Origin: Nitrospira tepida | Lineage (GTDB): Bacteria; Nitrospirota; Nitrospiria; Nitrospirales; Nitrospiraceae | Assembly: GCF_947241125.1 (NCBI RefSeq) | Contig: NZ_OX365700.1 | Coordinates: forward strand, 2,512,001-2,576,000 | DNA length: 64,000 bases | Direction of reading: 5' to 3' | Part shown: positions 1 through 64,000 of the stretch, one piece after another | How the letters are laid out: the number at the start of each line of letters is the position of its first letter | Numbering within the stretch: the first letter of the stretch is position 1 | The notes under the pieces: generated by a model | Database searches by the model: none | The model's input: the letters and a program-made list of their open reading frames with translations, nothing else | What the model was told of the DNA's origin: nothing | Translations under genes and position numbers: made by a program

Positions 1-217
1 GGGAGGCCGCGCGGACTCGACTGCAGGCCTCAATGCCGTTCAACAGGGGCATCGAAATATCCACAATGGCGATGTCAGGTTGTAGATGCTGGGCTGCATC
101 AAGGAGCGCACGACCATCCTCCACCAACCCAACAACCTCGCAACTGTCTTCGAGCAACTTGACGAATCCGGCGAGGACGAGGGTATGGTCGTCAGCAAGG
201 AGCACTCGTGGTTTCAT
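1..217 (-). CDS. Response regulator, receiver domain (partial, NarL/LuxR type likely)
   Basis: The minus-strand reading frame starts at the ATG ending at 217 and runs off the left edge, so about 72 residues of the N-terminus are visible. It begins MKPRVLLADDHTLVLAGF, with the paired acidic residues (ADDH) of a CheY-like receiver, and carries QPDIAIVDISMPLLNG, where the Asp of IVDISMP is the expected phosphorylation site. The DDH start and the NarX-like kinase next door suggest a NarL/FixJ-type regulator, but the DNA-binding part is outside the window. Its ATG overlaps the stop of the kinase gene (ATGA), so the pair is probably translationally coupled and forms a two-component system. Confidence 0.9.
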   Translation of the reverse strand, partial: MKPRVLLADDHTLVLAGFVKLLEDSCEVVGLVEDGRALLDAAQHLQPDIAIVDISMPLLNGIEACSRVRAAS

Positions 218-1461
218 TGTCGAAACCTCACAGAAAGTGGGATCGTGATGAGAATCAGGGTGCCTCGTCCGGGCTGAGAATCCAGCTTGAACACCCCCTG
301 CACGGCTCGGACCCGTTCCTGCATATTCAGTATCCCCATGCCCCTGCGGCCTCGTTTCACATTGTGCACCTCGAACCCGCATCCGTGATCGCGGATCGAC
401 AACTCGAGTCTTTGTTCGTCCGCAGTCAACTCGATTTCGACCCGCGCGGACCTGGCATGTCTGGCGATATTCGACAGGCTCTCCTGGACGACGCGGTAAA
501 GACATGAACTCACGTCTTCCTGTAGGTCTTCCATAGGGTCCTGGCACACGAGGATCGTCTTGATGCCGGTTCGGGTCTGAAAATCATCGACTAGGCACTC
601 AAGCGCCGCGTTCAAGCCGAGGTCGTCCAGGACCGAAGGATGAAATTGGTAGGCCAGTCCCCGAATATCGTCGGAAAGCTGGGTCGTCCGAGAGAGCAAA
701 GACCGCAGGTTTTCTCGAATCGCAACCGGGATGCCTCGCTCATCCTGTTCCAAGGCCTGTAGATCCATCGCCAGCAATGCCAGCCGTTGGTTGATATCGT
801 CATGTAACTCATGCGAGATGCGGCGGCGCTCCTGTTCCTGGGCCGTCAACAGTTTCGCGGTAAGGTCCTGCAAGTCTTGTCGGCTTTGCTCCAAGGCCGC
901 CTGGCTCGCTTCCAGCGCCGCTTCATGAGAACGCAGAATACGCTCCGCTTCACGACGTTGGTGAATTTCCTCGATCAAGGTTTGATTCAGATTACAGAGA
1001 TCTTTGGTGCGCTCATGGACCCGTTGCTCCAGTTCGTCGTAGAGACGCTGGAGCGCAGATCCCGCTTTCTGGCGTTCCTGAATAGACCAGGCCGAGACGC
1101 AAATGACGATGAGTGCGAAAAGACGATTGTACACAGAGACCCATTCTGGCACACCCAGGAGTTCCGTGCTGAGCAGGAAGCCGGCGAGCAATAGCACTGT
1201 CGCATAGCTAGCGAGCACCATCGGAGCCCGGGGTGAGGGGATGAAAAAGGCAAATAACATTAGGAGGGCGTACAACGTACCGTTGCCCAAACTCAGGGGC
1301 AGAAGACTATCAACGATCAGTAGAAGGCCCCCCAAGACAAGGGCCAGTATCCACGGCAGGGGTGGAGCGAACAGTTCCGGTAAGGATTGTGCTTGTCCTG
1401 AATGAGTTGGAGTCACGCTTACTGGCTCATGAGGATTGCGATATGAAGCGAGGGAAGTCAT
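214..1461 (-). CDS. NarX/DegS-type sensor histidine kinase
   Basis: Membrane histidine kinase of about 415 residues that should phosphorylate the adjacent response regulator. After a short cytoplasmic start there are four hydrophobic segments (about residues 34-52, 60-78, 84-98, 113-127), then a long coiled coil (about 130-210), a HisKA_3 dimerisation motif (RRRISHELHDDINQRLALL, phospho-acceptor His near 220) and an HATPase domain with an N box (ESLSNIARHA) and G boxes (DHGCGFEV, GRRGMGILNM). No large periplasmic sensor domain is evident, so the signal may be sensed in the membrane or coiled coil. An upstream extension of the frame to 1563 would overlap the porin gene; I prefer the ATG at 1461. 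It lies downstream of the porin gene on the same strand. Confidence 0.9.
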   Translation of the reverse strand: MTSLASYRNPHEPVSVTPTHSGQAQSLPELFAPPLPWILALVLGGLLLIVDSLLPLSLGNGTLYALLMLFAFFIPSPRAPMVLASYATVLLLAGFLLSTELLGVPEWVSVYNRLFALIVICVSAWSIQERQKAGSALQRLYDELEQRVHERTKDLCNLNQTLIEEIHQRREAERILRSHEAALEASQAALEQSRQDLQDLTAKLLTAQEQERRRISHELHDDINQRLALLAMDLQALEQDERGIPVAIRENLRSLLSRTTQLSDDIRGLAYQFHPSVLDDLGLNAALECLVDDFQTRTGIKTILVCQDPMEDLQEDVSSCLYRVVQESLSNIARHARSARVEIELTADEQRLELSIRDHGCGFEVHNVKRGRRGMGILNMQERVRAVQGVFKLDSQPGRGTLILITIPLSVRFRQ

Positions 1462-1547
1462 TCTGGTGTGCGAGCCTCCGGACGGTGTCCTATCGGCTGT
1501 CACGCCACTCAGCCGGGACCGGATTCCCCTCCCAGGCCGTCCATCTC

Positions 1548-3140
1548 CTAGTTCCAAAACCACTGAGCCTGGAACCGGAGTTGCGAGGCGTCAAAATCGA
1601 TCTGGGACTGATTGGCTACCAGGGTGCTGTTCAATCCGTCCTTGATCATCCAATCAGCCACAAAGCGGAGATGCGTATCCGGCTCCCAGACCAATCCGAA
1701 ATTCAAGGTTCTCGATTGTCCATCCGGTGCTCCGTTAATTGATTTGAACCCACCATAGTATTCCCCCCAACGAACATACGGAGTGAGCATGCCCACGTCC
1801 GAATACCGCCAGGTATAGTTGGCTTGAATGTAGTACCCTAAGACTTGGGTTTCATCGACAAAGCCGGTCTGCTGGTTGCGTTGCGGACCGCGGCCGATCG
1901 TGAACTCGGCCATGATGCCCCAGGGTTGCGGCGGCGTCCAGATGTAGGCGTTGAACCGTTGGTCCTTGACGTCGCACCCCCCTTCTGCGGTTAACCGGTC
2001 GTGGCATCGGGCCGCGCTCGCGACATTCGGTTGGCTCACTCCTGGCACGGAGAAATAGCCGTAATAGCCATGGACGCCGGTTTCCAACAATCGGCCGTTT
2101 CGGAACTGAAACGGATAGGCGAGACGAGCCCCCACGTGCTTGTTCTTGTTCAGCTCCAGTCGACTGCGCCCCTGTCCGTTATAGACCATGATCCCGAACA
2201 TGCCGTAATCGCCAGGTCCATTATGATAGGCGGCGAGTTGTGCAAACCGCTCTTGGGCGGTCTTGGAACTGTAGTAATAGGCGATTCCCAAGTCTCTCTC
2301 GCCGGGAGCGCCGCTCTGGATGGACTCGTGCCGGTCGAGTTCTTGTCGATTGGTGCTCGATCGGTAGGTGTCGAATGAATTCGGAACGCGGTGGAGCCCG
2401 AACCGCAAGCGATGGACGCGGTCCTTTGTTAGATAGAAGTCCGCATAGTTATCGATCATCTCTTGATTGGAGAGGACCTGTTGGCTGCCCTCCAACGCGA
2501 ACTGTAGAAAAAATGCTATCCGTTCAGAGACCTGCCCTTGAAAGACCAACCGGAGCCGCCTGACATAAAATTCATTCCCCTGTTGATCGCCGAAACTATC
2601 CGTCAACGGGAGGTCGAACCGTCCGTCCGTGGCTCCGAGATTGTAGCGGAATTGCGTATAACCATTGATCCGAATCCGCTCATACCAGCGAGGATTTCCA
2701 GCAAATTGCATTTCTGCGGTTTGCTCGAAAATGCGGCGTTCTTCCTCCGCCTTGAGCCGGACCCAATCTTCTTGCGTCAAGATCCCCTTTTCGAGCAACA
2801 GATTCTCCAGGGTTGAGCTTTGAATCGCAAGCCGTTGTCCGGTCGCGGGGCGTTCATACTGACCAGTCACTTGAACCGGATCAGTCATCTGGATCGTTTC
2901 GGCGCTCGTCGTCGACTGCGCGACAACCGATCGGGGATCGGATGCCCCACGATCGCCCGACCGGACCGGTCCGATCAGCGAGGGGTCGCCTACCTGCTGC
3001 TGAATCAAGCCGGTCGCTGCTGCCAGACCAGGTACAAACGCCATACCGATCAGCAAGATCCAGATCCTGAATATGGGAACGATGATGTGCTCCTTCAGGA
3101 ACTGACGGATACTGCCTGACCACCTTCGCTCGTTCTTCAC
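1548..3140 (-). CDS. Outer-membrane porin, OprO/OprP-like (Porin_O_P family)
   Basis: Predicted 530-residue outer-membrane channel. It has an N-terminal hydrophobic export segment (about residues 20-42), a low-complexity linker, a short helical stretch (GILTQEDWVRLKAEEERR) typical of this family just before the barrel, and then barrel-like strands starting at RIRINGYTQFRYN and ending in an aromatic residue close to the terminus (QAQWFWN). The family includes phosphate- and polyphosphate-selective porins, but substrate cannot be read from the sequence. The GTG start at 3140 is chosen because AGGAGGGGCGA lies directly before it. It is followed by the kinase-regulator pair on the same strand, which may regulate it or be co-transcribed with it. 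Confidence 0.82.
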   Translation of the reverse strand: MKNERRWSGSIRQFLKEHIIVPIFRIWILLIGMAFVPGLAAATGLIQQQVGDPSLIGPVRSGDRGASDPRSVVAQSTTSAETIQMTDPVQVTGQYERPATGQRLAIQSSTLENLLLEKGILTQEDWVRLKAEEERRIFEQTAEMQFAGNPRWYERIRINGYTQFRYNLGATDGRFDLPLTDSFGDQQGNEFYVRRLRLVFQGQVSERIAFFLQFALEGSQQVLSNQEMIDNYADFYLTKDRVHRLRFGLHRVPNSFDTYRSSTNRQELDRHESIQSGAPGERDLGIAYYYSSKTAQERFAQLAAYHNGPGDYGMFGIMVYNGQGRSRLELNKNKHVGARLAYPFQFRNGRLLETGVHGYYGYFSVPGVSQPNVASAARCHDRLTAEGGCDVKDQRFNAYIWTPPQPWGIMAEFTIGRGPQRNQQTGFVDETQVLGYYIQANYTWRYSDVGMLTPYVRWGEYYGGFKSINGAPDGQSRTLNFGLVWEPDTHLRFVADWMIKDGLNSTLVANQSQIDFDASQLRFQAQWFWN

Positions 3141-3442
3141 TCGCCCCTCCTTTTTTGTAAGGTACGATCAATGCTCGGGTATGGTGCAATGACAATCGGG
3201 TAATTTATTCGTCAGGTACACGTAGGATTGACATGGCGCACCTCGTATACTTTCACGCCGTGTCGTACAATTCATGACAGTGTAAATTCCGTGTTAATTG
3301 TGCAGGAATCCAAAGCTCCGCCCGAGGCGGCTCTAGTAGGAGGGTCGGGCCGAGTCAGAATTTACTGACACGTAATTCCCGCATTACTGTTTGGCAACGC
3401 TTCCAACATACGCTCGCGGCGGTTTCTTCAGAGGAGGGTGCC
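3141..3442. other. Divergent intergenic region between porin and OmpR-like regulator
   Basis: These 302 bases separate two divergently transcribed genes and must hold both promoters. I see several AT-rich patches and a TGACAG at 3275-3280 with an imperfect inverted partner, but no convincing sigma-70 promoter: the one TTGACA (3228-3233) and TATACT (3246-3251) are only 12 bases apart. No RNA gene or further reading frame is supported. Confidence 0.5.
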
Positions 3443-4141
3443 ATGGCAAACGGGCCGTTAGCAATCTTGGCGGTTACGAGCGACGAGACCGTCTCCCGAT
3501 CGCTCGACAAGTGCCTTTCCAGCAACGGCTATATCTGTGTCCTGGCGCGCAGTGCCGATGAAGGGATCGCCAAGTATCGACAATCTTCACCGGCTCTTGT
3601 TCTGATCGATCGCCGACAGCCATCGCTGGCGGCCTTGCTGCAGGCAGCCGCCAAGGAGTGCATCCCGGTCGTGTCGCTCCAGCCGCCCGGCCAACCTTGT
3701 GGAGAAGAGGAATGCGCTGAAGACCTGCAGACAGGCGTCGATCAGGTGCTCTGCACGGACAGTTATCGGGAAGTCGTGGCGCGGATTAGAGCGCTCCTGA
3801 GACGGACTCGAGCTTCGTCAACCCGCGGCCAGCGCTTTGAGATCTGCGGACTTTGTCTGGATGTGGAGCGACATGAGGTGAGCGTCAACGGACGCGAGGT
3901 CGAGCTGACGCCGAAGGAGTTTCAGATTCTCTCTCACCTGATGCAGCACCCCGCGCGGGTCTTTACCAGGCAGGAACTGTTGAATCGGGTGTGGGGAGAG
4001 GATTGGGCGCTGGAAGAGCATACGCTCGACGTGCACATCTATTCGCTGCGGCAGAAGATTGAAACCGACGCGGCCAACCCGGCCTACGTCGTGACCGTGC
4101 GCGGCGTCGGATACAAGCTCCAGTCGGATAGGATCTCGTGA
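3443..4141 (+). CDS. OmpR/PhoB-family response regulator with degenerate receiver
   Basis: 232-residue DNA-binding regulator. The C-terminal half is a clear winged helix of the OmpR/PhoB type (LTPKEFQILSHLMQHPARVF, then HTLDVHIYSLRQKIE and VRGVGYKL). The N-terminal half is receiver-like but weakened: the acidic pair is reduced to SDE, a possible phospho-acceptor Asp remains in LVLIDRRQPS, and the conserved Lys near the end (usually in a TKPF-like motif) is replaced in VLCTDSYREVVARIRALLRR. It may thus respond to something other than normal phosphorylation. The start follows GAGGAGGGTGCC. It is divergent from the porin operon and converges on the CBS gene 15 bases away. No partner kinase is adjacent. 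Confidence 0.9.
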   Translation: MANGPLAILAVTSDETVSRSLDKCLSSNGYICVLARSADEGIAKYRQSSPALVLIDRRQPSLAALLQAAAKECIPVVSLQPPGQPCGEEECAEDLQTGVDQVLCTDSYREVVARIRALLRRTRASSTRGQRFEICGLCLDVERHEVSVNGREVELTPKEFQILSHLMQHPARVFTRQELLNRVWGEDWALEEHTLDVHIYSLRQKIETDAANPAYVVTVRGVGYKLQSDRIS

Positions 4142-4156
4142 GCGGCGACGGTTCTG

Positions 4157-4540
4157 CTAGAACTCGTCGATCGAGACCGGATGCAACAGATCCCGCACCG
4201 AGACCATCCCGACAATTTTTCCGCTTTGGGTCACCGCCAGGTGGCGGGTCTGATTCTGCTGCATCAAATCCGCCGCCTCGGTGATCGGGCGCCGTTCGTC
4301 GATTCCGATGATCGGGCTGCTCATGATGTCCTCCACCGCAATGGCGGCCAGAGGTCGTTCTTCCACAATCGCCTTCCTGATGATATCCGGCTCGGTCACG
4401 ATCCCGATCAATTGGTCCCGAGATCGTACCAGGACGCTGCCGATGCGCCGGTGGCGCATGACCTTCGCCGCCTCGATCACCGATGTCCCCCGATCGACCG
4501 TCACCGGCTCCGCCGTCATGAGTTGCCCGACTCTGACCAT
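4157..4540 (-). CDS. Tandem CBS-domain protein
   Basis: 127-residue stand-alone CBS pair, a module that usually binds adenine nucleotides and regulates a partner. Each repeat shows the expected pattern: residues about 8-58 (MTAEPVTVDRGTSVIEAA ... IGSVLVRSRDQLIGIVTE) and about 71-122 (DIMSSPIIGIDERRPITEAA ... HLAVTQSGKIVGMVSVRDLL). The whole protein is filled by the two domains, so it has no effector domain of its own. Its start is preceded by AAGGAGGAATCAG. It is the last of three minus-strand genes with the small membrane protein and the Pal-like lipoprotein, although the gaps leave co-transcription uncertain. Confidence 0.92.
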   Translation of the reverse strand: MVRVGQLMTAEPVTVDRGTSVIEAAKVMRHRRIGSVLVRSRDQLIGIVTEPDIIRKAIVEERPLAAIAVEDIMSSPIIGIDERRPITEAADLMQQNQTRHLAVTQSGKIVGMVSVRDLLHPVSIDEF

Positions 4541-4616
4541 CTGATTCCTCCTTGGTTATGTGTGTTTGCCCGTTTCTGCGATACGACTCTTACAGATTGC
4601 CGAACCGGGACCGACT

Positions 4617-4796
4617 CTATGCTTGCTTCAGGAGCACGATCAACGGTTCGATGCTCCTCCCCGAACGTTTGATCCTCAAGAGAGGGTAGAGGAGTTTGGT
4701 CCGCATCCCCCGCAAGGTCTGAATCGCCAAGATGATCGGGGAGCAGGCGGCCAGTCCAAGTCCCAGGATGATGAATGTGTGGAAGGTGTCCGGCAT
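4617..4796 (-). CDS. Small single-span membrane protein (59 aa), unknown function
   Basis: A 59-codon minus-strand gene that is easy to miss. It begins MPDTFHTFIILGLGLAACSP, with a strong ribosome site (AGGAGGCGAG) directly before the ATG, a hydrophobic stretch at about residues 6-27, and a basic C-terminal tail (RMRTKLL-like, then RIKRSGRSIEPL). The layout fits one membrane span with the basic tail in the cytoplasm. It lies between the Pal-like lipoprotein and the CBS gene on the same strand. I do not recognise a family. The good ribosome site and hydrophobic-then-basic pattern support a real gene. Confidence 0.65.
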   Translation of the reverse strand: MPDTFHTFIILGLGLAACSPIILAIQTLRGMRTKLLYPLLRIKRSGRSIEPLIVLLKQA

Positions 4797-4966
4797 CTCG
4801 CCTCCTTTTCTGGGAACGATACCAGACGGTCGGCTCCAAGCCGGTTAACGGGTTGTCAGATTCTTGTAAAATTTCTGGAAGGCCAATGGTGTGCGGGAGC
4901 AGTGAAAGAGGGTCGCGGAGATCCCGCTTAAACATACTCCCGGGGACCTCCAGACGGGAGCAGGCC

Positions 4967-5539
4967 TTACTTGACCGTGAAGCGCACGCTGCGGTTTTTC
5001 TGCCAGCACTCGGGTGTGTGCTCGAAGCAGAGGGGGCGGTCTTTGCCGTAGGTCACAACCGATAAGATGGAAGGAGGAAATCCCAGATTTTCCAAGTAAC
5101 GCTTGACCGTCTTGGCACGCCGTTCGCCTAACACCATATTATAGGCCGCGGTCCCGATTTCATCCGCGCGGCCCTCCAACACGATCTGGGAGACGGTGTC
5201 CTTGCTCAAGTTTTGGGCGTTGGTCTCGACAATCGCCACCGCGTCCATTCGCAGGCCATAGCGGTCAAAATCAAAGGGCACATCGAGCAGGTAGGCTTTG
5301 GTCGGTTCAGACGGTTCAGGCGGAAGCGGCTCGGCTTCCTGCGCCTGCTCAAGCGGCACTTCCTTCAAGGCCGGTTCGGCCACTTGCTCCGCCCGCATGG
5401 CATCCTGCTCTGCGGCCGCCGGTTCAGTCGCTTTCTCCTGTCCGACTGCGGAGCCGGATCTGGTCGCACAGCCGCTCGATATCACCATCACCAACAGGCT
5501 GGAGAGCAGAAACCACCGGTGCTGGCGCTCGATCTTCAT
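4967..5539 (-). CDS. OmpA/Pal-like peptidoglycan-associated lipoprotein
   Basis: 190-residue lipoprotein predicted to tether the outer membrane to peptidoglycan. The start at 5539 is chosen because GGAGGACCG precedes it and it opens a proper lipoprotein signal ending in VISSGC (lipobox). A Pro/Glu/Ala-rich linker follows (about residues 30-85), then an OmpA-like domain with FDFDRYGLR and the peptidoglycan-binding signature EGRADEIGTAAYNMVLGERR. No tol genes are adjacent, so it may not be the main Pal. A conserved repeat copy sits just before its ribosome site (see the repeat at 5549). Confidence 0.88.
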   Translation of the reverse strand: MKIERQHRWFLLSSLLVMVISSGCATRSGSAVGQEKATEPAAAEQDAMRAEQVAEPALKEVPLEQAQEAEPLPPEPSEPTKAYLLDVPFDFDRYGLRMDAVAIVETNAQNLSKDTVSQIVLEGRADEIGTAAYNMVLGERRAKTVKRYLENLGFPPSILSVVTYGKDRPLCFEHTPECWQKNRSVRFTVK

Positions 5540-5548
5540 CGGTCCTCC

Positions 5549-5643
5549 ATACCAACCTTCGGTTGAACCGGCGCCTCTTCTTCGTTGTATCGCATATGAC
5601 GGCGCCGGAGAGACACCTCCAGTGACTCTTCGCATTCCATACA
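5549..5643. repeat. Degenerate direct repeat, copy 1 (leader of the Pal-like gene)
   Basis: The first 28 bases (5549-5576) match 5732-5760 almost perfectly, including the palindrome CGGTTGAACCG. A weaker match continues through GCCGGAGAGACACCTCC. It ends only ten bases before the start codon of the Pal-like lipoprotein, read on the minus strand, so it belongs to that gene's leader. Function unknown. Confidence 0.6.
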
Positions 5644-5731
5644 TAACAAGCTTGAGCCACAGGCTCTTCATAACTTCTCAGGAATCTACCGCCAGGAGGG
5701 GACACCTTTAGTTATTTCATCGTACTATTTT

Positions 5732-5813
5732 ATACCTACCTTCGGTTTAACCGGCTGCCTTCAGGTTGTTCTCGGTAGCCGGAGACAACTCCTCAAGGGA
5801 TTCGTGGCACTTA
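5732..5813. repeat. Degenerate direct repeat, copy 2
   Basis: Second copy of the element at 5549-5643. It carries ATACCTACCTTCGGTTTAAC (start of the match) and later GCCGGAGACAACTCC. The core palindrome is CGGTTTAACCG. It lies in the space between the Pal-like gene and the end of the DUF255 fusion gene. Apart from these two repeats I see nothing else in 5540-5851. Confidence 0.6.
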
Positions 5814-5851
5814 CCCTTCGCCTGAGATGACGAAGCGCCATGATATCCGAG

Positions 5852-8800
5852 TCACGACCACTGAATTCGCCGGGCTGCTTCATAAATGGGGCGAACGTTC
5901 GGGAGCATCGTCCCTCGGAGCATACCGAACGAGTCTTCCACGTAACCCTGTGTGCGCATCCCGTTCAACACCGAGGTCACGCCGGCGGTGCTCATGACGA
6001 CCAGCAGGGCCTTCTGCGAGAGCGGGACCTGAGCCATGGAAGGAGGCAGGAAGGGCGTGATGGTGGCGCTGATGCGTTCAACCCGAAGCCGGCTTCGTTC
6101 TGCGGCCTCTCCTTTGAGGCTCTTCAGCAGGCGCAGCAGCTCCGGCTGGTAGCCATCCCTCCAGACTTCCCATTGCTCGGCCAGCTTTCCGGTCAGGATT
6201 TGATTGAGCGCGCGCACGACCTGGTTCAGGTGCGGCGCGATCATATGGTGCTCGACCTGCTCCCAATGTTCCAGCCCGTCCAGATGTGGTCGAATCTTCG
6301 CCAATTCCTGCGACCAAGTAAAGTATTCTTTTGGATCCAACCCCTGTCCTGCATGGGGCACATGTGGAGCCAGTTCGCGCAGATAGGTCGCCTCCAGCGC
6401 GGCGACCTTGTCTCGTTGGGCTGCAAAGTCGATCGATTCCGATTCAACCGACACCTGTGCCAACCGGACAATGCCGCCCTTGGATTCCGGTCTGGCCGGC
6501 ATGGCGTTCAACGGCCGATTGGCCAGGACCGCGATGCCCTTGACGGTTGCATGGTCCAAGACCGTTTGTTCGTTATTAAGCCCTGTATTGGGCAACAACA
6601 CAGCCCCGGATTCGAATAGATTCAACGGACATTGCAAGACTTGAAAATGAGCCGAGGCCTGGCCCGCCTCGCGGGCCGCCGTTTCCGCGATTTCCAGCAT
6701 GCGAGACAGCGAGGTTGTCTCAGGGCTCTCGGCAGGCCCGATGACCGTATTGGAGGACACGCCATAATATCGGATGCGGCCCTGTCGGACCTGCTCCTCG
6801 AGGTACTGGAAGGCCTGGCCGAGGCGGCGGTCGAATTCACGGCGCGTCTCGTCGAGCGGCCGCCCCTGATGTTGCGCGTCCAACAGGAAATATTCCGGAT
6901 TGTGAAGCAGGCAGACATCAACCGTCGCCAGCCCCAAACGATCCAAGGAAGACGCCAACTGATCCGCTAGGAACTCCGGATGCAGGCAATGCCAGATGCC
7001 GTCGCCGTACTTCACCATCTCAGGATAGGGCCGTCCCATCCGCTCCCGCTCTTCTGCCTGTTTGAGATTGTGCCCCTGGACATACCCGATCTTCGTCACA
7101 ACGATGATCTCGTCGCGATTGATCTCTCCCTTGCGCTGAAGCTCGGCCAACGTGAGGCCGACCAGCCGTTCGCTGTCGCCGTCTGCGTAGTTGGTCGAGG
7201 TATCGATCAGGTTACAGCCCTTTCGGAGCGCCAGCGCAAGCGCGGAGCCGAACTCGGGATCGCTCGTATCGATCCGATAGCAGCCGAAGCCCAGACGGCT
7301 GGTCGTGAGGCCTGTGGAACCGAACGAGGTATAGGCGCTGCCGGAGAGGGACGGATCGGCGCCGAGCTTTCGGGCCGCGTAGCCGGCTGTTCCTCCGGGA
7401 GTGGCATGGCCGACCAGCCTGGTACCGGACAGGGAGCGAGGAGTCTGAGAATCAGGCGGGGAGGTCGGCCCGCCATCCAAGGCCGATTCGACCGAAGCAG
7501 GATCGGTCAGCGGCGCCTGGCAGGCAAAATTGCGACAGATGTACAAGGCCGCCCGGTGGCCGACCAACGACTTACCCGATAACAGGGGGTGCTCCACCGG
7601 CTCACCCGAAGGATCACCCTGGGCGAGGATGCGATGGGGCAAATAGGGCCGGTTCATTGCCGCGCGGAGCGCCTCGAAGCCCGGTTCATTCGGTCGGCCG
7701 ATCAACGCCAGCTCGACCGGCCCTTCTAGTAAGAACTCGGCGACGATCAAGCTCTTCGCGAAGGCGCGAGGATAGCGAGCAATGGATCGGCCGTAGACAC
7801 GAATGGCATTGGTCGCCAACTCCCGCCAATCGTCCCGGCCGTAGTGAAAGGACAGCCGCGCCAGCACGGAGGCCGCCACGGCGTTGGCGCTGGGCGTGGC
7901 GCCGTCGGGCCCTTCTCGGCTGCGCCACAACAACGCTTCATGCTGCCGCCCGGTGGTATAGAACCCGCCCCGCTCCTCGTCCCGAAAATCTTCCACAATC
8001 CGTTCAGCGAGACGGACGGCTGCCTTCAGGTACGGCTCCGGCGCGCCCGCCTCGTAGAGATCGATCAAGCCCTCGGCCAGGCAGGCGTAATCTTCCAGGC
8101 AGGCTTCATGTTGCGGGCGCCCGAGCCGGTACGTGCGAAAGAGCCGTCCGTCCGGCTTGACCATGGTCCGTAGCAGAAAGTCCGCGGCCTTGACGGCGGC
8201 CGACAGATATCGTGGCTCACGAAGCACGCGGGCCCCCTCCGCCATCGCGCTGATCATGAGGCCGTTCCAGGCCACGATGATCTTGTCGTCCAAGCCGGGA
8301 GGAACGCGCTTCTGTCTCGCCTCATAGACCAGCCGCCGCGACCGGTCGAGGCTGGCCTCCAGCTCCAGGGCCGTGATCCCGCATTCCCGCGCCACCTCCT
8401 CGATCGACCTCGACGTATGGGGGATATTCCGGATTCCCTGTGATTCGCCGTGCCCGGCCGGCTCCACCCAGTTCCCTTTTTCAGAGATGTCGTAATAGGC
8501 GCAGAAGCGCGCGGCTTCCGTGTCGTCGCCGATGGCTTGGCGAATCTCCTCCGGCGTCCAGACAAAAAACTTGCCTTCGACTCCCTCGGAATCCGCATCC
8601 GTCGCCGAATAGTAGGCTCCCTCCGGTCCGGTCATCTCCCGCAGGATGTACTCCAAGGTTTCGGTCGCCACACGGCGATACCGAGCCTCTTGCGAAATTT
8701 GATAGGCCTCCACATAGACCTTGGCCAGCAACGCGTTGTCGTACAGCATTTTTTCGAAGTGCGGCACCAGCCACTTGGCATCGGTGGAATACCGCGCAAA

Positions 8801-9571
8801 GCCTCCGCCGACATGATCGTAGATCCCTCCCGTCGCCATGCTGTCGAGCGTGCGGCAGACCATATCCAGGATCTTCCGGTTTCTTGTTCGATGGAATTGC
8901 CGCAGCAGGAACGACAGGCCGGTGGCAGGAGGGAACTTGGGCGCTCCGCCGAACCCCCCGTATCGCGCATCGAACTCCTCCTCGTACTGGCGGACGGCAG
9001 CATCGAACTCCGCATCGCCGATCGAGACGGGGGCCGGGAGTTGGACCTCCTGCCTCAGGCGGCCGGTCATGTGGCCGGCCTGTTCCCGCAGGCCCTGGCG
9101 GTCCTTCACCCAAAACTCGGCGATCTTTTTCAATAACGTCCCGAAGCCCGGACGGCCCCACCGGTCGGTCGGAGGAAAGTAGGTCCCGGCAAAGAAGGGT
9201 TGTTGCTCCGGGGTCAGAAAGACGGTCATGGGCCAGCCGCCCTGGCCCTGATTCATGGCCACCGTCGCCTGCATGTAGATTTCATCAAGATCCGGGCGTT
9301 CCTCGCGATCGACCTTGATACAGACGAAGTGCTCGTTCATGAGCCGGGCGATCTCGTCGTTCTCGAACGATTCCCGCTCCATGACATGGCACCAATGGCA
9401 GGAGGAGTACCCGATGGACAGCAGGATCGGCCGATCGAGCCGCCTCGCCCGCTCCAGGGCTTCCGGTCCCCAGGGATACCAATCCACCGGATTGTAGGCA
9501 TGCTGCAGCAGGTACGGACTGGTCTCGTTGATGAGACGGTTGGAACGACGGGTTTCGGTTGTCTGTGTCAT
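5852..9571 (-). CDS. DUF255/YyaL-type thioredoxin-fold protein fused to an aldo/keto reductase
   Basis: Exceptionally long, 1239 residues. Residues about 1-700 match the YyaL/SSP411 family: an N-terminal thioredoxin-like domain ([20 protein letters not shown], then [10 protein letters not shown] with a CxxC pair) followed by an (alpha/alpha)6-barrel region like the N-acylglucosamine 2-epimerase fold. From about residue 790 a complete aldo/keto reductase-like domain follows ([45 protein letters not shown]), plus a C-terminal helical extension. The two parts are in one uninterrupted frame joined by a Gly/Pro/Ser-rich linker. This suggests a coupled redox or carbohydrate activity, but no substrate can be assigned. 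The ATG start opens the family's normal N-terminus. Confidence 0.88.
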
Positions 9572-9741
9572 GAGGGGAACCTAACACCGGCTTAAGAACA
9601 GGGTCAACCGCTCAGCCAGAGAGGGGATGCATTCCGTCTGTCCGGGAAACGCTCGACGCCGTTATGGGCTCCGTGCGCAAACGGTGGAATCTCTGTGCTA
9701 TTCTCTCTGTCAGGCAGGAAGGCAGAAGGGATGGAACCAGG

Positions 9742-11181
9742 ATGGATATCGGGCCCTATTCCAATTACCGGCTGACCGTCCGGCTCGAATTGCGCAATCG
9801 TCCCGGCACCTTTGCGCAGGTCGCGGCCAGGCTGGCGGAGGAAGGCGCCAATTTGGGCGCGGTCGATATCGTCTCCGCCACAGCGGACCGGATCGTCCGC
9901 GACATCACCTTCGATGTGAGCAGCGAGGCGCACGGCGAGCACGTCCTCAAGCGGCTCGACGACATTCCGGACGTGCGGGTGCTGTCCGCCTCGGATCGGA
10001 TTTTCCTGCTCCATCTCGGCGGCAAGATCAAGGTCCAGAGCAAGCTGCCGCTTTCCACCCGCAACATCCTCTCGATGGTCTATACGCCGGGCGTGGGCCG
10101 TGTCTCTCAGGCGATTGCGCGAGACCGTTCCAAGGTCTATGCCTTCACGACCAAACAGAACAGCGTCGCCATCGTCACCGACGGGTCTGCCGTGCTTGGG
10201 CTGGGCAATTTAGGGCCGGAGGCCGCGCTTCCGGTCATGGAAGGCAAGGCGATGCTGTTTCGGGAACTGGCCGGCATCGACGCCTGGCCGATCTGTCTCA
10301 ACACGCAGGACCCGGACGAGATCGTGCGCACGGTGACGCACCTCGCGCCCGGATTCGGCGCCATCAATCTTGAGGACATCGGGGCTCCCCGTTGCTTCGA
10401 CATCGAGCGCCGGCTGAAGGAGATGCTCGACATTCCGGTGATGCATGACGATCAGCACGGGACGGCGGTGGTGATTCTGGCAGCCTTGACCAATGCGCTG
10501 AAGCTCGTCAACAAGCGGCTGGACAAGGCGCGGGTGGTCGTCATCGGCCTCGGCGCGGCCGGGACCGCCTGTTGCCGGATGTTGCTGGCCGCGGGGGTCT
10601 CGCATTTAAAAGGCATCGAACCCGAAGGCATTGTACTGCAGGGCGATGGGGATCAATTGCGAGCCTGCCGTCACGATCTGCGGGCCGCGATCGATCGAGG
10701 CCGGCCGGCCGGCACGCTGCAAGACGCGCTCAAAGGGGCCGACGTGTTGATCGGCCTTTCGGTTGGCAATGTCTTGACTCCGGACGACCTGATGCTCATG
10801 GACAAGGACCGGATCGTGTTCGCCATGGCGAACCCGGATCCGGAGATCGCTCCCCTGGCGGGGACAGCCAAGTCCCGCATTTTCGCGACGGGCCGGTCGG
10901 ACCATCCGAATCAAATCAACAACGCCCTGGCCTTTCCCGGCATGTTTCGCGGGGCGCTCGATGCGCAGGCGCGCGAGATCAACGAATCCATGAAACTCGC
11001 GGCGGCGCAGGCGCTGGCGGAAATCATCCCGGCCACGGCCTTGAGCGACGACTATATTATCCCCAGCCTGTTCGACAAGCAGGTGGTGCCCAAGATCGCC
11101 CAGGCCGTGGCCGCCGCGGCGCGCGAGACCGGCGTCGCCCGCCGCCGGGACCGGGGCGGCGAGGGGCCTCTTGCCGACTGA
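9742..11181 (+). CDS. NAD(P)-dependent malic enzyme with N-terminal ACT domain
   Basis: Oxidative decarboxylation of malate to pyruvate, a cytoplasmic link between the TCA cycle and gluconeogenesis. The 479-residue protein starts with an ACT-like domain (about residues 8-80: LTVRLELRNRPGTFAQVAAR), a ligand-sensing module common in amino-acid-regulated enzymes. The malic enzyme follows: the N-terminal domain has VYTPGVGRVS and the substrate region NLEDIGAPRCFDIE and HDDQHGTAVV, and the NAD domain has VVIGLGAAGTA. The ATG at 9742 is chosen because it opens the ACT domain; an upstream ATG (9664) would add 26 unrelated residues. It stands alone on this strand, followed by the J-domain gene. Confidence 0.9.
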   Translation: MDIGPYSNYRLTVRLELRNRPGTFAQVAARLAEEGANLGAVDIVSATADRIVRDITFDVSSEAHGEHVLKRLDDIPDVRVLSASDRIFLLHLGGKIKVQSKLPLSTRNILSMVYTPGVGRVSQAIARDRSKVYAFTTKQNSVAIVTDGSAVLGLGNLGPEAALPVMEGKAMLFRELAGIDAWPICLNTQDPDEIVRTVTHLAPGFGAINLEDIGAPRCFDIERRLKEMLDIPVMHDDQHGTAVVILAALTNALKLVNKRLDKARVVVIGLGAAGTACCRMLLAAGVSHLKGIEPEGIVLQGDGDQLRACRHDLRAAIDRGRPAGTLQDALKGADVLIGLSVGNVLTPDDLMLMDKDRIVFAMANPDPEIAPLAGTAKSRIFATGRSDHPNQINNALAFPGMFRGALDAQAREINESMKLAAAQALAEIIPATALSDDYIIPSLFDKQVVPKIAQAVAAAARETGVARRRDRGGEGPLAD

Positions 11182-11307
11182 TCGCCCGCCGCCAGCTTCG
11201 TGTCCCTGCGCAAGGCGCAGGCGAGGGACTCTCTCTGCGCCGATCCCGGAGGATATGCTAGAATCCTCCTTCTGTTGATCAACCTGCGAACCCGTCGGAA
11301 CCCTGTC

Positions 11308-11946
11308 ATGCCTTTTGATCAGCGCAAGGTCCTGCGGTATCAGAACGGCATGCGCCGCCGGATCGAGGTGCTGCGCACGAGAACGGCGGACAGCCTGGAC
11401 TTTGCGGTCGACCACATGATGGAGGAGCGCGTCGACAGTTTCTTTCAGGTCGAGCAGGCCTTGGAGGAGATCGGCCGCTCGCTGGACATGATCGATGCGG
11501 AGCTTCCGCTGGTCTGCGACCTGTCGCACGCCATCCGGTTGGAGGCGAGGCTTGAATTCGTCGAAGATCGTTGGGATGATCTCGACAGCGAAGTCCGCGA
11601 GCGGCCCCGACGCCGTCGCCGCCGCATCAACCTGGCCGATTTCCTCAAGGCCGCCGGCGGAGGAGGCAACTCCTGGGACGGGACGGGGCCGAGGGGCGAG
11701 GTCCGGACCATGAGCGAAGCCTACGACATCCTGGGTTTGGAGGACGGCGCCTCCCTCTTAAAGGTCACGCGCGCGTTCCGGCAGCGGGCCAAAGACCTCC
11801 ATCCCGACGCGCGGGAAGGGGATCGCAGCGCGGAGCCGGAACTGCGGCGGATCATCGAAGCGTACCAATTTCTCAAGGAATCACTGAGCCTCAGCAACGT
11901 CGAACCCCCGCGGCATGCTGACGCCCCGTTCCGGCCGACCGAGTAA
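11308..11946 (+). CDS. C-terminal J-domain protein (DnaJ-like co-chaperone)
   Basis: 212-residue protein whose last third is a J domain (AYDILGLEDGASLLKVTRAF ... DLHPDAREG ... IIEAYQFLKES), including the HPD tripeptide needed to stimulate DnaK ATPase. The first two thirds are helical, charged and rich in Arg (RPRRRRRRINLADF) and match no family I know. They may bind a client. The placement of the J domain at the C-terminus is unlike DnaJ. The start at 11308 opens MPFDQRKVLRYQNG; a longer frame exists but adds leader-like sequence. Four bases separate its stop from the RNase D start, so the two are probably co-translated. Confidence 0.8.
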   Translation: MPFDQRKVLRYQNGMRRRIEVLRTRTADSLDFAVDHMMEERVDSFFQVEQALEEIGRSLDMIDAELPLVCDLSHAIRLEARLEFVEDRWDDLDSEVRERPRRRRRRINLADFLKAAGGGGNSWDGTGPRGEVRTMSEAYDILGLEDGASLLKVTRAFRQRAKDLHPDAREGDRSAEPELRRIIEAYQFLKESLSLSNVEPPRHADAPFRPTE

Positions 11947-11949
11947 CCG

Positions 11950-13158
11950 GTGCCTCACCAACCCCCCCCGCACTATATCAGCGACGAACCGGCTCTGAGC
12001 CGACTGTGCGATCAGCTTGCTTCCTGTGCGCGCCTCGGAATCGACACGGAATTCATCGGGGAAGAGAGTTTCGTTCCCCGGCTGGAATTGATCCAGTTGA
12101 GCACGGCCGATCTCCAGGTGGTGTTGGATTTTCCGGCGCTGCAACAGACCCGCGCCTTGCCCCGTCTGTGGGAGATCATCTGCTCGACGAAGATCGAGAA
12201 GGTCGTCCACGCGGGCCGGCAGGATCTGGAACTGCTGGCCACACACATGGGCCAGCTTCCGCGCCCGTTTTTCGATACGCAGATCGCCGCGGCGATGCTC
12301 GGGTACGGGGCCCAGATCGCCTATGCCCAGCTTGTGCAGCGGACCCAGGGGGCCAGACTGGAAAAGTCGCACACCTTCACCAACTGGAGCCAGCGTCCCC
12401 TGTCGCACGACCAGATCGCCTATGCGCTGGCCGACGTGCGGTACCTCCTGCCTATCCATGATGAACTGCTCCGGCGGCTGCACTCGCTTGGGCGGCTGGC
12501 ATGGGTGCAGGAGGAGTTCGACCGTCTCGGCGCCTTGGTGGTGGAGCGCGAGCAGACGAGCCGGGAACGGTACCAGCGGATACGCGGCTGGGACAGTTTG
12601 AAACCGCGTCAGGCGGCGGTCTTGCGGGAACTGACAGCCTGGCGGGAGACGGAAGCGCGGCGGCGGAACGTGCCGCGCGGGCGGGTGCTGCGGGATGAAG
12701 TTCTGCTGCAAGTCGCCCGACAAGCTCCCAAGCACCAGGCCGACCTGCGGGAGATCCGGGGATTCCCGCCGCAGGAAGTCGCGCGGAGCGGTGAGGCGAT
12801 CCTGACCGTGATCGCGCAGGCCTTGACGCTGCCGGCCAGCGAATGGCCGGACGTCCCCCGGGACCGCAAGCCCGAACCGGAATCCGCCGGGCAATTCGAA
12901 TTGCTGCAAGCCACCCTCAAGGCCCGCGCCGCGGCGCTTGGGATCGCGCCGACGTTGCTGGCCACGGCCGGCGACCTTCAGAAAATCGTGGACGAGCGTG
13001 CGGCCGGCAACACGCCGACCGTGCCGCTTCTGGAAGGCTGGCGGAGGACGATCGCCGGCGACCTGATCCTGTCGGTGCTGGAGGGCCGAACCGCGCTCCG
13101 GATCACAGCGGACACCGGGCAGGTGACCTTCTATCAGGACGGAGACAAGAGTTCCTGA
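11950..13158 (+). CDS. rnd: Ribonuclease D
   Basis: 3'-5' exoribonuclease for tRNA and structured RNA maturation, 402 residues. The DEDD-type exonuclease core is complete: DTEFIGEESF (first Asp and Glu), VVHAGRQDLELL (third acidic residue), FFDTQIAAAMLG, and ALADVRYLLPIH with the last Asp and Tyr. HRDC-like helical regions follow (about 210-290 and 305-380). The GTG start at 11950 lies only four bases after the J-domain gene. The last 25 bases overlap the convergent ArsC-like gene. Confidence 0.92.
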   Translation: MPHQPPPHYISDEPALSRLCDQLASCARLGIDTEFIGEESFVPRLELIQLSTADLQVVLDFPALQQTRALPRLWEIICSTKIEKVVHAGRQDLELLATHMGQLPRPFFDTQIAAAMLGYGAQIAYAQLVQRTQGARLEKSHTFTNWSQRPLSHDQIAYALADVRYLLPIHDELLRRLHSLGRLAWVQEEFDRLGALVVEREQTSRERYQRIRGWDSLKPRQAAVLRELTAWRETEARRRNVPRGRVLRDEVLLQVARQAPKHQADLREIRGFPPQEVARSGEAILTVIAQALTLPASEWPDVPRDRKPEPESAGQFELLQATLKARAAALGIAPTLLATAGDLQKIVDERAAGNTPTVPLLEGWRRTIAGDLILSVLEGRTALRITADTGQVTFYQDGDKSS

Positions 13159-13493
13159 ACGGATTCGGCGGGCCTCGCCAACAGCACCTTTTCTCCCTTC
13201 TGGACGATCGGACGTTGAATGAGATCGGGATGCTTCAGCATCAGGTCGATCAGTTCGTCATCGGAGAGCTGGCGCTCGGCCAGCTTAAGGTGCTTATAGA
13301 TGTCTTCTTTGGTCCGAAGCACGTCCCTCGGTTTCAAGCCGGCACGCTTCAGGAGATCCTTGAGCTGAGCCTTGGTAAAGGGTGTCTCGTAATAATTTAC
13401 AGCCGAATAGTCGGCCCCGCTTTCGCGAATTATCTGCAGGGCCTGGCGGCAGGTGGAGCAGGTGGGTTTCTGATAAATGGTAATCTTCGCCAT
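13134..13493 (-). CDS. ArsC/Spx-family thioredoxin-fold protein
   Basis: 119-residue protein with the ArsC family layout: ITIYQKPTCSTCRQALQIIR (Cys pair in a CxxC), a middle TPFTKAQLKDLLKRAG segment, and a C-terminal IQRPIVQKGEKVLLARP that contains the conserved Arg-Pro. Family members are glutaredoxin-dependent arsenate reductases or Spx-like regulators. No ars genes are nearby and the exact role is unclear. The gene converges on rnd and overlaps its last 25 bases. Confidence 0.85.
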   Translation of the reverse strand: MAKITIYQKPTCSTCRQALQIIRESGADYSAVNYYETPFTKAQLKDLLKRAGLKPRDVLRTKEDIYKHLKLAERQLSDDELIDLMLKHPDLIQRPIVQKGEKVLLARPAESVQELLSPS

Positions 13494-13622
13494 GGCGTTG
13501 TCCTTCTCGATTTTATCTTATCTTCTATGGGAACGTCCGGACCGTCTTGACCTTCCGATCTCGGTTGTTACATCCTGTTCACGTTGCCCGGGTTCAGCTC
13601 AGGTTGGTGGAAAGAGGCGCTC

Positions 13623-14000
13623 ATGATCATCTCGGCGGGAACCAGTTCAACCGGCAGTTTTGCCATCGCCGCGCCAGGCCAGCGCACGTTACGGGAACTC
13701 CGGACCAAACGCAAGGGTCAACCGGTGTTCGTGCTCGGCCATATCAACGAGCGCAAGGGGCAGGAAGCCACCTTCGAATTGTTCAATGTCCGCCTGGCCG
13801 TCGTGAAATTTCAAGACGGAGTCACGATCGGATACGACCCGGTCGAATTACTGCTGCCGACGGAAATCGACGAGAAGGGGGTGGCGTATTTCGAGATCAG
13901 GCAGTGCCGCTGTTGCGAGCAACTCTTTCCGTTGACGGCCGAGGAGTACCGGCAGGACCCGGAACCGACCGACTGCCCCGAGTGCCGATCTCAGGACTGA
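13623..14000 (+). CDS. Conserved-looking protein with C-terminal zinc-ribbon-like cysteines
   Basis: 125-residue protein without a recognised family. After a mixed beta-rich N-terminus (GQPVFVLGHINERKGQEATF ...) it ends in a four-cysteine cluster: CRCCEQLF, then PTDCPECRSQD, the spacing of a small metal-binding ribbon. The start at 13623 follows AGAGGCGCTC. The gene stands between the ArsC-like gene and a convergent pair of small exported proteins. Confidence 0.6.
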   Translation: MIISAGTSSTGSFAIAAPGQRTLRELRTKRKGQPVFVLGHINERKGQEATFELFNVRLAVVKFQDGVTIGYDPVELLLPTEIDEKGVAYFEIRQCRCCEQLFPLTAEEYRQDPEPTDCPECRSQD

Positions 14001-14066
14001 GTGATGAGTGCTGGGGACTGACTATAGAAAGTTCCGGAAGCACCCTCTCAGCACTGAGCACTCAGC
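13996..14066. terminator. Inverted repeat, likely bidirectional terminator
   Basis: Arms 13996-14013 and 14049-14066 are inverted copies of an AGTGCTGAGTGCT-type sequence, matching at about 15 of 18 positions with a 35-base loop. It starts inside the stop codon region of the plus-strand gene and ends just past the end of the convergent minus-strand gene. There is no long T run, so termination is inferred mainly from location. Confidence 0.5.
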
Positions 14067-14072
14067 ACTGTG

Positions 14073-14492
14073 TCAATCCACCAGCGGCGCCACTTCGATA
14101 GCCTTCTGGATCAAGCAGTCCCCCGCGGTGCTTTGCAAATTCATCGGCAACATCGACGCATCCAAAATCCTCACCGACAGCACCTGATACCCTTCGGGGA
14201 TCTTCTTCACCTCAGCTTTCAGCGAATGACACATTTCGAGCGTCCGCCAGACCGGATTGCCCAGCACTCGCTCGGTTGGCATCAGTTTGGCCTCGCTCAC
14301 GGTCCCCTCGACCGAGACCTGGGCGGTCACCGCGGCTTTATCCTTCGGCGGCTTTGTGACGACGGCGAAGAGTTGTAACTCTCCGTCCTGGGCCGACAGC
14401 GGATCCGCGGCGCCGAGTGCGACCGTGAGCAGCAAGAGACCGCCCCATCCTGCACAGGCTCTGTTCATCTGCATTGCCGCCGCCTTCATCAT
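14073..14492 (-). CDS. Exported protein of unknown function
   Basis: 139 residues with a typical signal peptide (hydrophobic stretch GGLLLLTVALGAA, likely cut after PLSAQ). The mature part is about 100 residues and contains two cysteines (MCHSLKAEVKK and GDCLIQKAIEV), perhaps a disulphide. No family recognised. Its ATG overlaps the stop of the preceding membrane-anchored gene, so the two are translationally coupled. Internal Mets (MQMNR, MNRA) are alternative starts. Confidence 0.6.
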   Translation of the reverse strand: MMKAAAMQMNRACAGWGGLLLLTVALGAADPLSAQDGELQLFAVVTKPPKDKAAVTAQVSVEGTVSEAKLMPTERVLGNPVWRTLEMCHSLKAEVKKIPEGYQVLSVRILDASMLPMNLQSTAGDCLIQKAIEVAPLVD

Positions 14493-14773
14493 GAGCCGGT
14501 TGCCGTTTCCTGTCTTGACGGTGATGAGGGAGCCGATCCGCCAGAACCATCGGGTCGGGTCGCCTCCTGAGGCGGTTGCCGAACCGGCTCGGGCATCGCA
14601 CCGCCATGGCTCAAGGCGCTGGTCCCCACGCGTGAAGAGGAGGGAGCGGACAGCCCATTAGGCGACACGATGGCCGGGAGCGGCTGTGTCTCCTGGCGCC
14701 ACCACACAAGGGCGCCGGCTGCAAGGAGCAACAGGCCGAGGACCGTCATGACCCGAAACCATGCTGTCTTCAT
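14489..14773 (-). CDS. Small membrane-anchored protein of unknown function
   Basis: 94 residues: one N-terminal membrane span (about 5-24: WFRVMTVLGLLLLAAGALVW) followed by a Pro/Ser/Gly-rich, probably unstructured periplasmic tail. This looks like a small anchor or linker protein. It is coupled to the downstream exported gene by overlapping stop and start codons. No function can be stated. Confidence 0.55.
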   Translation of the reverse strand: MKTAWFRVMTVLGLLLLAAGALVWWRQETQPLPAIVSPNGLSAPSSSRVGTSALSHGGAMPEPVRQPPQEATRPDGSGGSAPSSPSRQETATGS

Positions 14774-14839
14774 CGCCAGACCCGGATCCCCGCATCCATG
14801 CTGTCATGCCTACGTATATTCAGTATGCCAATCGTCTTG

Positions 14840-14854
14840 GACCTTTGCAAGGTC
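14840..14854. promoter_or_regulatory. Perfect palindrome GACCTT-N3-AAGGTC upstream of citrate synthase
   Basis: A perfect six-base inverted repeat with a three-base centre, 40 bases before the -35 of the proposed citrate synthase promoter. It has the size of a repressor or activator site. No regulator can be named. Confidence 0.4.
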
Positions 14855-14894
14855 GAGAACCGGATCTTGGTGGCTGCAAGGCCGATGCGAACAC

Positions 14895-14923
14895 TCGACA
14901 GAGTCGCGGTCGAACGGCATAAT
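14895..14923 (+). promoter_or_regulatory. Putative sigma-70 promoter for citrate synthase
   Basis: TCGACA (14895-14900), a 17-base spacer and CATAAT (14918-14923), each one base off consensus. It is 77 bases before the start codon. Nothing else is evident in the 227-base gap except the palindrome at 14840. Confidence 0.5.
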
Positions 14924-15000
14924 GAAGTCAGATCGCGGCGTCGTCACGTTCTCGGCAATGCGATCGGCGAGGTTGGAACGATACGAGAGGAGGGGCGACT

Positions 15001-16137
15001 ATGGCGCATGATTTCATGCCTGGCCTGGCCGGAGTTCCGGCCGCCAAATCCGCGATCAGCGACGTGGACGGCCAACGAGGCGTCTTGGAGTACCGGGGCA
15101 TCCGCGTCGAGGACCTTTGTGCCAACTCCTCGTTTCTCGAAACTTCGTACCTGTTGCTGTTCGGCCACCTTCCGGTCGAACAGGACTTGAGTCGGTTTGT
15201 CGATGATGTCACACATCATCGCCGCATCAAGTTCAAGATCATCGACCTGATCAAGTGCCTGCCGGAGACGGGCCATCCGATGGATGCCCTCCAAGCGGCT
15301 GTGGCGGCCCTCGGCATGTTCTATCCGGGCCGCAACGTCGAGGACCTCGACAATAATTACTGGTCCGCCGTTCGGCTCATTGCCAAAGTTCCGACCATTG
15401 TGGCTGCGGTCGCCCGTATGCGCCATGGAGACGACCATGTGCCGCCGCGCGATCATCTGGGCTTCGCCGCGAACTTTCTCGCCATGCTCTTCGATCAGGA
15501 GCCACCCAAGGTCTGGGCGCATATTTTGGATGTCTGCCTGATTTTGCACGCCGAGCACACGATGAACGCCTCCACCTTCGCGGGATTGGTCACGGCCTCG
15601 ACTCTGGCCGATCCCTATACGGTCGTGGCGTCCTCCATCGGGGCGCTGAAGGGACCGTTGCATGGGGGCGCCAACGAGGAAGTGGTTCAGATGCTCCGCG
15701 AGATCGGCCGTCCATCCCGCGTCCGCGCCTATGTCGACGAGAAACTCAAGAACAAGGGCAAGCTGATGGGGTTCGGCCATCGGGTATACAAGGTAAAGGA
15801 CCCGCGGGCGGTCATTCTTCAACGGCTTTGCGAGCAATTGTTTGCCGAATTTGGCCCGTCGCCCCTGTACGAGATCGCTGTCGAACTCGAAAAGGTGGCG
15901 GCCGACTATCTCGACGCCAAGCAAATCTATCCCAATGTCGATTTTTATTCCGGCATCATTTACGACAAAATGGGCATCGACATGGAGCTGTTCACGCCGA
16001 TTTTTGCCGTCGCGAGGGTGGCGGGATGGTTGGCGCACTGGCTGGAGCAATTGCGCGAAAACAGGCTCTTCCGGCCCGAACAAATCTACGCCGGGGAACA
16101 TAACCGCCCCTATGTGCCGATCGACCAACGCCGCTAA
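15001..16137 (+). CDS. gltA: Citrate synthase
   Basis: Condenses acetyl-CoA and oxaloacetate to citrate. 378 residues, the size of the compact bacterial and archaeal enzymes. Visible signatures are EYRGIRVEDL near the start, the catalytic His regions (LHAEHTMNAST and KGPLHGGANEEV), the family motif MGFGHRVYKVKDPR, and a late Asp/Arg region (VDFYSGIIYDKMGI). The start follows GAGAGGAGGGGCGACT. It may serve the oxidative TCA cycle, and in an autotroph could work beside or against a reductive cycle. Other TCA enzymes in the window are fumarase and malic enzyme. Confidence 0.95.
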   Translation: MAHDFMPGLAGVPAAKSAISDVDGQRGVLEYRGIRVEDLCANSSFLETSYLLLFGHLPVEQDLSRFVDDVTHHRRIKFKIIDLIKCLPETGHPMDALQAAVAALGMFYPGRNVEDLDNNYWSAVRLIAKVPTIVAAVARMRHGDDHVPPRDHLGFAANFLAMLFDQEPPKVWAHILDVCLILHAEHTMNASTFAGLVTASTLADPYTVVASSIGALKGPLHGGANEEVVQMLREIGRPSRVRAYVDEKLKNKGKLMGFGHRVYKVKDPRAVILQRLCEQLFAEFGPSPLYEIAVELEKVAADYLDAKQIYPNVDFYSGIIYDKMGIDMELFTPIFAVARVAGWLAHWLEQLRENRLFRPEQIYAGEHNRPYVPIDQRR

Positions 16138-16321
16138 CAGGATCTCCTCGCCTTTTGGCGCAAGGGTAGAAAATCATAAGGCTTCTTCTTGAGAAGTCAA
16201 CGTCTCGATCTCACGCAAAAACCTTCACCACTCGCGCCCTTCCCCTTGACGATTCGGCAAGCCGGGTTAACTACATACCTAGAAGCCGGCTGATCGGAGC
16301 CGCTACACTCAAGGAGGTGCG

Positions 16322-16774
16322 ATGATGAATCTGGTACGGTGGGACCCATTCAGGGAACTGGAAGAAATGTCGGATCGTTTGAACCGTGTCTTCGGACGTC
16401 CATCAACGGCGAAATCCGACGGCAAAGAAACCATGACGGTGGCCGATTGGACTCCGTCCGTCGATATCAGCGAGACGGACGGCGAGTATCTGATTAAGGC
16501 CGAGCTGCCCGAGGTCAAGAAGGATGACGTCAAGATCACCCTCGAGGAGGGTGTCCTCAGCATTCAGGGGGAACGAAAGCACGAGAAGGAGGAGAAGAAC
16601 AAGAAGTTCCATCGGATTGAACGGGCGTATGGACGATTCGTGCGCAGCTTCGTCGTGCCGGATTACGTCGATGAAAGCAAGATCAAGGCGGAGTACCAGG
16701 ACGGGGTGCTGCACCTTCACCTTCCGAAATCCGATAAGGCGAAACCCAGGGCTATCGAGGTCAAGGTCGCCTAA
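16322..16774 (+). CDS. Small heat-shock protein, Hsp20 family
   Basis: 150-residue ATP-independent holdase. It starts MMNLVRWDPFRELEEMSDRL, typical of the family, and has an alpha-crystallin domain (about residues 40-135) with the A-x-L-P-E-V motif KAELPEVKKDDVKITLEEG and the conserved EGVLSIQGERK, then a C-terminal KAKPRAIEVKVA. A very strong ribosome site (AAGGAGGTGCG) precedes the start. A strong terminator closes the gene at 16814, so it is monocistronic. Confidence 0.95.
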   Translation: MMNLVRWDPFRELEEMSDRLNRVFGRPSTAKSDGKETMTVADWTPSVDISETDGEYLIKAELPEVKKDDVKITLEEGVLSIQGERKHEKEEKNKKFHRIERAYGRFVRSFVVPDYVDESKIKAEYQDGVLHLHLPKSDKAKPRAIEVKVA

Positions 16775-16813
16775 TCGCTTCGGCTCGTCGAGCCATCGTT
16801 CGAGTGACTACGA

Positions 16814-16844
16814 AAGGCCCGCCGGTACGGCGGGCCTTGTGTTT
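16814..16844 (+). terminator. Rho-independent terminator after hsp20
   Basis: Ten-base perfect stem AAGGCCCGCC / GGCGGGCCTT with a five-base loop followed by the T-rich tail GTGTTTCTC. It is 40 bases after the stop codon. The 267 bases from 16845 to the fumarase start hold no gene or clear promoter that I can support. Confidence 0.85.
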
Positions 16845-17111
16845 CTCGTCCCTCCGCTCTGCATTCGGCCTGCCATCCGAATTTTCCTTTCGCATTCTCC
16901 TTAGCTCGGCCAGGTTGTGCGAGCATCCATGTCACTGTTCCGGAGTCATTCACGGACGAGTCCTTACCGGTTTCTTTCCGGCCTCGACCCTCCTTCTCGC
17001 TCAATGGACTTGTGAACGGACCGTCAAATGATTAAGATGCCTCGCTCTGTGACGGCAGGCAGCCGCAATCCGTCTGCATCAATCTGACCAGCACCAGGGG
17101 AACCCAGCACG

Positions 17112-18581
17112 ATGAAGCCGACACGTTCCGCACAACCGATGAACAACCGGACCGGCGTTCGAATCCCGCAGGGGCCGACCAGGATGGAGCGCGATACGAT
17201 GGGCGAACTCGCCGTCCCGGCGGAAGCCTATTACGGCGTACAAACCGCGCGCGCCATCGAGAACTTTCCGATCAGCGCGCTCCGGTTTCCCCGCTCCTTC
17301 ATCCGCGCCATGGGCCTGATCAAGCGCGCGGCCGCGGCCGCCAACCACTCGTTGGGCCTGATCGACAAGGCGCAGGCCGAGGCGATCAAGCAGGCCGCGA
17401 CGGAAGTCATCGAAGGAGGGCTGGATGCGGAGTTTCCCGTGGATATTTTTCAAACCGGCTCCGGCACCTCGTCCAACATGAATGCCAATGAAGTCATCTC
17501 TAATCGGGCGACGGAATTGCTCGGAGGAGCCAGGGGGAGCAAGCTCGTCCATCCCAACGATCACGTGAATCTGGGGCAGTCGAGCAACGACGTCATTCCG
17601 ACGGCGATCCATGTCGCCGCGGTGGAAATGATGGAGCGGCAGCTCATTCCCGCGCTGATCAGGTTGCGCAAGGCGTTGGCCCGCAAGGCCAAGGAGTTCG
17701 ATCCGATCGTCAAAATCGGCCGCACGCATTTGCAGGACGCCACACCCGTGCGCCTGGGACAGGAATTCGGCGGCTATGCCCGCCAGATCGAATTGGGAAT
17801 CGAGCGGATCAGGCATGCGCAGGCCGCGCTGAGCGAAGTGGCCTTGGGTGGCACCGCCGTCGGGACCGGCCTCAACGCCCACCCGGATTTTGCCAGCCGC
17901 GTGATCGCCATGATTGCCAAGGAGATCGGCTGCAAACTCAAAGAAGCCAAAAACCATTTCGAGGCGCAATCGACCCAAGATTCCGTGGTCGAGGCCAGCG
18001 GAGAACTGCGTACGCTGGCGGTGAGCCTGATGAAGATCGCCAACGATATTCGATGGCTGGGATCGGGCCCCCGATGCGGTCTGGGCGAACTTCACCTCCC
18101 GGAAACGCAACCGGGCTCATCGATCATGCCAGGCAAGGTCAATCCGGTCATCGCCGAATCGGTCACGATGGTCTGCGCGCAAGTCATCGGGAACGACGCG
18201 ACCGTGACGGTCGGCGGGCAGGCGGGCAACTTCGAACTCTTGGTGATGTTGCCCGTCATGGCCTACAACCTCCTGCAGTCCATCGAATTGCTCGCCACCG
18301 CTTCAGACAATTTTGCAGCCCGCTGCATCGAAGGCATCCAGGCCAACGAAAAGCGTTGTCGCGAGTCCATCGAGCAGAGCCTGGCCATGTGCACGGCCTT
18401 GGCGCCGGAGATCGGCTACGATGCGGCGGCGCAGATTTCCAAGGAGGCCTACAAGACAGGCAAAACTGTCCGGGAAGTGGCGAGGCGCAAGCGGGTGCTC
18501 AAAGAACAACGGCTCAAGGCATTGCTCAATCCCTGGCGCATGACGGAACCGGGCGGCCCGGTGGGCAGCGCCGGGGGGTAA
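17112..18581 (+). CDS. fumC: Fumarate hydratase class II
   Basis: Reversible hydration of fumarate to malate. Full-length 489-residue member of the fumarase/aspartase superfamily: MERDTMGELAVPAEAYYGVQ near the start, GSGTSSNMNANEV, SSNDVIPTAIHVAA, the catalytic region KIGRTHLQDATPVRLGQEF, and the superfamily signature GSSIMPGKVNPVI. Aspartase is the main alternative; the THLQDA and NMNANEV wording favours fumarase. The first 24 residues before MERDTMG are unusual, and ATG 17184 is an alternative start. Confidence 0.93.
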   Translation: MKPTRSAQPMNNRTGVRIPQGPTRMERDTMGELAVPAEAYYGVQTARAIENFPISALRFPRSFIRAMGLIKRAAAAANHSLGLIDKAQAEAIKQAATEVIEGGLDAEFPVDIFQTGSGTSSNMNANEVISNRATELLGGARGSKLVHPNDHVNLGQSSNDVIPTAIHVAAVEMMERQLIPALIRLRKALARKAKEFDPIVKIGRTHLQDATPVRLGQEFGGYARQIELGIERIRHAQAALSEVALGGTAVGTGLNAHPDFASRVIAMIAKEIGCKLKEAKNHFEAQSTQDSVVEASGELRTLAVSLMKIANDIRWLGSGPRCGLGELHLPETQPGSSIMPGKVNPVIAESVTMVCAQVIGNDATVTVGGQAGNFELLVMLPVMAYNLLQSIELLATASDNFAARCIEGIQANEKRCRESIEQSLAMCTALAPEIGYDAAAQISKEAYKTGKTVREVARRKRVLKEQRLKALLNPWRMTEPGGPVGSAGG

Positions 18582-18640
18582 AAATGCGGGCATAGACTCA
18601 AGGAAAGCCGGCGGATTGCCGAGGAGCCCCTTCCACTCCT

Positions 18641-18670
18641 TTGACAGTTCAAAAGTCACTGTGCTAAAGT
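18641..18670 (+). promoter_or_regulatory. Putative sigma-70 promoter for the flavoprotein gene
   Basis: A perfect TTGACA (18641-18646), 18-base spacer and TAAAGT (18665-18670), ending 63 bases before the start codon at 18734. Confidence 0.6.
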
Positions 18671-18733
18671 CCGCGAAAATTTTGCCTTTTTTATTCAAAC
18701 CCACGCAATCGCACAAGGGGACCTCTGTCGCAT

Positions 18734-20110
18734 ATGAATACCGCTCATCAGCCATCCGGAGCTACACATCTTATTATCGTGGTCGGCGCAGGCCCCGCCG
18801 GCATGTCGGTGGCCAACGTGTTGTCGAAAGCCGGGCATGAAGTCATTGTTTTGAACCGCGACATCAAGTTCGGCGGCCTTGCGGAGTACGGCATTTTTCC
18901 GAGCAAGCTTAAACTGCGGGGCGGCTTGAAGAAGACCTATTGGGATATCCTGGAGCGGCCGAACGTGCATTATTTCGGAAACGTCTCCGTCGGCGCCAAC
19001 AAGGACCTGACCGTCGAGCAACTGCGGTCGCTCGGCGCCAGCGCGATCGTCTTTTCCACCGGCGCCCAGGGAACCAAGACCATCGGCGTCGAGGGCGATT
19101 CGGCGCAGGGGGTCTTTCACGCGAAGGATGTGGTCTATCACTTCAATCGCCTGCCCGGCTTCGGCGATCGCCCGTTCGACATGGGAAAGCATGTCGCCGT
19201 CATCGGGGTCGGCGACGTGATGGTCGATATCGCCCATTGGCTCAGCCGGTATAAAAAGGTGGAGCGCGTGACGGCCATTGCCCGCCGCGGACCAGCCGAA
19301 CGCAAATACAATCCGAAAGAAATCCGAGCCATTTGCGCCAACCTCGATCAAGAGGCCTTGGCGAAGGAAATCGAGCGGATCAGGCCGCGGCTCGAAGCGG
19401 TGGGGCAGCAGCCCGACGCCATCCTCAAGGACATGTTGGCGGAATGCGACAAGTGCGAGCCCAAGGTCAGCGAGACCAAATTCGGGTTCCGCTTTCTGGC
19501 CTCGCCCAAGCGTGTGCTCGTAGACGCCAACAATCGGGTCCGGGCGCTCGAAATGGAAGAGACGAAGCTGGAGCCCAAGGGAGAGGATACCGCCGCGGTC
19601 GGCCTCAAACAGTTCTACGAGTTTCCGGTCGACAGCGTCGTCTTCGCCGTCGGCGATAAAGTCGATGAGACGGTCGGTCTTCCCTACAAGAACGGGGTCT
19701 TCGTGACCAATCCAAACAAGACCGGCAATGAGCCGGACGACGCGCTCTTTCAGGCGTACGATGAAGCGTCCGGCCAGGTGCTCCCCGGCGTTTTTCTCGC
19801 CGGCTGGGCCCGCAAGGCCAGCGAGGGATTGGTCGGCGTGGCGAAGCGGGACGGGGAGTGGTGCGCGGAAGTGGTGAGCCGCTATCTCGCCGGACTCTCG
19901 CCGGTCACGCGCGCGGCGATCGAATCATCCATGAAACGGCTGACCGATCTGTTGGTCCAACGGAAGACGGCGTACGTTGATGCGGCCGGACTCAAGGCGC
20001 TTCAACAGGCGGAGCAGGGACAGAAGGCGAGCGGGGATTGCATCGGCGAATTCAAGTATGTCACCAACCAGGAGATGTTGGGCCACATCTACGCGATCCG
20101 TTCCAAATAG
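18734..20110 (+). CDS. FAD/NAD(P) oxidoreductase, ferredoxin-NADP reductase (FprA)-like
   Basis: 458-residue flavoprotein of the adrenodoxin reductase / glutamate synthase small-subunit group. It has an FAD Rossmann motif (IIVVGAGPAGMSVANVLSKA), a second nucleotide motif (KHVAVIGVGDVMVDIAHWLS), the FprA-like IARRGPAERKYNPKEIRAI, and a late FAD-contact segment with GVFLAGWARKASEGLVG. Likely role: moving electrons between NAD(P)H and ferredoxin. This would matter if the host fixes carbon through ferredoxin-dependent enzymes, which is inference only. It has its own promoter and stands alone. Confidence 0.82.
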   Translation: MNTAHQPSGATHLIIVVGAGPAGMSVANVLSKAGHEVIVLNRDIKFGGLAEYGIFPSKLKLRGGLKKTYWDILERPNVHYFGNVSVGANKDLTVEQLRSLGASAIVFSTGAQGTKTIGVEGDSAQGVFHAKDVVYHFNRLPGFGDRPFDMGKHVAVIGVGDVMVDIAHWLSRYKKVERVTAIARRGPAERKYNPKEIRAICANLDQEALAKEIERIRPRLEAVGQQPDAILKDMLAECDKCEPKVSETKFGFRFLASPKRVLVDANNRVRALEMEETKLEPKGEDTAAVGLKQFYEFPVDSVVFAVGDKVDETVGLPYKNGVFVTNPNKTGNEPDDALFQAYDEASGQVLPGVFLAGWARKASEGLVGVAKRDGEWCAEVVSRYLAGLSPVTRAAIESSMKRLTDLLVQRKTAYVDAAGLKALQQAEQGQKASGDCIGEFKYVTNQEMLGHIYAIRSK

Positions 20111-20131
20111 TCGCGCTTCCTGCATGATCCA

Positions 20132-20986
20132 TCACCCGTCCCCCCATTTGAGCTTCAGGCGAAGGGTTTCGTAGTAGGTCCGTTCGGGAAATCGGATCAG
20201 GTGCGTCCGGTGATCGGACGCCGTGACAATCACCACATCCCCTTTCTGCATCGCCATGCCCTCCTGCCCGTCGAGCGTCACCATCGCCCCGGCGTCTTTG
20301 CTGCTGAGCGAAATCGAAATGCTCACCGTGCTCGGCACGATCAGGGGCCGGTGCGTCAGCGTATGGGGGCAGATCGGCGCCAGCATGAAGGCCGACGCCG
20401 CCGGACTGACGATCGGTCCTCCCGCGGAGAGGGCATAGCCCGTCGATCCGGTCGGCGTCGAAACGATCAGCCCATCTCCCCTCAGATTGGTCACGAATTG
20501 CCCGCTGATTCCCACCTGCGTTTCGATCATCCGAGCCAGGGTCCCTTTGGAAATGACGACATCGTTCAGCGCGGTGGATTGCATCACGACTTCACCCGCC
20601 CGCTCCATCGTGGCGGAGAGCATCAGGCGCTCGTCGATCGCAAAGTCATCACGAAACACCCGCTCCAGCGCGTCGAACAGGTGATCGACCGTCACCTCGG
20701 TGAGAAATCCCAGCCCGCCCATATTGACGCCCAGGATCGGCGGGTTGCGTGCCGCAACGAGACGGGCGGCGCCCAACATCGTGCCGTCTCCTCCGAGGAC
20801 GATAATCATGTCGGCCTCTCGCGCGATCGTCGGCCGGTCGAACGGCTGACATTCATCGATCAAGGCCGCGGTCGACGATTCGAGCAAGACGTCCTTCTGC
20901 CGGTGCCGCAGCCACAGACACAGCTCGTGCAGCGTCTGCGCCACATCGGGAAACTTGGGTTTGGTCAGGATGCCGATCCGCTTCAT
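20132..20986 (-). CDS. nadK: NAD kinase
   Basis: Phosphorylates NAD to NADP. 284 residues with the family marks: IGILTKPKFPDV at the start, the GGDGT motif (MIIVLGGDGTMLGAAR), GVNMGGLGFLTEV, ALNDVVISKG (NE/D motif), and STPTGSTGYALSAGGPIV. It stands alone on the minus strand and is convergent with the flavoprotein gene (21 bases between). Confidence 0.96.
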   Translation of the reverse strand: MKRIGILTKPKFPDVAQTLHELCLWLRHRQKDVLLESSTAALIDECQPFDRPTIAREADMIIVLGGDGTMLGAARLVAARNPPILGVNMGGLGFLTEVTVDHLFDALERVFRDDFAIDERLMLSATMERAGEVVMQSTALNDVVISKGTLARMIETQVGISGQFVTNLRGDGLIVSTPTGSTGYALSAGGPIVSPAASAFMLAPICPHTLTHRPLIVPSTVSISISLSSKDAGAMVTLDGQEGMAMQKGDVVIVTASDHRTHLIRFPERTYYETLRLKLKWGDG

Positions 20987-21171
20987 CGATCGCCCCGCCG
21001 GATCATCGGAACCGTGTAGTCGGGCGGGCAGATACTAGGGAGCCGGTTTTGCGAAGTCAACGCAGGCCACCATAATCGAATGATTTCGAAGCGTACGTGA
21101 TGTAAGAAAATGCGAGGCGACGCAGGAGAACAGTACGCGCGAGATCGCGTGCACAGAGATTTGTTCGCACC

Positions 21172-21200
21172 TTGACATGCCTCAACCTGCCGATTAGAAT
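21172..21200 (+). promoter_or_regulatory. Sigma-70 promoter of clpC
   Basis: Perfect -35 TTGACA (21172-21177), ideal 17-base spacer, and TAGAAT (21195-21200). It ends 64 bases before the clpC ATG. No CIRCE-type inverted repeat or CtsR direct repeat is evident in the 278-base gap. Confidence 0.75.
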
Positions 21201-21264
21201 AACTTTAGATTTTTCCTTGGGTTCCGTGCTTTCTCCCTGAACGCTTAACCCACAAGGAGGGCGG

Positions 21265-23694
21265 ATGTTCGAACGATTCACTGACAAGGGTCGGAAGATC
21301 ATCATCCTGGCCAGAGAAGAGGCGGAACGGCATCAGAACGACTACCTCGGCACCGAACACCTTGTCCTCGCCATCCTGCGCGAATCCGACGGGATTGCGC
21401 TCATGATTCTCAAGAAGATGGGGCTGTCCCCAGAGCAGATTCGCCTTGAGATCGAGCGGAACCTGCCCGGCGGCGGCACCACGATGACGTTCGGGGAAAT
21501 CCCCTTCAGCCCGCGGGTCAAGAAGGTTATCGAATATGCGGTCGAGGAAGCTCGGCTGCTGGGACACAATCACATCGGCAGCGAGCACCTGCTCCTGGGA
21601 TTGTTGCGGGAGGAGGAGGGAATCGGCGGCAAGATCCTCAGAAGCCTCGGCGCCAACCTGCTGACCGCCCGGCAGTTGACCGTCACGTTTCTCAGGAAAT
21701 CGGCGCCGCGCGAACGGGACCGCAAGAGCAATACGCCGGCGTTGGATGAATTCGGACGGGATCTTACCCAGCTTGCCCAGGAGGGGCAGTTGGATCCTGT
21801 CATCGGGCGCTCGGACGAAATCGAGCGGGTGCTGCAAATTCTCAGCCGTCGTACCAAGAACAATCCGGTGCTCATCGGAGAATCCGGCGTCGGCAAGACC
21901 GCCATCGTCGAGGGGTTGGCCCAGCGGATCGTCGCCTCCGAAGTGCCGGACAACCTATTGAATCGGCGGGTGATCGCGCTCGATTTGGGTTCTCTGGTCG
22001 CCGGCACCAAATACCGGGGCCAGTTCGAAGAGCGGCTCAAAGTGGTCATGAAGGAGATCACCCAGGCCGGGAATATCATCATCTTCATCGACGAGCTGCA
22101 CACGCTGGTGGGAGCAGGGGCGGCGGAAGGCTCCATCGACGCGTCCAACATGTTGAAGCCGGCCTTGTCGCGCGGCGAAATTCAATGCATCGGCGCCACC
22201 ACCCTCGACGAGTATCGCAAGCACATCGAAAAGGACGGCGCGCTCAAGCGGCGGTTCCAGCCCATCCATGTGCAGCCGCCGAGCCTGGATGAGACGGTAC
22301 GGATCATCCAAGGATTGCGCGATCGCTATGAAGAACACCACGGGGTGGAGATCACGGACGAGGCCATCGTGGAGGCGGTGAAGCTCTCAGACCGTTACAT
22401 TACGGATCGGTTCCTGCCGGACAAGGCCATCGACCTGATCGATGAGACCGGGTCGCGCGCCAAATTGCAAACCTACGCCCTTCCCGGCGAGTTGAAGGCG
22501 TTGGAGCAAGAGTTGAAGCGCGTCTCGCGCGAGAAGGAAGTGGCCATCTCCATGCAGAACTTCGAAGAAGCCGTCCGCCACCGCGAGGAAGAGGAGCGGC
22601 TGCGCAAGCTGCTGGAGGAGTCCAAGCGCGAATGGAAGAAGAGCCAGGAAAAGCAAAAGCCCGTCATCAGCAAGGAAGACGTGGCCTATGTCGTGTCGAA
22701 GATGACCGGCATTCCGCTCTTCAAACTTGAGGAGGAAGAGTCCAACAAGCTCCTGCGCATGGAAGAGTTTCTCCACCGCCGCATCATCGGCCAGGACGAA
22801 GCCATTTCAGCCGTTTGCCGGTCCATCAGGCGGTCGCGGGCCGGACTCAAGGAGACGAAGAAGCCCATCGGCTCGTTCATCTTCCTCGGCCCGACCGGGG
22901 TCGGAAAGACGGAACTGGCGCGGGCTCTGGCCGAGTTTCTGTTCAATACGGAGGATGCGCTGATTCGGGTGGATATGTCGGAGTACCAGGAGAAGTTCAC
23001 CAGCTCCCGGCTCTTCGGCGCCCCTCCCGGCTACGTCGGCTACGAGGAAGGCGGACAGCTCACCGAAAAGGTCAGGCGGCGGCCCTATTCCGTCGTCCTG
23101 TTCGACGAGATCGAAAAGGCCCATCCGGATGTCTTCAACGTTCTCTTGCAGGTGCTCGACGATGGCGTCCTGACCGATAGCCTGGGCCGCAAGGTGGACT
23201 TCAAGAATACGGTCGTGATCATGACCTCGAACCTTGGCACCAAGCTGATCCAACGGAACGTCTCGCTGGGGTTCCAGAGCGCCGAAGCCGGCGTGCAGGA
23301 CCGCAAGATCAAGGACGAGGTATTGGGCGAGTTGCGCCGCTCGTTCAGCCCGGAATTTCTGAACCGGATCGACGAGATCGTCGTGTTCCATCCGCTCGAG
23401 AAGGTCCACCTCTTCGCGATCCTGGATATTCTGCTGGCGGAACTCAACAATCGCCTCCTTGAAAAGGGCATCCAGATCGAGGTCAGCGACGAAGTCAAGC
23501 AGTGGCTCATCCAGGAAGGCTACCAACCGCTCTACGGGGCCAGGCCCATGCGACGGACGATTCAACGGAGCCTGGGCGATCCCTTGTCCGAAGAGCTCAT
23601 CAAGGGCCGGTTCAAAGAGGCGCGCCGGGTGCGGGTGGTCCTTCGAGACGGTGCGCCGGTATTCGAAGAAATCGGCGCCTTGGCGGGGGTGTGA
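21265..23694 (+). CDS. clpC: ClpC-type AAA+ unfoldase
   Basis: ATPase subunit that unfolds proteins for ClpP or disaggregates them. 809 residues: two N-terminal Clp repeats (about 1-145), first AAA+ module with Walker A GESGVGKT and Walker [12 protein letters not shown], a UVR motif in the middle region ([19 protein letters not shown]) that marks ClpC rather than ClpA or ClpB, second AAA+ module with GPTGVGKTE and [15 protein letters not shown], then the D2-small domain. Ribosome site AAGGAGGGCGG. It has its own strong promoter and terminator. No clpP is in the window. Confidence 0.96.
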
Positions 23695-23736
23695 CCACGA
23701 CGCCAGGCCGCATGTCCGCGTTCATTGCCATCCCAG

Positions 23737-23775
23737 CGAAGGCCCCCGTGGATTTCGGGGGCCTTCGTGTTTTTC
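23737..23775 (+). terminator. Rho-independent terminator after clpC
   Basis: Perfect 11-base stem CGAAGGCCCCC / GGGGGCCTTCG (23737-23747 and 23757-23767), nine-base loop and then TGTTTTTC. Located 42 bases after the clpC stop and 48 bases before the tsaD start. Confidence 0.92.
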
Positions 23776-23823
23776 AATCGTGTGACCGATTCCCGCTCCA
23801 GATCCGGTTGCCCGTCGCCTGCC

Positions 23824-24912
23824 ATGCTTGCCAATAACTCCGGCCTGGTGCTCGGCCTCGAAACCTCCTGCGACGAGACGGCCGCGGCCGTCCTTGATTG
23901 GGAGGGACGGGTGCGATCCAGCATCGTCTCATCGCAACATGCCACTCATGGGCCCTATGGCGGCGTCGTGCCGGAATTGGCGGCCCGCCGACATATCGAA
24001 ACGATCGAGTCGATCGCGCGGCGTGCGCTGGACCAAGCAGACGCCGGCTGGGCAAACCTTCGCCTGATCGCCTGCACCAGCGGGCCCGGCCTCGCGGGCG
24101 CGCTGCTGGTCGGGTTGAGTTATGGAAAAGCGCTCGCCTATGCCTTGAGGATTCCCTGGGTCACGGTCAACCATCTCGATGGCCACATCGCCTCGGCTTG
24201 GATCGACCGTCCGGCGAGCAGGTCTTCTGCCCTGGTGTTGGTCGTCTCCGGCGGACACACGCACCTCTACCGGACGGCCGGTACATCGGGATACCGCCTC
24301 CTTGGGCGCACACTCGATGATGCGGCGGGAGAAGCTTTTGACAAGGGCGCAAAGCTATTGGGGCTGGGATTCCCCGGAGGTCCGGCACTGGATAAGCTGG
24401 CACGATCGGGCAACCCCAAGGCCGTCCGGTTCCCACGCTCTCTGGGCAAGCGCACGAGTCTTGACTTCAGTTTCAGCGGACTCAAAACCTCCCTCCTGTA
24501 TCACCTGCGGGATCATCCCGATTGGGACCAGCCAACTCGGACAGCCGATATCGCCGCGAGTTATCAGGAAGCCATCGTGGACGTCTTGGTCATCAAGGCG
24601 TTGAGGGCCGTTGACCAGAGCGGGCTGCGGACCTTGGCGGTCGTGGGCGGAGTCTCAGCCAACTCCCGCCTTCGCGCGCGCCTGATGGAGGCTGCAAGCA
24701 CGCAAGGCATCGAGGTCGTGATCCCACCCCTCTCGCTTTGCACCGACAATGCCGTCATGATCGCCAAGGCCGGTCTGGATGCCTATTGCCAAGGGCGAAT
24801 GGCATCCTGGGACATGGAGTCCCAGGCCAATGCTTCGTTTCCCGGCACGGATGAACCATTCAACGGGGTCGCGATCGAGAATTCGCGAAGCCCCCAAGTC
24901 ACCCATTCATAG
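23824..24912 (+). CDS. tsaD: tRNA N6-threonylcarbamoyladenosine biosynthesis protein TsaD
   Basis: Catalytic subunit transferring the threonylcarbamoyl group to A37 of ANN-decoding tRNAs. 362 residues with the ASKHA-type core: LGLETSCDETAAAV at the start, GPGLAGALLVGLSYGKALA, the metal-binding HLDGHIASAW, VVSGGHTHL, DDAAGEAFDKGAKLLGL, GLKTSLLY, and GGVSANSRLR. The start at 23824 opens the conserved N-terminus directly; a longer frame would run through the clpC terminator. First gene of the tsaD-hflX-nth-yicC run. Confidence 0.95.
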   Translation: MLANNSGLVLGLETSCDETAAAVLDWEGRVRSSIVSSQHATHGPYGGVVPELAARRHIETIESIARRALDQADAGWANLRLIACTSGPGLAGALLVGLSYGKALAYALRIPWVTVNHLDGHIASAWIDRPASRSSALVLVVSGGHTHLYRTAGTSGYRLLGRTLDDAAGEAFDKGAKLLGLGFPGGPALDKLARSGNPKAVRFPRSLGKRTSLDFSFSGLKTSLLYHLRDHPDWDQPTRTADIAASYQEAIVDVLVIKALRAVDQSGLRTLAVVGGVSANSRLRARLMEAASTQGIEVVIPPLSLCTDNAVMIAKAGLDAYCQGRMASWDMESQANASFPGTDEPFNGVAIENSRSPQVTHS

Positions 24913-24928
24913 ATAAGGAGCGTCTGCC

Positions 24929-26677
24929 ATTCAAAGCGTCATCGGACACATTGCGGGATTAAAGCCGAGCCACCTCTTGCAGTTGGAGCACCTGACACGC
25001 CGCCGCGTGCCGGCCGACAAGGTCATCTCCGCCGAACTTGCCAGGAGTTGTACACAACTCTCCCGCCTCATCGGTCGACCGATCGGCGCCCTGTTGACCA
25101 GGCGGGGAGCGGTGGAGCGCGTCGTGGTCGGCGCCGATTGGGCTCAACCGATTGCCGCGGTGTCCAAGCTTCGTCTGGGGGACCGCTCCTTGCGCGGCAC
25201 CAGGCTGGTCCACACGCATCTTCGGGACGAGGCCGTGCCCCGGGAGGACCTGACCAACCTGGCGTTGTTGAGACTTGATCTGCTGGCAAAGTTGAGCGTA
25301 GCCGAGGACGGAAATCCCGGCCAGATCCGTCTGGCGCACCTTCTGCCGCCCAACGCCGCGGGCCTGGTGTATGAAGTCAACCCGCCGGTCTCTTTTCACG
25401 AGCTGCATCTGGATTGCGCGAGATTTATCTCCGATTTGGAGAACCGAATCGCCAAGTCCTCCTCCGGCCATGAAGTCGCTGCCGGCCAGGACCCCGCCAT
25501 CCTGGTCAGCGCCAGCACGCGCAGCCGGATGGAACAGGAAGAGCGCCTGCTCGAGCTCGCCGAACTGGCGAGATCCGCCGGCCTCACCGTGTTGGATCGC
25601 ATCGTCCAACGCACGCCGGTCGTCCATCCCAAGTATCTGATGGGAAGCGGCAAATTGAAAGAAGTCGTGATCACTGCGCTGCAACAGGGTGCCAATCTGT
25701 TGATTTTCGATCAGGACCTGTCGCCGGCCCAGGTCCGCGCGATCACGGAGGTCACGGACCTCCGGGTCATCGACCGCACGCAATTGATCCTGGATATTTT
25801 CGCGCAGAGGGCGCATACGCGCGAAGGCAAAGTGCAGGTGGAATTGGCGCAGCTCCGCTACCTGCTCCCTCGCCTTTCCGGCCAGGGCACGAGCCTCTCC
25901 CGGTTGGGAGGAGGCATCGGCGGACGCGGACCGGGCGAGACCAAGTTGGAGACGGATCGCCGGCGTGTGCGTGACCGCATCGCCCATCTGGAACGGCAGT
26001 TGGCCACCTTTGCGCGCCATCAGGACCAACGGCGCGCCCGCCGCAAACGCCAGGGGGTGCCGGTCGTCTCGATCGTGGGCTACACCAACGCGGGGAAATC
26101 CACTTTGCTCAACGTGCTCACCCGGAGTCAGGTGTCCGCGCAGGACCGCCTCTTTGAGACGCTCGATACGTCCAGCCGGCGGCTGCGATTCCCGCGCGAT
26201 CGGGAAGTGATCGTCACGGATACCGTGGGGTTCATCCGCGATCTGCCGAAAGACTTGATGGGCATCTTCAGGACCACATTGCGTGAGCTGCGCGACGCCG
26301 ATCTGTTGCTCCACCTCGTCGCCGCCGATGCCTCGGATCCGGATCGGCAAATCCGCGCGGTCGAGGATATCCTCCGGGATCTGGACATGGCCGATATCCC
26401 GCGTCTGCTCGTCTTCAACAAGTGCGATCAGATACCTCTCAGCGAACGAGACGGGCTCTGCCGCCGGTTCGGAGCCCTCGCGATTTCGGCGATGCAACCG
26501 CAATCGCTCACGCCCTTGATCGCCCATCTGGACGGCATGCTGTGCCGCGTCCAGGCCTTCGGCGACCCCATGACCTCCGGCGGCGCCCTGCCGGTCCCTT
26601 GTCTTGATATGGACTCGACGCGCCTTCAAGGAAAGCGCACAGCGGCCGTTGGGCCGGCAAACGGGGTCGGGATGTGA
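24929..26677 (+). CDS. hflX: GTPase HflX (probable ATT start)
   Basis: Ribosome-associated GTPase that splits stalled or stressed ribosomes. 582 residues: an N-terminal extension, the HflX domain (RMEQEERLLELAELARSAGL, KYLMGSGKLKEV, LSRLGGGIGGRGPGETKLE) and a G domain with G1 VGYTNAGKST, G3 DTVGFIRDLP and G4 NKCD. The coding frame after the in-frame TAA at 24914 contains no ATG, GTG or TTG until 24977, yet AGLKPSHLLQLEHL before that point matches the family's usual N-terminus. An ATT at 24929, eight bases after AAGGAG, is the best start. TTG 24977 is the alternative. The end overlaps nth. Confidence 0.9.
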   Translation: MQSVIGHIAGLKPSHLLQLEHLTRRRVPADKVISAELARSCTQLSRLIGRPIGALLTRRGAVERVVVGADWAQPIAAVSKLRLGDRSLRGTRLVHTHLRDEAVPREDLTNLALLRLDLLAKLSVAEDGNPGQIRLAHLLPPNAAGLVYEVNPPVSFHELHLDCARFISDLENRIAKSSSGHEVAAGQDPAILVSASTRSRMEQEERLLELAELARSAGLTVLDRIVQRTPVVHPKYLMGSGKLKEVVITALQQGANLLIFDQDLSPAQVRAITEVTDLRVIDRTQLILDIFAQRAHTREGKVQVELAQLRYLLPRLSGQGTSLSRLGGGIGGRGPGETKLETDRRRVRDRIAHLERQLATFARHQDQRRARRKRQGVPVVSIVGYTNAGKSTLLNVLTRSQVSAQDRLFETLDTSSRRLRFPRDREVIVTDTVGFIRDLPKDLMGIFRTTLRELRDADLLLHLVAADASDPDRQIRAVEDILRDLDMADIPRLLVFNKCDQIPLSERDGLCRRFGALAISAMQPQSLTPLIAHLDGMLCRVQAFGDPMTSGGALPVPCLDMDSTRLQGKRTAAVGPANGVGM

Positions 26678-27318
26678 GGCGTCCGGGCAGTGCATCGGTG
26701 CCAGCCATCCTTCAGGCCTTGAAGGAGGCCAATCCGCGGCCTCAGGTGGAACTCGACCACGCCGATCCCTACCAATTGCTCGTGGCGACCATTCTCTCCG
26801 CGCAATGCACCGACCGCCGCGTGAATCAGGTCACGCCGGCCCTGTTCCGCCGGTACCCCCAACCCAACGATCTTGCCAAGGCCGAGATCCCTGAGTTGGA
26901 GTCCATGATCCGCCCGACAGGATTTTTCAAGAGCAAAGCCAAAAACCTGGTGGCCTGCGCGACAGCCCTGGTCCAACGGTTTCACGGCCGGGTTCCGTCC
27001 ACCATGGAGGAACTCGTGGCCCTGCCCGGGGTCGGAAGAAAAACGGCGAACGTCATCCTTGGACATGCCTATGGACAGCCGGCGGTGGTGGTCGATACCC
27101 ATGTGAAACGGGTGGCCCAGCGTCTGGGCCTCTCCAAGTCGGCGGACCCGGATCGGATCGAACAGGACCTCATGAAGAGCATCCCGCGGTCTCAATGGAC
27201 GGAAGGATCCCAACGGTTGCTCCTGCACGGGCGTTATGTCTGCCTGGCGCGGCGCCCGACCTGCGGTGCCTGCGTGTTGTACGACCTCTGTCCATGGAAA
27301 GGAAAATCTCCTCAATGA
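26674..27318 (+). CDS. nth: Endonuclease III
   Basis: DNA glycosylase/AP lyase for oxidised pyrimidines. 214 residues with helix-hairpin-helix LPGVGRKTANVIL (catalytic Lys in GRKTAN), catalytic Asp in VVDTHVKRV, and a C-terminal iron-sulfur cluster motif C-x6-C-x2-C-x5-C (CLARRPTCGACVLYDLC). The GTG start overlaps the hflX stop (GTGA) and its stop overlaps the yicC ATG, so all three are translationally coupled. Confidence 0.95.
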   Translation: MRRPGSASVPAILQALKEANPRPQVELDHADPYQLLVATILSAQCTDRRVNQVTPALFRRYPQPNDLAKAEIPELESMIRPTGFFKSKAKNLVACATALVQRFHGRVPSTMEELVALPGVGRKTANVILGHAYGQPAVVVDTHVKRVAQRLGLSKSADPDRIEQDLMKSIPRSQWTEGSQRLLLHGRYVCLARRPTCGACVLYDLCPWKGKSPQ

Positions 27319-28196
27319 TACGGAGCATGACCGGATACGGCCGCCAGGAAGCCGCCTGGAAAGACGGAACCCTGGTCGTGGAGATTCGATCGGTGAACCA
27401 TCGCTTCCTGGACATCGCCTGCCGGATTCCCAAGAGTCTGTCCTCGTTCGAAGAGGCCTGCAAGGAAGCGGTTCAACGTCATTGCCATCGGGGCCGCGTC
27501 GATGTCACGCTGACGATCAACGGCGCCCGGCAGGGCCGCAAACAGATCACGCTCGACCGCGATCTGGCGGTGCAATACTGCGGCGCCCTGCGCGACCTGA
27601 AGAAACAGCTTCGCCTGAGCGGGAGGCTCGACATCAATACCCTGGCCGGCGTGCGGGAACTGGTCACGGTGTCCGAGGAGGCCGGCGGTCCGGACAAGGC
27701 CCTGCTCAAGCTTGCCGGCCGATTGGTCGAAGCGGCTTTGAAGGAGTTGGTTCTCATGCGCGAACGCGAAGGCCAAGCCTTGAGCCTCGCGATTCTCGGA
27801 CATCTGGACGCAATCGAGCGGGCCCGTTCGACGGTGGCCGAACAGGCGCCGCGGCTTGTGGAAGCGGCCTTCTCCAAACTGAAGGCGCGGGTCGAAGGCC
27901 TGCTCCAGGGGCCTGCGGTCGATGAAGCGCGCCTGCATCAGGAAATCGCCCTGCTGGCCGATCGGAGCGACGTCACGGAGGAGCTGGTTCGCTTGGGTTC
28001 GCACCTCCAGCAGTTTCGCGAGACGCTGGCCAAGTCCGGGACAATCGGCAAGACCTTGGATTTCCTGCTGCAGGAGATGGGCCGAGAAGTGAACACGCTC
28101 GGGTCCAAAGCCAACGACGCCGGCATCGCCTCCACCGTCGTGCAAATGAAGACGGTGCTGGAAAAGATTCGCGAACAAGTGCAAAATATCGAGTAG
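27315..28196 (+). CDS. yicC: YicC-family endoribonuclease
   Basis: 293 residues with the family hallmarks: MIRSMTGYGRQEA at the start, VEIRSVNHRFLDIACRIP, RGRVDVTLTI, and at the C-terminus LDFLLQEMGREVNTLGSKAN followed by VQMKTVLEKIREQVQNIE. YicC proteins are hexameric endoribonucleases acting on small RNAs in E. coli. Placement just before gmk and rpoZ is the common bacterial order. The start is the ATG at 27315 overlapping the nth stop; longer upstream frames lie inside nth. Confidence 0.93.
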   Translation: MIRSMTGYGRQEAAWKDGTLVVEIRSVNHRFLDIACRIPKSLSSFEEACKEAVQRHCHRGRVDVTLTINGARQGRKQITLDRDLAVQYCGALRDLKKQLRLSGRLDINTLAGVRELVTVSEEAGGPDKALLKLAGRLVEAALKELVLMREREGQALSLAILGHLDAIERARSTVAEQAPRLVEAAFSKLKARVEGLLQGPAVDEARLHQEIALLADRSDVTEELVRLGSHLQQFRETLAKSGTIGKTLDFLLQEMGREVNTLGSKANDAGIASTVVQMKTVLEKIREQVQNIE

Positions 28197-28257
28197 CCAC
28201 CGCCGTCTTCGTCTCCCAACCCATAGGATCGTCGAAAGGTCTGGTGTCGGCCCAAGG

Positions 28258-28899
28258 ATGGAACGTCGAGGTTTGCTATATATCGTGTCGGCTCCTTCGG
28301 GAACGGGGAAAACAACGTTGTGCAAACAGATTGTGCACATCGTTCCCAATCTGTGGCATTCCGTGTCCTGCACGACCAGGCAGCCGAGGCCCGGCGAGGA
28401 ACATGGGCGCGAGTATTTCTTTATCGACGACCGGACGTTTCAGGAGATGATCGAACGGCAGGAGTTCGTCGAATGGGCCCGGGTCTATGGGCACTGGTAC
28501 GGCACCCCCCGCAAAGCCATCGCGGACAAGCTGGACCAGGGGGTGGACGTCCTGCTGGAGATCGACACCCAGGGCGCGGCCCAGATCAAGAAAAAATTCC
28601 AGGATGGAATCTATATTTACATCCTGCCTCCGTCGCTTAAGGCGCTCCGGACGCGCCTGCAGATGCGGGCGGGAGACTCGGCGGAGGAAATCGCGCGCCG
28701 GCTGAAGAAAGCGCGGGAGGAGGTCTGGAGCTATCGGGAGTATTACTATATCGTTCGCAACGACGATCTGAAGCAATCGTTGAAAGAGCTGGAAAGCATT
28801 TTCATCGCCGAACGGATCAAGACCAAACGCCTCGACATCGGATGGCTTGAGGCCAATTTCATTCTCGACAAGGAAGACAAGGAGGGCGAGAGTCCATGA
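28258..28899 (+). CDS. gmk: Guanylate kinase
   Basis: Converts GMP to GDP using ATP. 213 residues: P-loop SAPSGTGKTT, the GMP-binding segment SVSCTTRQPRPGEEHGREYF, FVEWARVYGHWYGTP, and LLEIDTQGAAQIKKKF. The C-terminal lid (RLKKAREEVWSYREYYYIV) is complete. Its stop overlaps the rpoZ ATG (ATGA). Part of the yicC-gmk-rpoZ-coaBC block. Confidence 0.96.
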   Translation: MERRGLLYIVSAPSGTGKTTLCKQIVHIVPNLWHSVSCTTRQPRPGEEHGREYFFIDDRTFQEMIERQEFVEWARVYGHWYGTPRKAIADKLDQGVDVLLEIDTQGAAQIKKKFQDGIYIYILPPSLKALRTRLQMRAGDSAEEIARRLKKAREEVWSYREYYYIVRNDDLKQSLKELESIFIAERIKTKRLDIGWLEANFILDKEDKEGESP

Positions 28900-29264
28900 G
28901 CGACATGCTGCAGTTGTTACCGGAGAACATTCAGGATCGTTTTGACTCCAGGCACCGGCTGGTTCTGGTGGCCGCCCAGCGGGCCAAGCATCTCATGCAG
29001 GGCGCGAAATTACTCGGCCAAGCGCGATTCGCGAAGGAAACGACCCAGGCCCTTGATGAGGTCCTGCAGGGACAGATCCAGTACCTGCGCGGGAAAGAGG
29101 CCCGCGACGCCATCAAGGAATCGCGCAAGGGCCGCGACCTCGAGAACGAGCGCATGGCCATGATGACGGCCGAAGACGCGCGCGAGATCAAGAAAGAGCT
29201 GAGCAACTATGTCGATGATTCCCCGAAGGAAGCGGCTCAAGCCGACTCAGAAGGAGCAGGGTGA
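28896..29264 (+). CDS. rpoZ: RNA polymerase omega subunit
   Basis: Small subunit that helps assemble beta-prime. 122 residues: an omega-like core with DSRHRLVLVAAQRAKHLM, then VALDEVLQGQIQ-like and KKELSNYVDDSP toward the end. Annotation rests on this motif and on the conserved gmk-rpoZ-coaBC order. It is longer than E. coli omega (91 residues), with a charged tail that reads into the coaBC start region: the two genes overlap by 56 bases in different frames. Confidence 0.88.
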   Translation: MSDMLQLLPENIQDRFDSRHRLVLVAAQRAKHLMQGAKLLGQARFAKETTQALDEVLQGQIQYLRGKEARDAIKESRKGRDLENERMAMMTAEDAREIKKELSNYVDDSPKEAAQADSEGAG

Positions 29265-30516
29265 CGCTCCGGGCGCGGCCTCTGCGCTACGGCCGCGCCT
29301 CATCGGCCGCCGCCTGGTTCTGGGCGTGTGCGGAAGCATCGCGGCCTACAAGGCCCTGCTGCTTCTCCGCCGGCTCAAGGCAGAAGGGGCGGCCGTCCGG
29401 GTGGTGCTGACCCAGTCCGCCGCCAAGTTCGTCACGCCGCTCTCATTCGAAGTGCTGTCGCAAGGTTCCGTCGCATCGGATCTCTTTGCCGCCGGCCACG
29501 AAATGCGGCACCTCGCCTGGGCTGAGGAGGCCCAGGCGATCGTGATCGCGCCCTGCACCGCGCACACGATCGCGAAGATCGCGCTGGGCTTGGCGGACGA
29601 CCTGCTGGGATCCCTCATGCTGGCCGCCCAGTGCCCGATTGTCATTGCCCCTGCCATGGACGGAGGCATGTGGGACCACCCCACCGTTCAAGGGCATGTG
29701 GCCACCTTGCGAGAACGGGGAGTGGTGGTGCTCGATCCCGAGGTCGGTCCGTTGGCAAGCGGGCGGACGGGACGGGGGAGGCTTCCGGAAGAGGGGACAA
29801 TCCTGGATGCGTTGATCGAGGCGCTCAGCCCACGCCAGGATTTCATGGGCGAACGGGTGTTGGTTTCGGCGGGACCGACGCAGGAGCCGATCGATCCGGT
29901 GCGATATCTCTCGAACCGCTCGTCCGGGAAAATGGGTTATGCCGTCGCCGAGGCCGCCGCGGCAAGGGGCGCAGAGGTCGTCCTCGTGACCGGCCCGACC
30001 GCGCTTGCCATTCCACCCGGGGTGCAGGCCGTAGCCGTCAAGACCACAGAGGAAATGCACAAAGCCTTGACCGGTCATCTGGCTTGGTCAACAATCGTCA
30101 TCATGGCCGCGGCGGTCGCCGACTTTCGGCCAGCCCGGCCGGCTGGACAGAAGATCAAGAAAGACGCGAAGTTCCCGACAGCGCTGGAGCTTGAACCGAC
30201 TGTGGACATCCTGACCGATCTGGCTGACCGGCGAACCACCCAGTTCCTGGTGGGATTCGCCGCAGAAACGCAGGACCTAGTGTCTCATGCACAGGCCAAA
30301 CTTAAGAAGAAAGGCCTGGACTTGGTCGTTGGCAATAACGTGCTCACCGAAGGTTCAGGGTTTGGCTCGGACACCAATCAAATCATCCTCGTGGACAGGA
30401 CAGGACGTCTGACGGAACTGCCGCTGATGTCCAAGCGTATGGCGGCTCATGCCCTGCTCGACCGGGTGCGCGAGCTGAAACCCGACAACCGCGTTCGCAC
30501 CTCCCCAGGCCACTAA
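29209..30516 (+). CDS. coaBC: Bifunctional PPC decarboxylase / PPC synthetase (CoaBC)
   Basis: Two steps of coenzyme A synthesis from 4'-phosphopantothenate. 435 residues. CoaC half: LVLGVCGSIAAYKALLLLRR, HLAWAEEAQAIVIAPCTAHT, PAMDGGMWDHP (PxMNxxMW motif with Asp for Asn), GPLASGRTGRGRL. CoaB half: RVLVSAGPTQEPIDPVRYLS, NRSSGKMGYAVAEAA, and FLVGFAAET, KGLDLVVGNNV. About 30 residues precede the usual N-terminus. No ATG, GTG or TTG occurs in that frame after the rpoZ stop, which supports the overlapping start at 29209 (or ATG 29215). Confidence 0.94.
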   Translation: MSMIPRRKRLKPTQKEQGDAPGAASALRPRLIGRRLVLGVCGSIAAYKALLLLRRLKAEGAAVRVVLTQSAAKFVTPLSFEVLSQGSVASDLFAAGHEMRHLAWAEEAQAIVIAPCTAHTIAKIALGLADDLLGSLMLAAQCPIVIAPAMDGGMWDHPTVQGHVATLRERGVVVLDPEVGPLASGRTGRGRLPEEGTILDALIEALSPRQDFMGERVLVSAGPTQEPIDPVRYLSNRSSGKMGYAVAEAAAARGAEVVLVTGPTALAIPPGVQAVAVKTTEEMHKALTGHLAWSTIVIMAAAVADFRPARPAGQKIKKDAKFPTALELEPTVDILTDLADRRTTQFLVGFAAETQDLVSHAQAKLKKKGLDLVVGNNVLTEGSGFGSDTNQIILVDRTGRLTELPLMSKRMAAHALLDRVRELKPDNRVRTSPGH

Positions 30517-30525
30517 ATCCACTTC

Positions 30526-31221
30526 ATGCCCGGTACGCCTGTGCCAGACCCATCCATTTCCGAACGACTCGAGCGGTTGGCGGCCGAATGGGCGAAGGCC
30601 CCCCATTCCAAGGTGTTTGTCCAGTTGGCAGAAGAATATGTGAAGGCCGGCCTGTTGCAAAAAGCCGCCGTCGTGCTGCAGGAGGGCCTGCTCGTCTATC
30701 CCGGTTATGTGATCGCGATGGTGGTCTTAGGCTCGATCTATCAGCAGATGGGTGAGGATGCCAAGGCCAAGGCGATGTTGGAGGACGCGGTCGCGCTCAG
30801 CCCGGAAAACCTGAAGGCCCATCGCTCACTGGCCAAAATTTACGCGGCGGAGGGCAACATTGAATCGGCGCGGAAGTCCTGCACGGTCGTCCTCATGACC
30901 AACCCGCTGGACGACGAGATCAAGGCCATCGAACGGAACCTTGCCAAAATCACGAGAATCCTCCCCTCCCAACCTCTCGAACCAGCTTCCACCGCGGGAG
31001 TTGCCGGAGCCGGTGGTCCGACGAATGAGACGACCGCACTCGACCGGTCGGTCGAGTCCAATGGGAGGGGGGAAGGAGCGACTGTGTCCATGGCAACCCC
31101 CAACACCATGACGCATTCCGAGGAATCCGGTGGTTCGGCCGATCCCGAGCAGGCCAGCAAAGCGGCGAGGCTGCAAAACTGGCTCAGCCGCATTCAGGCT
31201 CGGCGTCGGGCGACAGCCTGA
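30526..31221 (+). CDS. Tetratricopeptide-repeat protein
   Basis: 231 residues. The first 140 are TPR-like helical hairpins (KVFVQLAEEYVKAGLLQKAA, YVIAMVVLGSIYQQMGEDAK, LKAHRSLAKIYAAEGNIESA), giving roughly three to four repeats. The last 80 residues are Pro/Ser/Thr-rich and probably unstructured, with a short basic end (WLSRIQARRRATA). No signal peptide is evident. TPR proteins are scaffolds and the partner is unknown. It starts nine bases after coaBC and probably ends the operon. Confidence 0.75.
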   Translation: MPGTPVPDPSISERLERLAAEWAKAPHSKVFVQLAEEYVKAGLLQKAAVVLQEGLLVYPGYVIAMVVLGSIYQQMGEDAKAKAMLEDAVALSPENLKAHRSLAKIYAAEGNIESARKSCTVVLMTNPLDDEIKAIERNLAKITRILPSQPLEPASTAGVAGAGGPTNETTALDRSVESNGRGEGATVSMATPNTMTHSEESGGSADPEQASKAARLQNWLSRIQARRRATA

Positions 31222-31248
31222 CTTCTCGACTCACTTGATCGCTCATGC

Positions 31249-32910
31249 TCAGGATTCCCGCTGAGCAGTCAGCCGCTCGGCCAATCGTCCTGCCAGCCGC
31301 TTCATGCCGGCCGATCGATCGGTCGGGTCCAACAGAATGTTGAACACATAGAGCGTCGAGGGGTCGCGAAGGGCTCGATCCAACGACTCCACAAACTCGC
31401 CATGGGTTCGAATGCACCATCCTGTTCCGCCGCCGATCAACTCGCAGACGCGTTCGTAACGCCACTCGTGAATATCGTTGAAGGTTCCTTCCAGGATTTC
31501 CCGCTCCGTCGAATAGCCCCGATTATTGAGAATGAGCACGATGGGAGTCTGGCCGTAGCGGACGGCCGTCGCCAGTTCCGTGCCGGTCATCTGGAACGCG
31601 CCGTCTCCCACCAACACCAGCGGGCGAAGGCGCCGATCCGCGAATCCGGCTCCCACGGCGGCAGGGACGGCAAAGCCCATCGAGGTGTAATAGGCGGGAG
31701 ACAGGAATTCGAACCGCCGGCGGACGCGCAAATCGGCCGAGGCGAACAGGGATTCACCGACATCGGCGATCACGATGGTCGTGTCCTCCAGCACGGTATC
31801 CAGATGAGAGAACAGCCCCTGTAAGGTGATGGGGTCTGCCGGCTCCGGGCGGAGGTAGGCCGCCCTTTCAGGCTTGGGCAACGTCCTTGAAGCGAAGGGA
31901 GCGATCTGCAGATGAAGCAGCCCCTTCACGAAGGCCTCGAACTCGATGCCGTCGTAGCGATGGTGCTTGATCGCGATCCGATCCGCCGTCGCATGGATGA
32001 CCTGTCCGCTAGCCAGCTCTGGCCGCTGCGGGTCGAGCACGTCCACGTCCGATAGAATCGATCCCAGGATCAACAGGCAATCGGAGTCGTGCACGAACTG
32101 GAGCACCTCTTCCCGCCCGATCAGTCCCCCGTAAACCCCCACATAGGACGGATGATCTTCGCTGATGACGGATTTCCCGTGGAGCGTGGAGGCGACGGGC
32201 ATGTTGAACCGCTCGACCAGCCGGACCAACTCGTCCTGTAGGCCGTAGCGTCCCGCCTCCGCTCCAGCCAGGATCACCGGCCGTTTCGCCGAGACCAGCA
32301 TCGATCGTACCTCGCCAAGAGCTTCGGCCAACACCTCGGGATCGGTTGCTTCTTCGGCGATCGTCGAAGCGGGCGCGGCAACGGGGAGTCTCGCGTGAAC
32401 CAGATCACGAGGGATTTCCACGTAGATCGGGCGGCGATAGCGTGTGAGCGCCGCAATCGCGTGGTCGAGCTGCCGGGCAGCCGTCAGGGGATCATCCAAC
32501 ACGACGGCGGCGACCGTCACCTTCTCGAACACCTCCTTCTGCGTCTCGAAATCCCTCACCATGTGGTGCAGATAGGGGTTGCGGGCCCGTTCAGATAAGC
32601 CTGGCGACCCGGTCAGCACGACGACCGGCGATCGCTCCGCATAGGCGCAGGCCACGGCATTGACCGTGTTGAGCCCTCCGACGCAATAGGTGACGCACAA
32701 GGCCCCCACGCCCCGTATGCGCGCATAGGCATCCGCCGCGAAGCCGGCGCAGTCCTCCCTCGTCGTGCCCACCAGGTGCAGCGGAGACTGCTCCAGCAAT
32801 TTGTAGAACGTGAGGACATAGTCTCCGGGGATGCCGAAGACATGCTCGACGCCCAACGCACGCAACCGATCAATCACCAGGCTCCCGATGGTCCGCGGGT
32901 CGCTCATCAC
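31249..32910 (-). CDS. Thiamine-diphosphate 2-oxoacid decarboxylase (pyruvate/indolepyruvate decarboxylase-like)
   Basis: 553 residues. Non-oxidative 2-oxoacid decarboxylases need a Glu in the first domain, here in GTTREDCAGFAADAYARI, and a His pair, here YLHHMVRDF. Both are present and argue against acetolactate synthase. The thiamine-binding motif is VGDGAFQMTGTELATAV ... LNNRGYSTE. The product could be acetaldehyde from pyruvate, or an aldehyde from a longer oxoacid. Substrate is not predictable. It stands alone on the minus strand and diverges from the OPT transporter gene. Confidence 0.85.
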   Translation of the reverse strand: MMSDPRTIGSLVIDRLRALGVEHVFGIPGDYVLTFYKLLEQSPLHLVGTTREDCAGFAADAYARIRGVGALCVTYCVGGLNTVNAVACAYAERSPVVVLTGSPGLSERARNPYLHHMVRDFETQKEVFEKVTVAAVVLDDPLTAARQLDHAIAALTRYRRPIYVEIPRDLVHARLPVAAPASTIAEEATDPEVLAEALGEVRSMLVSAKRPVILAGAEAGRYGLQDELVRLVERFNMPVASTLHGKSVISEDHPSYVGVYGGLIGREEVLQFVHDSDCLLILGSILSDVDVLDPQRPELASGQVIHATADRIAIKHHRYDGIEFEAFVKGLLHLQIAPFASRTLPKPERAAYLRPEPADPITLQGLFSHLDTVLEDTTIVIADVGESLFASADLRVRRRFEFLSPAYYTSMGFAVPAAVGAGFADRRLRPLVLVGDGAFQMTGTELATAVRYGQTPIVLILNNRGYSTEREILEGTFNDIHEWRYERVCELIGGGTGWCIRTHGEFVESLDRALRDPSTLYVFNILLDPTDRSAGMKRLAGRLAERLTAQRES

Positions 32911-33034
32911 CCTGTCCTTTCTCTCTATTCAACAATCGTCCTGTTCAGGTTCATCATGATCACGGATTCGTCAGGTCCGAAGATCGGGCTCAGTCTAGCA
33001 TAGGGGTCGATGGACCTGTCAGGGAAAGCATGGT

Positions 33035-35053
33035 ATGAACGACGACACGATGCCGGTGGATTCCCACGATGAGATCGCTGCGTTCCGTTCTTCCACACCA
33101 ACCGATGAACCGGTCGTTCCAGCCGCCACCCATCTTCCCGAAATCACGGGCAAGGCGCTGATTCTGTCGTTGCTGCTGTCGGTCGTCCTCGCTGGCGCCA
33201 ATGCGTATCTCGGTCTCTTCGCTGGCATGACCGTCTCCGCCTCAATTCCTGCGGCGGTGGTTTCGATGACCCTGTTTCGGCTCTTCAAGACGTCCAACAT
33301 TCTCGAAAACAACATCGTGCAGACGGCCGCCTCCTCGGGGGAAGCGCTTGCTGCGGGGGTGATCTTCACCCTGCCAGCTCTCTTGATCCTGGGCTACTGG
33401 CAGACCTTCGACTATTGGCAGACGACCCTGCTGGCCCTCGTTGGGGGTCTCTTGGGCGTCCTGTTCACGATTCCGCTTCGGCGGGTGCTCATCTTGGATC
33501 CGAAGCTTCGCTTTCCCGAGGGCGTGGCGACGGCGGAAGTGCTGAAGGCCGGAGCAGCCTCCTCCGGTCGGGGAAACGGCATCCGCCCTTTAATGATCGC
33601 CTCGTTGCTCGGCGCCTGGGCCAAATTTGGCGAAAGCGGCCTTCGCCTGTGGAGTGAAGCCGCGGAGGGGGCCGTTCGCTTCGGTTCAACGGTCTTCTAC
33701 GGGGGCGTGAATCTCTCGCCTGCCTTGCTGGCCGTCGGGTTCATTATCAAGGCTGAGATCGCGGCGGTGGTCTTCGCCGGCGGAATCCTCGGCTGGCTTA
33801 TCCTGCTGCCTCTGTATGGCCTGTCGCCGGACTCCCAGCCTTCTGACGCGCTGACGACAGCCAGGATGATCTGGAGCCAGCAGATTCGCTACGTGGGTAT
33901 CGGCGCCATGTTGGTGGGAGGATTGTGGACGCTGGTTCAGGTCCGCCGTCCGCTCCTCGAAGGGTTGTTCCGGCTTCGACGCAGTTCCGCCGGAGTCTTT
34001 GCCGCACGGACACAAGCGGTAGCGTCTGAGCGCACCGAGGCCATTCCGCGCACCGAGCGAGACACACCGTTGTTCGTCCTCATCGTCCTGTTGGTCGCGG
34101 CCTGGGCATCCGTGATGCTCGTGTATCAATCGGTGGTGGAGAACATGCTGTGGGCTGCCGTGATGAGCCTGGCGATGACAACGGCGGCGTTCTTGTTTTC
34201 GACGGTGGCCGGGTACATGGCCGGCCTGGTCGGAAGTTCGAGCAACCCGGTATCCGGCGTCACCATTGCCACGATCATGCTGAGCGCCGTCTTGCTATTG
34301 CTGCTGATGGGAACCGGGCATCCGGCCGGCCCGCCCGCCGCCATCCTGATCGGCGCGGTCGTGTGCTGTGCCGCTGCGATGGGAGGCGATAACTTGCAGG
34401 ACCTGAAAACCGGCCGGATCGTCGGATCGACGCCCTGGAAGCAACAGGTCATGCAGGTGGTCGGGGTCACGGGAGGGGCCATCGTGATTGTGCCGATTCT
34501 GTCGCTCCTCCATGCCAAGTACGGCATCGGCGTTTCATCCGACAGCCATCCCCATCCGTTGGCGGCGCCGCAGGCGACGCTCATGGCCAGTTTGGCCCAG
34601 GGCGTGTTTCATGGCGGCCTGCCGTGGGCATTGGTCGGCCTGGGAGCGCTCCTTGCCGCCGCAGTGATTGTGGTGGATCAACAATGCGCCCGTCGTGCGG
34701 GGGGATTTCGGGTTCCGGTGTTAGCCGTGGCGCTGGGGATCTATCTTCCGTTCAAATTGACCGCAGCGGTCATGGTCGGAGGGCTGATTCGCACCTTAGC
34801 CAACCGCCAACGGCGAGATTCCTCCGAGGCAGAGGGGATCGGCCTGCTTTTTGCCGCAGGTCTCGTAACCGGGGAGGCCTTGATGGGCATCTTCCTGGCA
34901 ATTCCGGTTGCCGTGAGCTCGCTGTGGCCATGGATCAGCTCCGATCCGTTTCAACTGTTTGCGGTCCCGCCGTTCGGAGCCTGGCTCGGCGTCCTGACCG
35001 TCGGCCTCATCGGCTGGCAACTGTACCGGCAGGACAGTGGATCGGATCGGTAG
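33035..35053 (+). CDS. OPT-family oligopeptide/metal-chelate transporter
   Basis: 672-residue inner-membrane protein with about 14-16 hydrophobic segments. The first (about 40-65: GKALILSLLLSVVLAGANAYLG) is followed by FAGMTVSASIPAAVVSM, typical of bacterial OPT proteins. EVLKAGAAS, YMAGLVGSSSNPVSGV and GGDNLQDLKTGRIVGSTPWK are further family features. The family moves oligopeptides or metal-siderophore complexes; substrate unknown. A cytoplasmic N-terminal tail of about 35 residues precedes the first span. Confidence 0.9.
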   Translation: MNDDTMPVDSHDEIAAFRSSTPTDEPVVPAATHLPEITGKALILSLLLSVVLAGANAYLGLFAGMTVSASIPAAVVSMTLFRLFKTSNILENNIVQTAASSGEALAAGVIFTLPALLILGYWQTFDYWQTTLLALVGGLLGVLFTIPLRRVLILDPKLRFPEGVATAEVLKAGAASSGRGNGIRPLMIASLLGAWAKFGESGLRLWSEAAEGAVRFGSTVFYGGVNLSPALLAVGFIIKAEIAAVVFAGGILGWLILLPLYGLSPDSQPSDALTTARMIWSQQIRYVGIGAMLVGGLWTLVQVRRPLLEGLFRLRRSSAGVFAARTQAVASERTEAIPRTERDTPLFVLIVLLVAAWASVMLVYQSVVENMLWAAVMSLAMTTAAFLFSTVAGYMAGLVGSSSNPVSGVTIATIMLSAVLLLLLMGTGHPAGPPAAILIGAVVCCAAAMGGDNLQDLKTGRIVGSTPWKQQVMQVVGVTGGAIVIVPILSLLHAKYGIGVSSDSHPHPLAAPQATLMASLAQGVFHGGLPWALVGLGALLAAAVIVVDQQCARRAGGFRVPVLAVALGIYLPFKLTAAVMVGGLIRTLANRQRRDSSEAEGIGLLFAAGLVTGEALMGIFLAIPVAVSSLWPWISSDPFQLFAVPPFGAWLGVLTVGLIGWQLYRQDSGSDR

Positions 35054-35099
35054 ACTCAGAAGGCCGAGCATCCGGCGATAACCAATCCAGGCTTCTGGG

Positions 35100-35588
35100 T
35101 CAATCGTTCGGAGGCTCGAAATGTCCGGACGGTCTGGTGAGCCAGGGGACCAGCGCCTGTGTCGCCTGATTGGCCTGTTTGACAAGGCTGCGCAGGCTGA
35201 CTTCGGCCGCCCGAGTCAGCCGTTCGTCACCCGATTGCAAGAGGGCCGTTAACAGGGCATAGAGCATACGGTCCCGTCCTGCCGAACGGAGAATTCGTTC
35301 CAGCACCGGGTCGATGGAATCAGCGATCGTGCGAGCCTTACCGGATTCGTCGTCCTCCACATCCTCCGATTGAAGGAGCCGATTCAGATCATCGGGGTGT
35401 CCATAGAGCCAAGACGGGGGAATCCCCAGCGATCCGGCAATGGCTTGCAGGGCAGAAACCGTACAATCACCCTCTCCAGTCTCCACCGCTGCGAGAAAGG
35501 AAAGCTCCATGCCTGATTTTTCAGCCAGGCTTTCCAGCGTCTGGCGTTTGGCCATTCGCCAGGCTTGCAGGTAGAGAGAACCGCTCAT
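35100..35588 (-). CDS. XRE-family helix-turn-helix regulator
   Basis: 162 residues. The first 65 form a Cro/C1-type HTH (LYLQAWRMAKRQTLESLAEK, then LSFLAAVETGEGDCTVSALQ and IAGSLGIPPSWLYGHPDD). The rest is helical and acidic with no recognised domain and could dimerise or sense. No clear ribosome site marks the start; ATG 35588 opens the HTH directly and ATG 35618 would add ten residues. Target unknown. It converges on the OPT gene. Confidence 0.8.
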   Translation of the reverse strand: MSGSLYLQAWRMAKRQTLESLAEKSGMELSFLAAVETGEGDCTVSALQAIAGSLGIPPSWLYGHPDDLNRLLQSEDVEDDESGKARTIADSIDPVLERILRSAGRDRMLYALLTALLQSGDERLTRAAEVSLRSLVKQANQATQALVPWLTRPSGHFEPPND

Positions 35589-35748
35589 GGCGGCATCATA
35601 GCCAAGCTGGAAGACCATCGCAACCGAGCCATTTTGCTGGCTTTCTCAAATATTTTGGTGCTTACAGGCAGGAAGAACCGCCATAGATAAACGTAAATGA
35701 TAGTTTTTTCAATGACTTATGGAGATGGAGTCTCTGATTCGATTCAGG

Positions 35749-35754
35749 TATAAT
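35749..35754 (+). promoter_or_regulatory. Likely -10 element (perfect TATAAT)
   Basis: TATAAT in the context AGGTATAATACGG, 46 bases before the start codon of the small basic protein at 35801. The -35 position at 17 bases upstream reads TGGAGT, which is poor. The surrounding DNA is noticeably AT-rich. Confidence 0.5.
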
Positions 35755-35800
35755 ACGGCGGCTCTTAGTAGGCCAGCGGAATCGCTAGGAGGTACGGAAT

Positions 35801-36142
35801 ATGCTCGGGTCAGATTTGCGTGGGATCATGGCTGAGGAAGAGGAAATTCTCCGACGGGAGCAGGCGCTGAAATCTTTGATTTCGCTTCGAAGTCGCCAGC
35901 TTCGCGAATCTTTGCAAGAGCGTATGCGGCGCGCAAGAAGCTCCGGCGACTGGGTCAACCTTTCCAAGTCCGAGTGCGCCTCGTTGCATAAGCAAGAAAA
36001 GGCCTACGTGCGGGCCCAGATTGCGCAACTCGATCTGCAAAGGCGGCGGACCCGAGAAAAGCTGGGCGAATTGCGCCGTGCCAAGGCTCGGGCGCAACGC
36101 ATTCGCGCAGCCGAAGCGGCAGCAAATAAGAAGCGCCGATAA
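35801..36142 (+). CDS. Small, very basic coiled-coil protein of unknown function
   Basis: 113 residues with very high Arg/Lys/Glu/Ala content and no hydrophobic segment. It is almost entirely predicted helix (EEEEILRREQALKSLISLRS, later QIAQLDLQRRRTREKLGELR) and ends KKRR. The charge pattern suggests an RNA- or ribosome-binding coiled coil, which is inference. It has a good ribosome site (TAGGAGGTACGGAAT) and a TATAAT promoter. The rRNA methyltransferase gene follows about 100 bases later. Confidence 0.65.
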   Translation: MLGSDLRGIMAEEEEILRREQALKSLISLRSRQLRESLQERMRRARSSGDWVNLSKSECASLHKQEKAYVRAQIAQLDLQRRRTREKLGELRRAKARAQRIRAAEAAANKKRR

Positions 36143-36154
36143 TCCAACCAGGGT

Positions 36155-36200
36155 ACCTGCCACATCTCGGAGCGTCCACGCGCTCCATGGTGTGGCAGGT
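36155..36200 (+). promoter_or_regulatory. Long imperfect hairpin before the rRNA methyltransferase gene
   Basis: ACCTGCCACA (36155-36164) pairs with TGTGGCAGGT (36191-36200). After a four-by-four internal loop GGAGCG (36169-36174) pairs with CGCTCC (36181-36186). It has no T run, so it is not a typical terminator. It lies 42 bases before the chosen GTG start and could be a leader RNA structure or a processing site. Confidence 0.5.
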
Positions 36201-36242
36201 GCGTGGGTCGGCCTTCACCCCTTCCTTTCCCCGAATCGAATC

Positions 36243-37061
36243 GTGCCCTCGTTCCCAAGCGTTTCTCAAACAGTTGCCAAACGTGTGCGGGCGCTCGTCC
36301 GAGACAAGTTCTCCCGCGACCAGGAACGTTGTTTCATAGTCAATACGACCAAACTGATCCTGGAACTCCTGAGACGCAAACAAGACCAAATCGACAGCCT
36401 CCTTGTTACGCCGGATTTCCTGACCAAGCACCAGGATATCCTTCTCGCCCCCCGAATTGTTCAGCCTTTTCGGCTGTATCACTGCCCTCAAGCAACCTTG
36501 GACCGCCTCTCCGACACCAGCACCGCCCAAGAGGCCCTCGCCATCGTCAAACAACCGACCTGGCCCAGGTTGGACAGTGCCAAGCGGCCATCTCTCCTGA
36601 CCGTGTATCTCGATTCTGTGCAAGACCCTACCAACGTCGGCACATTGATACGGTCCGCCGCAGGGTTTGGGCTCGATGCCGTGTGGCTCAGCCCCGGTTG
36701 CGCCGATGTCTTTAGTCCGAAGGTCGTTCGAGCCTCCGCCGGGACCATCCTAACCATTCCGACCTTTCGGGACGTCGATTTTTCCGCACTGGCCCCCTTC
36801 CCCCTCTCTTGCTTTGCCGCCGATTCAAACCCTCAAGGCGCCACTCCCTTGTCGGCCATCACCAGACGACCAGCAAAAACCATGCTGATGTTCGGCAACG
36901 AGAGTCAGGGTCTGTCGGACCGGCTCCTGCTGGCGGCCAATGTTCGCTTTTACATCCCGCTCCAAGAGGCCGTCGAATCCCTCAATGTGGCATCCGCCGC
37001 AGCCATCAGCCTTCACCACTTTTCTACGCTCCCCTTAGCGGACGTTCTGCCGGGCCGATAG
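36243..37061 (+). CDS. SpoU/TrmH-family RNA 2'-O-methyltransferase
   Basis: 272 residues. It has an N-terminal substrate-binding region (about 10-110) and a SPOUT domain with the three family motifs: YLDSVQDPTNVGTLIRSAAG (motif 1, Asn and Arg), MLMFGNESQGLS (motif 2, Gly-Asn-Glu), and YIPLQEAVESLNVASAAAI (motif 3). This is the layout of RlmB/TsnR-type 23S rRNA enzymes; the target nucleotide is unknown. The GTG at 36243 is preferred; an upstream frame would run through the hairpin and the previous gene. Confidence 0.88.
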   Translation: MPSFPSVSQTVAKRVRALVRDKFSRDQERCFIVNTTKLILELLRRKQDQIDSLLVTPDFLTKHQDILLAPRIVQPFRLYHCPQATLDRLSDTSTAQEALAIVKQPTWPRLDSAKRPSLLTVYLDSVQDPTNVGTLIRSAAGFGLDAVWLSPGCADVFSPKVVRASAGTILTIPTFRDVDFSALAPFPLSCFAADSNPQGATPLSAITRRPAKTMLMFGNESQGLSDRLLLAANVRFYIPLQEAVESLNVASAAAISLHHFSTLPLADVLPGR

Positions 37062-37091
37062 AGTGCTCCGCTCAACAGGGCCGGGTGATCT

Positions 37092-38195
37092 CTAATCGCC
37101 GAAGGCGTAACTCAGGCCGAAGATCGCCGTCGTATCTACGGTTTTTCGCCCTGGCGCCGGCTTGGTGTTGAAGCGCAAGTCGTATTCGAAGTTCAGCGCC
37201 AAATCACCGTAGACCTTGACCCGAATGCCTTGGTCCGCATTGAGGCGAAATCCTCCGTCCCTCGCAAGATCGCGAAACCCCTGGTGGTGATGAAAGAGGG
37301 TGACGTCCCCGCCCCGGAATTCCTGATACCACCGAACAAACCACATCGCCGACGGGACTACGGTGTCCGGGGACGTTGTGAAATTTTCATACACAAGGCT
37401 GGGGCCGGCTCCAACGGATAGGGAACGGGTCTGGCGATCGTAAAAATCATACCCAAGCGCCGCCGTGGCGGTGCTGCGGACGGCCAGGTTCTGAAATCGA
37501 TCATGCTCCAAGAGCTGCCCGCCCGAGAGAAACATCTGCCGCGTGAGGAGATAGTCGTACCTGCCCGAGGCAGCCCCATTCTGCGCGGTGAGTTCCCCAT
37601 TGGCCTCGCCCCGGTTCATTTTGCCGTCGAGCTGGAGCCGATGCCGGTCCTGCCGCAAGGTATAAGAGGCCGCGGCGTTCAGAGCCTGCGTGTTGGAATT
37701 GCCGCTGACCACATTGCCGCCGAGATTGATGTTGCCGCGGTGGTAGAGGTCGGAGACGTTGATGGCTTTGACGTCCGACAAGCGAATCGGCCCCTCCGCA
37801 TCCAGTTCGGTGACGATCACTCGGTCTCCATCTCGAAGACCGACTCCGTCCGGAATGGAAGAGGAAGCAAAAAAGGTCAGCGCCAAGGGGCGGTCGGACC
37901 GTACACTTTGGATATCACCCCAGCCGATCCGGATCTTGCCGGCAAAAGCCGTGTCGATTTCCAGTTGCTCGCTTTCCATTTTCAGAATCTTCCCGCTGAC
38001 ACGGTCTCCATTCTTCAGCAACACGACATCGGCGAATGCCGTAGCCGGGATCAGGATGAAGAACGGAAGAACGGCGAGCAGGATCAGATGTCGGCGGGAT
38101 CGGGGATGCTCGCGCACCTTCGCCACCCCCGATGCCGGACCCGGATCGTCGAGAGCAGCAGGTTTCAGTTCACCACCGCGATTCAATGAATCCAT
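37092..38195 (-). CDS. DUF481 outer-membrane beta-barrel protein
   Basis: Up to 367 residues. After a signal sequence (LILLAVLPFFILIPATAFA) comes a soluble part rich in DVVLLKNGDRVSGKILKMES, a motif common in this family, then a barrel of about 210 residues starting near NINLGGNVVSGNSNTQALNA. Related to YdiY-type salt-induced outer-membrane proteins; role unknown. The ATG at 38195 has AGGAG touching it, so a GTG at 38117 may be the true start. Confidence 0.78.
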   Translation of the reverse strand: MDSLNRGGELKPAALDDPGPASGVAKVREHPRSRRHLILLAVLPFFILIPATAFADVVLLKNGDRVSGKILKMESEQLEIDTAFAGKIRIGWGDIQSVRSDRPLALTFFASSSIPDGVGLRDGDRVIVTELDAEGPIRLSDVKAINVSDLYHRGNINLGGNVVSGNSNTQALNAAASYTLRQDRHRLQLDGKMNRGEANGELTAQNGAASGRYDYLLTRQMFLSGGQLLEHDRFQNLAVRSTATAALGYDFYDRQTRSLSVGAGPSLVYENFTTSPDTVVPSAMWFVRWYQEFRGGDVTLFHHHQGFRDLARDGGFRLNADQGIRVKVYGDLALNFEYDLRFNTKPAPGRKTVDTTAIFGLSYAFGD

Positions 38196-38375
38196 CTCCT
38201 GCCATCATGGAGCGGGCATCGCGCATCGACCACAGGGCCAACTGGAAACAGCATCGCCTGTGCAAAGGATGGTTGAGGCCAAAAGCCTGGAAGCAGGGCC
38301 ATGATAGGGTTCTGTGGAGAAATCGACGGCGGGAGAATTTCACGGAACGTTGCGGCCCAGGACCCCGTTGCTCAG

Positions 38376-39866
38376 TTAGTCCTTGCTCACCCGCTCGGGA
38401 CGGGAGACGGTGGACAGGTTCGCCTGAGTCGGAGCGACGTCATCAGGCGACCAGCCTCCCCCCACAGCTTTATACAACTGCACAACGGCGGTCAATTGAT
38501 TCCGTCTCGTTCTGGCCAGCGCAAGTTCCGCATCAAACAGCGTCCGCTGGGCCGTCAGGACGTCGAGATAGCTTGCGCGGCCCCCTCGATAGCGCAGATC
38601 GGCCATTTCGAGAGCCGACTGTAGCGAGAGGACCTGGGCTTCCTGCGCCTCCCGCTGTTGCCGGGACTTCTGGACCGCAATCAGCGCGTCCTCTACTTCC
38701 TTGAATGCCGTGACGACGGTCCTGTCATACTGTGCCGCCGCTTGTCTGGCTCGAGCTTCCGCCACCTTAACCTGGTAACCGAGAGCGGTCGCGTTCAGCA
38801 ACGGACCGGCGACGGAAACCCCGGCGGTCTGGGCGAAGGTCGCCCCGGGCGCAAAGCCGGACAACTGGGTGTTGGCCACCCCGAGCGCGCCCGTCAGAGA
38901 AAACTGTGGAAAGCGCAAGGCCTCGGCAACCCCGATCTGGGCCGTCGCCGAAACCCACTCCTGTTCGGCCTGCAGGATATCCGGCCGCCGCCGCAACAGA
39001 TCGGACGGTAAGCCCGCCGGGACTGCCGGCGGCAGGCTCTGCTCGGTGAGCCCAAGCCCGCGCGCGATGCGGGCGGGCTTCCGTCCCAGAAGCACACTAA
39101 ACTGATTCTCCTTTTGAACGACCTGGCGCTCAAGATCCGCCAATTGCGCCGCGGCATAGGCCCGTTCAGCCTCAAACCGGTCGAGATCAAGCTTGGGAAT
39201 CACCCCCTGCTCCAATTTGATTCGGGACAGCCTGACCGTGTCCTCCCAGGTCTTCAGGGTCCGCTTGGTAATTTCGACTTGAAGGTCCAGTTGGCGGAGG
39301 TCGAAGTAGGCCTCGGCGACATTGCCGACCAAGCTGAGCACGATGGCCCGTTTCGCCTCTTCGCGGGAGGCCAAGACCGCGTGCGCCGATTCGATCGACC
39401 GGCGGATACGTCCCCACAGGTCCAGCTCCCATTTCAGGCCTGCGAAGGCATTCGCATTCGAGAGCGTGCCTCCTTGCCCTACCTGGCTCGGGATCGTGAT
39501 CCCTCCCGTCCCTCCCGAGGGCAAGGCAAGCGTATCGCGTTCTGTCTTGAACACAAAGGCCCGCCCTTCGTATCCGAGCGACGGCGCCAGATCGAACCGA
39601 GCGATCACGAGCTGCGCCTGGACCTCTTCGACGCTGGCGACCGCCGTTCGAAGGTCCTGGTTCTCCTGTAACGCGGTCTGGATCAGCCGTTGGAGTTCCG
39701 GGTCCCTGAGCAACTCCCACCAGGGCAGGTTGGCGATCGATTCCGAGGTGGCGGGAGCCAGACGCCATTCATCCGCCTCGTGACTTTCCGGCCTGACATA
39801 ATCCGGACCCATTTTGCAGGCCGCCATGGGCATCACGAGCGCGAGTGCGACTAGCCATCGATTCAT
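38376..39866 (-). CDS. RND efflux outer-membrane factor (NodT/OprM family lipoprotein)
   Basis: Outer-membrane and periplasmic channel of the tripartite pump. 496 residues with a lipoprotein signal ending LVMPMAAC. There are two OEP repeats (residues about 65-255 and 285-480), with long helices (ELQRLIQTALQENQDLRTAV, AQLADLERQVVQKENQFSVL) and the family's SVAGPLLNATAL-like barrel stretch. Its start overlaps the RND gene stop (ATGA). Third gene of the operon. Confidence 0.93.
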   Translation of the reverse strand: MNRWLVALALVMPMAACKMGPDYVRPESHEADEWRLAPATSESIANLPWWELLRDPELQRLIQTALQENQDLRTAVASVEEVQAQLVIARFDLAPSLGYEGRAFVFKTERDTLALPSGGTGGITIPSQVGQGGTLSNANAFAGLKWELDLWGRIRRSIESAHAVLASREEAKRAIVLSLVGNVAEAYFDLRQLDLQVEITKRTLKTWEDTVRLSRIKLEQGVIPKLDLDRFEAERAYAAAQLADLERQVVQKENQFSVLLGRKPARIARGLGLTEQSLPPAVPAGLPSDLLRRRPDILQAEQEWVSATAQIGVAEALRFPQFSLTGALGVANTQLSGFAPGATFAQTAGVSVAGPLLNATALGYQVKVAEARARQAAAQYDRTVVTAFKEVEDALIAVQKSRQQREAQEAQVLSLQSALEMADLRYRGGRASYLDVLTAQRTLFDAELALARTRRNQLTAVVQLYKAVGGGWSPDDVAPTQANLSTVSRPERVSKD

Positions 39867-42800
39867 GTCAGGGCCCCTCCCTCGCTGCGCACGTGCGAGG
39901 AAAGCGGTTCCGACTGGGTAACCGACGCCGGCAGATATGTTCCATCGATCGAGCGCGGAGATTCCGGTGGCGTCGGATCCGGCGTTGTCCTGTCAGCACG
40001 GTGCGATAGCCGCTCCACCACGTAGAACGTCACCGGGATCAGAAAAATCGCAATCAGACTGGCGGCCAGCATCCCTCCGAGCACCGTGATGCCGATAATT
40101 ATCCGTGCGACGGCTCCCGCGCCTGACGACAACACCAAAGGCAGAATGCCGAAGATAAAGGCAAAGGCGGTCATGAGGATCGGACGCAGCCTGAGGCGGG
40201 CCCCGGTCAACGCGGCCTCAGCCAATGGCTGGCCTTTCTCATATTCGATCTTGGCAAATTCCACGATCAGGATGGCATTTTTCGCCGCCAGCCCAATGAG
40301 CATCACCAACCCGATCTGCGCAAAGACGTTGTTCTCAAGTCCCACCGCCCAGAGCGCAAAGAAGGCGCCGAACACCGCCACCGGCGTTCCGAGCAACACG
40401 CTGAAAGGAAGGGTCCAGCTTTCGTATTGGGCCGCCAGGATCAAAAACACGAACAGCAGGGAGAAGCCGAAAATGACGCTCGCGGGCACCCCTTCGGCGG
40501 CCAGCTTCTCTTGAAAAGACATCCCCATATAGTCGTAACCCATCTCGCGGGGCATGGTCTCTCTGAACACCTCCTCCAAGGCCTTCATCGCCTGGCCGGA
40601 ACTGTAGCCGCGCGCGGCCGAGACGAACATCTGCGCAGAGCGATAACCGTTGTACCGCATCGTGAACTCAGGACCCTGGGTCCGCTCCGTCGTCACGAGC
40701 GTGGAGAGCGGGACCATGTCGCCGTCCCCGTTGCGCACAAAAAATTGCCCGACGTTCTCGGCGCGCGTGCGAAATTCTCCTTCCGCTTGGACATACACCT
40801 GCCAGACCCGTCCAAAACGATTGAAGTAGTTCACCATCACCCCGCCCATGAAGGCCTGGAGGGTCTGATACACATCGCCCAGGTTCACTCCCTGCTTGAG
40901 GACCTTCTCGCGATCCACGCGGGCCATGATCTGCGGCACGGAGGGGATGAGGGTCGTGTTCACGGAAGCAATCTCAGGCCGTTGGCGGGCGGCTTCCATG
41001 AAGATCTTGGTCTGTTCGGCAAGAAACGCGATGTCCTGACCGGATCGGTCTTCCAGCACGAACGTGACGCCGCCCGATGTTCCGACGCCCGGAATCGCCG
41101 GAGGAGGGAAGGCGAGCGCCTGGGCTTCAGGCAATCGGCCTAATTCGCGGTTCAGGTGCTGAAAGATGCCCCTGAGTCCTTCCTCCGGCTTGGTCCGTTC
41201 ATCCCAAGGATCAAGGGTCACGAAGAAGAAAGCATTGTATGTCGTGGCCACCGTGCTGAGGAGACTGTACCCGACAATCACCGTCGCGTACTGGACGCCG
41301 GGGGTTTCCTTCAGAATACCCTCGACTGTCTTGGCGACGTCATTGGTGCGTTGAAGCGAGGAGGCAAACGGGAGCTGGACGTTCAAGTACAGGTACCCTT
41401 GGTCTTCCGTGGGAAGAAATCCGGCGGGCAAACGCCATCCGAGGAGACCGGCGGCGGCCGCAACCACGGCCAGGAACAGCATCGACCGACCGGCCTTGCG
41501 GATCAGATGCCCACAGAGCCCCACATAGCGATCGGTGGCCAGGCCAAACCAACGGTTGAACCAACCGAAAAACATCCCCAACGGTCCGCGAGCCGGCTGT
41601 TTCGGGCGCAGCAACAGCGCGGAGAGGGCGGGACTGAGGGTCAGGGCGTTGAAGGCGGAAATCACGACCGAGATGGCGATCGTCACGGCAAATTGCTGAT
41701 AGAGGCGGCCGGTGATGCCGGGAATGAAGGCTGTCGGCACGAACACCGCCGCAAGAATGAGTGCAATCGCAATCACCGGGCCTGACACCTCCTCCATGGC
41801 CTTGAGCGTGGCCTCCTTCGGAGACAGGCCGTGCTCGATGTGGTGCTCCACCGCTTCCACGACGACGATCGCGTCGTCCACCACAAGCCCGATCGCCAGC
41901 ACTAGTCCCAGGAGCGAGAGAGTGTTGACCGAGAACCCGAGCAGGGGAAACATCATGAACGTGCCGACCAATGAAACCGGCACGGCCAGCATCGGAATCA
42001 AGGTCGCGCGCCAGCCTTGCAGGAACACGAAGACCACGATCAACACCAGGATCAAGGCTTCCCAAAGGGTATGGACGATCTCCTTGATCCCTTCGCGGAC
42101 CGCGAGGGTCGTGTCCAGCGAAACGACATAGTCAAGGTCAGCAGGGAAGCGGGATTTAATTTCCTCCATCAGCCGCTTGGCGCGATCCACCGTGTCGATC
42201 GCGTTCGATCCGGGGAGTTGATAGATCGCGACCAGCGCCGCCGGTTTTCCGTTCAGCCGATTGATGATGTTGTACGATTGCGCGCCGAGCTCCACCCGGG
42301 CCACATCCTTGAGCCGGACAATGGAGCCGTCCGGAGCGGCTCTGACGACAATGTTCCCGAATTCCTCCGGGCTCGCGAGACGGCCCTGCGCCCGGACTGA
42401 ATAGGTGAATTCCTGACCTGGGGGGACCGGTTCGGCGCCGACCTGACCGGCCGGGTTCACCGTGTTCTGCTTCTTGATCGCGTCCAGGATCTCGGTCACG
42501 GTCATCCCGAGTTTGGCCAGAACGTCGGGGTGCACCCAAAACCGCATCGCATACTGGCCGGCGCCGAAGATCTGCACCTGGCCGACGCCCGGCACGCGCG
42601 CCATGGGATCGTTGATGTTCACATAGGCATAATTTGCCAGCCAAATATCGTCGTAGGCGCCGTTAGGGGAGTAGAGCGAGAACAACGCCAGGGGACTCGT
42701 GGTCGATTTGTTGATCGTCACGCCGTAATTTCGAACCTCGGTCGGCAACTGGGATTCGGCCTGCGTGTAGCGCATCTGGGTCAGGATCTGATCGTCGTTC

Positions 42801-43099
42801 GGCTTCGTGTTGATGTCGAAATCCACGCGGAGGTTCATCTGCCCGTTGCCGGCGTTGACCGAATACATATAGATCATGTTGTCCACGCCGCTCATCTTTT
42901 GCTCGATCGGGGTGGCCACAGACTGCTCGAGCGTGACGGAGTCCGCCCCCACGTACGTCGCGCTCAAGTTGATTTCAGGCGGAGCAATGTTGGGAAACAG
43001 CGCCACGGGGAGCTGGACCATGGCGACGATGCCCAGGATCGTCATGATGATCGAGATGACCATCGCGACGATTGGACGATTGATGAAAAATCTGGCCAT
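39863..43099 (-). CDS. RND multidrug efflux pump, AcrB/MexB (HAE1) family
   Basis: Proton-driven inner-membrane transporter of the tripartite pump, 1078 residues. It starts MARFFINRPIVAMVISIIMT and has the large periplasmic loops after TM1 and TM7. TM4 carries the proton-relay pair in GLVVDDAIVVVEAVEHH (the two Asp). There are also VARVELGAQSYN and FFFVTLDPWDERT in the porter domains. The start at 43099 follows AGGTGGGCGG; a GTG four codons upstream is possible. The substrate is not predictable, though HAE1 pumps usually move amphiphilic drugs or lipids. Confidence 0.96.
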   Translation of the reverse strand: MARFFINRPIVAMVISIIMTILGIVAMVQLPVALFPNIAPPEINLSATYVGADSVTLEQSVATPIEQKMSGVDNMIYMYSVNAGNGQMNLRVDFDINTKPNDDQILTQMRYTQAESQLPTEVRNYGVTINKSTTSPLALFSLYSPNGAYDDIWLANYAYVNINDPMARVPGVGQVQIFGAGQYAMRFWVHPDVLAKLGMTVTEILDAIKKQNTVNPAGQVGAEPVPPGQEFTYSVRAQGRLASPEEFGNIVVRAAPDGSIVRLKDVARVELGAQSYNIINRLNGKPAALVAIYQLPGSNAIDTVDRAKRLMEEIKSRFPADLDYVVSLDTTLAVREGIKEIVHTLWEALILVLIVVFVFLQGWRATLIPMLAVPVSLVGTFMMFPLLGFSVNTLSLLGLVLAIGLVVDDAIVVVEAVEHHIEHGLSPKEATLKAMEEVSGPVIAIALILAAVFVPTAFIPGITGRLYQQFAVTIAISVVISAFNALTLSPALSALLLRPKQPARGPLGMFFGWFNRWFGLATDRYVGLCGHLIRKAGRSMLFLAVVAAAAGLLGWRLPAGFLPTEDQGYLYLNVQLPFASSLQRTNDVAKTVEGILKETPGVQYATVIVGYSLLSTVATTYNAFFFVTLDPWDERTKPEEGLRGIFQHLNRELGRLPEAQALAFPPPAIPGVGTSGGVTFVLEDRSGQDIAFLAEQTKIFMEAARQRPEIASVNTTLIPSVPQIMARVDREKVLKQGVNLGDVYQTLQAFMGGVMVNYFNRFGRVWQVYVQAEGEFRTRAENVGQFFVRNGDGDMVPLSTLVTTERTQGPEFTMRYNGYRSAQMFVSAARGYSSGQAMKALEEVFRETMPREMGYDYMGMSFQEKLAAEGVPASVIFGFSLLFVFLILAAQYESWTLPFSVLLGTPVAVFGAFFALWAVGLENNVFAQIGLVMLIGLAAKNAILIVEFAKIEYEKGQPLAEAALTGARLRLRPILMTAFAFIFGILPLVLSSGAGAVARIIIGITVLGGMLAASLIAIFLIPVTFYVVERLSHRADRTTPDPTPPESPRSIDGTYLPASVTQSEPLSSHVRSEGGALT

Positions 43100-43116
43100 C
43101 GGGCCGCCCACCTGCC

Positions 43117-44295
43117 TTACGACGATTCGGCGGACTTGGGGGTCACAGTCATCCCGGCCTTGACCTTCTGGACTCCCTCGACAATGACCTGCTCGCCGGG
43201 CTTGAGCCCTTCAATAATGATCCAGCGGCTGCCGATCCGTTCTCCGACCTTGACCGTTCGGACTTCCACTTGGTTATTGGACCCGACGACCGCCACCTGG
43301 TAGTCTCCCTGCAATTCCGTCACGGCCCGCTGCGGGACCAGGAGCGCGCCCTTTTTCGTCTGAATGGGCGCGCGCACCCGGGCGAAGAGCCCGGGACGCA
43401 GCAGATTGCCCGGATTGGGGAAGGTGGCCGCCACCCGGATCGTTCCCGTTTTCACGTCGACTTGACGATCGACGAGCAGATAGCTGCCCTTATGCGGGTA
43501 GACGGCGCTGTCCGCCAGAATCAGTTCAAGTCCGTCGTCCTGCGATCGAGCCTGCGCTTGGTACTTAGCCTGAACCTTGCTGGCGGCCTTGAGATATTCC
43601 TGTTCGCTGATAGGAAAGTAAACGCGGATCGGATCCACAGTCGAAATCGAGGTCAGCACGCCCGTACTGGGGCCGACCAGATCGCCGACCTGCGCCTTGG
43701 CAATGCCGGTGACCCCATCGATCGGCGCTTCAATCCTGGTAAAGTCCAAGTTGAGTTGGGCCTGCAGGACGGAGGCCTTGGCCGAAGCCACCGATCCTTT
43801 TGCGGCCTCGTAAGCTTGGATCGAATCGTCCAACTCCTTTTGGCTGATGGCCTTGGCCGCGGCGAGCGGCCGGTCCCGCTTGACGTCCAACTCGGTTTTG
43901 ACGAGTTGCGCCTGCGCCCGGCTGAGTTGGCCTTTCGCCTCTGCAAGCGCGGCTTGAAAGGGACGGGAGTCAATTTCGAAAAGCAGGTGACCTTTCTTGA
44001 CAAACGCGCCTTCCTCAAAGGTGCGCCTGACGAGGTAGCCGGTCACCCGTGCCTGGATCGTCGCATTGACCAGCCCGTCCGTCGTGCCCACCCATTCGCC
44101 GTAAAGCGGAACGTCCTCTTGGGAGACGTGAGCGACCCGCACCTCCGGCGGGGTTGGCGCCGGCCGCGAGGTCGCCTCGTCCTTGCAGGCGGCGAGAGTG
44201 CTGAGCCACAGGCCACAGATTGCGATGACGCGGATGGTGACGGAGGGATGCAAGCTGGACCACGAGCGCAATTCGGAGCGAAGATTCGGTGGCAT
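43117..44295 (-). CDS. RND efflux membrane-fusion protein (AcrA/MexA family lipoprotein)
   Basis: Periplasmic adaptor linking pump and outer-membrane channel, about 392 residues. Lipobox LSTLAAC near residue 36, barrel-sandwich strand pair (VNATIQARVTGYLVRRTFEE), a coiled coil (AEAKGQLSRAQAQLVKTELD), then lipoyl and beta-barrel regions (RIEAPIDGVTGIAKAQVGDL, GLFARVRAPIQTKKGALLVP). First gene of the operon. ATG 44295 is used; 44313, 44316 or 44328 are possible. A promoter at 44363-44392 rules out the longest frame. Confidence 0.92.
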   Translation of the reverse strand: MPPNLRSELRSWSSLHPSVTIRVIAICGLWLSTLAACKDEATSRPAPTPPEVRVAHVSQEDVPLYGEWVGTTDGLVNATIQARVTGYLVRRTFEEGAFVKKGHLLFEIDSRPFQAALAEAKGQLSRAQAQLVKTELDVKRDRPLAAAKAISQKELDDSIQAYEAAKGSVASAKASVLQAQLNLDFTRIEAPIDGVTGIAKAQVGDLVGPSTGVLTSISTVDPIRVYFPISEQEYLKAASKVQAKYQAQARSQDDGLELILADSAVYPHKGSYLLVDRQVDVKTGTIRVAATFPNPGNLLRPGLFARVRAPIQTKKGALLVPQRAVTELQGDYQVAVVGSNNQVEVRTVKVGERIGSRWIIIEGLKPGEQVIVEGVQKVKAGMTVTPKSAESS

Positions 44296-44362
44296 GGTTG
44301 CTGAGCTACTCATCATGCATGGCGACATGGACCACCAATGTCTCCGATCGGCGGGCGCGCAC

Positions 44363-44392
44363 ATTATAGACAGTACTTAGTCGGGATTCCAA
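44363..44392 (-). promoter_or_regulatory. Putative sigma-70 promoter of the RND operon
   Basis: On the minus strand TTGGAA (44387-44392), 18-base spacer and a perfect TATAAT (44363-44368). It would start transcription near 44356, just ahead of the plausible start codons of the adaptor gene. Confidence 0.6.
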
Positions 44393-44504
44393 CCTCAACC
44401 CGGACTGGATGAGGGTATCAGGTCAGCGTCATCCGACAACGGGAGCGCCATTGAAAAGGAAGCAATAATCGAACCGCCTGTTGCCCAGACTGTTCATCAT
44501 GAGG

Positions 44505-45965
44505 TTAGTGAGACTTCTGCGGAGGCAACGGGGACATCGACGCCGGCGCCAATAATGACGAGGGAAGCTTGCCGCCGAGATCCTGAACCAGCCGGCGAAA
44601 GTCTTCGGATTGATAGAGCAGTCGGGCGGCGACTTCGCGGAGACGGTCGATCTGTTCCTCCGATAGATCGAAACTGGTCGGGAAGTTGAGAAACGTTTCC
44701 TGCTCTTTGTAGTCCGAGAGCGCGCTGAAGGCGACTTCCGCGGCATAAAACTCGATCGGCTCTTGATCCGGCGCAGTCTCCTGCCGATGAACGGACCAGC
44801 CCTTGACCATCCGTCGGAGGAGTTCCATCGATTCGAAATTGTAGCTGTTGATCATGGCCGAGAATGACACATCGCTGATATTGTCCAGGCCGGGCGTTTC
44901 TTCCAGCAAACTCCAATAGCGAGTAGACCGTTTCGTCTCGGCGTTGACTATGATAAAGGCCACCCGCTTGACGTGTTCAATCCCTCGCTGCTTGAACGCG
45001 CGGGAAGGATCGCCGCTCGCGATCAAGAAGTCCAAGTATCCTCGCACCCCGAGGTTATCGCTGATGCCGCCGTCAACCAGATGGATGTAGGGTTTGCCTT
45101 CCCAATCTTGGTACGAACGCAACTGTCTCGCCAAGCGATAGGCACGACTCGTGATGTCCCGTCTCCCAAGAGCCTCCGTCATCCAGGGTTCTTCCTGATA
45201 CCCACATTGACCCGCATAATTGCGGATGGTGATGGCGGTGAACGGACCGGGAAGGGAAGCCGAAGCCGCCACCGCTCGGGCCAGAGGAAACCGCGAGAGG
45301 TCGGAACAAATTAACCCGAATTGAAGCCGCGAAAACGAAAAATAGTGGCCGTCCACGATATCGGTGGCTTGGATAAAGAGGTCCGGTCCTCTTTGGGAAT
45401 CGAGATCCTTGTAGGTGGCTCCGTGAAACAGCAGATCATCAAAATATTCCGCCTCGAGATCGGTCCGGCTGAAATACACGGATGCCAACCGCCATAGATT
45501 GATCGGGTTCAGCAGCCTTCCAACCAGACCCCAGGTGACATTCCGGCTGAGAAACTGGTGACGAAAGTCCGTGAAGATCCGTTCGCCGCGAAGGGCTAGA
45601 GAGGCGGCCGTCACGCTCCCGCCTGAGACACCCGTGACGATGTCTATCTCGTCGAAGAGGCGATGCGTGAGTCGCGTCTCGGGAAGGGCAGGCCTACGGG
45701 GCGGCGCCGGAACCTCGACTCGGGCCATGGCTTCGAGCACCCCATAGGCCAACGCGGCGGCACGGGTCCCTCCGCCGGAAAAGGATACGACCAAGAGGAG
45801 TTCATCGGATCGATTGGGAGAGCTGATCGACGGGTGGGCCGGCTCATAGCGCTCAAGCTTCGGGTTCACCGGATAGTGGGCGCAGCCGGTCTCGAACAGG
45901 AGGATGACCGCGAGGATGGTTATCCGAACCCATGACGTTTTGGGAAGGGACGAGAACGACGGCAC
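44505..45965 (-). CDS. Patatin-like phospholipase, lipoprotein
   Basis: 486-residue lipid acyl hydrolase with a lipoprotein signal (ILAVILLFETGC), so it is probably in the periplasm or outer membrane. Catalytic features are intact: oxyanion loop VSFSGGGTRAAALAYG, nucleophile elbow GVSGGSV (G-x-S-x-G), and the Asp of the dyad in LVDGGISDNLG. The GTG start at 45965 follows AGAGGTCC. Its promoter region carries the CTGTCA-N4-TGACAG dyad with a TAGAAT placed 23 bases away on the minus strand, tying this gene to the regulon described at 46032. Role inferred: membrane lipid turnover under stress. Confidence 0.9.
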   Translation of the reverse strand: MPSFSSLPKTSWVRITILAVILLFETGCAHYPVNPKLERYEPAHPSISSPNRSDELLLVVSFSGGGTRAAALAYGVLEAMARVEVPAPPRRPALPETRLTHRLFDEIDIVTGVSGGSVTAASLALRGERIFTDFRHQFLSRNVTWGLVGRLLNPINLWRLASVYFSRTDLEAEYFDDLLFHGATYKDLDSQRGPDLFIQATDIVDGHYFSFSRLQFGLICSDLSRFPLARAVAASASLPGPFTAITIRNYAGQCGYQEEPWMTEALGRRDITSRAYRLARQLRSYQDWEGKPYIHLVDGGISDNLGVRGYLDFLIASGDPSRAFKQRGIEHVKRVAFIIVNAETKRSTRYWSLLEETPGLDNISDVSFSAMINSYNFESMELLRRMVKGWSVHRQETAPDQEPIEFYAAEVAFSALSDYKEQETFLNFPTSFDLSEEQIDRLREVAARLLYQSEDFRRLVQDLGGKLPSSLLAPASMSPLPPQKSH

Positions 45966-46031
45966 AGGTCTGGACCTCTTAGGGACATCACGAGAACCGT
46001 GACTCGATAGCGCCGACTTGAGAATAGAGCC

Positions 46032-46076
46032 ATTCTAGGGTGAGCGTCCTCCTCGTCATACTGTCAGAATTGACAG
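46032..46076 (-). promoter_or_regulatory. Composite promoter 1: dyad CTGTCA-N4-TGACAG, 23 bases, TAGAAT (patatin)
   Basis: The dyad is 46061-46076. Read on the minus strand, the -10-like TAGAAT is at 46037-46032, exactly 23 bases past the dyad, and no -35 is present. It would start transcription near 46025, 60 bases before the patatin start. On the plus strand the matching position reads GGTCCT, so the antiporter gene is not the target by this rule. Confidence 0.75.
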
Positions 46077-46257
46077 ATCTGGTTGCAGCGACCATCCGAG
46101 GTCCTGTGTGAATCTCGCCGATCAACCGGGCGGTGTCGCGGTTCGCGTCATCTGTTCGGCCTCGAATGCGCGGGAACGACGGTATCGGCGCAGTTCATCG
46201 GTCCCTTCACATTCGCGGATTGGCCGCGTATCCTGTCACCCCTCGCGGGGGGTTCCG

Positions 46258-47427
46258 ATGAATACCTATTTGCATCTGGACGAGATCGTTTTGGCCGTCA
46301 CGCTCCTACTCATGATCAGCGCGGTGGCAATTCCGCTCGCCCGCAGGTTCGGAATGGGCGCCGACCTCGGGCTGTTGATCGCCGGCGTCATCCTGGGGTC
46401 CTCGCACATATTGGGGCCCACCCAGGTTGACCGCCTGCGGGAAATCTCCGAACTGGGCGTGGTCTTCTTTTTGTTCCTTATCGGCCTTGAACTCGACCTT
46501 CGGAAAGTCTGGTCGTTGCGACGTTATGCCGTTGTGCTGGGAACGTTGCAGGTGCTGGTGACTGGATTCGTCCTCATGTTCTACTGGCGTCTGTTCGCGC
46601 CCACCTGGCCGCTGGCCCTCCTCTTGGGACTGGTCATTTCCAACTCCTCCACCGCCTTGGTGCTGCAAATGCTCGCCTCCAAGCGGGAGTTGGACCAGGA
46701 GCACGGCCGGGCGGCCTTCGGTATCTTGCTGTTCCAAGATTTGGCGGTGGTGCCCATTATGGTTCTGGTACCGGTGTTTGCGGGAACCGGATCGGCGGAG
46801 TCCATATCCTGGTGGGACACCGGTCGGACCTTCGGGACCATGTTGGTCCTATTCGGCTTTGGTCGAGTAGTTTGTCCATGGCTGTTTCGCCTCACCCTCG
46901 CTCGGAACATGACCGAGAGCTTCACGGCCGTGATTTTCATTGCGCTCCTCGGCAGTGCGTGGCTGGCGTCTCGTGCCGGACTCTCGATGGCGTTGGGCGC
47001 TTTCCTCATGGGCCTGGCCTTTTCCGGTACAGCTCATCAACGGGGGATTGAGCAGGAAGTCACGCCGTTCAAAAACCTCCTATTGGCGTTGTTCTTTGTC
47101 TCCGTCGGCCTCTCGTTGGACCTGACCGTCCTGACCGGGCACACGACGAAACTGCTGATGCATGTGGTCGTGATCGTCCTGGTCAAAACCGCGGTACTCT
47201 ATGCAGCCGCCAGATCCCTGTCCATGGGGCATCGTCAGGCTGTGCGACTGTCATTTCTCTTATCGCAGGGCGGTGAGTTCGGCTTTGTGATCCTGAGCAC
47301 CTTGCTCGCCTCGGGCGTTGTGACTCCGCTCCAATTCGCGTCCGGCACCATGGTGATTGCGCTGACGATGATTGCCACTCCGCTGCTCGACCAAATCGGG
47401 ATCAGGTTGAGCCGGCGAGCGACATAG
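46258..47427 (+). CDS. Kef/CPA2-type cation:proton antiporter
   Basis: 390-residue inner-membrane protein with about 12 spans. Family marks: GADLGLLIAGVILGSSHILG, ISELGVVFFLFLIGLELDLR, LLGLVISNSSTALVLQML, GILLFQDLAVVPIMVLVPVF and FLLSQGGEFGFVIL. There is no C-terminal nucleotide-binding (TrkA-N) domain, so it is a minimal version. Likely a role in potassium or sodium and pH control. Start ATG 46258 follows CGGGGGGTTCCG. I see no clear promoter for it. The dyad 180 bases upstream fits the divergent patatin gene better. Confidence 0.9.
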   Translation: MNTYLHLDEIVLAVTLLLMISAVAIPLARRFGMGADLGLLIAGVILGSSHILGPTQVDRLREISELGVVFFLFLIGLELDLRKVWSLRRYAVVLGTLQVLVTGFVLMFYWRLFAPTWPLALLLGLVISNSSTALVLQMLASKRELDQEHGRAAFGILLFQDLAVVPIMVLVPVFAGTGSAESISWWDTGRTFGTMLVLFGFGRVVCPWLFRLTLARNMTESFTAVIFIALLGSAWLASRAGLSMALGAFLMGLAFSGTAHQRGIEQEVTPFKNLLLALFFVSVGLSLDLTVLTGHTTKLLMHVVVIVLVKTAVLYAAARSLSMGHRQAVRLSFLLSQGGEFGFVILSTLLASGVVTPLQFASGTMVIALTMIATPLLDQIGIRLSRRAT

Positions 47428-47467
47428 ATCGTCGCCGGCCGGAGGCCCTGCGGATCGGGCAGGGGGC

Positions 47468-47512
47468 CTGTCATTTCTGACAGTACTCCCTTCGCCGTAT
47501 CAAGGGTATGAT
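47468..47512 (+). promoter_or_regulatory. Composite promoter 2: dyad, 23 bases, TATGAT
   Basis: Dyad CTGTCATTTCTGACAG at 47468-47483, 23-base gap, TATGAT at 47507-47512. Drives the outer-membrane protein at 47565 and probably the lipoprotein behind it. Predicted transcript start is near 47519. Confidence 0.75.
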
Positions 47513-47564
47513 CCTGTCCGCGGTTAGCGCCGAACGTCCGTCACTTGGAGCCGCCGGATGACAG

Positions 47565-48614
47565 GTGTCTTCTCGTAAGATTCTGAGATCCTGCCGTACG
47601 GCGAGAGGCAGGGGAACGAGAACAGGGGCAGCCTGGTTTCCGGCGCTGGTAGTCATCGGCTTGTCGCATATGACAGGCGTTGCGCGGAGTCTCGATTCGG
47701 CCTGGGCTCACGAAGCATCACCTAGCGTCATAAGTGAAGACAGTGTTCCGGCCGATCAGGACCCGGAAGAGCAGAGAGCGAAGGGGTCCAAGTCGGAGGG
47801 CGAGCCGGGACCGGAAGGCCCTCCGAAGGAACCACGGTTCCTTCCGCCTCGACTGAGGCCTAGGGTTTTGACTCCTGAAGTACAAGCTGAAGCGGAGAGG
47901 CTCAAGAAGCTTGCGGCCAAATACGGGACCGATCCGACGGCCATCGTCGGCCGAGTGCAACTGACCACCCAATATGCGAATCTGCCTCACGGCGCCCAAG
48001 CCAGGGACAGCACGCTGCGGGTGGATCTCCCATTCCGAAGCAATTGGCTGTTTCGGGTGGATGTGCCCTTCCTAAAATGGACCGATCCGAATCGCCCGGG
48101 GAGCCTGAGCGCGCAAGGCCTGAGCGACCTCGCCGTCGCAGCGGGATGGCGCGCCTATAACACGCCCGAATACGGATTCTTCATCGGCGTGATCTCCACG
48201 TTCCCTACCGCCGACGAGAATACGTTAGGTCTTGGAAAATACACCGTTGGCCCGCTCATTGCCACGGCCCGGTTCCTCCCGCGATGGGAGTCCTTTTTGT
48301 TCGGGGTGTTCCAGCATCAGGTGTCGGTTGGCGGCGACCCGGCCCGTTCTGACTTCGAGGTCACCAGGGCCTCAATGCAAATCAATACGATCTGGCCCGA
48401 GCGCTGGTGGACTATCCTGCAGGGAGTGTGGCAGGTCAATTGGGAGCGCAATGCGAAGAGCAGCATGACGTTTGAATTTGAACTGGGCCGGAATCTGATC
48501 GGTCGGCTCGGCGCGTATGTGCGTCCAGGTGTGGGCTTATGGGGGCGTGACCTCATTGGCGCATATGAGTGGAATGTCGAAGTTGGTGTTCGCTACATGT
48601 TCGGGTCGTTCTAA
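47565..48614 (+). CDS. Outer-membrane beta-barrel protein of unknown function
   Basis: 349 residues. A signal-like N-terminus (PALVVIGLSHMTGVARSLDS), a long charged Pro/Glu-rich linker (about 50-110), then a barrel-like region with alternating polar and aromatic strands (VQLTTQYANLPHGAQARDST ... ending in VGVRYMFGSF with terminal Phe). Family not recognised; it resembles MetA-pathway or transporter-type barrels only in general. The GTG at 47565 is tentative. It is the first gene after composite promoter 2. Confidence 0.62.
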   Translation: MSSRKILRSCRTARGRGTRTGAAWFPALVVIGLSHMTGVARSLDSAWAHEASPSVISEDSVPADQDPEEQRAKGSKSEGEPGPEGPPKEPRFLPPRLRPRVLTPEVQAEAERLKKLAAKYGTDPTAIVGRVQLTTQYANLPHGAQARDSTLRVDLPFRSNWLFRVDVPFLKWTDPNRPGSLSAQGLSDLAVAAGWRAYNTPEYGFFIGVISTFPTADENTLGLGKYTVGPLIATARFLPRWESFLFGVFQHQVSVGGDPARSDFEVTRASMQINTIWPERWWTILQGVWQVNWERNAKSSMTFEFELGRNLIGRLGAYVRPGVGLWGRDLIGAYEWNVEVGVRYMFGSF

Positions 48615-48626
48615 ACGTCAGACAAC

Positions 48627-48655
48627 CCTGTCGCATCGGCGAGGACGGCGACAGG
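48627..48655 (+). terminator. Stem-loop between two genes (attenuator or processing site)
   Basis: Eight-base stem CCTGTCGC / GCGACAGG with a 13-base loop, only 30 bases before the lipoprotein start and with no T run. It may stabilise or partly terminate the upstream transcript. Confidence 0.45.
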
Positions 48656-48684
48656 ATATCAACCCCTTTACTGAGGAGGACATC

Positions 48685-48951
48685 ATGCGCAAACACTTTA
48701 GTCTGGCCTTGGCATTGTTCGCCTCCACCGTCATGACCGCCGGCTGCACTAACTATTACCGGGTGACCGATCCGGCGTCCGGCAAGTCTTATTACAGCAC
48801 CGAAGTCAAGGAAACCGGCAAAGGGGGAGCCGTGAAAATCAAGGACGCGAAAACCGGGAGCACGGTCACGTTGCAATCCTCCGAGGTGAAGGAGATTTCC
48901 GAGGAGGAGTACAAGGCGGGGATTGCGAGGCAGTCGGGTTCTGCGAAATAG
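48685..48951 (+). CDS. Small lipoprotein
   Basis: 88 residues. Lipoprotein signal ending VMTAGC, then a small beta-rich domain (YYRVTDPASGKSYYSTEVKE, TGSTVTLQSSEVKEISEEEY). The mature pattern of short strands and a VTLQSSEVKEISE end is seen in small envelope lipoproteins, but I assign no family. The start follows GAGGAGGACATC. Probably co-transcribed with the barrel protein upstream. Confidence 0.8.
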   Translation: MRKHFSLALALFASTVMTAGCTNYYRVTDPASGKSYYSTEVKETGKGGAVKIKDAKTGSTVTLQSSEVKEISEEEYKAGIARQSGSAK

Positions 48952-49021
48952 TCTCGGACCGGACAAGTGCGCTTGCCGATCACGTTCCGGCAATGGTCGG
49001 TCGGACCGGCACTGCGCGATC

Positions 49022-49066
49022 CTGTCAATTTTGACAGTGTCGCCGCTTTTCTCCCCGGAATATCAT
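49022..49066 (+). promoter_or_regulatory. Composite promoter 3: dyad, 23 bases, TATCAT
   Basis: Dyad CTGTCAATTTTGACAG at 49022-49037, 23-base gap, TATCAT at 49061-49066. Predicted start is near 49073, 72 bases before the SYLF gene. A separate TATAAT at 49096-49101 lies downstream and could be a second promoter, without a clear -35. Confidence 0.75.
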
Positions 49067-49144
49067 GGAGTCGTATTCTCGGGTGCTCGATCACGTATAA
49101 TCCCGAGACCGAATTTGTTCTCTATGCGAGAAAGGAGCCGCGTG

Positions 49145-49708
49145 ATGTGGAATATCAAGCACCTGTGGGCTGTGTCTGTCACCCTGAGTCTGGTCTTCGT
49201 GACAGCCGGATGGCTGGCGGACCAGGCGAGCGCTGCGACCGCCAGAGAAATCGATGTCAGCGTGGACGTGGCCTTGGAAGAATTTCAGAAGCAAGTGGGG
49301 GGAGGAAAGGAGTTTCTGGAAAGCAGCAAGGGAGTGCTGGTCCTGCCGAAGGTGCTGAAAGCCGGGGTCGGATTCGGCGGTGAATATGGGGAAGGGGCGC
49401 TCCGCATCGCAGGCAAAACTGAGGACTACTACAACATTGCCTCGGCGTCGTTCGGATTCCAGTTCGGAGGACAGATGAAGACCGTGCTCCTCGTGTTCAT
49501 GGACGAGGAAGCACTGTACAAATTCCGCACGGGCGAAGGCTGGAAGGCGGGAGTCGACGGGTCCGTCGCACTGGTCACGCTTGGAGCGGGCGGTTCGATT
49601 GACACGGCCAAGATCAAGGATCCGATCGTCGGGTTTGTCTTCGGTCAAAAGGGTCTCATGTACAACCTGACCTTGGAGGGGTCCAAATTCACCAAAATGC
49701 ACAAGTGA
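49145..49708 (+). CDS. SYLF/YSC84-domain exported protein 1
   Basis: 187 residues with a signal peptide (HLWAVSVTLSLVFVTAGWLA, cut near ASAAT) and a SYLF domain: SKGVLVLPKVLKAGVGFGGE, NIASASFGFQFGGQMKTVLL, EEALYKFRTGEGWKAGVDGS, GFVFGQKGLMYNLTLEGSKF. SYLF proteins bind lipid in eukaryotes; bacterial versions are periplasmic and of unknown function. ATG at 49145 follows AAAGGAGCCGCGTG. A second, different SYLF protein occurs at 53496. Confidence 0.85.
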   Translation: MWNIKHLWAVSVTLSLVFVTAGWLADQASAATAREIDVSVDVALEEFQKQVGGGKEFLESSKGVLVLPKVLKAGVGFGGEYGEGALRIAGKTEDYYNIASASFGFQFGGQMKTVLLVFMDEEALYKFRTGEGWKAGVDGSVALVTLGAGGSIDTAKIKDPIVGFVFGQKGLMYNLTLEGSKFTKMHK

Positions 49709-49891
49709 CAGAGATTCATCTGTCGTCATGAGTTCAAGGTGGATGGCGCTTATCCTGCGCCACCACCTGCGCGGTCCCATCCCAATTGTCTCCCGCCTGA
49801 TCACATTGACGCGACCGTTCCAGTCGATGATCATTGCGCACATTTTGACATCCTGTGCCATCGTATCCGGAGATCGAAGGAGGGACATGCC

Positions 49892-51724
49892 ATGAGGGGA
49901 CTCACCAGGCGTCTGAGATTGGTAGTGATGATCGCAGGAACAGCCTTGGTCATGACGAATCTACCGCACCCTCTGCCGCTATGGGCTGCCGGTGATCAGA
50001 CAAAACCGAGCGTCAAAGAGCTGATCAAGGGCGCAAAGGAACGGCGCGCCGTCGAGACGTTCCAGCCGGAACAATTGGCCGGCACGCAAATACCGGACGA
50101 TCCACTCGGTCGCCAGACCCCGCGATCCGCCGTCAAGGGATTTCTTAAGGCCACGAGAGAGCGGGACTATGCAACGGCGTCGGAATATCTGGATCTCCGC
50201 AACCTGCCTCCCGGTCTTGACCTAAATCAGGGACCTGATCTGGCGCGCCAATTCAAGATTATTCTGGATCGCGCCCTCTTCATCGATCTTGAACTCCTGA
50301 GTTCGTCTCCTGAAGGCGATCGCCAAGATAATCTACCGGCAGGGCGCGAACGGGTCGGCCGTCTTGCCGCCGGCGACAAGTCCTACGATATCCTGCTGCA
50401 ACAGGTTCCCTATGGAGACGGCGCCCACATCTGGAAGTTCGCGTCCACGACGACGGCGGACATCCCGGCGCTCTATAAGGAATATGGCTATGGGCCGCTC
50501 GAACGGTTCTTCCCGGCCTGGATGTTCGACTATTCGATCCTCGGCATTCACCTCTGGCAATGGGTTCTGACCGTCACCGTCCTGCTCCTGCTGTACCCCG
50601 TCGCCACGTGGATCACCTGGCTGGGAGGACGGATTCTGCGGCTGTTCAGCGTCCAACGCGCGGAGAATCTGGAACGGTTTTTTGCCGCTCCTCTCAAGCT
50701 GCTCGTCTGGATCCTGCTCGCCAGAGCCTTGAGCCCGCTCATTGGGCCGTCGGTCGCCTTCAGCGCGCTCATGCAGGTCGCGACGATTCCGCTTTTTGCC
50801 TTAGCGTGGCTGCTGATTCGGTTGGTGGATTTCGGCGCCTCTCGCATCCTTGGGGACCTTGACCGCAGGGGTTTGGCCGGCGCGCGGGTGCTGGTCACGC
50901 CCGTATCACGGTTGGTCAAGCTGGTGGTGATGACCGGCATCATGCTGCTCTGGTTGGACAACATGGGATTCAAGGTCACGACCTTGCTGGCAGGCCTCAG
51001 CATCAGCGGCGTGGCGGTCGCCCTCGCCTCCCAGAAAAGCCTGGAGAATATTTTCGGAGCCCTGACGTTGTTTTCCTCGCAACCGGTGCGCGTCGGGGAC
51101 TTCTGCCGCTTCGGCGACCAGGTGGGGACCGTGGAAGAAATCGGCCTGCGGGCCACTCGAATCCGCACGCTCGATCGGAGCCTGATCACCGTGGCCAACG
51201 GCGAATTTGCCAATCTGCACCTGGACAACTACTCCGTCCGCGATCGATTCTGGTACCACCCTCAGATTGGCCTGCGGTACGAGACCACGCCGGACCAGAT
51301 CCGATACATTCTCGTCGAAGTCCAGATGATGCTCTATGCGCATCCCAAAGTCCTCCCGGAGCCACTCTGGGTTCGGTTTCTCGGGTTTGGCGATTATTCG
51401 TTGAATGTGGGCGTCTTTGCCTACATCGGGGTGACGGATTACACGGAATCCCTGGAGATCGCCGAAGACCTGAATCTGCGAATCATGGACATCGTCGCGG
51501 CGGCGGGATCGGACTTTGCCTTCCCGGCTCAGATTCAGTATGAACTGCCGGGCAAGCCGGTCGATGAAAGCCGCGTTCATGCAGTCGAGGCGCAGGTTAA
51601 GGAATGGAAGGCCCAGCGAGCCCTGTACCTGCCGAACCTACCCAAGGAGAAGATCACCGAAATCCGAGGGTCGCTGGCCTATCCGCCGCCAGGCTCGCCG
51701 GGAGCCGTCCCAACCTCCTCCTGA
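49892..51724 (+). CDS. MscS-family mechanosensitive channel with N-terminal domain
   Basis: 610-residue inner-membrane channel. A signal-like N-terminus, a periplasmic domain (about 35-195, with RSAVKGFLKATRERDYATAS), four to five membrane spans (starting LWQWVLTVTVLLLLYPVATW), then the MscS pore helix and beta domain (GLSISGVAVALASQKSLENI, TLFSSQPVRVGDFCRFGDQV, ITVANGEFANLHLDNYSVRD). It opens on membrane tension to release solutes after hypo-osmotic shock. The start follows AAGGAGGGACATGCC. It may be read through from the SYLF promoter. Confidence 0.9.
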   Translation: MRGLTRRLRLVVMIAGTALVMTNLPHPLPLWAAGDQTKPSVKELIKGAKERRAVETFQPEQLAGTQIPDDPLGRQTPRSAVKGFLKATRERDYATASEYLDLRNLPPGLDLNQGPDLARQFKIILDRALFIDLELLSSSPEGDRQDNLPAGRERVGRLAAGDKSYDILLQQVPYGDGAHIWKFASTTTADIPALYKEYGYGPLERFFPAWMFDYSILGIHLWQWVLTVTVLLLLYPVATWITWLGGRILRLFSVQRAENLERFFAAPLKLLVWILLARALSPLIGPSVAFSALMQVATIPLFALAWLLIRLVDFGASRILGDLDRRGLAGARVLVTPVSRLVKLVVMTGIMLLWLDNMGFKVTTLLAGLSISGVAVALASQKSLENIFGALTLFSSQPVRVGDFCRFGDQVGTVEEIGLRATRIRTLDRSLITVANGEFANLHLDNYSVRDRFWYHPQIGLRYETTPDQIRYILVEVQMMLYAHPKVLPEPLWVRFLGFGDYSLNVGVFAYIGVTDYTESLEIAEDLNLRIMDIVAAAGSDFAFPAQIQYELPGKPVDESRVHAVEAQVKEWKAQRALYLPNLPKEKITEIRGSLAYPPPGSPGAVPTSS

Positions 51725-51745
51725 GGAGGCAAGGATTGGATCACG

Positions 51746-52756
51746 GTGAGCTTGCTGAGATCCATCGAACGGTTCTGCCGCATCGGCCTTATCCACCTGC
51801 TTATCCTCGGCGCAACCGCCTCCGGCGCCGAAGAATGGTCCGTCAATGCCGTCGGCAATCTTCACTATACCGATGATGTGGCCCTGTTTTCGGCCACGCG
51901 CCGCTTAAGCCTGCACGGCGACCCTACCCAGCCTGTACTGGATTCGGTCCTTACCGGCAAGGGTTCGGATATGGTCATCGAGCCGGAGCTGACTGTTGCA
52001 CGACCCTTCGCCTCGCCCTGGGGGCGCACGGAGGTTGCCGTTCGCGGGCAAGCTTTCGTCTACGCGGTGAACCCTCGCTTCAACCACGGAAGCTTCGGCA
52101 TCCAGGCCCTGCACGAATTCACGCCGGACACGAAAATGCGCGTCCGCTTCTACTCCACGCCGAACCTGCTGTTGGGCGACAACGAAAGCAAGCGCACCGA
52201 CTCCCTGGCTGAGGAGCGAGTCACCAGCCACATCGGATCGGTGAGGCTGGAGCAACGATTGTCGGACAGTTGGGAACTGCGCCTATTGGCGCGCTATGGC
52301 GTTCGACTCTACAACGATGCCTTTGAGCACCAGAACACAAATTTTTGGACAGTCGGCCCGCATCTGGTCTGGCACATGACGGAACGCATGGCGTTCACCC
52401 TGGGATACCATTACGAGCGGGGGTTGGCGGACGGCCGTCATCAGCCGGAGCTGCGCGATGATACGTCCTACATCAACCATTACGTCGCCCTGGGATTGGA
52501 GGCCGAGTTGACGAAGCGACTGGGACTCGAACTGGGCTTCCATTACGAGCGAAACAATTGGACCAGCGGCATCGTGGGAGATGAGCGCAAAGACGGTCAT
52601 GAGACCGTCGTGCTGGGAGAGATCAACGCCCGCTATCGCCTCTCCGAACGGTGGAATGTGCTGCTTGGTTTTCAACGGTCGCAACGCAAGCAGAGCTTCG
52701 AGGAGGGCTTGGTGCACAATACCAATGTCACCCTTGGCGCCTCCTATGTGTTTTGA
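51746..52756 (+). CDS. Exported outer-membrane beta-barrel protein
   Basis: 336 residues with a signal peptide (IGLIHLLILGATASG) and barrel-like strands throughout (WSVNAVGNLHYTDDVALFSA, then VEPELTVARP-like and RYRLSERWNVLLGFQRSQRK), ending NVTLGASYVF with terminal Phe. No family recognised. GTG 51746 is tentative, since the nearest purine-rich run lies 17 bases before it. It follows the channel gene by 21 bases and is likely in the same transcript. Confidence 0.65.
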   Translation: MSLLRSIERFCRIGLIHLLILGATASGAEEWSVNAVGNLHYTDDVALFSATRRLSLHGDPTQPVLDSVLTGKGSDMVIEPELTVARPFASPWGRTEVAVRGQAFVYAVNPRFNHGSFGIQALHEFTPDTKMRVRFYSTPNLLLGDNESKRTDSLAEERVTSHIGSVRLEQRLSDSWELRLLARYGVRLYNDAFEHQNTNFWTVGPHLVWHMTERMAFTLGYHYERGLADGRHQPELRDDTSYINHYVALGLEAELTKRLGLELGFHYERNNWTSGIVGDERKDGHETVVLGEINARYRLSERWNVLLGFQRSQRKQSFEEGLVHNTNVTLGASYVF

Positions 52757-52829
52757 GTTCGAGCGTCTGACTGTCCTCATCACGGGTGGCGCCGGTCTCT
52801 CCGAGACTCTCAATACCTCATGATCTGAC

Positions 52830-52874
52830 CTGTCAGAATTGACAGTTGTCGCCATACCCGCTGAACCGTAGGAT
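52830..52874 (+). promoter_or_regulatory. Composite promoter 4: dyad, 23 bases, TAGGAT
   Basis: Dyad CTGTCAGAATTGACAG at 52830-52845, 23-base gap, TAGGAT at 52869-52874. Sits 90 bases before the LEA14-like gene, the first of a run that also has SYLF protein 2 and a FadL-like barrel. The dyad is identical in sequence to copy 1. Confidence 0.75.
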
Positions 52875-52963
52875 CGCTCCACGATCTGGCCACCGATCGG
52901 GAGGGCCAAGGTGGACTTCTGCGGTCTCGGGGTAGACCCACGCCATTATGAAGGAGAACGCAT

Positions 52964-53458
52964 ATGCAGCGACGGCCACATTGCGGTGGTGCCACCCGGA
53001 CATGGCCTATGCTGATTGTCGCGGCAGTCACAGCCTGTTCGACGATGCCGAAGGACTTTGAGACACCTAAATTTGGCATCGCCGACATCGCCCCAAAGGA
53101 CGTGGCTGTTTTCGAACAACGGTTCGACGTGCAATTGCGTATTCAAAATCCGAACAACTTCGATCTGGGCATTAACGGCATCCGCTTTCAGATCGACCTC
53201 AACGAGAAGGAGTTTGGCAACGGCATGTCCGGCCAGGCCGTGACCATCCCGCGCTTCAGTTCCGAGATGATCACCGCGGAAGTCATCACCGGCCTCGGCG
53301 GATTCCTGCGCCAGATGCAGGAGATGAGCGCATCAGCGACCAAGCTGCGCTACCGCCTCAAAGGCAAGGCCTTCGCGCAAGCGCCCAGCAACTTCACCAT
53401 CCCGTTCGATGAAAGCGGGGAGATTGATTTCAATCTGGCGCCGCCAGCCGAGAAGTAG
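52964..53458 (+). CDS. LEA14/WHy-domain lipoprotein
   Basis: 164 residues: lipoprotein signal ending VAAVTAC, then one water-stress/hypersensitive-response (LEA type 2) domain with the characteristic FDVQLRIQNPNNFDLGINGI and FQIDLNEKEFGNGMSGQAV. The Pro-Asn-Asn pair is the family core. Such domains are tied to desiccation tolerance in plants and to stress in bacteria; the role here is inferred. Start follows AAGGAGAACGCAT. Confidence 0.85.
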   Translation: MQRRPHCGGATRTWPMLIVAAVTACSTMPKDFETPKFGIADIAPKDVAVFEQRFDVQLRIQNPNNFDLGINGIRFQIDLNEKEFGNGMSGQAVTIPRFSSEMITAEVITGLGGFLRQMQEMSASATKLRYRLKGKAFAQAPSNFTIPFDESGEIDFNLAPPAEK

Positions 53459-53495
53459 CACACGTTGTCGGCCATTGCACAAGAGGAGGTCTCAC

Positions 53496-54230
53496 ATGAT
53501 TGTCGAACAGCAGAAGCACCGAGGAACACACCGAAGGCAGATGCGTAGCATGAGGTTGGGACTCGGCGCGGTGGCGCTGACCATCCAGGCACTGATGATC
53601 GCGCCTCCATCCTATGCTGCCGACTTCGCCGAACAGCAACAACTCGTGGACAAGGCGCGCCTTACCATAGAGGCATTTGCCGCCGACCCCAGTGTGGGCG
53701 GTCCAATTCGCGAATTGAAGTCTGAGGCCAAAGCGCTCTTCATTGTCCCACAATTTGTCCGAGGGGCCTTCGTCTTCGGCGGCGCGGGAGGCAGCGGAGT
53801 CTTGCTGGTGCGGGATGAGAAAACCGGCGACTGGTCCGAACCGGCCTTTTACACCATCGGGTCGGCCAGTTTCGGCCTGCAAATCGGAGGGGACGTATCG
53901 GAGATGGTGCTGGTGGTGAGAACCCAGAAAGGGCTGGAGGAATTTTATCGAACCGATTTCAAGCTGGGCGCGGATGTCTCCATGGCCGTCGGCCCGGAAG
54001 GGGAAGGAGTCTCGGTTCGTGGCATCGCCGCCGATATCCTGTCCTATGCTCGGAAGAAGGGCATCTTCGCTGGCATCTCGGCCGAGGGAGCGATCATCGC
54101 TGTGTCGAATGAGTCCAATCGAGCCTACTACGGGAAGGATGTCCGGCCCACGGACATCGTCGTCAAGCGGAGCGTCAGCAATCCCAAGTCAGCCGACCTG
54201 CGGAAAACCGTGGAAAAGATGATGAAGTAG
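53496..54230 (+). CDS. SYLF/YSC84-domain exported protein 2
   Basis: 244 residues. A signal peptide (VALTIQALMIAPPSYA), then a SYLF domain: EAKALFIVPQFVRGAFVFGG, YTIGSASFGLQIGGDVSEMV, EEFYRTDFKLGADVSMAVGP and IFAGISAEGAIIAVSNESNR. It differs clearly from SYLF protein 1 (49145), so this is an older split, not a recent copy. The YGKDVRPTDIV end is typical of Gram-negative members. Ribosome site GAGGAGGTCTCAC. Second gene of the LEA14-SYLF-FadL set. Confidence 0.88.
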   Translation: MIVEQQKHRGTHRRQMRSMRLGLGAVALTIQALMIAPPSYAADFAEQQQLVDKARLTIEAFAADPSVGGPIRELKSEAKALFIVPQFVRGAFVFGGAGGSGVLLVRDEKTGDWSEPAFYTIGSASFGLQIGGDVSEMVLVVRTQKGLEEFYRTDFKLGADVSMAVGPEGEGVSVRGIAADILSYARKKGIFAGISAEGAIIAVSNESNRAYYGKDVRPTDIVVKRSVSNPKSADLRKTVEKMMK

Positions 54231-54255
54231 CACCGGTTCTCAGTGAAGCAGCGAT

Positions 54256-55575
54256 ATGAGGCGACCCGTGCCACGAAGAGTGGCGATTACAGCCACGCTC
54301 ACCACGATGCTGATGGCTTCGGCTCAGGCGATGGCCGGCGGTCTCTCGCTCTATGAAATCGGCACAGCCGATGTCGGACTGGCTGGTGCGGGCTGGGCAG
54401 CCCGTGCGCAGGATCCAGCCACGCTCCTCAAGAATCCGGCCGGCATGAGTTTGCTCGAGGGCAACCAGTTCCAGGCAGGCGCTCAACTGCTCTATGGGAG
54501 CATTGGGTTCAGCCCAAGTGGCGGAACGACGGTGGATGGAAACGACGGTGGAAACCCGCTTGGTGTCTTACCCGGCGCCAGTCTGTTCTATGTCCACGGT
54601 TTGGGTCGGGATATCAAACTGGGTATCGGCCTGTTTTCCAATTTCGGGCTCGGCTTGAATTACAACAGCGGGTGGGTCGGCCGGTATCACGGGCTGGAGA
54701 GCACGTTGATCGGTGTGAGCGTCATGCCGGGTCTCAGCTATCGCATCACCGACCAACTCTCCATCGGGGCTGCCGCCAACGTCATGGTCGGCTACCTCAA
54801 CTACAGCGCCGCCGTCAACAACCGGCTCTTCCTTGATGTGCCGGACGGGCAAATGCAGGTGAAGGATACGACCGCAGGAGCCGGCGGAAATGTTGGAGTA
54901 TTGTTCGAACCCAAGAAAGGGATGCGATTTGGCGTCACCTACTATTCACAAGTGAAGCTGAATTTTTCCGATGTCCCCGAGTTCACCGGTCTGTCAGGCC
55001 CGATCGGAACCGCTTTACAAAACCGGGGCCTGCTGGGTAATCAACTCGATTTGGGGGTGAGAGTCCCTCAGCAAGTAATGCTGAGCGCCTACCATGAGTT
55101 CACCGATCGGTGGGCCTTGATGCTGGACTTTGGATGGCAAGACTGGAGCCAGTTCGGAAAAGTGGATATCGGGGTGGCCGGAGACACGCTGACTCCGAGC
55201 GGGACCATCAAGGTGAACTATCAAGACACCTACCATGTCGCTCTGGGAAGCCGCTATCGCCTGAATGAAGCCTGGCTGATCAATACCGGCTTCGCCTGGG
55301 ACAGTTCAATGCTGAAGGACCAGGACCGCACGGTCACCCTCCCGATCGGCCAGGTTTTCCGGTTCGGGCTTGGCGCCGAATGGCAAGCCAGCCCCACGCT
55401 CAACGTGGCCTTTAGTTACGAATTGGCCTACAGCGGCACTATGTCCGTCAACCAGGATCGCGGACCGCTGGGCGGCAGCGTCGTCGGACAGTTTCCCGGC
55501 GCCTACATCAATTTCTTCCAGGTGAGTTTCATCTGGGGCAGCGGCGAACGCAACCCGTCGAACCGGAGCGGTTAA
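54256..55575 (+). CDS. FadL/OmpP1-like outer-membrane transporter
   Basis: 439 residues with a signal peptide, then the family opening GGLSLYEIGTADVGLAGAG followed by ARAQDPATLLKNPAGMSLLE (the NPAGM motif that marks the plug). A barrel of long strands follows (YNSGWVGRYHGLESTLIGVS; TYYSQVKLNF; VPQQVMLSAYHEFTDRWALM), ending in NFFQVSFIWGSGERNPSNRSG, without a terminal Phe. FadL relatives import long-chain fatty acids or other hydrophobic molecules. Third gene after composite promoter 4. The relic at 55614 starts about 40 bases after its stop. Confidence 0.85.
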   Translation: MRRPVPRRVAITATLTTMLMASAQAMAGGLSLYEIGTADVGLAGAGWAARAQDPATLLKNPAGMSLLEGNQFQAGAQLLYGSIGFSPSGGTTVDGNDGGNPLGVLPGASLFYVHGLGRDIKLGIGLFSNFGLGLNYNSGWVGRYHGLESTLIGVSVMPGLSYRITDQLSIGAAANVMVGYLNYSAAVNNRLFLDVPDGQMQVKDTTAGAGGNVGVLFEPKKGMRFGVTYYSQVKLNFSDVPEFTGLSGPIGTALQNRGLLGNQLDLGVRVPQQVMLSAYHEFTDRWALMLDFGWQDWSQFGKVDIGVAGDTLTPSGTIKVNYQDTYHVALGSRYRLNEAWLINTGFAWDSSMLKDQDRTVTLPIGQVFRFGLGAEWQASPTLNVAFSYELAYSGTMSVNQDRGPLGGSVVGQFPGAYINFFQVSFIWGSGERNPSNRSG

Positions 55576-55613
55576 GGCCTCGTCACCTTAATGGGTACCG
55601 GAGGAGCGACCAC

Positions 55614-55836
55614 ATGGGGAGAGACAAGAGACGCGGGGCCTTCGGCCTCGCGTTGCTGGGCGCTTGCGGCAGTCATGACACTGACATATCCGGGCGAGAC
55701 GGGATCTCTCGACCGGACCCAGATACTGATTCCGGAGCCCGAACTCCCGACTATCACCACATTGGACGCGCGGGAGACGAAAGTGTCGCCGCGATTCGAA
55801 GCTAAAGCACTCCCCCTGGCGTTGGATGGCCGTTGA
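55614..55836 (+). pseudogene. Decayed N-terminal fragment of an arylsulfatase
   Basis: ATG 55614 follows GGAGGAGCGACCAC and opens a signal-peptide-like MGRDKRRGAFGLALLGACG. The sequence then continues in another frame to DRTQILIPEPELP and LDARETKVSPRFEAKA (55708-55806), which mirrors DRTVLPIPEPKPKP and LDARKVKAPPRFEVKA near residues 32-64 of the intact sulfatase at 59928. It stops at 55836, before the catalytic core, so the remaining roughly 740 residues are missing. A frameshift plus truncation indicates a dead copy of the same gene family. 55837-55915 shows nothing else I can support. Confidence 0.72.
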
Positions 55837-55915
55837 TGGCCAGGCGGTCGAGAAGATTGGGCTATGTTCAGCACAAAGTGCCGGACCTGTTAGCCCGGCG
55901 CTCTGACGCGAGTTC

Positions 55916-56770
55916 ATGGATGGCACCGTCATGAGACGCTGGCTCGCCGAACCATTGCTGCACTTTCTGGTCTTGGGCGGACTGTTGTTCGGTGCCCACG
56001 GCTGGATCAATCGTGGAGGCGGCGACGAACCGCGCGTCCTGCGCCTGACTACGGCGGAGGTGAACTGGCTCACGGAGACCTGGACGCGGCAATGGCAGCG
56101 ATCGCCCACCAAAGAGGAACTCCAAGGCCTCGTCGCGGACTATGTGAAGGAAGAACTCCTTGCCCGTGAGGCGAAAGCCATGGGATTGGACGAGAACGAT
56201 ACGATCGTCCGCCGCCGGCTGGCGCAGAAGATGGAATTTCTCGTGCAGGATACGGCCCGGCTTGCCGAGCCAGCAGAAGCCGAATTGAGGCGGCTTTATG
56301 AGTCCGAATCAGCCCGCTACCGGACACCAGCGCGTACCTCATTTTCCCAGGTCTATTTCAAAACGGAGCCCGCTGCGAGAAAAGGGCTTGCGGACCTCAT
56401 GCAAGCTCATGTTGAGCAATTGGGCGATAGCTCGCTGCTGGAGCGCGACTATCCCGGCTTGGATGAGCAGGTCGTCACGAGACTGTTCGGAGAGAAGTTT
56501 GCCGGAAACGTATTCGCTCTGGAACCAGGCCGATGGCATGGCCCCATTCAGTCGGGGTACGGATTTCATCTCGTGAACGTCAGCGACCGGGAGGCCCCTC
56601 GATTGCGGCCCTTTGATGAGGTGCGGGCTCAGGTGCTGGAGGATTGGCATCGCGTGCAACAAGCCAAGGCGAACGAACAATTTGTTGCCGGATTGTTGAA
56701 AAAATATGAGGTGGTCGTCGATGAAACGGTCAGGCCATTGATTGGACCATTGGCAAAGCTTGCGCAATGA
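55916..56770 (+). CDS. Membrane-anchored parvulin-type peptidyl-prolyl isomerase
   Basis: 284 residues. An N-terminal hydrophobic anchor (LLHFLVLGGLLFGAHGWI), a SurA/PrsA-like helical part (about 45-130: EELQGLVADYVKEELLAREA), and a rotamase domain (about 140-240: RTPARTSFSQVYFKTEPAAR, ... RLFGEKFAGNVFALEPGRWH and GYGFHLVNVSDREAPRLRPF). It likely faces the periplasm and helps fold a secreted partner, possibly the DUF3604 protein or sulfatase beside it. ATG 55916 (or 55931). Its stop overlaps the HupE start (ATGA), so the two are coupled. Confidence 0.86.
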   Translation: MDGTVMRRWLAEPLLHFLVLGGLLFGAHGWINRGGGDEPRVLRLTTAEVNWLTETWTRQWQRSPTKEELQGLVADYVKEELLAREAKAMGLDENDTIVRRRLAQKMEFLVQDTARLAEPAEAELRRLYESESARYRTPARTSFSQVYFKTEPAARKGLADLMQAHVEQLGDSSLLERDYPGLDEQVVTRLFGEKFAGNVFALEPGRWHGPIQSGYGFHLVNVSDREAPRLRPFDEVRAQVLEDWHRVQQAKANEQFVAGLLKKYEVVVDETVRPLIGPLAKLAQ

Positions 56771-57753
56771 GGTGCGCCATTGTCATTGCATGGCTCGCTG
56801 CGTTACTTCTCTCCGTTCCAGCGTCTGCCCATGAGATGCGCCCGGCCTATCTCGAACTGCACGAAGAAAAGACCGGCGAGTTTCATGTCCTGTGGAAGAC
56901 ACCGATGCGCGGAGCGATGAGACTGTCGCTCTCGCCGGAACTGTCAGGGGCCACGGAGAGGCTCACGCCTGTGACCGCCCGCGAACACGGAGGCGCAGCG
57001 ATCCAGACATGGCGACTCCGGGCGGTTGAGCCTTTACGCGGCCAGTCGATCCGGATCGGCGGACTGGAACGCACGATGACCGATGCGCTGGTGCGCATAG
57101 AGTTCCTGGACGGCACGACCTGGACGCAGCGGCTGACGCCGGCCCACCCTGCGGCGGCCATACCGACGCTGCAATCCGGCCTCAGGGTCGCGGGCGTCTA
57201 TCTTACGCTGGGAATCGAGCACATTTTACTCGGAATCGATCATCTCCTCTTCGTCCTCGCGCTTCTGATCATCACGGAGGGAGCATGGCGTCTGGTGAAG
57301 ACCATCACTGCGTTTACGATCGCACACAGCATCACGCTCGCGTTGGTCACGCTTGGATTCGTGCATGTGCCACAGGCGCCCGTGGAGGCGGTCATTGCGC
57401 TCTCCATTGTATTCGTGGCGGCGGAGATCGTTCACGCGCGCGGCGGCCGGGAAGGGCTCACGGCCCGCGCGCCGTGGATCGTGGCGCTCGTGTTCGGGCT
57501 GCTGCACGGTTTCGGATTCGCGGGTGCCTTGAGTGAGGTGGGTCTGCCGCAGGGACAGATTCCGGCCGCCTTGCTCTGTTTCAATGTCGGCGTCGAATCT
57601 GGGCAATTGCTCTTTATCGGCGCCGTACTGAGCCTGGCGAACATCACCCGACCTGTCTGCGGTCCGCTTCCGCCCTGGGCGAGCCTTGTTCCGCCGTACG
57701 CCATCGGCAGTGTCGCAGTGTTCTGGGCGCTTCAGCGTGTTTCAGCGTTCTGA
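56767..57753 (+). CDS. HupE/UreJ_2-family membrane protein
   Basis: 328 residues. Signal sequence, then a periplasmic domain (about 22-135: HEMRPAYLELHEEKTGEFHV) and six to seven spans with His-rich motifs: GIEHILLGIDHLLFVLALL, ITAFTIAHSITLALVTLG, AEIVHARGG, LLHGFGFAGAL. The His/Asp motifs suggest metal transport or binding; the classic HupE and UreJ are nickel permeases, but the metal for this subfamily is not known to me. Translationally coupled to the PPIase gene. DUF3604 follows ten bases later. Confidence 0.88.
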   Translation: MRCAIVIAWLAALLLSVPASAHEMRPAYLELHEEKTGEFHVLWKTPMRGAMRLSLSPELSGATERLTPVTAREHGGAAIQTWRLRAVEPLRGQSIRIGGLERTMTDALVRIEFLDGTTWTQRLTPAHPAAAIPTLQSGLRVAGVYLTLGIEHILLGIDHLLFVLALLIITEGAWRLVKTITAFTIAHSITLALVTLGFVHVPQAPVEAVIALSIVFVAAEIVHARGGREGLTARAPWIVALVFGLLHGFGFAGALSEVGLPQGQIPAALLCFNVGVESGQLLFIGAVLSLANITRPVCGPLPPWASLVPPYAIGSVAVFWALQRVSAF

Positions 57754-57763
57754 GGAGGACACC

Positions 57764-59707
57764 ATGAAGGCATGCGGACGTTCAACGCTCGCCGCACTGA
57801 TCGCCATTATCCTGGCGCCGTGGGCGTGGGCTTACCAGCAGAGCGACATCGGATCGGCCGACAAGGCCGCGCTGGAAAAGGTGCACCCTTCAAAGCCCGC
57901 GTACTCGCCGTATGCGGGCCGCAATTATCCGACGAGACCATTCTTCGGCGACACGCATCTACACACGTCGTTCTCCATGGACGCCGGCGTGTTCGGCGCC
58001 CGGCTTACCCCTCGCGATGCCTACCGCTTTGCCAAAGGAGAAGAGATTACTTCGAATACAGGTCAGCCGGTCAAGCTGTCACGGCCGCTGGATTTCCTCG
58101 TCGTTGCTGACCACTCCGATGGATTTGGATTTTTCCCGCAGTTGATGAGCGGGGATCCCGTGTTGTTGGCAACCCCGCAAGGGCGAAAGTGGTACGACCA
58201 AATCAAGTCCGGCCATGGCGCCGAGGCTGCGATCGATATCATCATGAGCTTCGGCAAGAACCACCTCCCCAAGGGCTTCCCGCTTCCCGGCACGCATGCC
58301 TATCGCTCCGCCTGGCAGGAGGTCATCAAGACTGCGGATGCCTACAACGATCCAGGCCGCTTTACCGCCTTTATCGGGTACGAGTGGACCTCCAACACGG
58401 GCGGGAACAATCTGCACCGGAACGTCATCTTCCGAGAAAACGGCGCAAAGGCCAGGCTTGTCGAGCCTTTCACCACACTACCGCCGCTCGGCAGCGACAA
58501 TCCTCAGGATCTGTGGAAATGGATGGCCGCCACGGAAGAAAAAACGGGCAGTGAAGTGCTCGCGATCGCGCATAACGGCAATCTCAGTAACGGTCTGATG
58601 TTTCCCATGGTGGAGGCGTTCGGCAAGAAGATAGACCGTCAGTACGCCGAGACGCGAGTGAAATGGGAGCGGCTCTACGAAATCACCCAGACGAAGGGGA
58701 CCGGCGAAGCACACCCGGCCCTTTCCCCCAACGATGAATTCGCCAACTTCGAGATCTGGGACAAGGGCAACCTCGACGGAAGCGTCGCAAAGACGAAGGA
58801 CATGCTGGAATACGAGTATGCGCGATCCGCGCTGAAGAACGGTCTCGTGCTGGAAGCGAAGCTGGACACGAACCCCTACAAGTTCGGGCTTATCGGCAGC
58901 AGCGATGCGCATACGGGCCTTGCCGCGTTAGAGGAGGAGAGCTTCTTCGGCAAGACTGCCCCGCAGGAGCCAAGCCCGGAGCGCATGACCAAGACGTTCT
59001 TTCAGCACCCGAAGACAGGCGTAAAAGTGATGGATTGGGAGGTCTCGGCCGCCGGCTACGCCGCCGTCTGGGCGACGGAGAACACGCGCGAGGCGATCTT
59101 TGACGCCATGCAGCGCCGTGAAACCTACGCCACCACAGGGCCGCGCATGCTCGTGCGGTTCTTTGGAGGCTGGGACTTCGAGCCGGACGATGCGCATAAC
59201 CGCCTCCCGGCAGCCATTGGTTACGGCAAAGGCGTGCCGATGGGCAGCGAATTGACCGATGCGCCGAAGGGGAAATCGCCCACCTTCCTCGTCGCGGCAT
59301 TGAAAGACCCCATCGGCGCGAATCTGGACCGTATCCAGATCATCAAAGGCTGGCTCGACGCCAAGGGAGCCCTGCACGAGAAGATCTATGACGTCGTCTG
59401 GGGCGATGCTGAGAAGCGTCGACATGGCAAGGACGGCAAGTTGTCGGCCGTCGGCAACACCGTGGATGTGGAACATGCCACCTGGACTAACACGATCGGC
59501 GATCCGGAATTGATTACGGTCTGGAAAGACCCGGACTTCGATGCCAGTCAACGCGCGTTCTACTACGCTCGGGTCATCGAGATCCCAACGCCGCGCTGGA
59601 CCGCCTACGACGCGAAACGTTTCGGCGTGAAGCCGCTTCCCGGCACCGCAATGGTGCTTCAGGAGAGGGCCTACACGAGCCCCATATGGTACACGCCGGG
59701 GAATTAG
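57764..59707 (+). CDS. DUF3604 exported protein
   Basis: 647 residues with a signal peptide (LAALIAIILAPWAWA). The sequence carries a metal-site pattern like that of PHP hydrolases: GDTHLHTSFSMDAG (HxH), VVADHSDGFGF (DH), AIAHNGNLSNG (His) and SSDAHTGLAALEEESFF (DxH). This suggests a metal-dependent hydrolase of a phosphate or similar ester, but no substrate is established. Ribosome site GAGGAGGACACC right after the HupE stop. Genomic partnership with HupE_UreJ_2 and parvulin is a pattern I recall from other bacteria. Confidence 0.88.
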   Translation: MKACGRSTLAALIAIILAPWAWAYQQSDIGSADKAALEKVHPSKPAYSPYAGRNYPTRPFFGDTHLHTSFSMDAGVFGARLTPRDAYRFAKGEEITSNTGQPVKLSRPLDFLVVADHSDGFGFFPQLMSGDPVLLATPQGRKWYDQIKSGHGAEAAIDIIMSFGKNHLPKGFPLPGTHAYRSAWQEVIKTADAYNDPGRFTAFIGYEWTSNTGGNNLHRNVIFRENGAKARLVEPFTTLPPLGSDNPQDLWKWMAATEEKTGSEVLAIAHNGNLSNGLMFPMVEAFGKKIDRQYAETRVKWERLYEITQTKGTGEAHPALSPNDEFANFEIWDKGNLDGSVAKTKDMLEYEYARSALKNGLVLEAKLDTNPYKFGLIGSSDAHTGLAALEEESFFGKTAPQEPSPERMTKTFFQHPKTGVKVMDWEVSAAGYAAVWATENTREAIFDAMQRRETYATTGPRMLVRFFGGWDFEPDDAHNRLPAAIGYGKGVPMGSELTDAPKGKSPTFLVAALKDPIGANLDRIQIIKGWLDAKGALHEKIYDVVWGDAEKRRHGKDGKLSAVGNTVDVEHATWTNTIGDPELITVWKDPDFDASQRAFYYARVIEIPTPRWTAYDAKRFGVKPLPGTAMVLQERAYTSPIWYTPGN

Positions 59708-59731
59708 GAAGAGACATGATACGGGATACGC

Positions 59732-59835
59732 GAGGACAATCTCATATTCGATGACCGTCGGCTTCCCTGCGTCGGCACCGTCACCCTGTTGGTGAACGAC
59801 AAAAAGTCCTCGAAGCGCGCATTGAACACACTCAG
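59732..59835 (+). pseudogene. Decayed C-terminal fragment of an arylsulfatase (frameshifted)
   Basis: GTVTLLVNDKK (59774-59806) matches GTGTILVNGQK of the intact sulfatase's C-terminal domain. The match continues as EARIEHTQ (59812-59835) in the +1 frame, against EGRIEHTQ; RIEHTQ is identical. One missing A in the A-run at 59801-59805 would explain the shift. The codons differ at most wobble positions, so the fragment is old. The preceding EDNLIFDD stretch may belong to it. It lies 92 bases before the intact gene's start. Confidence 0.75.
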
Positions 59836-59927
59836 GTGGCTGGAAAAGATCAAAGTGCCAGCGGGAGTTCGCGCACAAGAAAGCGCTGTCAGACGAATTC
59901 GGTTGTCCCGATTCAAGGAGACTCAAT

Positions 59928-62357
59928 ATGAGACCTCGTGGATTGTTCGCAGTCGTCACTGTAGCCCTAATGGGATATCTCGTCATCGACGTGCAGGCGC
60001 CGTTCGCTGCGGACAAGCTCGATCGTACGGTGTTGCCGATTCCGGAACCCAAACCGAAACCAATCACCGAACTCGATGCGCGCAAGGTGAAAGCTCCGCC
60101 GCGATTCGAGGTCAAGGCGCCGGCGGGAGCGCCGAACGTCCTCATCGTGCTGATCGACGATATGGGTTTCGGCATGTCCAGTGCCTTCGGCGGGCCCATC
60201 CATATGCCGACCGTCGAGCGTCTCGCCAATAACGGGCTGCGCTACAACCACTTCCACACCACCGCCCTCTGTTCGCCGACCAGGACCGCCCTGCTGAGCG
60301 GCCGCAACCACCACATGAACAATATGGGCGGGATCACGGAAATCGCGACCGCGTTTCCGGGCAACACGGGCCAGCGGCCAAATAATGTTGCGCCGCTCGC
60401 CGAGATGCTGCGGCTGAATGGCTACAGCACCGCCTTCTTCGGGAAGAACCACGAAACCGCGGCCTGGGAAGTCAGCCCCTCCGGTCCGACCGACCGCTGG
60501 CCGACCCGTTCGGGCTTCGACAAGTTCTACGGTTTCATCGGCGGGGAAACCAACCAGTGGTCGCCGCTGCTCTACGACGGGTTGACTCAGGTAGAGCTGC
60601 CGCACGATCCGAACTACCATTTCATGACCGACATGACCAACCAGGCGATCAAGTGGATGGGCTATCAGAAGTCGCTCACGCCGGATAAGCCGTTCTTTAT
60701 CTACTTCGCGCCGGGCGCGACCCATGCGCCGCACCACGTGCCCAAGGAATGGATTGCCAAGTACAAGGGCAGGTTCGACGGCGGCTGGGACCGATTCCGC
60801 GAAGAGACCCTGGCCCGCCAGATCAAGCTGGGCGTAGTGCCTCCGGGGACGACGCTCGCGCCCAAACCGGACGCGATCAAGGACTGGGGCCAGCTCACGG
60901 CGGACGAGAAGAAGCTCTTTACCCGCCAGATGGAGATCTTCGCCGGCTTCGGCGAATACACCGACGCCGAGATCGGTCGATTGATCCAGGCCGTCGAAGC
61001 GACGGGTCAAATGAACAACACGCTGATCTTCTACATCGTGGGCGACAACGGCACGAGCGCCGAGGGGGGCATGAACGGCCTGTTTAACGAGATGACATAC
61101 TTCAACGGCGTGCAGGAAACCGTCGAAAGCATTCTTCAGCATTATGACGAACTTGGCGGTCCGATGTCCTATGGCCACATGGCAGCCGGCTGGGCCGTGG
61201 CAGGCGATACACCGTTCACCTGGACCAAGCAAGTCGCGTCGAACTTCGGTGGCACCCGCAACGGATTGGTGATTCACTGGCCCAAGGGCATCAAGGCGAA
61301 GGGCGAGGTGCGAACGCAGTTCCATCATGTCATCGACGTGGCGCCGACGGTGTTGCAGGCCGCTGGCCTGCCGGAGCCGAAGGTAGTGAACGGCACCGTA
61401 CAAGCCTCGATCGAAGGCGTGAGCATGGCCTATACGTTCGACGGCGCCAAAGCCAAGAGCCGGCACAGAGTCCAGTACTTCGAAATCGGCGGCAACCGCG
61501 CAATCTACGCGGATGGCTGGTTTGCCGCTACCGTCCACTCGGTGCCCTGGGAGCCAAAGCCCCGCGCGACCCTCCTTGAAGACAAATGGGAACTCTACGA
61601 TACGCGCAATGATTTCAGCCTGTCCAACGATCTGGCAGCCAGGATTCCTAAAAAGCTTAAAGAGTTGCAAGGTCTTTTCCTGAAGGAAGCAGTTAAGTAC
61701 CACGTATTGCCCATTGATGATCGCCGGGTCGAACGCCTCAATCCTGCGATTGCCGGGAGGCCTGATTTGATGGGCAGTCGCACCTCGCTCACAGTCTATG
61801 AAGGCATGACCGGAATGTCGGAAAACGTGTTCATCAACACGAAGAACCGCTCCCACACGATCACAGCGGAGGTAGAAATTTCCGAGGGCGGCGCAAACGG
61901 CGTGATCCTGGCCCAGGCCGGCCGGTTTGGCGGTTGGAGCCTCTATCTTAAAGATGGCAAACCGGTCTACACGTACAATTTTCTCGGCCTGGAGCGGTTC
62001 AATATTGCGGCGGCCCAGCCGCTGACTCCGGGCAAGGCGACGATCCGGTATGAGTTCGCATCCGATGGTCCCGGGATGGGCAAGGGCGGCACGGGCACGA
62101 TCCTTGTCAACGGGCAGAAGGCCGCCGAAGGACGAATCGAGCATACGCAATGTTGTGGCTACTCAGCTGACGAAGGCGCCGATGTCGGAGTGGACGAGGG
62201 TACGCCGGTCACGGAGGACTACAAGGAACGAGACAATCAGTTCACCGGCAAGATTCACAGCATCACCATCGAGGTGAAGGAGACGAAGACAGCCGATACG
62301 AACGAAATGAAACAGGCCTTGCACGAGACGGCCCGGCGCAAGACGCTGTCCGACTGA
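59928..62357 (+). CDS. Arylsulfatase, formylglycine type
   Basis: 809 residues with a signal sequence (about 5-28). The sulfatase signature is C115-S-P-T-R119 in HTTALCSPTRTALLSGRN, so Cys115 should be turned into formylglycine. Metal ligands VLIDDMGFG (Asp77/78) and IVGDNGTSAEGG are present, and FFGKNHETA supplies the active-site Lys. A C-terminal beta domain of about 180 residues follows. Substrate unknown (sulfate or phosphonate esters). Start follows AAGGAGACTCAAT. It needs the FGE encoded next to it. Confidence 0.95.
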   Translation: MRPRGLFAVVTVALMGYLVIDVQAPFAADKLDRTVLPIPEPKPKPITELDARKVKAPPRFEVKAPAGAPNVLIVLIDDMGFGMSSAFGGPIHMPTVERLANNGLRYNHFHTTALCSPTRTALLSGRNHHMNNMGGITEIATAFPGNTGQRPNNVAPLAEMLRLNGYSTAFFGKNHETAAWEVSPSGPTDRWPTRSGFDKFYGFIGGETNQWSPLLYDGLTQVELPHDPNYHFMTDMTNQAIKWMGYQKSLTPDKPFFIYFAPGATHAPHHVPKEWIAKYKGRFDGGWDRFREETLARQIKLGVVPPGTTLAPKPDAIKDWGQLTADEKKLFTRQMEIFAGFGEYTDAEIGRLIQAVEATGQMNNTLIFYIVGDNGTSAEGGMNGLFNEMTYFNGVQETVESILQHYDELGGPMSYGHMAAGWAVAGDTPFTWTKQVASNFGGTRNGLVIHWPKGIKAKGEVRTQFHHVIDVAPTVLQAAGLPEPKVVNGTVQASIEGVSMAYTFDGAKAKSRHRVQYFEIGGNRAIYADGWFAATVHSVPWEPKPRATLLEDKWELYDTRNDFSLSNDLAARIPKKLKELQGLFLKEAVKYHVLPIDDRRVERLNPAIAGRPDLMGSRTSLTVYEGMTGMSENVFINTKNRSHTITAEVEISEGGANGVILAQAGRFGGWSLYLKDGKPVYTYNFLGLERFNIAAAQPLTPGKATIRYEFASDGPGMGKGGTGTILVNGQKAAEGRIEHTQCCGYSADEGADVGVDEGTPVTEDYKERDNQFTGKIHSITIEVKETKTADTNEMKQALHETARRKTLSD

Positions 62358-62400
62358 GGCATCAAATCATAGCGACACGAATGATCTAAGGATTCTGACG

Positions 62401-63552
62401 TTGATACGAGCGACACCGCGCCTCCGGTGGGTGATGGGAACCCTGGTCCTCGGCGGACTCGCCGTTGCCGGATGGTGGGGCTGGTCCAAAGGTACGTCCC
62501 GCTGGTCTCCGGTGCCCTCCCTGACCTGTGACATGGGCATTTCTGCGGCGAAAGCAAATCGCGGTGTCGAACCTCAAACCTCACAGCTCGTCAGCGAGTC
62601 CCCACGTACGATCCCGACAGCGTCGCAACAGACCCCTGAGGGCATGGTCTGGATTCCGGGCGGCGAGTTCTGGATGGGGGCGGATGACTTTCCCGATGCG
62701 CAGCCGTGGCATCGCGTCTATGTGGACGGTTTTTGGATGGATAAGACGGAAGTCACGAACGAGCAGTTTGCGAAGTTCGTCAAGGCAACGGATTACGTCA
62801 CGGTGGCCGAGCGCGCGCCGCGCGCGGAGGATTTCCCCGGCGCGCCGCCCGAGAATCTCGTTGCCGGTTCGGTGGTCTTCTCGCCGCCCGACCATCCGGT
62901 GAAGCTGAACGATCACTTCCAATGGTGGAGTTATGTGAACGGAGCGGACTGGCAGCACCCTGAAGGCCCGAAGAGTTCCATCAAAGGCCGCGAGCGATAT
63001 CCCGTTGTCCATATCGCCTACGAAGACGCGCTGGCCTATGCGAAATGGGCCGGGAAGCGTCTGCCGACCGAAGCTGAATTCGAGTTCGCCCAGCGAGGAA
63101 GGCTCGACCGCAAGCCCTACGCTTGGGGCGACGAGTTCAAGCCCGGCGGTCAGTTCATGGCCAATACCTTCCAGGGGCACTTCCCGGACAAAAACACAAA
63201 GGAAGACGGCTATGCGGCTGTCGCACCGGTGGCTTCCTTCCCGCCGAATGGTTACGGGCTTTATGACATGGCCGGAAACGTCTGGGAATGGACGAGTGAT
63301 TGGTATCGCCACGACTACTATCGGTTGTTGGTCGGTCAGGGACTCGTTACACGCAATCCGCAAGGACCGGTCGACAGCTTCGACCCCAGTGAACCAGGCG
63401 TGAAGAAGAAAGTGCATAAGGGCGGGTCGTTTTTGTGTACGGACCAGTATTGCGCGCGCTACATCGCCGGCGGGCGTGGGAAAGGCGAACCGGATACGGG
63501 TACAAACCATCTCGGATTCCGGCTGGTGCGACCTGGAGCTGATGCGCCATGA
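62401..63552 (+). CDS. Formylglycine-generating enzyme (sulfatase-modifying factor)
   Basis: 383 residues: N-terminal membrane anchor (VMGTLVLGGLAVAGWWGW), then an FGE-sulfatase domain from GMVWIPGGEFWMGADDFPDA to NHLGFRLVRPG. Features DKTEVTNEQFAKF, LPTEAEFEFAQRG, GNVWEWTSDWY. It has the copper-site cysteines, C346 and C351 in GGSFLCTDQYCARY (C-x4-C), which distinguish true FGEs from the many FGE-like domains lacking them. It therefore should activate Cys115 of the sulfatase before export or during it. TTG 62401 follows AAGGATTCTGACG. Confidence 0.92.
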   Translation: MIRATPRLRWVMGTLVLGGLAVAGWWGWSKGTSRWSPVPSLTCDMGISAAKANRGVEPQTSQLVSESPRTIPTASQQTPEGMVWIPGGEFWMGADDFPDAQPWHRVYVDGFWMDKTEVTNEQFAKFVKATDYVTVAERAPRAEDFPGAPPENLVAGSVVFSPPDHPVKLNDHFQWWSYVNGADWQHPEGPKSSIKGRERYPVVHIAYEDALAYAKWAGKRLPTEAEFEFAQRGRLDRKPYAWGDEFKPGGQFMANTFQGHFPDKNTKEDGYAAVAPVASFPPNGYGLYDMAGNVWEWTSDWYRHDYYRLLVGQGLVTRNPQGPVDSFDPSEPGVKKKVHKGGSFLCTDQYCARYIAGGRGKGEPDTGTNHLGFRLVRPGADAP

Positions 63553-63630
63553 GAACCCACCCACTGGGGACGGTCGTGGGCGAAGGCTCAAGCAGCCGGC
63601 CGAGGGCACTGCGATAGAAAGGAGCAGAAC

Positions 63631-63672
63631 GTGAGCATGAAGGACGATTGGAAAGTGATTTTCCAGAAATGA
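63631..63672 (+). other. 13-codon open frame with strong ribosome site
   Basis: GTG at 63631 after AAAGGAGCAGAAC opens MSMKDDWKVIFQK then a stop. It is too short for a protein I can name; it could be a leader peptide or the leftover N-terminus of a lost gene. The rest of 63553-63755 holds a GTGACG-N4-CGTCAC palindrome (63700-63715) and no gene I can support. Confidence 0.35.
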
Positions 63673-63755
63673 GCCCCGGCCTGATGAAAACCCACGGACG
63701 TGACGCGCACGTCACCGGCTCACATCTCCCGCTGAGGCCGAGTCGACAACAAGGC

Positions 63756-63800
63756 CTGTCAGTTTTGACAGTTCCCGGCAATCGGCCCAGTCGATAAGCT
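63756..63800 (+). promoter_or_regulatory. Composite promoter 5: dyad, 23 bases, TAAGCT
   Basis: Dyad CTGTCAGTTTTGACAG at 63756-63771, 23-base gap, TAAGCT at 63795-63800, a weaker -10. It precedes the last, partial gene. A seven-base inverted repeat (GGCCCAG/CTGGGCC) overlaps the downstream side. Confidence 0.65.
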
Positions 63801-63893
63801 GGGCCCACAACAAGCTGGACGCTGCCTTGGACCGTGACTTGCCTTGATGAACCAACTGCCGGGCGATTTGCGAGTGTATCGGAGCCTGACCCC

Positions 63894-64000
63894 ATGGCCT
63901 ATCCGATTCCGATGGTCCTGACCTCTCTTCTCGATCAGATCAGCGTGACCGGTCTTGTGACATTATCGCTCCTCGCCCTCTCCATGGCGGCAGCGCCCGT
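63894..64000 (+). CDS. Start of a probable membrane protein (partial)
   Basis: Only 35 codons are in the window: MAYPIPMVLTSLLDQISVTG, then LVTLSLLALSMAAAPV, a hydrophobic stretch that could be a first membrane span. GGAG lies eight bases before the ATG. It follows composite promoter 5, so it is a candidate member of the same regulon. Product unknown. Confidence 0.6.
   Translation, partial: MAYPIPMVLTSLLDQISVTGLVTLSLLALSMAAAP

Follow-up and report, generated by a model that had tools for sequence, protein, structure and literature searches.

What controls the genes at positions 44,505 to 55,575 of this stretch of the Nitrospira tepida genome, and to what signal do they respond? A preliminary description of the 64,000-nucleotide stretch (hereafter the window) placed patatin, barrel, SYLF, MscS and LEA genes behind shared composite promoters and proposed a response to membrane and water stress. 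The Pfam scan agreed with its identification of the patatin, the Kef exchanger, the two SYLF proteins, the MscS channel, the barrel, the LEA_2/WHy protein and the FadL-like barrel (Table 1). Its statement that nearly all of these proteins are exported also held, since nine of the ten interval genes encode a signal peptide or lipobox when the N-termini are inspected by eye, the exception being Kef. Its plural "osmotic valves" did not, since the interval contains a single MscS gene, one of eight in the genome. Both SYLF genes of the genome, together with its only LEA_2 gene, fall inside the regulon delineated below. Against the BPSL1445 lipoprotein model NF049970, SYLF protein 1 scored 194.2 bits and SYLF protein 2 scored 57; because the former falls short of the cut-off of 200, SYLF protein 1 is classed by its score as kin of BPSL1445-type SYLF lipoproteins, a near miss not counted as a member.

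Table 1. Genes, dyads and candidate regulator genes. Positions are those of the window, except for the kinase and response regulator, which are in coordinates of the genome under study (G000).
Feature	Position	Strand	Evidence and remarks
Patatin-like lipoprotein	44505-45965	-	PF01734 1.3e-16; lipobox by eye; predicted target of dyad 1
Dyad 1	46061-46076	-	-10-like TAGAAT 46032-46037; patatin promoter; TA at 23 nt on patatin side only
Kef-type Na/H exchanger	46108-47427	+	PF00999 (Na_H_Exchanger); multi-span inner-membrane protein
Dyad 2	47468-47483	+	-10-like TATGAT 47507-47512
Barrel-like exported protein (by eye)	47565-48614	+	No match in Pfam scan; 54, 61 and 71% identity to matches in three related gene clusters
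Small YgdI/YgdR-like lipoprotein, weak	48685-48951	+	NF033216 27.4 bits, under cut-off 42
Dyad 3	49022-49037	+	-10-like TATCAT 49061-49066
SYLF protein 1	49115-49708 (frame 48923-49708; start codon uncertain)	+	PF04366 (Ysc84/SYLF) 6.9e-11
MscS-type channel	49739-51724	+	PF00924 and PF21082; 59-62% identity in three related clusters
Outer-membrane beta-barrel protein	51746-52756	+	PF13505
Dyad 4	52830-52845	+	-10-like TAGGAT 52869-52874
LEA_2/WHy lipoprotein	52964-53458	+	PF03168 4.3e-18
SYLF protein 2	53496-54230 (frame 53409-54230)	+	PF04366 9.3e-32
FadL/TodX-like barrel (FadL/Toluene_X)	54256-55575	+	PF03349 8.7e-65
Five collinear genes	55916-63552	+	PpiC rotamase, HupE/UreJ, DUF3604, sulfatase, FGE
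Dyad 5	63756-63771	+	-10-like TAAGCT 63795-63800
PAS/HisKA_3 kinase, soluble	2579441-2581402		HisKA_3 8.4e-11; HATPase_c 5.4e-10
NarL-type response regulator	2581410-2582057		PF00072 1.1e-25; PF00196 3.2e-15

The composite promoters proved to be real. The 4.73-Mb genome has exactly seven exact copies of their site, CTGTCA-N4-TGACAG, and a span of 44.5 kb (2558061-2602579) takes in every one of them; the reversed control of the dyad has no exact copy genome-wide. When up to two mismatches were allowed, the window gave six matches, compared with a mean of 1.67 in shuffled sequence, and none of 100 shuffles reached six. Each of the seven exact dyads is followed by a T and, exactly 23 nt beyond the dyad, by TA, on one side only; by these criteria, 44 kb of upstream sequence scanned as a control yielded no site. 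There is no strong hexamer at the usual -35 spacing in these promoters, and reading the right half-site as a TTGACA -35 box was ruled out, as it would leave 24 nt between that hexamer and the -10 box. Two imperfect dyads elsewhere in G000, at 98343 and 3701832, were dropped since the -10 box is missing at the right place. Scanning the window for Rfam families and tRNAs gave no match.

A candidate regulator is encoded 12-14 kb past the end of the interval, outside the window. The response regulator (RR) has a receiver and a C-terminal GerE/LuxR-type helix-turn-helix, with a HisKA_3 kinase encoded adjacent, placing it in the NarL/FixJ family; the kinase frame overlaps the RR frame or stops just before it. 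When 99 related genomes were compared, at least two dyads occurred in nine, and these are exactly the nine with the top RR scores, while the other 90 have none (79 genomes) or one (11). Single dyads are near chance level because seven relatives have a single match of the reversed control; among the 11 single-dyad relatives, stretches of G013 and G040 were examined. The score gap between the ninth and tenth genomes is small (191.2 vs 188.7 bits), and these two regulators are told apart by helix, not by score. All nine dyad genomes carry the recognition helix TVAFHKYR in the RR; of the other 90 genomes, 21 were read, and in all 21 the top-scoring RR has TVEFHK or TVEYHK instead. Among the other helices read in G000 (nine distinct among 27 matches), none is TVAFHKYR. 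Presence and absence also sort within genera (g2, 6/7; g18, 1/8; g32, 1/4), and in eight of the nine dyad genomes the RR gene lies no more than 2.4 kb from an exact dyad; in G068, the ninth, one contig holds both, 22 kb apart.

It is thus very likely, judging from sequence patterns, that the composite promoter is the putative operator of one NarL/FixJ-family RR driving a local envelope regulon. A different regulator of CRP/FNR, MerR or ECF sigma type, with the two-component pair a mere neighbour, would account for the dyad position near -43, which is also typical of CRP-type activators. We consider this very unlikely, given that dyad clusters match the RR genome by genome, through four genera and then several phyla, and that the helix correlates with the dyad. 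A search for an RpoS-like sigma factor, the usual stress regulator, gave five matches, none over the cut-off. The linkage of RR and dyad could also reflect joint membership in one mobile gene cluster, a reading weakened by the cross-phylum result, which argues against it.

That result comes from 80 loci around relatives of the RR in several phyla (1.228 Mb), which hold 61 dyads (60 distinct) compared with none for the control pattern; 51 of these dyads sit outside Nitrospira loci, and 19 of the 61 are no further than 400 bp from the RR gene. A dyad was present in the fetched stretch of 33/71 TVA-type loci and of none of the nine TVAFHKYQ loci. The set includes three TVE-type loci, too few to serve as sole control, for which the 21 TVE genomes are better suited. 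TANNNT stands at exactly 23 nt in 42 of 220 site orientations, compared with ten at 24 nt, seven at 25 nt and 0-3 at most other offsets. The peak recurs in both groups, at 21 of 59 sites in Nitrospirota and 19 of 51 in other phyla. In 42 promoters, which were chosen for their -10 box, conservation is confined to the dyad core, a single T and the -10 box, the flanks being unconserved. The fixed -10 spacing contradicts the idea that the dyads are chance repeats or a mobile repeat with no regulatory role. A direct duplication and transposase-like remnants (seen by eye) towards the right-hand end of the cluster would suit that idea, which we nevertheless judge extremely improbable in view of the unconserved flanks and the few or absent matches in shuffles and reversed controls.

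The RR regulon extends past both interval and window. Behind dyad 5 come, in one run, genes for ankyrin-like (by eye), lipocalin, DUF4136, MtN3/SWEET and barrel-like (by eye) proteins; past the window, the run stops shortly ahead of the kinase and RR genes. The five collinear genes downstream of the interval are a possible continuation of the dyad-4 unit. Kef, which the preliminary description noted as lying among these genes, is probably a bystander rather than a target of dyad 1, because there is no TA at 23 nt on its side and the dyad regions fetched from three relatives contain no match to it. Whether the kinase gene itself is controlled is uncertain, since the kinase-side TA at 23 nt varies among genomes (absent in G001, G022 and G032; present in G072 and G076).

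For tallies of families behind dyads, 215 candidate frames were called, of which 76 from Nitrospirota and 64 from other phyla passed the filter; four and 12 of these, respectively, mostly antisense, were dropped by eye, leaving 72 and 52 for the Pfam scan. Families behind dyads in at least two genomes include SYLF, patatins, a small secreted protein, a GH63-like enzyme and sulfatases. In G022 and G032, the dyads at the patatin genes are exact yet have no TA at 23 nt. Target families retain the dyad despite changed gene order, also outside the cluster (SYLF in G001 at 582541; GH63-like enzyme in G022 at 753930). By a crude heuristic, 37 of 63 genes behind the promoter look exported, compared with 189 of 533 other genes at the same loci.

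The shared gene cluster of the relatives also contains phosphoketolase (2/3), PGI (3/3), PFK (1/3), the GH63-like enzyme (3/3) and a sulfatase; its sugar-phosphate enzymes lay outside the view of the preliminary description. In G000, neither phosphoketolase nor acetate kinase, PGI or PFK was found to be immediately preceded by a dyad, so these genes may sit outside the regulon in this genome. The three related regions contain no match to acetate kinase, and in Acidobacterium sp. S8 (L148) a dyad immediately precedes phosphoketolase.

These gene sets bear on the trigger. The envelope theme of the membrane and water stress proposal stood, in both SYLF proteins, the only LEA_2 protein, patatins, lipoproteins and barrels. 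Osmotic, drying or lipid-damage stress as the trigger would explain why two SYLF proteins, LEA_2, MscS, patatins, lipocalin and FadL share one regulon, to which the genome's two SYLF genes and its sole LEA_2 gene all belong. WHy proteins have been linked to oxidative, salt or freeze-thaw stress (PMC5570939). The water trigger fared less well: a single LEA_2 gene is thin evidence, MscS is one of eight, the shared set also has sugar-phosphate enzymes, a sulfatase and a GH63-like enzyme, and the six Nitrospirota kinases examined all lack a transmembrane segment, so that an internal signal fits better than turgor. We therefore hold this stress reading to be rather unlikely. A metabolic cue (starvation, low oxygen or redox) received through cytosolic PAS domains, with the envelope and phosphoketolase/PGI/PFK/GH63-like genes as adaptations, is a possibility to which we give somewhat less than even weight. 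It suits the soluble PAS kinases, the presence of phosphoketolase and PGI in the shared set and the L148 promoter, but the missing dyads before the sugar-phosphate and acetate kinase genes of G000, the unmatched acetate kinase and the transmembrane or hydrophobic segments in the kinase frames of L140 and L163 (other phyla) count against it.

In the mechanism that we propose for the RR-operator system, the soluble PAS/HisKA_3 kinase would sense an intracellular signal and, as its domains suggest, phosphorylate the RR. An RR dimer would then bind CTGTCA-N4-TGACAG centred near -43.5 and recruit RNA polymerase to a promoter whose -10 box lies 23 nt past the site and which lacks a strong -35 box at the usual spacing, a geometry like that of a class II activator. 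Nine promoters would belong to the system, seven with exact dyads and two imperfect, the latter pair assigned in G000 by similarity. The local regulon would comprise patatins, SYLF proteins, barrels, lipoproteins, LEA_2, MscS and FadL, as well as a small secreted protein pair, a GH63-like enzyme and, identified by eye, an M48-like protease; a receiver-only protein, which would also be part of it, may act back on the kinase. Its role is probably envelope maintenance or remodelling under stress sensed via the cytoplasm. More tentatively, and with rather less confidence than doubt, we suggest a phylum-spanning NarL-type class with helix TVAFHKYR and one fixed operator-promoter design, which would have brought exported envelope genes and carbon-storage enzymes under its control as a mobile set that reshuffles, serving a general envelope and energy stress response in Nitrospirota and Acidobacteriota; the A in place of E in the helix would help to set DNA specificity.

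To our knowledge, few regulons have been mapped in Nitrospira-like and soil bacteria. The present analysis offers a likely regulator, operator and target list for poorly understood envelope genes (SYLF, WHy, DUF4136, DUF4403, DUF2780 and receiver-only proteins). It also points to an operator code in which one short recognition helix goes with a 12-base site in different phyla; for many uncultured genomes, sequence alone could then suffice to predict regulons. The dyad strings and the helix string were absent from the open-licence PubMed Central literature searched, and the system was undescribed among the matches listed there for Nitrospira regulons, SYLF/patatin/MscS, LuxR-type RRs with half-sites and Acidobacteria RRs.

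Among known systems, NarL/FixJ regulators (the closest solved relatives by sequence being VraR, NarL and DesR) share the receiver, the GerE/LuxR helix-turn-helix, the HisKA_3 kinase and a palindromic operator upstream; they differ from the present system in its CTGTCA-N4-TGACAG operator and TVAFHKYR helix, and the best solved relative reaches 105 bits only. The DosR/DevR dormancy regulon likewise places scattered stress genes under one NarL-type RR, but its operator and gene set differ from those here. In BarA-UvrY/GacA, a LuxR-type RR acts on an 18-nt palindrome, but the consensus is TGTAAG-N6-CTTACA, rather than the operator shared by these promoters, and the chief targets are small RNA genes instead of envelope protein genes (PMC4682653). 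Similarly, a study of the CrbS/CrbR acetate regulon describes a LuxR-type RR that requires an inverted repeat at its promoters, with a different motif (ACTU), other targets and a kinase fused to a solute symporter domain (PMC5715377).

A genome-wide scan of the complete 4.73-Mb Nitrospira tepida genome (G000) found seven exact copies of the dyad CTGTCA-N4-TGACAG, all confined to one 44.5-kb stretch, and no occurrence of the reversed pattern. All seven are followed by a T and, on a single side only, have the TA of a -10-like hexamer exactly 23 nt beyond the dyad. At two imperfect sites, T and TA occupy the equivalent positions; by the same criteria, the 44 kb upstream of the dyad stretch holds no site.

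Dyads, regulatory genes and neighbouring features (G000 coordinates unless stated; the window covers 2512001-2576000, and adding 2512000 converts window to G000 coordinates; other G numbers are related genomes, L numbers named loci around relatives of the response regulator)
Feature	Position	Details
Exact dyad 1	2558061	TAGAAT, toward patatin
Exact dyad 2	2559468	TATGAT
Exact dyad 3	2561022	TATCAT
Exact dyad 4	2564830	TAGGAT
Exact dyad 5	2575756	TAAGCT
Exact dyad 6	2582083	TACCTC; 25 bp past RR stop codon
Exact dyad 7	2602564	TAAAAT, toward GH63-like gene
Imperfect site	2583589	1 mismatch; 88 nt 5' of probable ATG of tandem small secreted protein pair
Imperfect site	2594926	2 mismatches; before M48-like protease frame
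Histidine kinase	2579441-2581402	Two PAS domains and weak third, HisKA_3, HATPase_c
Response regulator (RR)	start near 2581410	GerE helix-turn-helix
Receiver-only protein	2582176-2582658	Behind dyad 6
Receiver-only protein sites elsewhere	L118 5985-6503; L158 9286-9693; G001 2718021; G022 2491484
Second NarL-type RR	2511588-2512208 (-)	Window 1-208; helix TVEFHKGR
RND efflux operon	window 38376-44364 (-)	Pump ACR_tran; adaptor and outer-membrane factor by eye
DUF3604, sulfatase and FGE-family run	window 57686-63552	Behind HupE/UreJ
Tandem small secreted proteins	2583693-2584727	64% identical
Direct duplication, 1,110 bp	2593308-2594417; 2603298-2604407	98.9% identical
Transposase-like remnant (by eye)	2602640-2603197	Adjoins duplication

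We compared this spacing over a non-redundant set of 110 dyads at the loci studied, each read in both orientations (220 in all); the set excludes L150, L143, L125 and L132, which duplicate places in G066, G068, G072 and G076. TANNNT occurred at 23 nt in 42 orientations, compared with 10 at 24 nt, 7 at 25 nt and 0 to 3 at most other offsets. Nitrospirota and other phyla shared this peak, with 21 of 59 and 19 of 51 sites, respectively. Plain TA was present at 23 nt in 39 of the 59 and 24 of the 51 sites, with about three expected from other offsets. TA at this spacing is absent from the patatin side of the dyads in G022 and G032; on the kinase side, G001, G022 and G032 lack it, and G072 and G076 have it. 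The base after the dyad was T in 37 of the 42 aligned promoters, and the N4 spacer was AT-rich (25% GC). If the -10 hexamer spans -12 to -7, this geometry would put the dyad centre near -43.5, where class II activators bind.

Dyad occurrence closely followed that of the NarL/FixJ-family RR encoded beyond the window. At least two dyads were present in nine of 99 related genomes (G000, G001, G022, G032, G066, G068, G072, G076 and G092), and precisely these nine rank highest by RR match (450.6 to 191.2 bits; tenth, 188.7). The remaining 90 comprised 79 genomes with no dyad and 11 with one; the reversed control gave one match each in seven of the 99. Dyads and RR were found together in six of seven genomes of genus g2 (the exception, G063, has no dyads and a best RR match of 175 bits), one of eight in g18 and one of four in g32. 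Common descent alone does not explain the link, since presence and absence vary within these genera. In eight of the nine genomes an exact dyad is found no more than 2.4 kb from the RR gene; in G068 the distance is 22 kb.

The association extended to named genomes, which were scanned with an alignment of the nine RRs. The best 80 of 205 confirmed places span Acidobacteria, Lysobacterales, Nitrospira, Planctomycetes, Verrucomicrobia and others, and their 1,227,658 bases contained 61 exact dyads versus no control palindromes of equal composition. Sixty of these are distinct (L096 and L110 overlap), 51 fall outside Nitrospira loci, and for 19 of the 61 the distance to the RR gene is at most 400 bp. 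Every one of the nine dyad genomes encodes an RR whose recognition helix is TVAFHKYR. Of the other 90 genomes, 21 were read, and in each the top-scoring RR carries TVEFHK or TVEYHK; among 27 matches in N. tepida, with nine distinct readable helices, only the dyad-linked RR has TVAFHKYR. Counting against a simple helix-operator code, just 33 of 71 TVA-type named loci had a dyad in the fetched stretch. None was found in the stretches fetched for nine TVAFHKYQ-type relatives (L098, L100, L101, L103, L106, L107, L117, L120 and L157; mostly Lysobacterales and other Gammaproteobacteria), which may use a variant operator. A second NarL-type RR overlaps the left window edge, and the genome-wide scan placed no exact dyad near it.

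Genome-by-genome co-occurrence, the dyads at named loci and the recognition helix together tie the RR to the dyad. The comparison gives good support to a likely mechanism in which the RR would activate a composite promoter of fixed design from a putative class II position, and places the composite promoters noted in the preliminary description on firmer ground than the window could provide. No description of this operator was found among the matches listed in the open-licence PubMed Central literature.

The right-hand portion of the window, together with the sequence past its end, holds a gene set that recurs in differing order in the dyad regions fetched from G001, G022 and G032. In those regions no match was found for any of 16 frames tested from 2535725-2556364, upstream of patatin. 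The RND efflux operon adjoining the patatin gene likewise had no match in the regions fetched from three relatives, and has no exact dyad. At the right edge of the cluster, mobile DNA looks to have caused disturbance. In at least two of these four genomes (G000, G001, G022 and G032), dyads precede genes for SYLF, patatin, a small secreted protein, a receiver-only protein and a GH63-like enzyme, and DUF4403 and kinase genes diverge around one. Some of these families recur behind dyads outside the clusters (SYLF at G001 582541, GH63-like at G022 753930), as does DUF2780 (G001 439615). The PpiC-to-FGE run would be reached solely by read-through from dyad 4, and the second patatin (2596749) solely via the two-mismatch site that precedes the M48-like gene. 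Sulfatases also lie behind dyads in G032 and G092.

Behind dyads, 72 Nitrospirota proteins included Ysc84 (5), HisKA_3 (5), sulfatase (4), patatin (4), DUF4403 (3), DUF2780 (3), GH63 (3) and DUF4136 (2) among 25 of 64 families listed; 52 proteins of other phyla included receiver (9), GerE (6), HisKA_3 (4), OmpA (2), DUF892 (2) and phosphoketolase (1) among 25 of 71. From the receiver, GerE and HisKA_3 counts, regulators may in many cases act on their own genes or on those of their partners. In several genomes, a receiver-only response regulator lies near the RR behind its own dyad (exact in N. tepida, one mismatch in G001 and G022), and may represent a conserved element for feedback or a phosphate sink.

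By gene content, the regulon theme is the cell envelope. Promoter-side genes looked exported in 37 of 63 cases versus 189 of 533 other genes at the same loci, according to a crude signal-peptide heuristic that overlooks the patatin lipobox. Pfam confirmed the patatin, Kef exchanger, two SYLF (Ysc84) proteins, MscS, LEA_2/WHy and FadL named from sequence; one barrel in the interval had a Pfam match and one barrel-like protein had none. The interpretation drawn from these genes was half right: an envelope regulon stands; a water-stress response is a candidate reading. Both SYLF genes of N. tepida, its only LEA_2 gene and two of its four patatins lie in or near the regulon, as does just one of its eight MscS genes. 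A review terms the SYLF protein BPSL1445 lipid/phosphoinositide-binding (PMC10787603). Oxidative and salt stress are reported to induce one bacterial WHy protein, and a second is associated with tolerance of freeze-thaw (PMC5570939). We consider osmotic, drying or lipid damage rather doubtful as the trigger.

A metabolic cue is a tentative possibility. Phosphoketolase, PGI and PFK belong to the gene set, with no dyad directly before any of them in N. tepida. No hydrophobic segment exceeded the threshold in six Nitrospirota kinases (G000, G001, G022, G032, G072 and G076) or in further kinase-like frames of L179 and L180; such segments were present in those of L140 and L163.

The tandem small secreted proteins behind the one-mismatch site have relatives in G001 and G022 with exact sites. 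The first had no Pfam match; by eye, the pair resembles Spy/CpxP in helix-richness.

Follow-up and report, generated by a model that had tools for sequence, protein, structure and literature searches.

The locus considered here raises the question of how two scraps of sulfatase-like sequence came to flank three intact genes, the second scrap lying directly before a complete sulfatase gene. The locus belongs to the window, that is, the whole stretch of 64,000 nucleotides of Nitrospira tepida DNA that was analysed, corresponding to positions 2512001-2576000 of a single-contig genome of 4.73 Mb. The genes of the region are those for MscS-like, outer-membrane, LEA2, Ysc84, FadL, peptidyl-prolyl isomerase (PPIase), HupE, DUF3604 and sulfatase proteins and for a formylglycine-generating enzyme; the MscS-like label, and the DUF4239-like label used below for relatives, are putative and were assigned by eye from sequence. 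The features that matter for the question are the following:

54256..55575, + strand: FadL/TodX-family outer-membrane protein (PF03349, E 8.7e-65), left anchor of the scrap-flanked region
55614..55809, + strand: N-terminal sulfatase remnant with start codon, signal peptide and linker to residue 64, frameshifted between signal peptide and linker
55916..56770, + strand: PPIC-type peptidyl-prolyl isomerase (PF13145, E 7.2e-18), intact, first gene of the trio
56767..57753, + strand: HupE/UreJ-family membrane protein (PF13795, E 2.1e-47), intact, overlapping the PPIase gene by 4 bases
57764..59707, + strand: DUF3604 protein (PF12228, E 5e-247), intact
59726..59893, + strand: C-terminal sulfatase remnant, made of residues ~704/721-744 (59726/59774-59846) with one frameshift, an internal deletion, and the last ~11 residues (~59861-59893), no stop
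59928..62357, + strand: intact type I sulfatase (PF00884, E 1.7e-61), with the CSPTR active-site motif at residue 115
62401..63552, + strand: formylglycine-generating enzyme (sulfatase activator) gene (PF03781, E 1.9e-75)

The presence of sulfatase scraps on both sides of the PPIase-HupE-DUF3604 trio, claimed by an earlier sequence-only reading, was borne out by translated alignment against the intact gene. Read in the frame of position 55576, the N-terminal scrap matched residues 19-64 of the intact protein with a BLOSUM62 local score of 104 (maximum of 500 shuffles, 65), and a score of 115 was reached when frameshifts were allowed (shuffle maximum, 44). In a six-frame search of the window with a profile HMM built from 94 sulfatases, this scrap (E = 4.3e-4) was the sole match with E below 1 besides the intact gene. 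It was also recovered in a search of the whole genome, with an E of 2.7e-5, or 2.5e-7 when residues 1-71 alone served as the query; this search disclosed no other copy of the subfamily beyond the scrap and the gene at 59928, which is the genome's only intact member. Chance similarity was rejected for the N-terminal scrap by its single-frame, HMM and frameshift-aware scores. Its extent had been given as 55614-55836; the match itself stood well above shuffles, the limit had to be moved to 55809, and the scrap turned out to be frameshifted as well, its linker (55672-55809) lying in a different frame from the ATG at 55614 and the signal peptide. Similarity past 55809 was not significant (p about 0.9), and the idea that the scrap continues into catalytic-core sequence as far as the PPIase gene was discarded, the weak alignment that reached 55891 not exceeding shuffles.

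The C-terminal scrap required the frameshift to be recognized. In single frames its score of 51 stayed below the shuffle maximum (54), and it gave no match in the profile HMM of 94 sulfatases. With one frameshift the score against the intact gene was 70-71, as compared with maxima of 51 in 60 random stretches of the window and 45 in 300 shuffles. The first piece covers residues ~704/721-744 at 59726/59774-59846, and the second, REFAHKKALSD (~59861-59893), represents the extreme C-terminus, with a score of 39-48 that none of 300 shuffles reached. The eight residues AHKKALSD (~59870-59893 in the window) form a C-terminal motif of this sulfatase subfamily, seen also at L036 and L039. The two pieces are separated by a deletion of ~55 residues, and no stop codon remains. 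Consequently to this mapping, the boundaries 59732-59835 first proposed for a frameshifted scrap end too early, since the similarity reaches ~59893, 34 bases upstream of the intact sulfatase. That only the N-terminal scrap is real, the C-terminal one being a chance resemblance, is a very unlikely alternative: no single reading frame of the C-terminal region beats shuffles, as chance would have it, but the frameshift-aware score lies above both control maxima and an independent C-terminal piece follows in the right order.

Between them, the scraps lack residues 65 to ~703, that is, ~640 of the 809 codons, those of the middle, with the CSPTR site at 115 included. No remnants of the sulfatase core were found beyond chance at the inner edges of the scraps. 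Judged by significant similarity, order and orientation, the scraps are pseudogene remnants of type I (formylglycine-dependent) sulfatases of a PF00884 subfamily. Both are disabled by frameshifts, truncation and absence of the catalytic core. A GGAGGAG run resembling a ribosome site stands immediately 5' of the ATG at 55614, which would suit a functional small secreted protein or leader rather than debris. This reading is nevertheless scarcely credible: signal peptide and linker do not share a frame, positions at which the closest intact copies are conserved have changed (TVLPI to TQILI, PP to SP), and the scrap is the only orphan N-terminal match among 175 genomes of the family at the sensitivity of that search.

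Codon comparisons bear on the divergence of the scraps. Between the N-terminal scrap and the intact gene, 18/34 third positions are identical, against 24/34 first and 26/34 second positions, a weak contrast drawn from 34 codons. The third-position differences indicate that the two sequences diverged while both were functional. The scrap is identical at 19-22/34 positions to each of the seven closest intact Nitrospiraceae sulfatases, and these same seven share 24-30/34 with the window's intact gene, 34 positions being short for a rate comparison that could reveal relaxed constraint. A recent tandem duplication of the intact sulfatase was rejected as the source of the scrap, its 21/34 identities to the window's copy falling within the range found for other genomes' closest copies. 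The wobble divergence had been taken as a sign of an old event. It does argue against a recent duplicate of the neighbour, but the pattern reflects the split of the paralogues and not the death of one of them, and therefore cannot date the loss. In the sulfatase tree, the window's intact gene could be placed in either of two Nitrospiraceae subclades, with support of 67/35 for one and a p-AU of 0.43 for the other.

The position of the scraps becomes clearer from its Nitrospiraceae relatives, the nearest sulfatase loci being those of Nitrospira sp. CR1.3 (G049; L131/L003) and palsa_1310. In CR1.3, an intact sulfatase gene starts ~40 bases past the FadL stop, and the DNA that follows FadL in the window aligns with that gene, beginning ahead of the start codon and continuing through the linker (local score 71, shuffle maximum 42). 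The adjacency of FadL and sulfatase in CR1.3, together with the aligned start region, places the N-terminal scrap at the orthologous position of a FadL-linked sulfatase. FadL and the sulfatase of G046 and G051 are separated by a DUF4239-like gene, and in G107, G108 and G073 the same gene is followed by PPIase, HupE and DUF3604 in the order of the window. This comparison of neighbours across relatives shows the trio to be a block that is either present or absent between these genes. At the level of order or class, the trio's order is kept in G396, G322, G441, G362 and G271, in which this sulfatase does not come directly after it. The sequence-only reading would have lost ground had relatives never carried more than one sulfatase at this place; in fact two or more lie close together in G073, G051 and G119, and G107 keeps, after its intact copy, the start of a second sulfatase that matches the start of the intact gene of G073. 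An intact succession of FadL, sulfatase, trio and sulfatase was seen in none of the relatives, nor was a tandem of two intact sulfatases after FadL.

In some relatives, DUF3604 is present in two or three copies near each other, at L165 (G362), L166 (G445) and L136 (G029), with varying order of PPIase and HupE. C-terminal scraps of DUF3604 and of an MscS-like gene lie near sulfatase/DUF3604 genes at L142 (G111) and L144 (G064), which suggests that other genes of the sulfatase neighbourhood leave remnants too. The literature on DUF3604 and on Nitrospira sulfatases offered nothing of use.

A precedent for the replacement of a sulfatase is provided by G107 and G073, whose DNA is 93.7% identical over the block that begins with Ysc84 and ends at the DUF3604 stop. 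In G107 an intact sulfatase adjoins DUF3604, whereas the corresponding place in G073 is taken by a ~3 kb cassette that encodes an outer-membrane-type protein and another sulfatase; beyond it stand the final ~70 codons of the G107 sulfatase, frameshifted, and from there homology resumes at 88% identity. The parallel cassette replacement beside DUF3604 is thus observed directly in a relative; it is an event of the same kind, with the same gene as neighbour, at a young stage. The frameshifts, deletions and low C-scrap score suggest that the loss in the window would be older than that in G073.

Insertion of a mobile element into a sulfatase gene was considered and rejected. No repeats were found within either flank of the trio, and the search for a target-site duplication or repeat between the flanks gave a longest direct match of 7 bases and a longest inverted one of 6, as in shuffles. 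The insert contains only PPIase, HupE and DUF3604, with no transposase, integrase or recombinase among them. The idea of a trio of foreign base composition was likewise dropped, its GC being similar to that of the surrounding DNA.

The explanation favoured here, to which a probability of roughly 85% is given, is that the scraps are what is left, without function, of one or two additional sulfatases of the same subfamily, and that at least one further such gene formerly stood where the trio is now. The ancestral locus would have had a sulfatase directly after FadL, as CR1.3 still has, beside at least one more sulfatase. The PPIase-HupE-DUF3604 block would then have taken over the place of the first sulfatase, most of which would have been lost in the same step or in later ones, leaving its 5' end beside FadL and a 3' end directly before the surviving sulfatase; afterwards the remnants would have drifted through frameshifts and deletions. 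We infer replacement by the trio, and not separate deletions, as the cause of the loss. The two origins first put forward, insertion of the trio into an old sulfatase gene that lost its middle or partial deletion of several copies, may each apply, and together they cover this explanation.

Two more specific versions can be told apart within the favoured explanation, and their probabilities overlap with it. According to the first, which comes close to even odds, the trio took the place of the central part of one sulfatase gene in a tandem of FadL, sulfatase 1 and sulfatase 2, so that both scraps would stem from one gene, as we tentatively infer. The observed order and orientation, N-terminal scrap on the left and C-terminal scrap on the right, are those predicted, the left edge has an intact, FadL-linked sulfatase as its orthologue, and neighbouring sulfatases and cassette replacements are known in relatives. 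On the other hand, with ~640 of 809 codons missing a simple insertion is insufficient, and the FadL-linked sulfatases of G049 (total 80) and G046 (total 71) show no affinity to the C-terminal scrap, for which the window's own intact gene reaches 98 and the best match, a deltaproteobacterial sulfatase, 115 (Nitrospiraceae copies range from 71 to 98). In view of this best match outside the Nitrospiraceae, and of a length too short for assignment, the C-terminal scrap may derive from a different gene than the N-terminal one. This is the core of the second version, a possible one though short of an even chance, in which the N-terminal scrap is what remains of a FadL-linked sulfatase like that of CR1.3 and the C-terminal scrap of a sulfatase following the trio like that of G107, each lost separately. 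Both adjacencies are found in relatives, the DUF3604-linked sulfatase of G073 has decayed in just this manner, and the best match of the C-terminal scrap lies outside the Nitrospiraceae set; however, this version needs the locus to have carried three sulfatases and to have lost two of them, and the assignment is based on ~40 residues.

Sulfatase tails detached from their genes are not limited to the window. Orphan C-terminal tails were detected in G005, G051, G073 (two), G107, G109 and perhaps G139, with sites at L099 (~1508-1706), L140 (13203-13400), L130 (2473-2663), L129 (5587-5700), G107:C2:670802-671017, G109:C12:217342-217509 and perhaps G139:C8:289920-290030. Such tails are frequent in the family and orphan N-termini rare; a conserved tail may be easier to detect. 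At L127 of G107, three 3' tails of the formylglycine-generating enzyme gene lie within ~3 kb (2840-2951, 4276-4387, 5681-5791), one belonging to an intact gene and two orphaned. An ORF of 426 residues encoding an ATPase-like protein (L130:933-2213) is found near a sulfatase tail of G073, in an extra stretch absent from the near-identical G107 locus. One could conceive of the orphan tails of sulfatases and of their activating enzyme as scars, incoming cassettes pairing with conserved 3' gene ends and displacing the resident gene with its tail left behind, an idea that we regard as improbable.

In summary, the scraps are ordinary gene debris, the product of decay in a variable region where sulfatases are repeatedly gained, replaced and lost, and they point to no new mechanism or function. 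The sulfatase gene set of this Nitrospiraceae locus is subject to turnover, with lost copies marked by their remnants, which makes sulfatase content an unstable trait here. Frameshifted scraps, even where their shortness keeps them out of annotations, can record the history of a locus.

Three known loci place that of the window in perspective. CR1.3 (L003, L131) shares with it the FadL gene, a similar spacing to the sulfatase start and detectable DNA similarity, but its sulfatase is intact and the PPIase-HupE-DUF3604 block is absent. In G107 (L127; Nitrospiraceae) the trio has the gene order of the window, and a sulfatase of the same subfamily comes next; unlike the window, G107 has no scrap between DUF3604 and the sulfatase, and Ysc84 and DUF4239-like genes, not a sulfatase remnant, lie upstream. 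G073 (L129, L130) resembles the window in two respects: past the same DUF3604 gene it keeps a frameshifted remnant of a sulfatase C-terminus, and a second sulfatase tail immediately precedes an intact sulfatase (L129). By contrast, its cassette, composed of an outer-membrane-type protein and another sulfatase, stands between DUF3604 and the remnant, and its decay is much younger.
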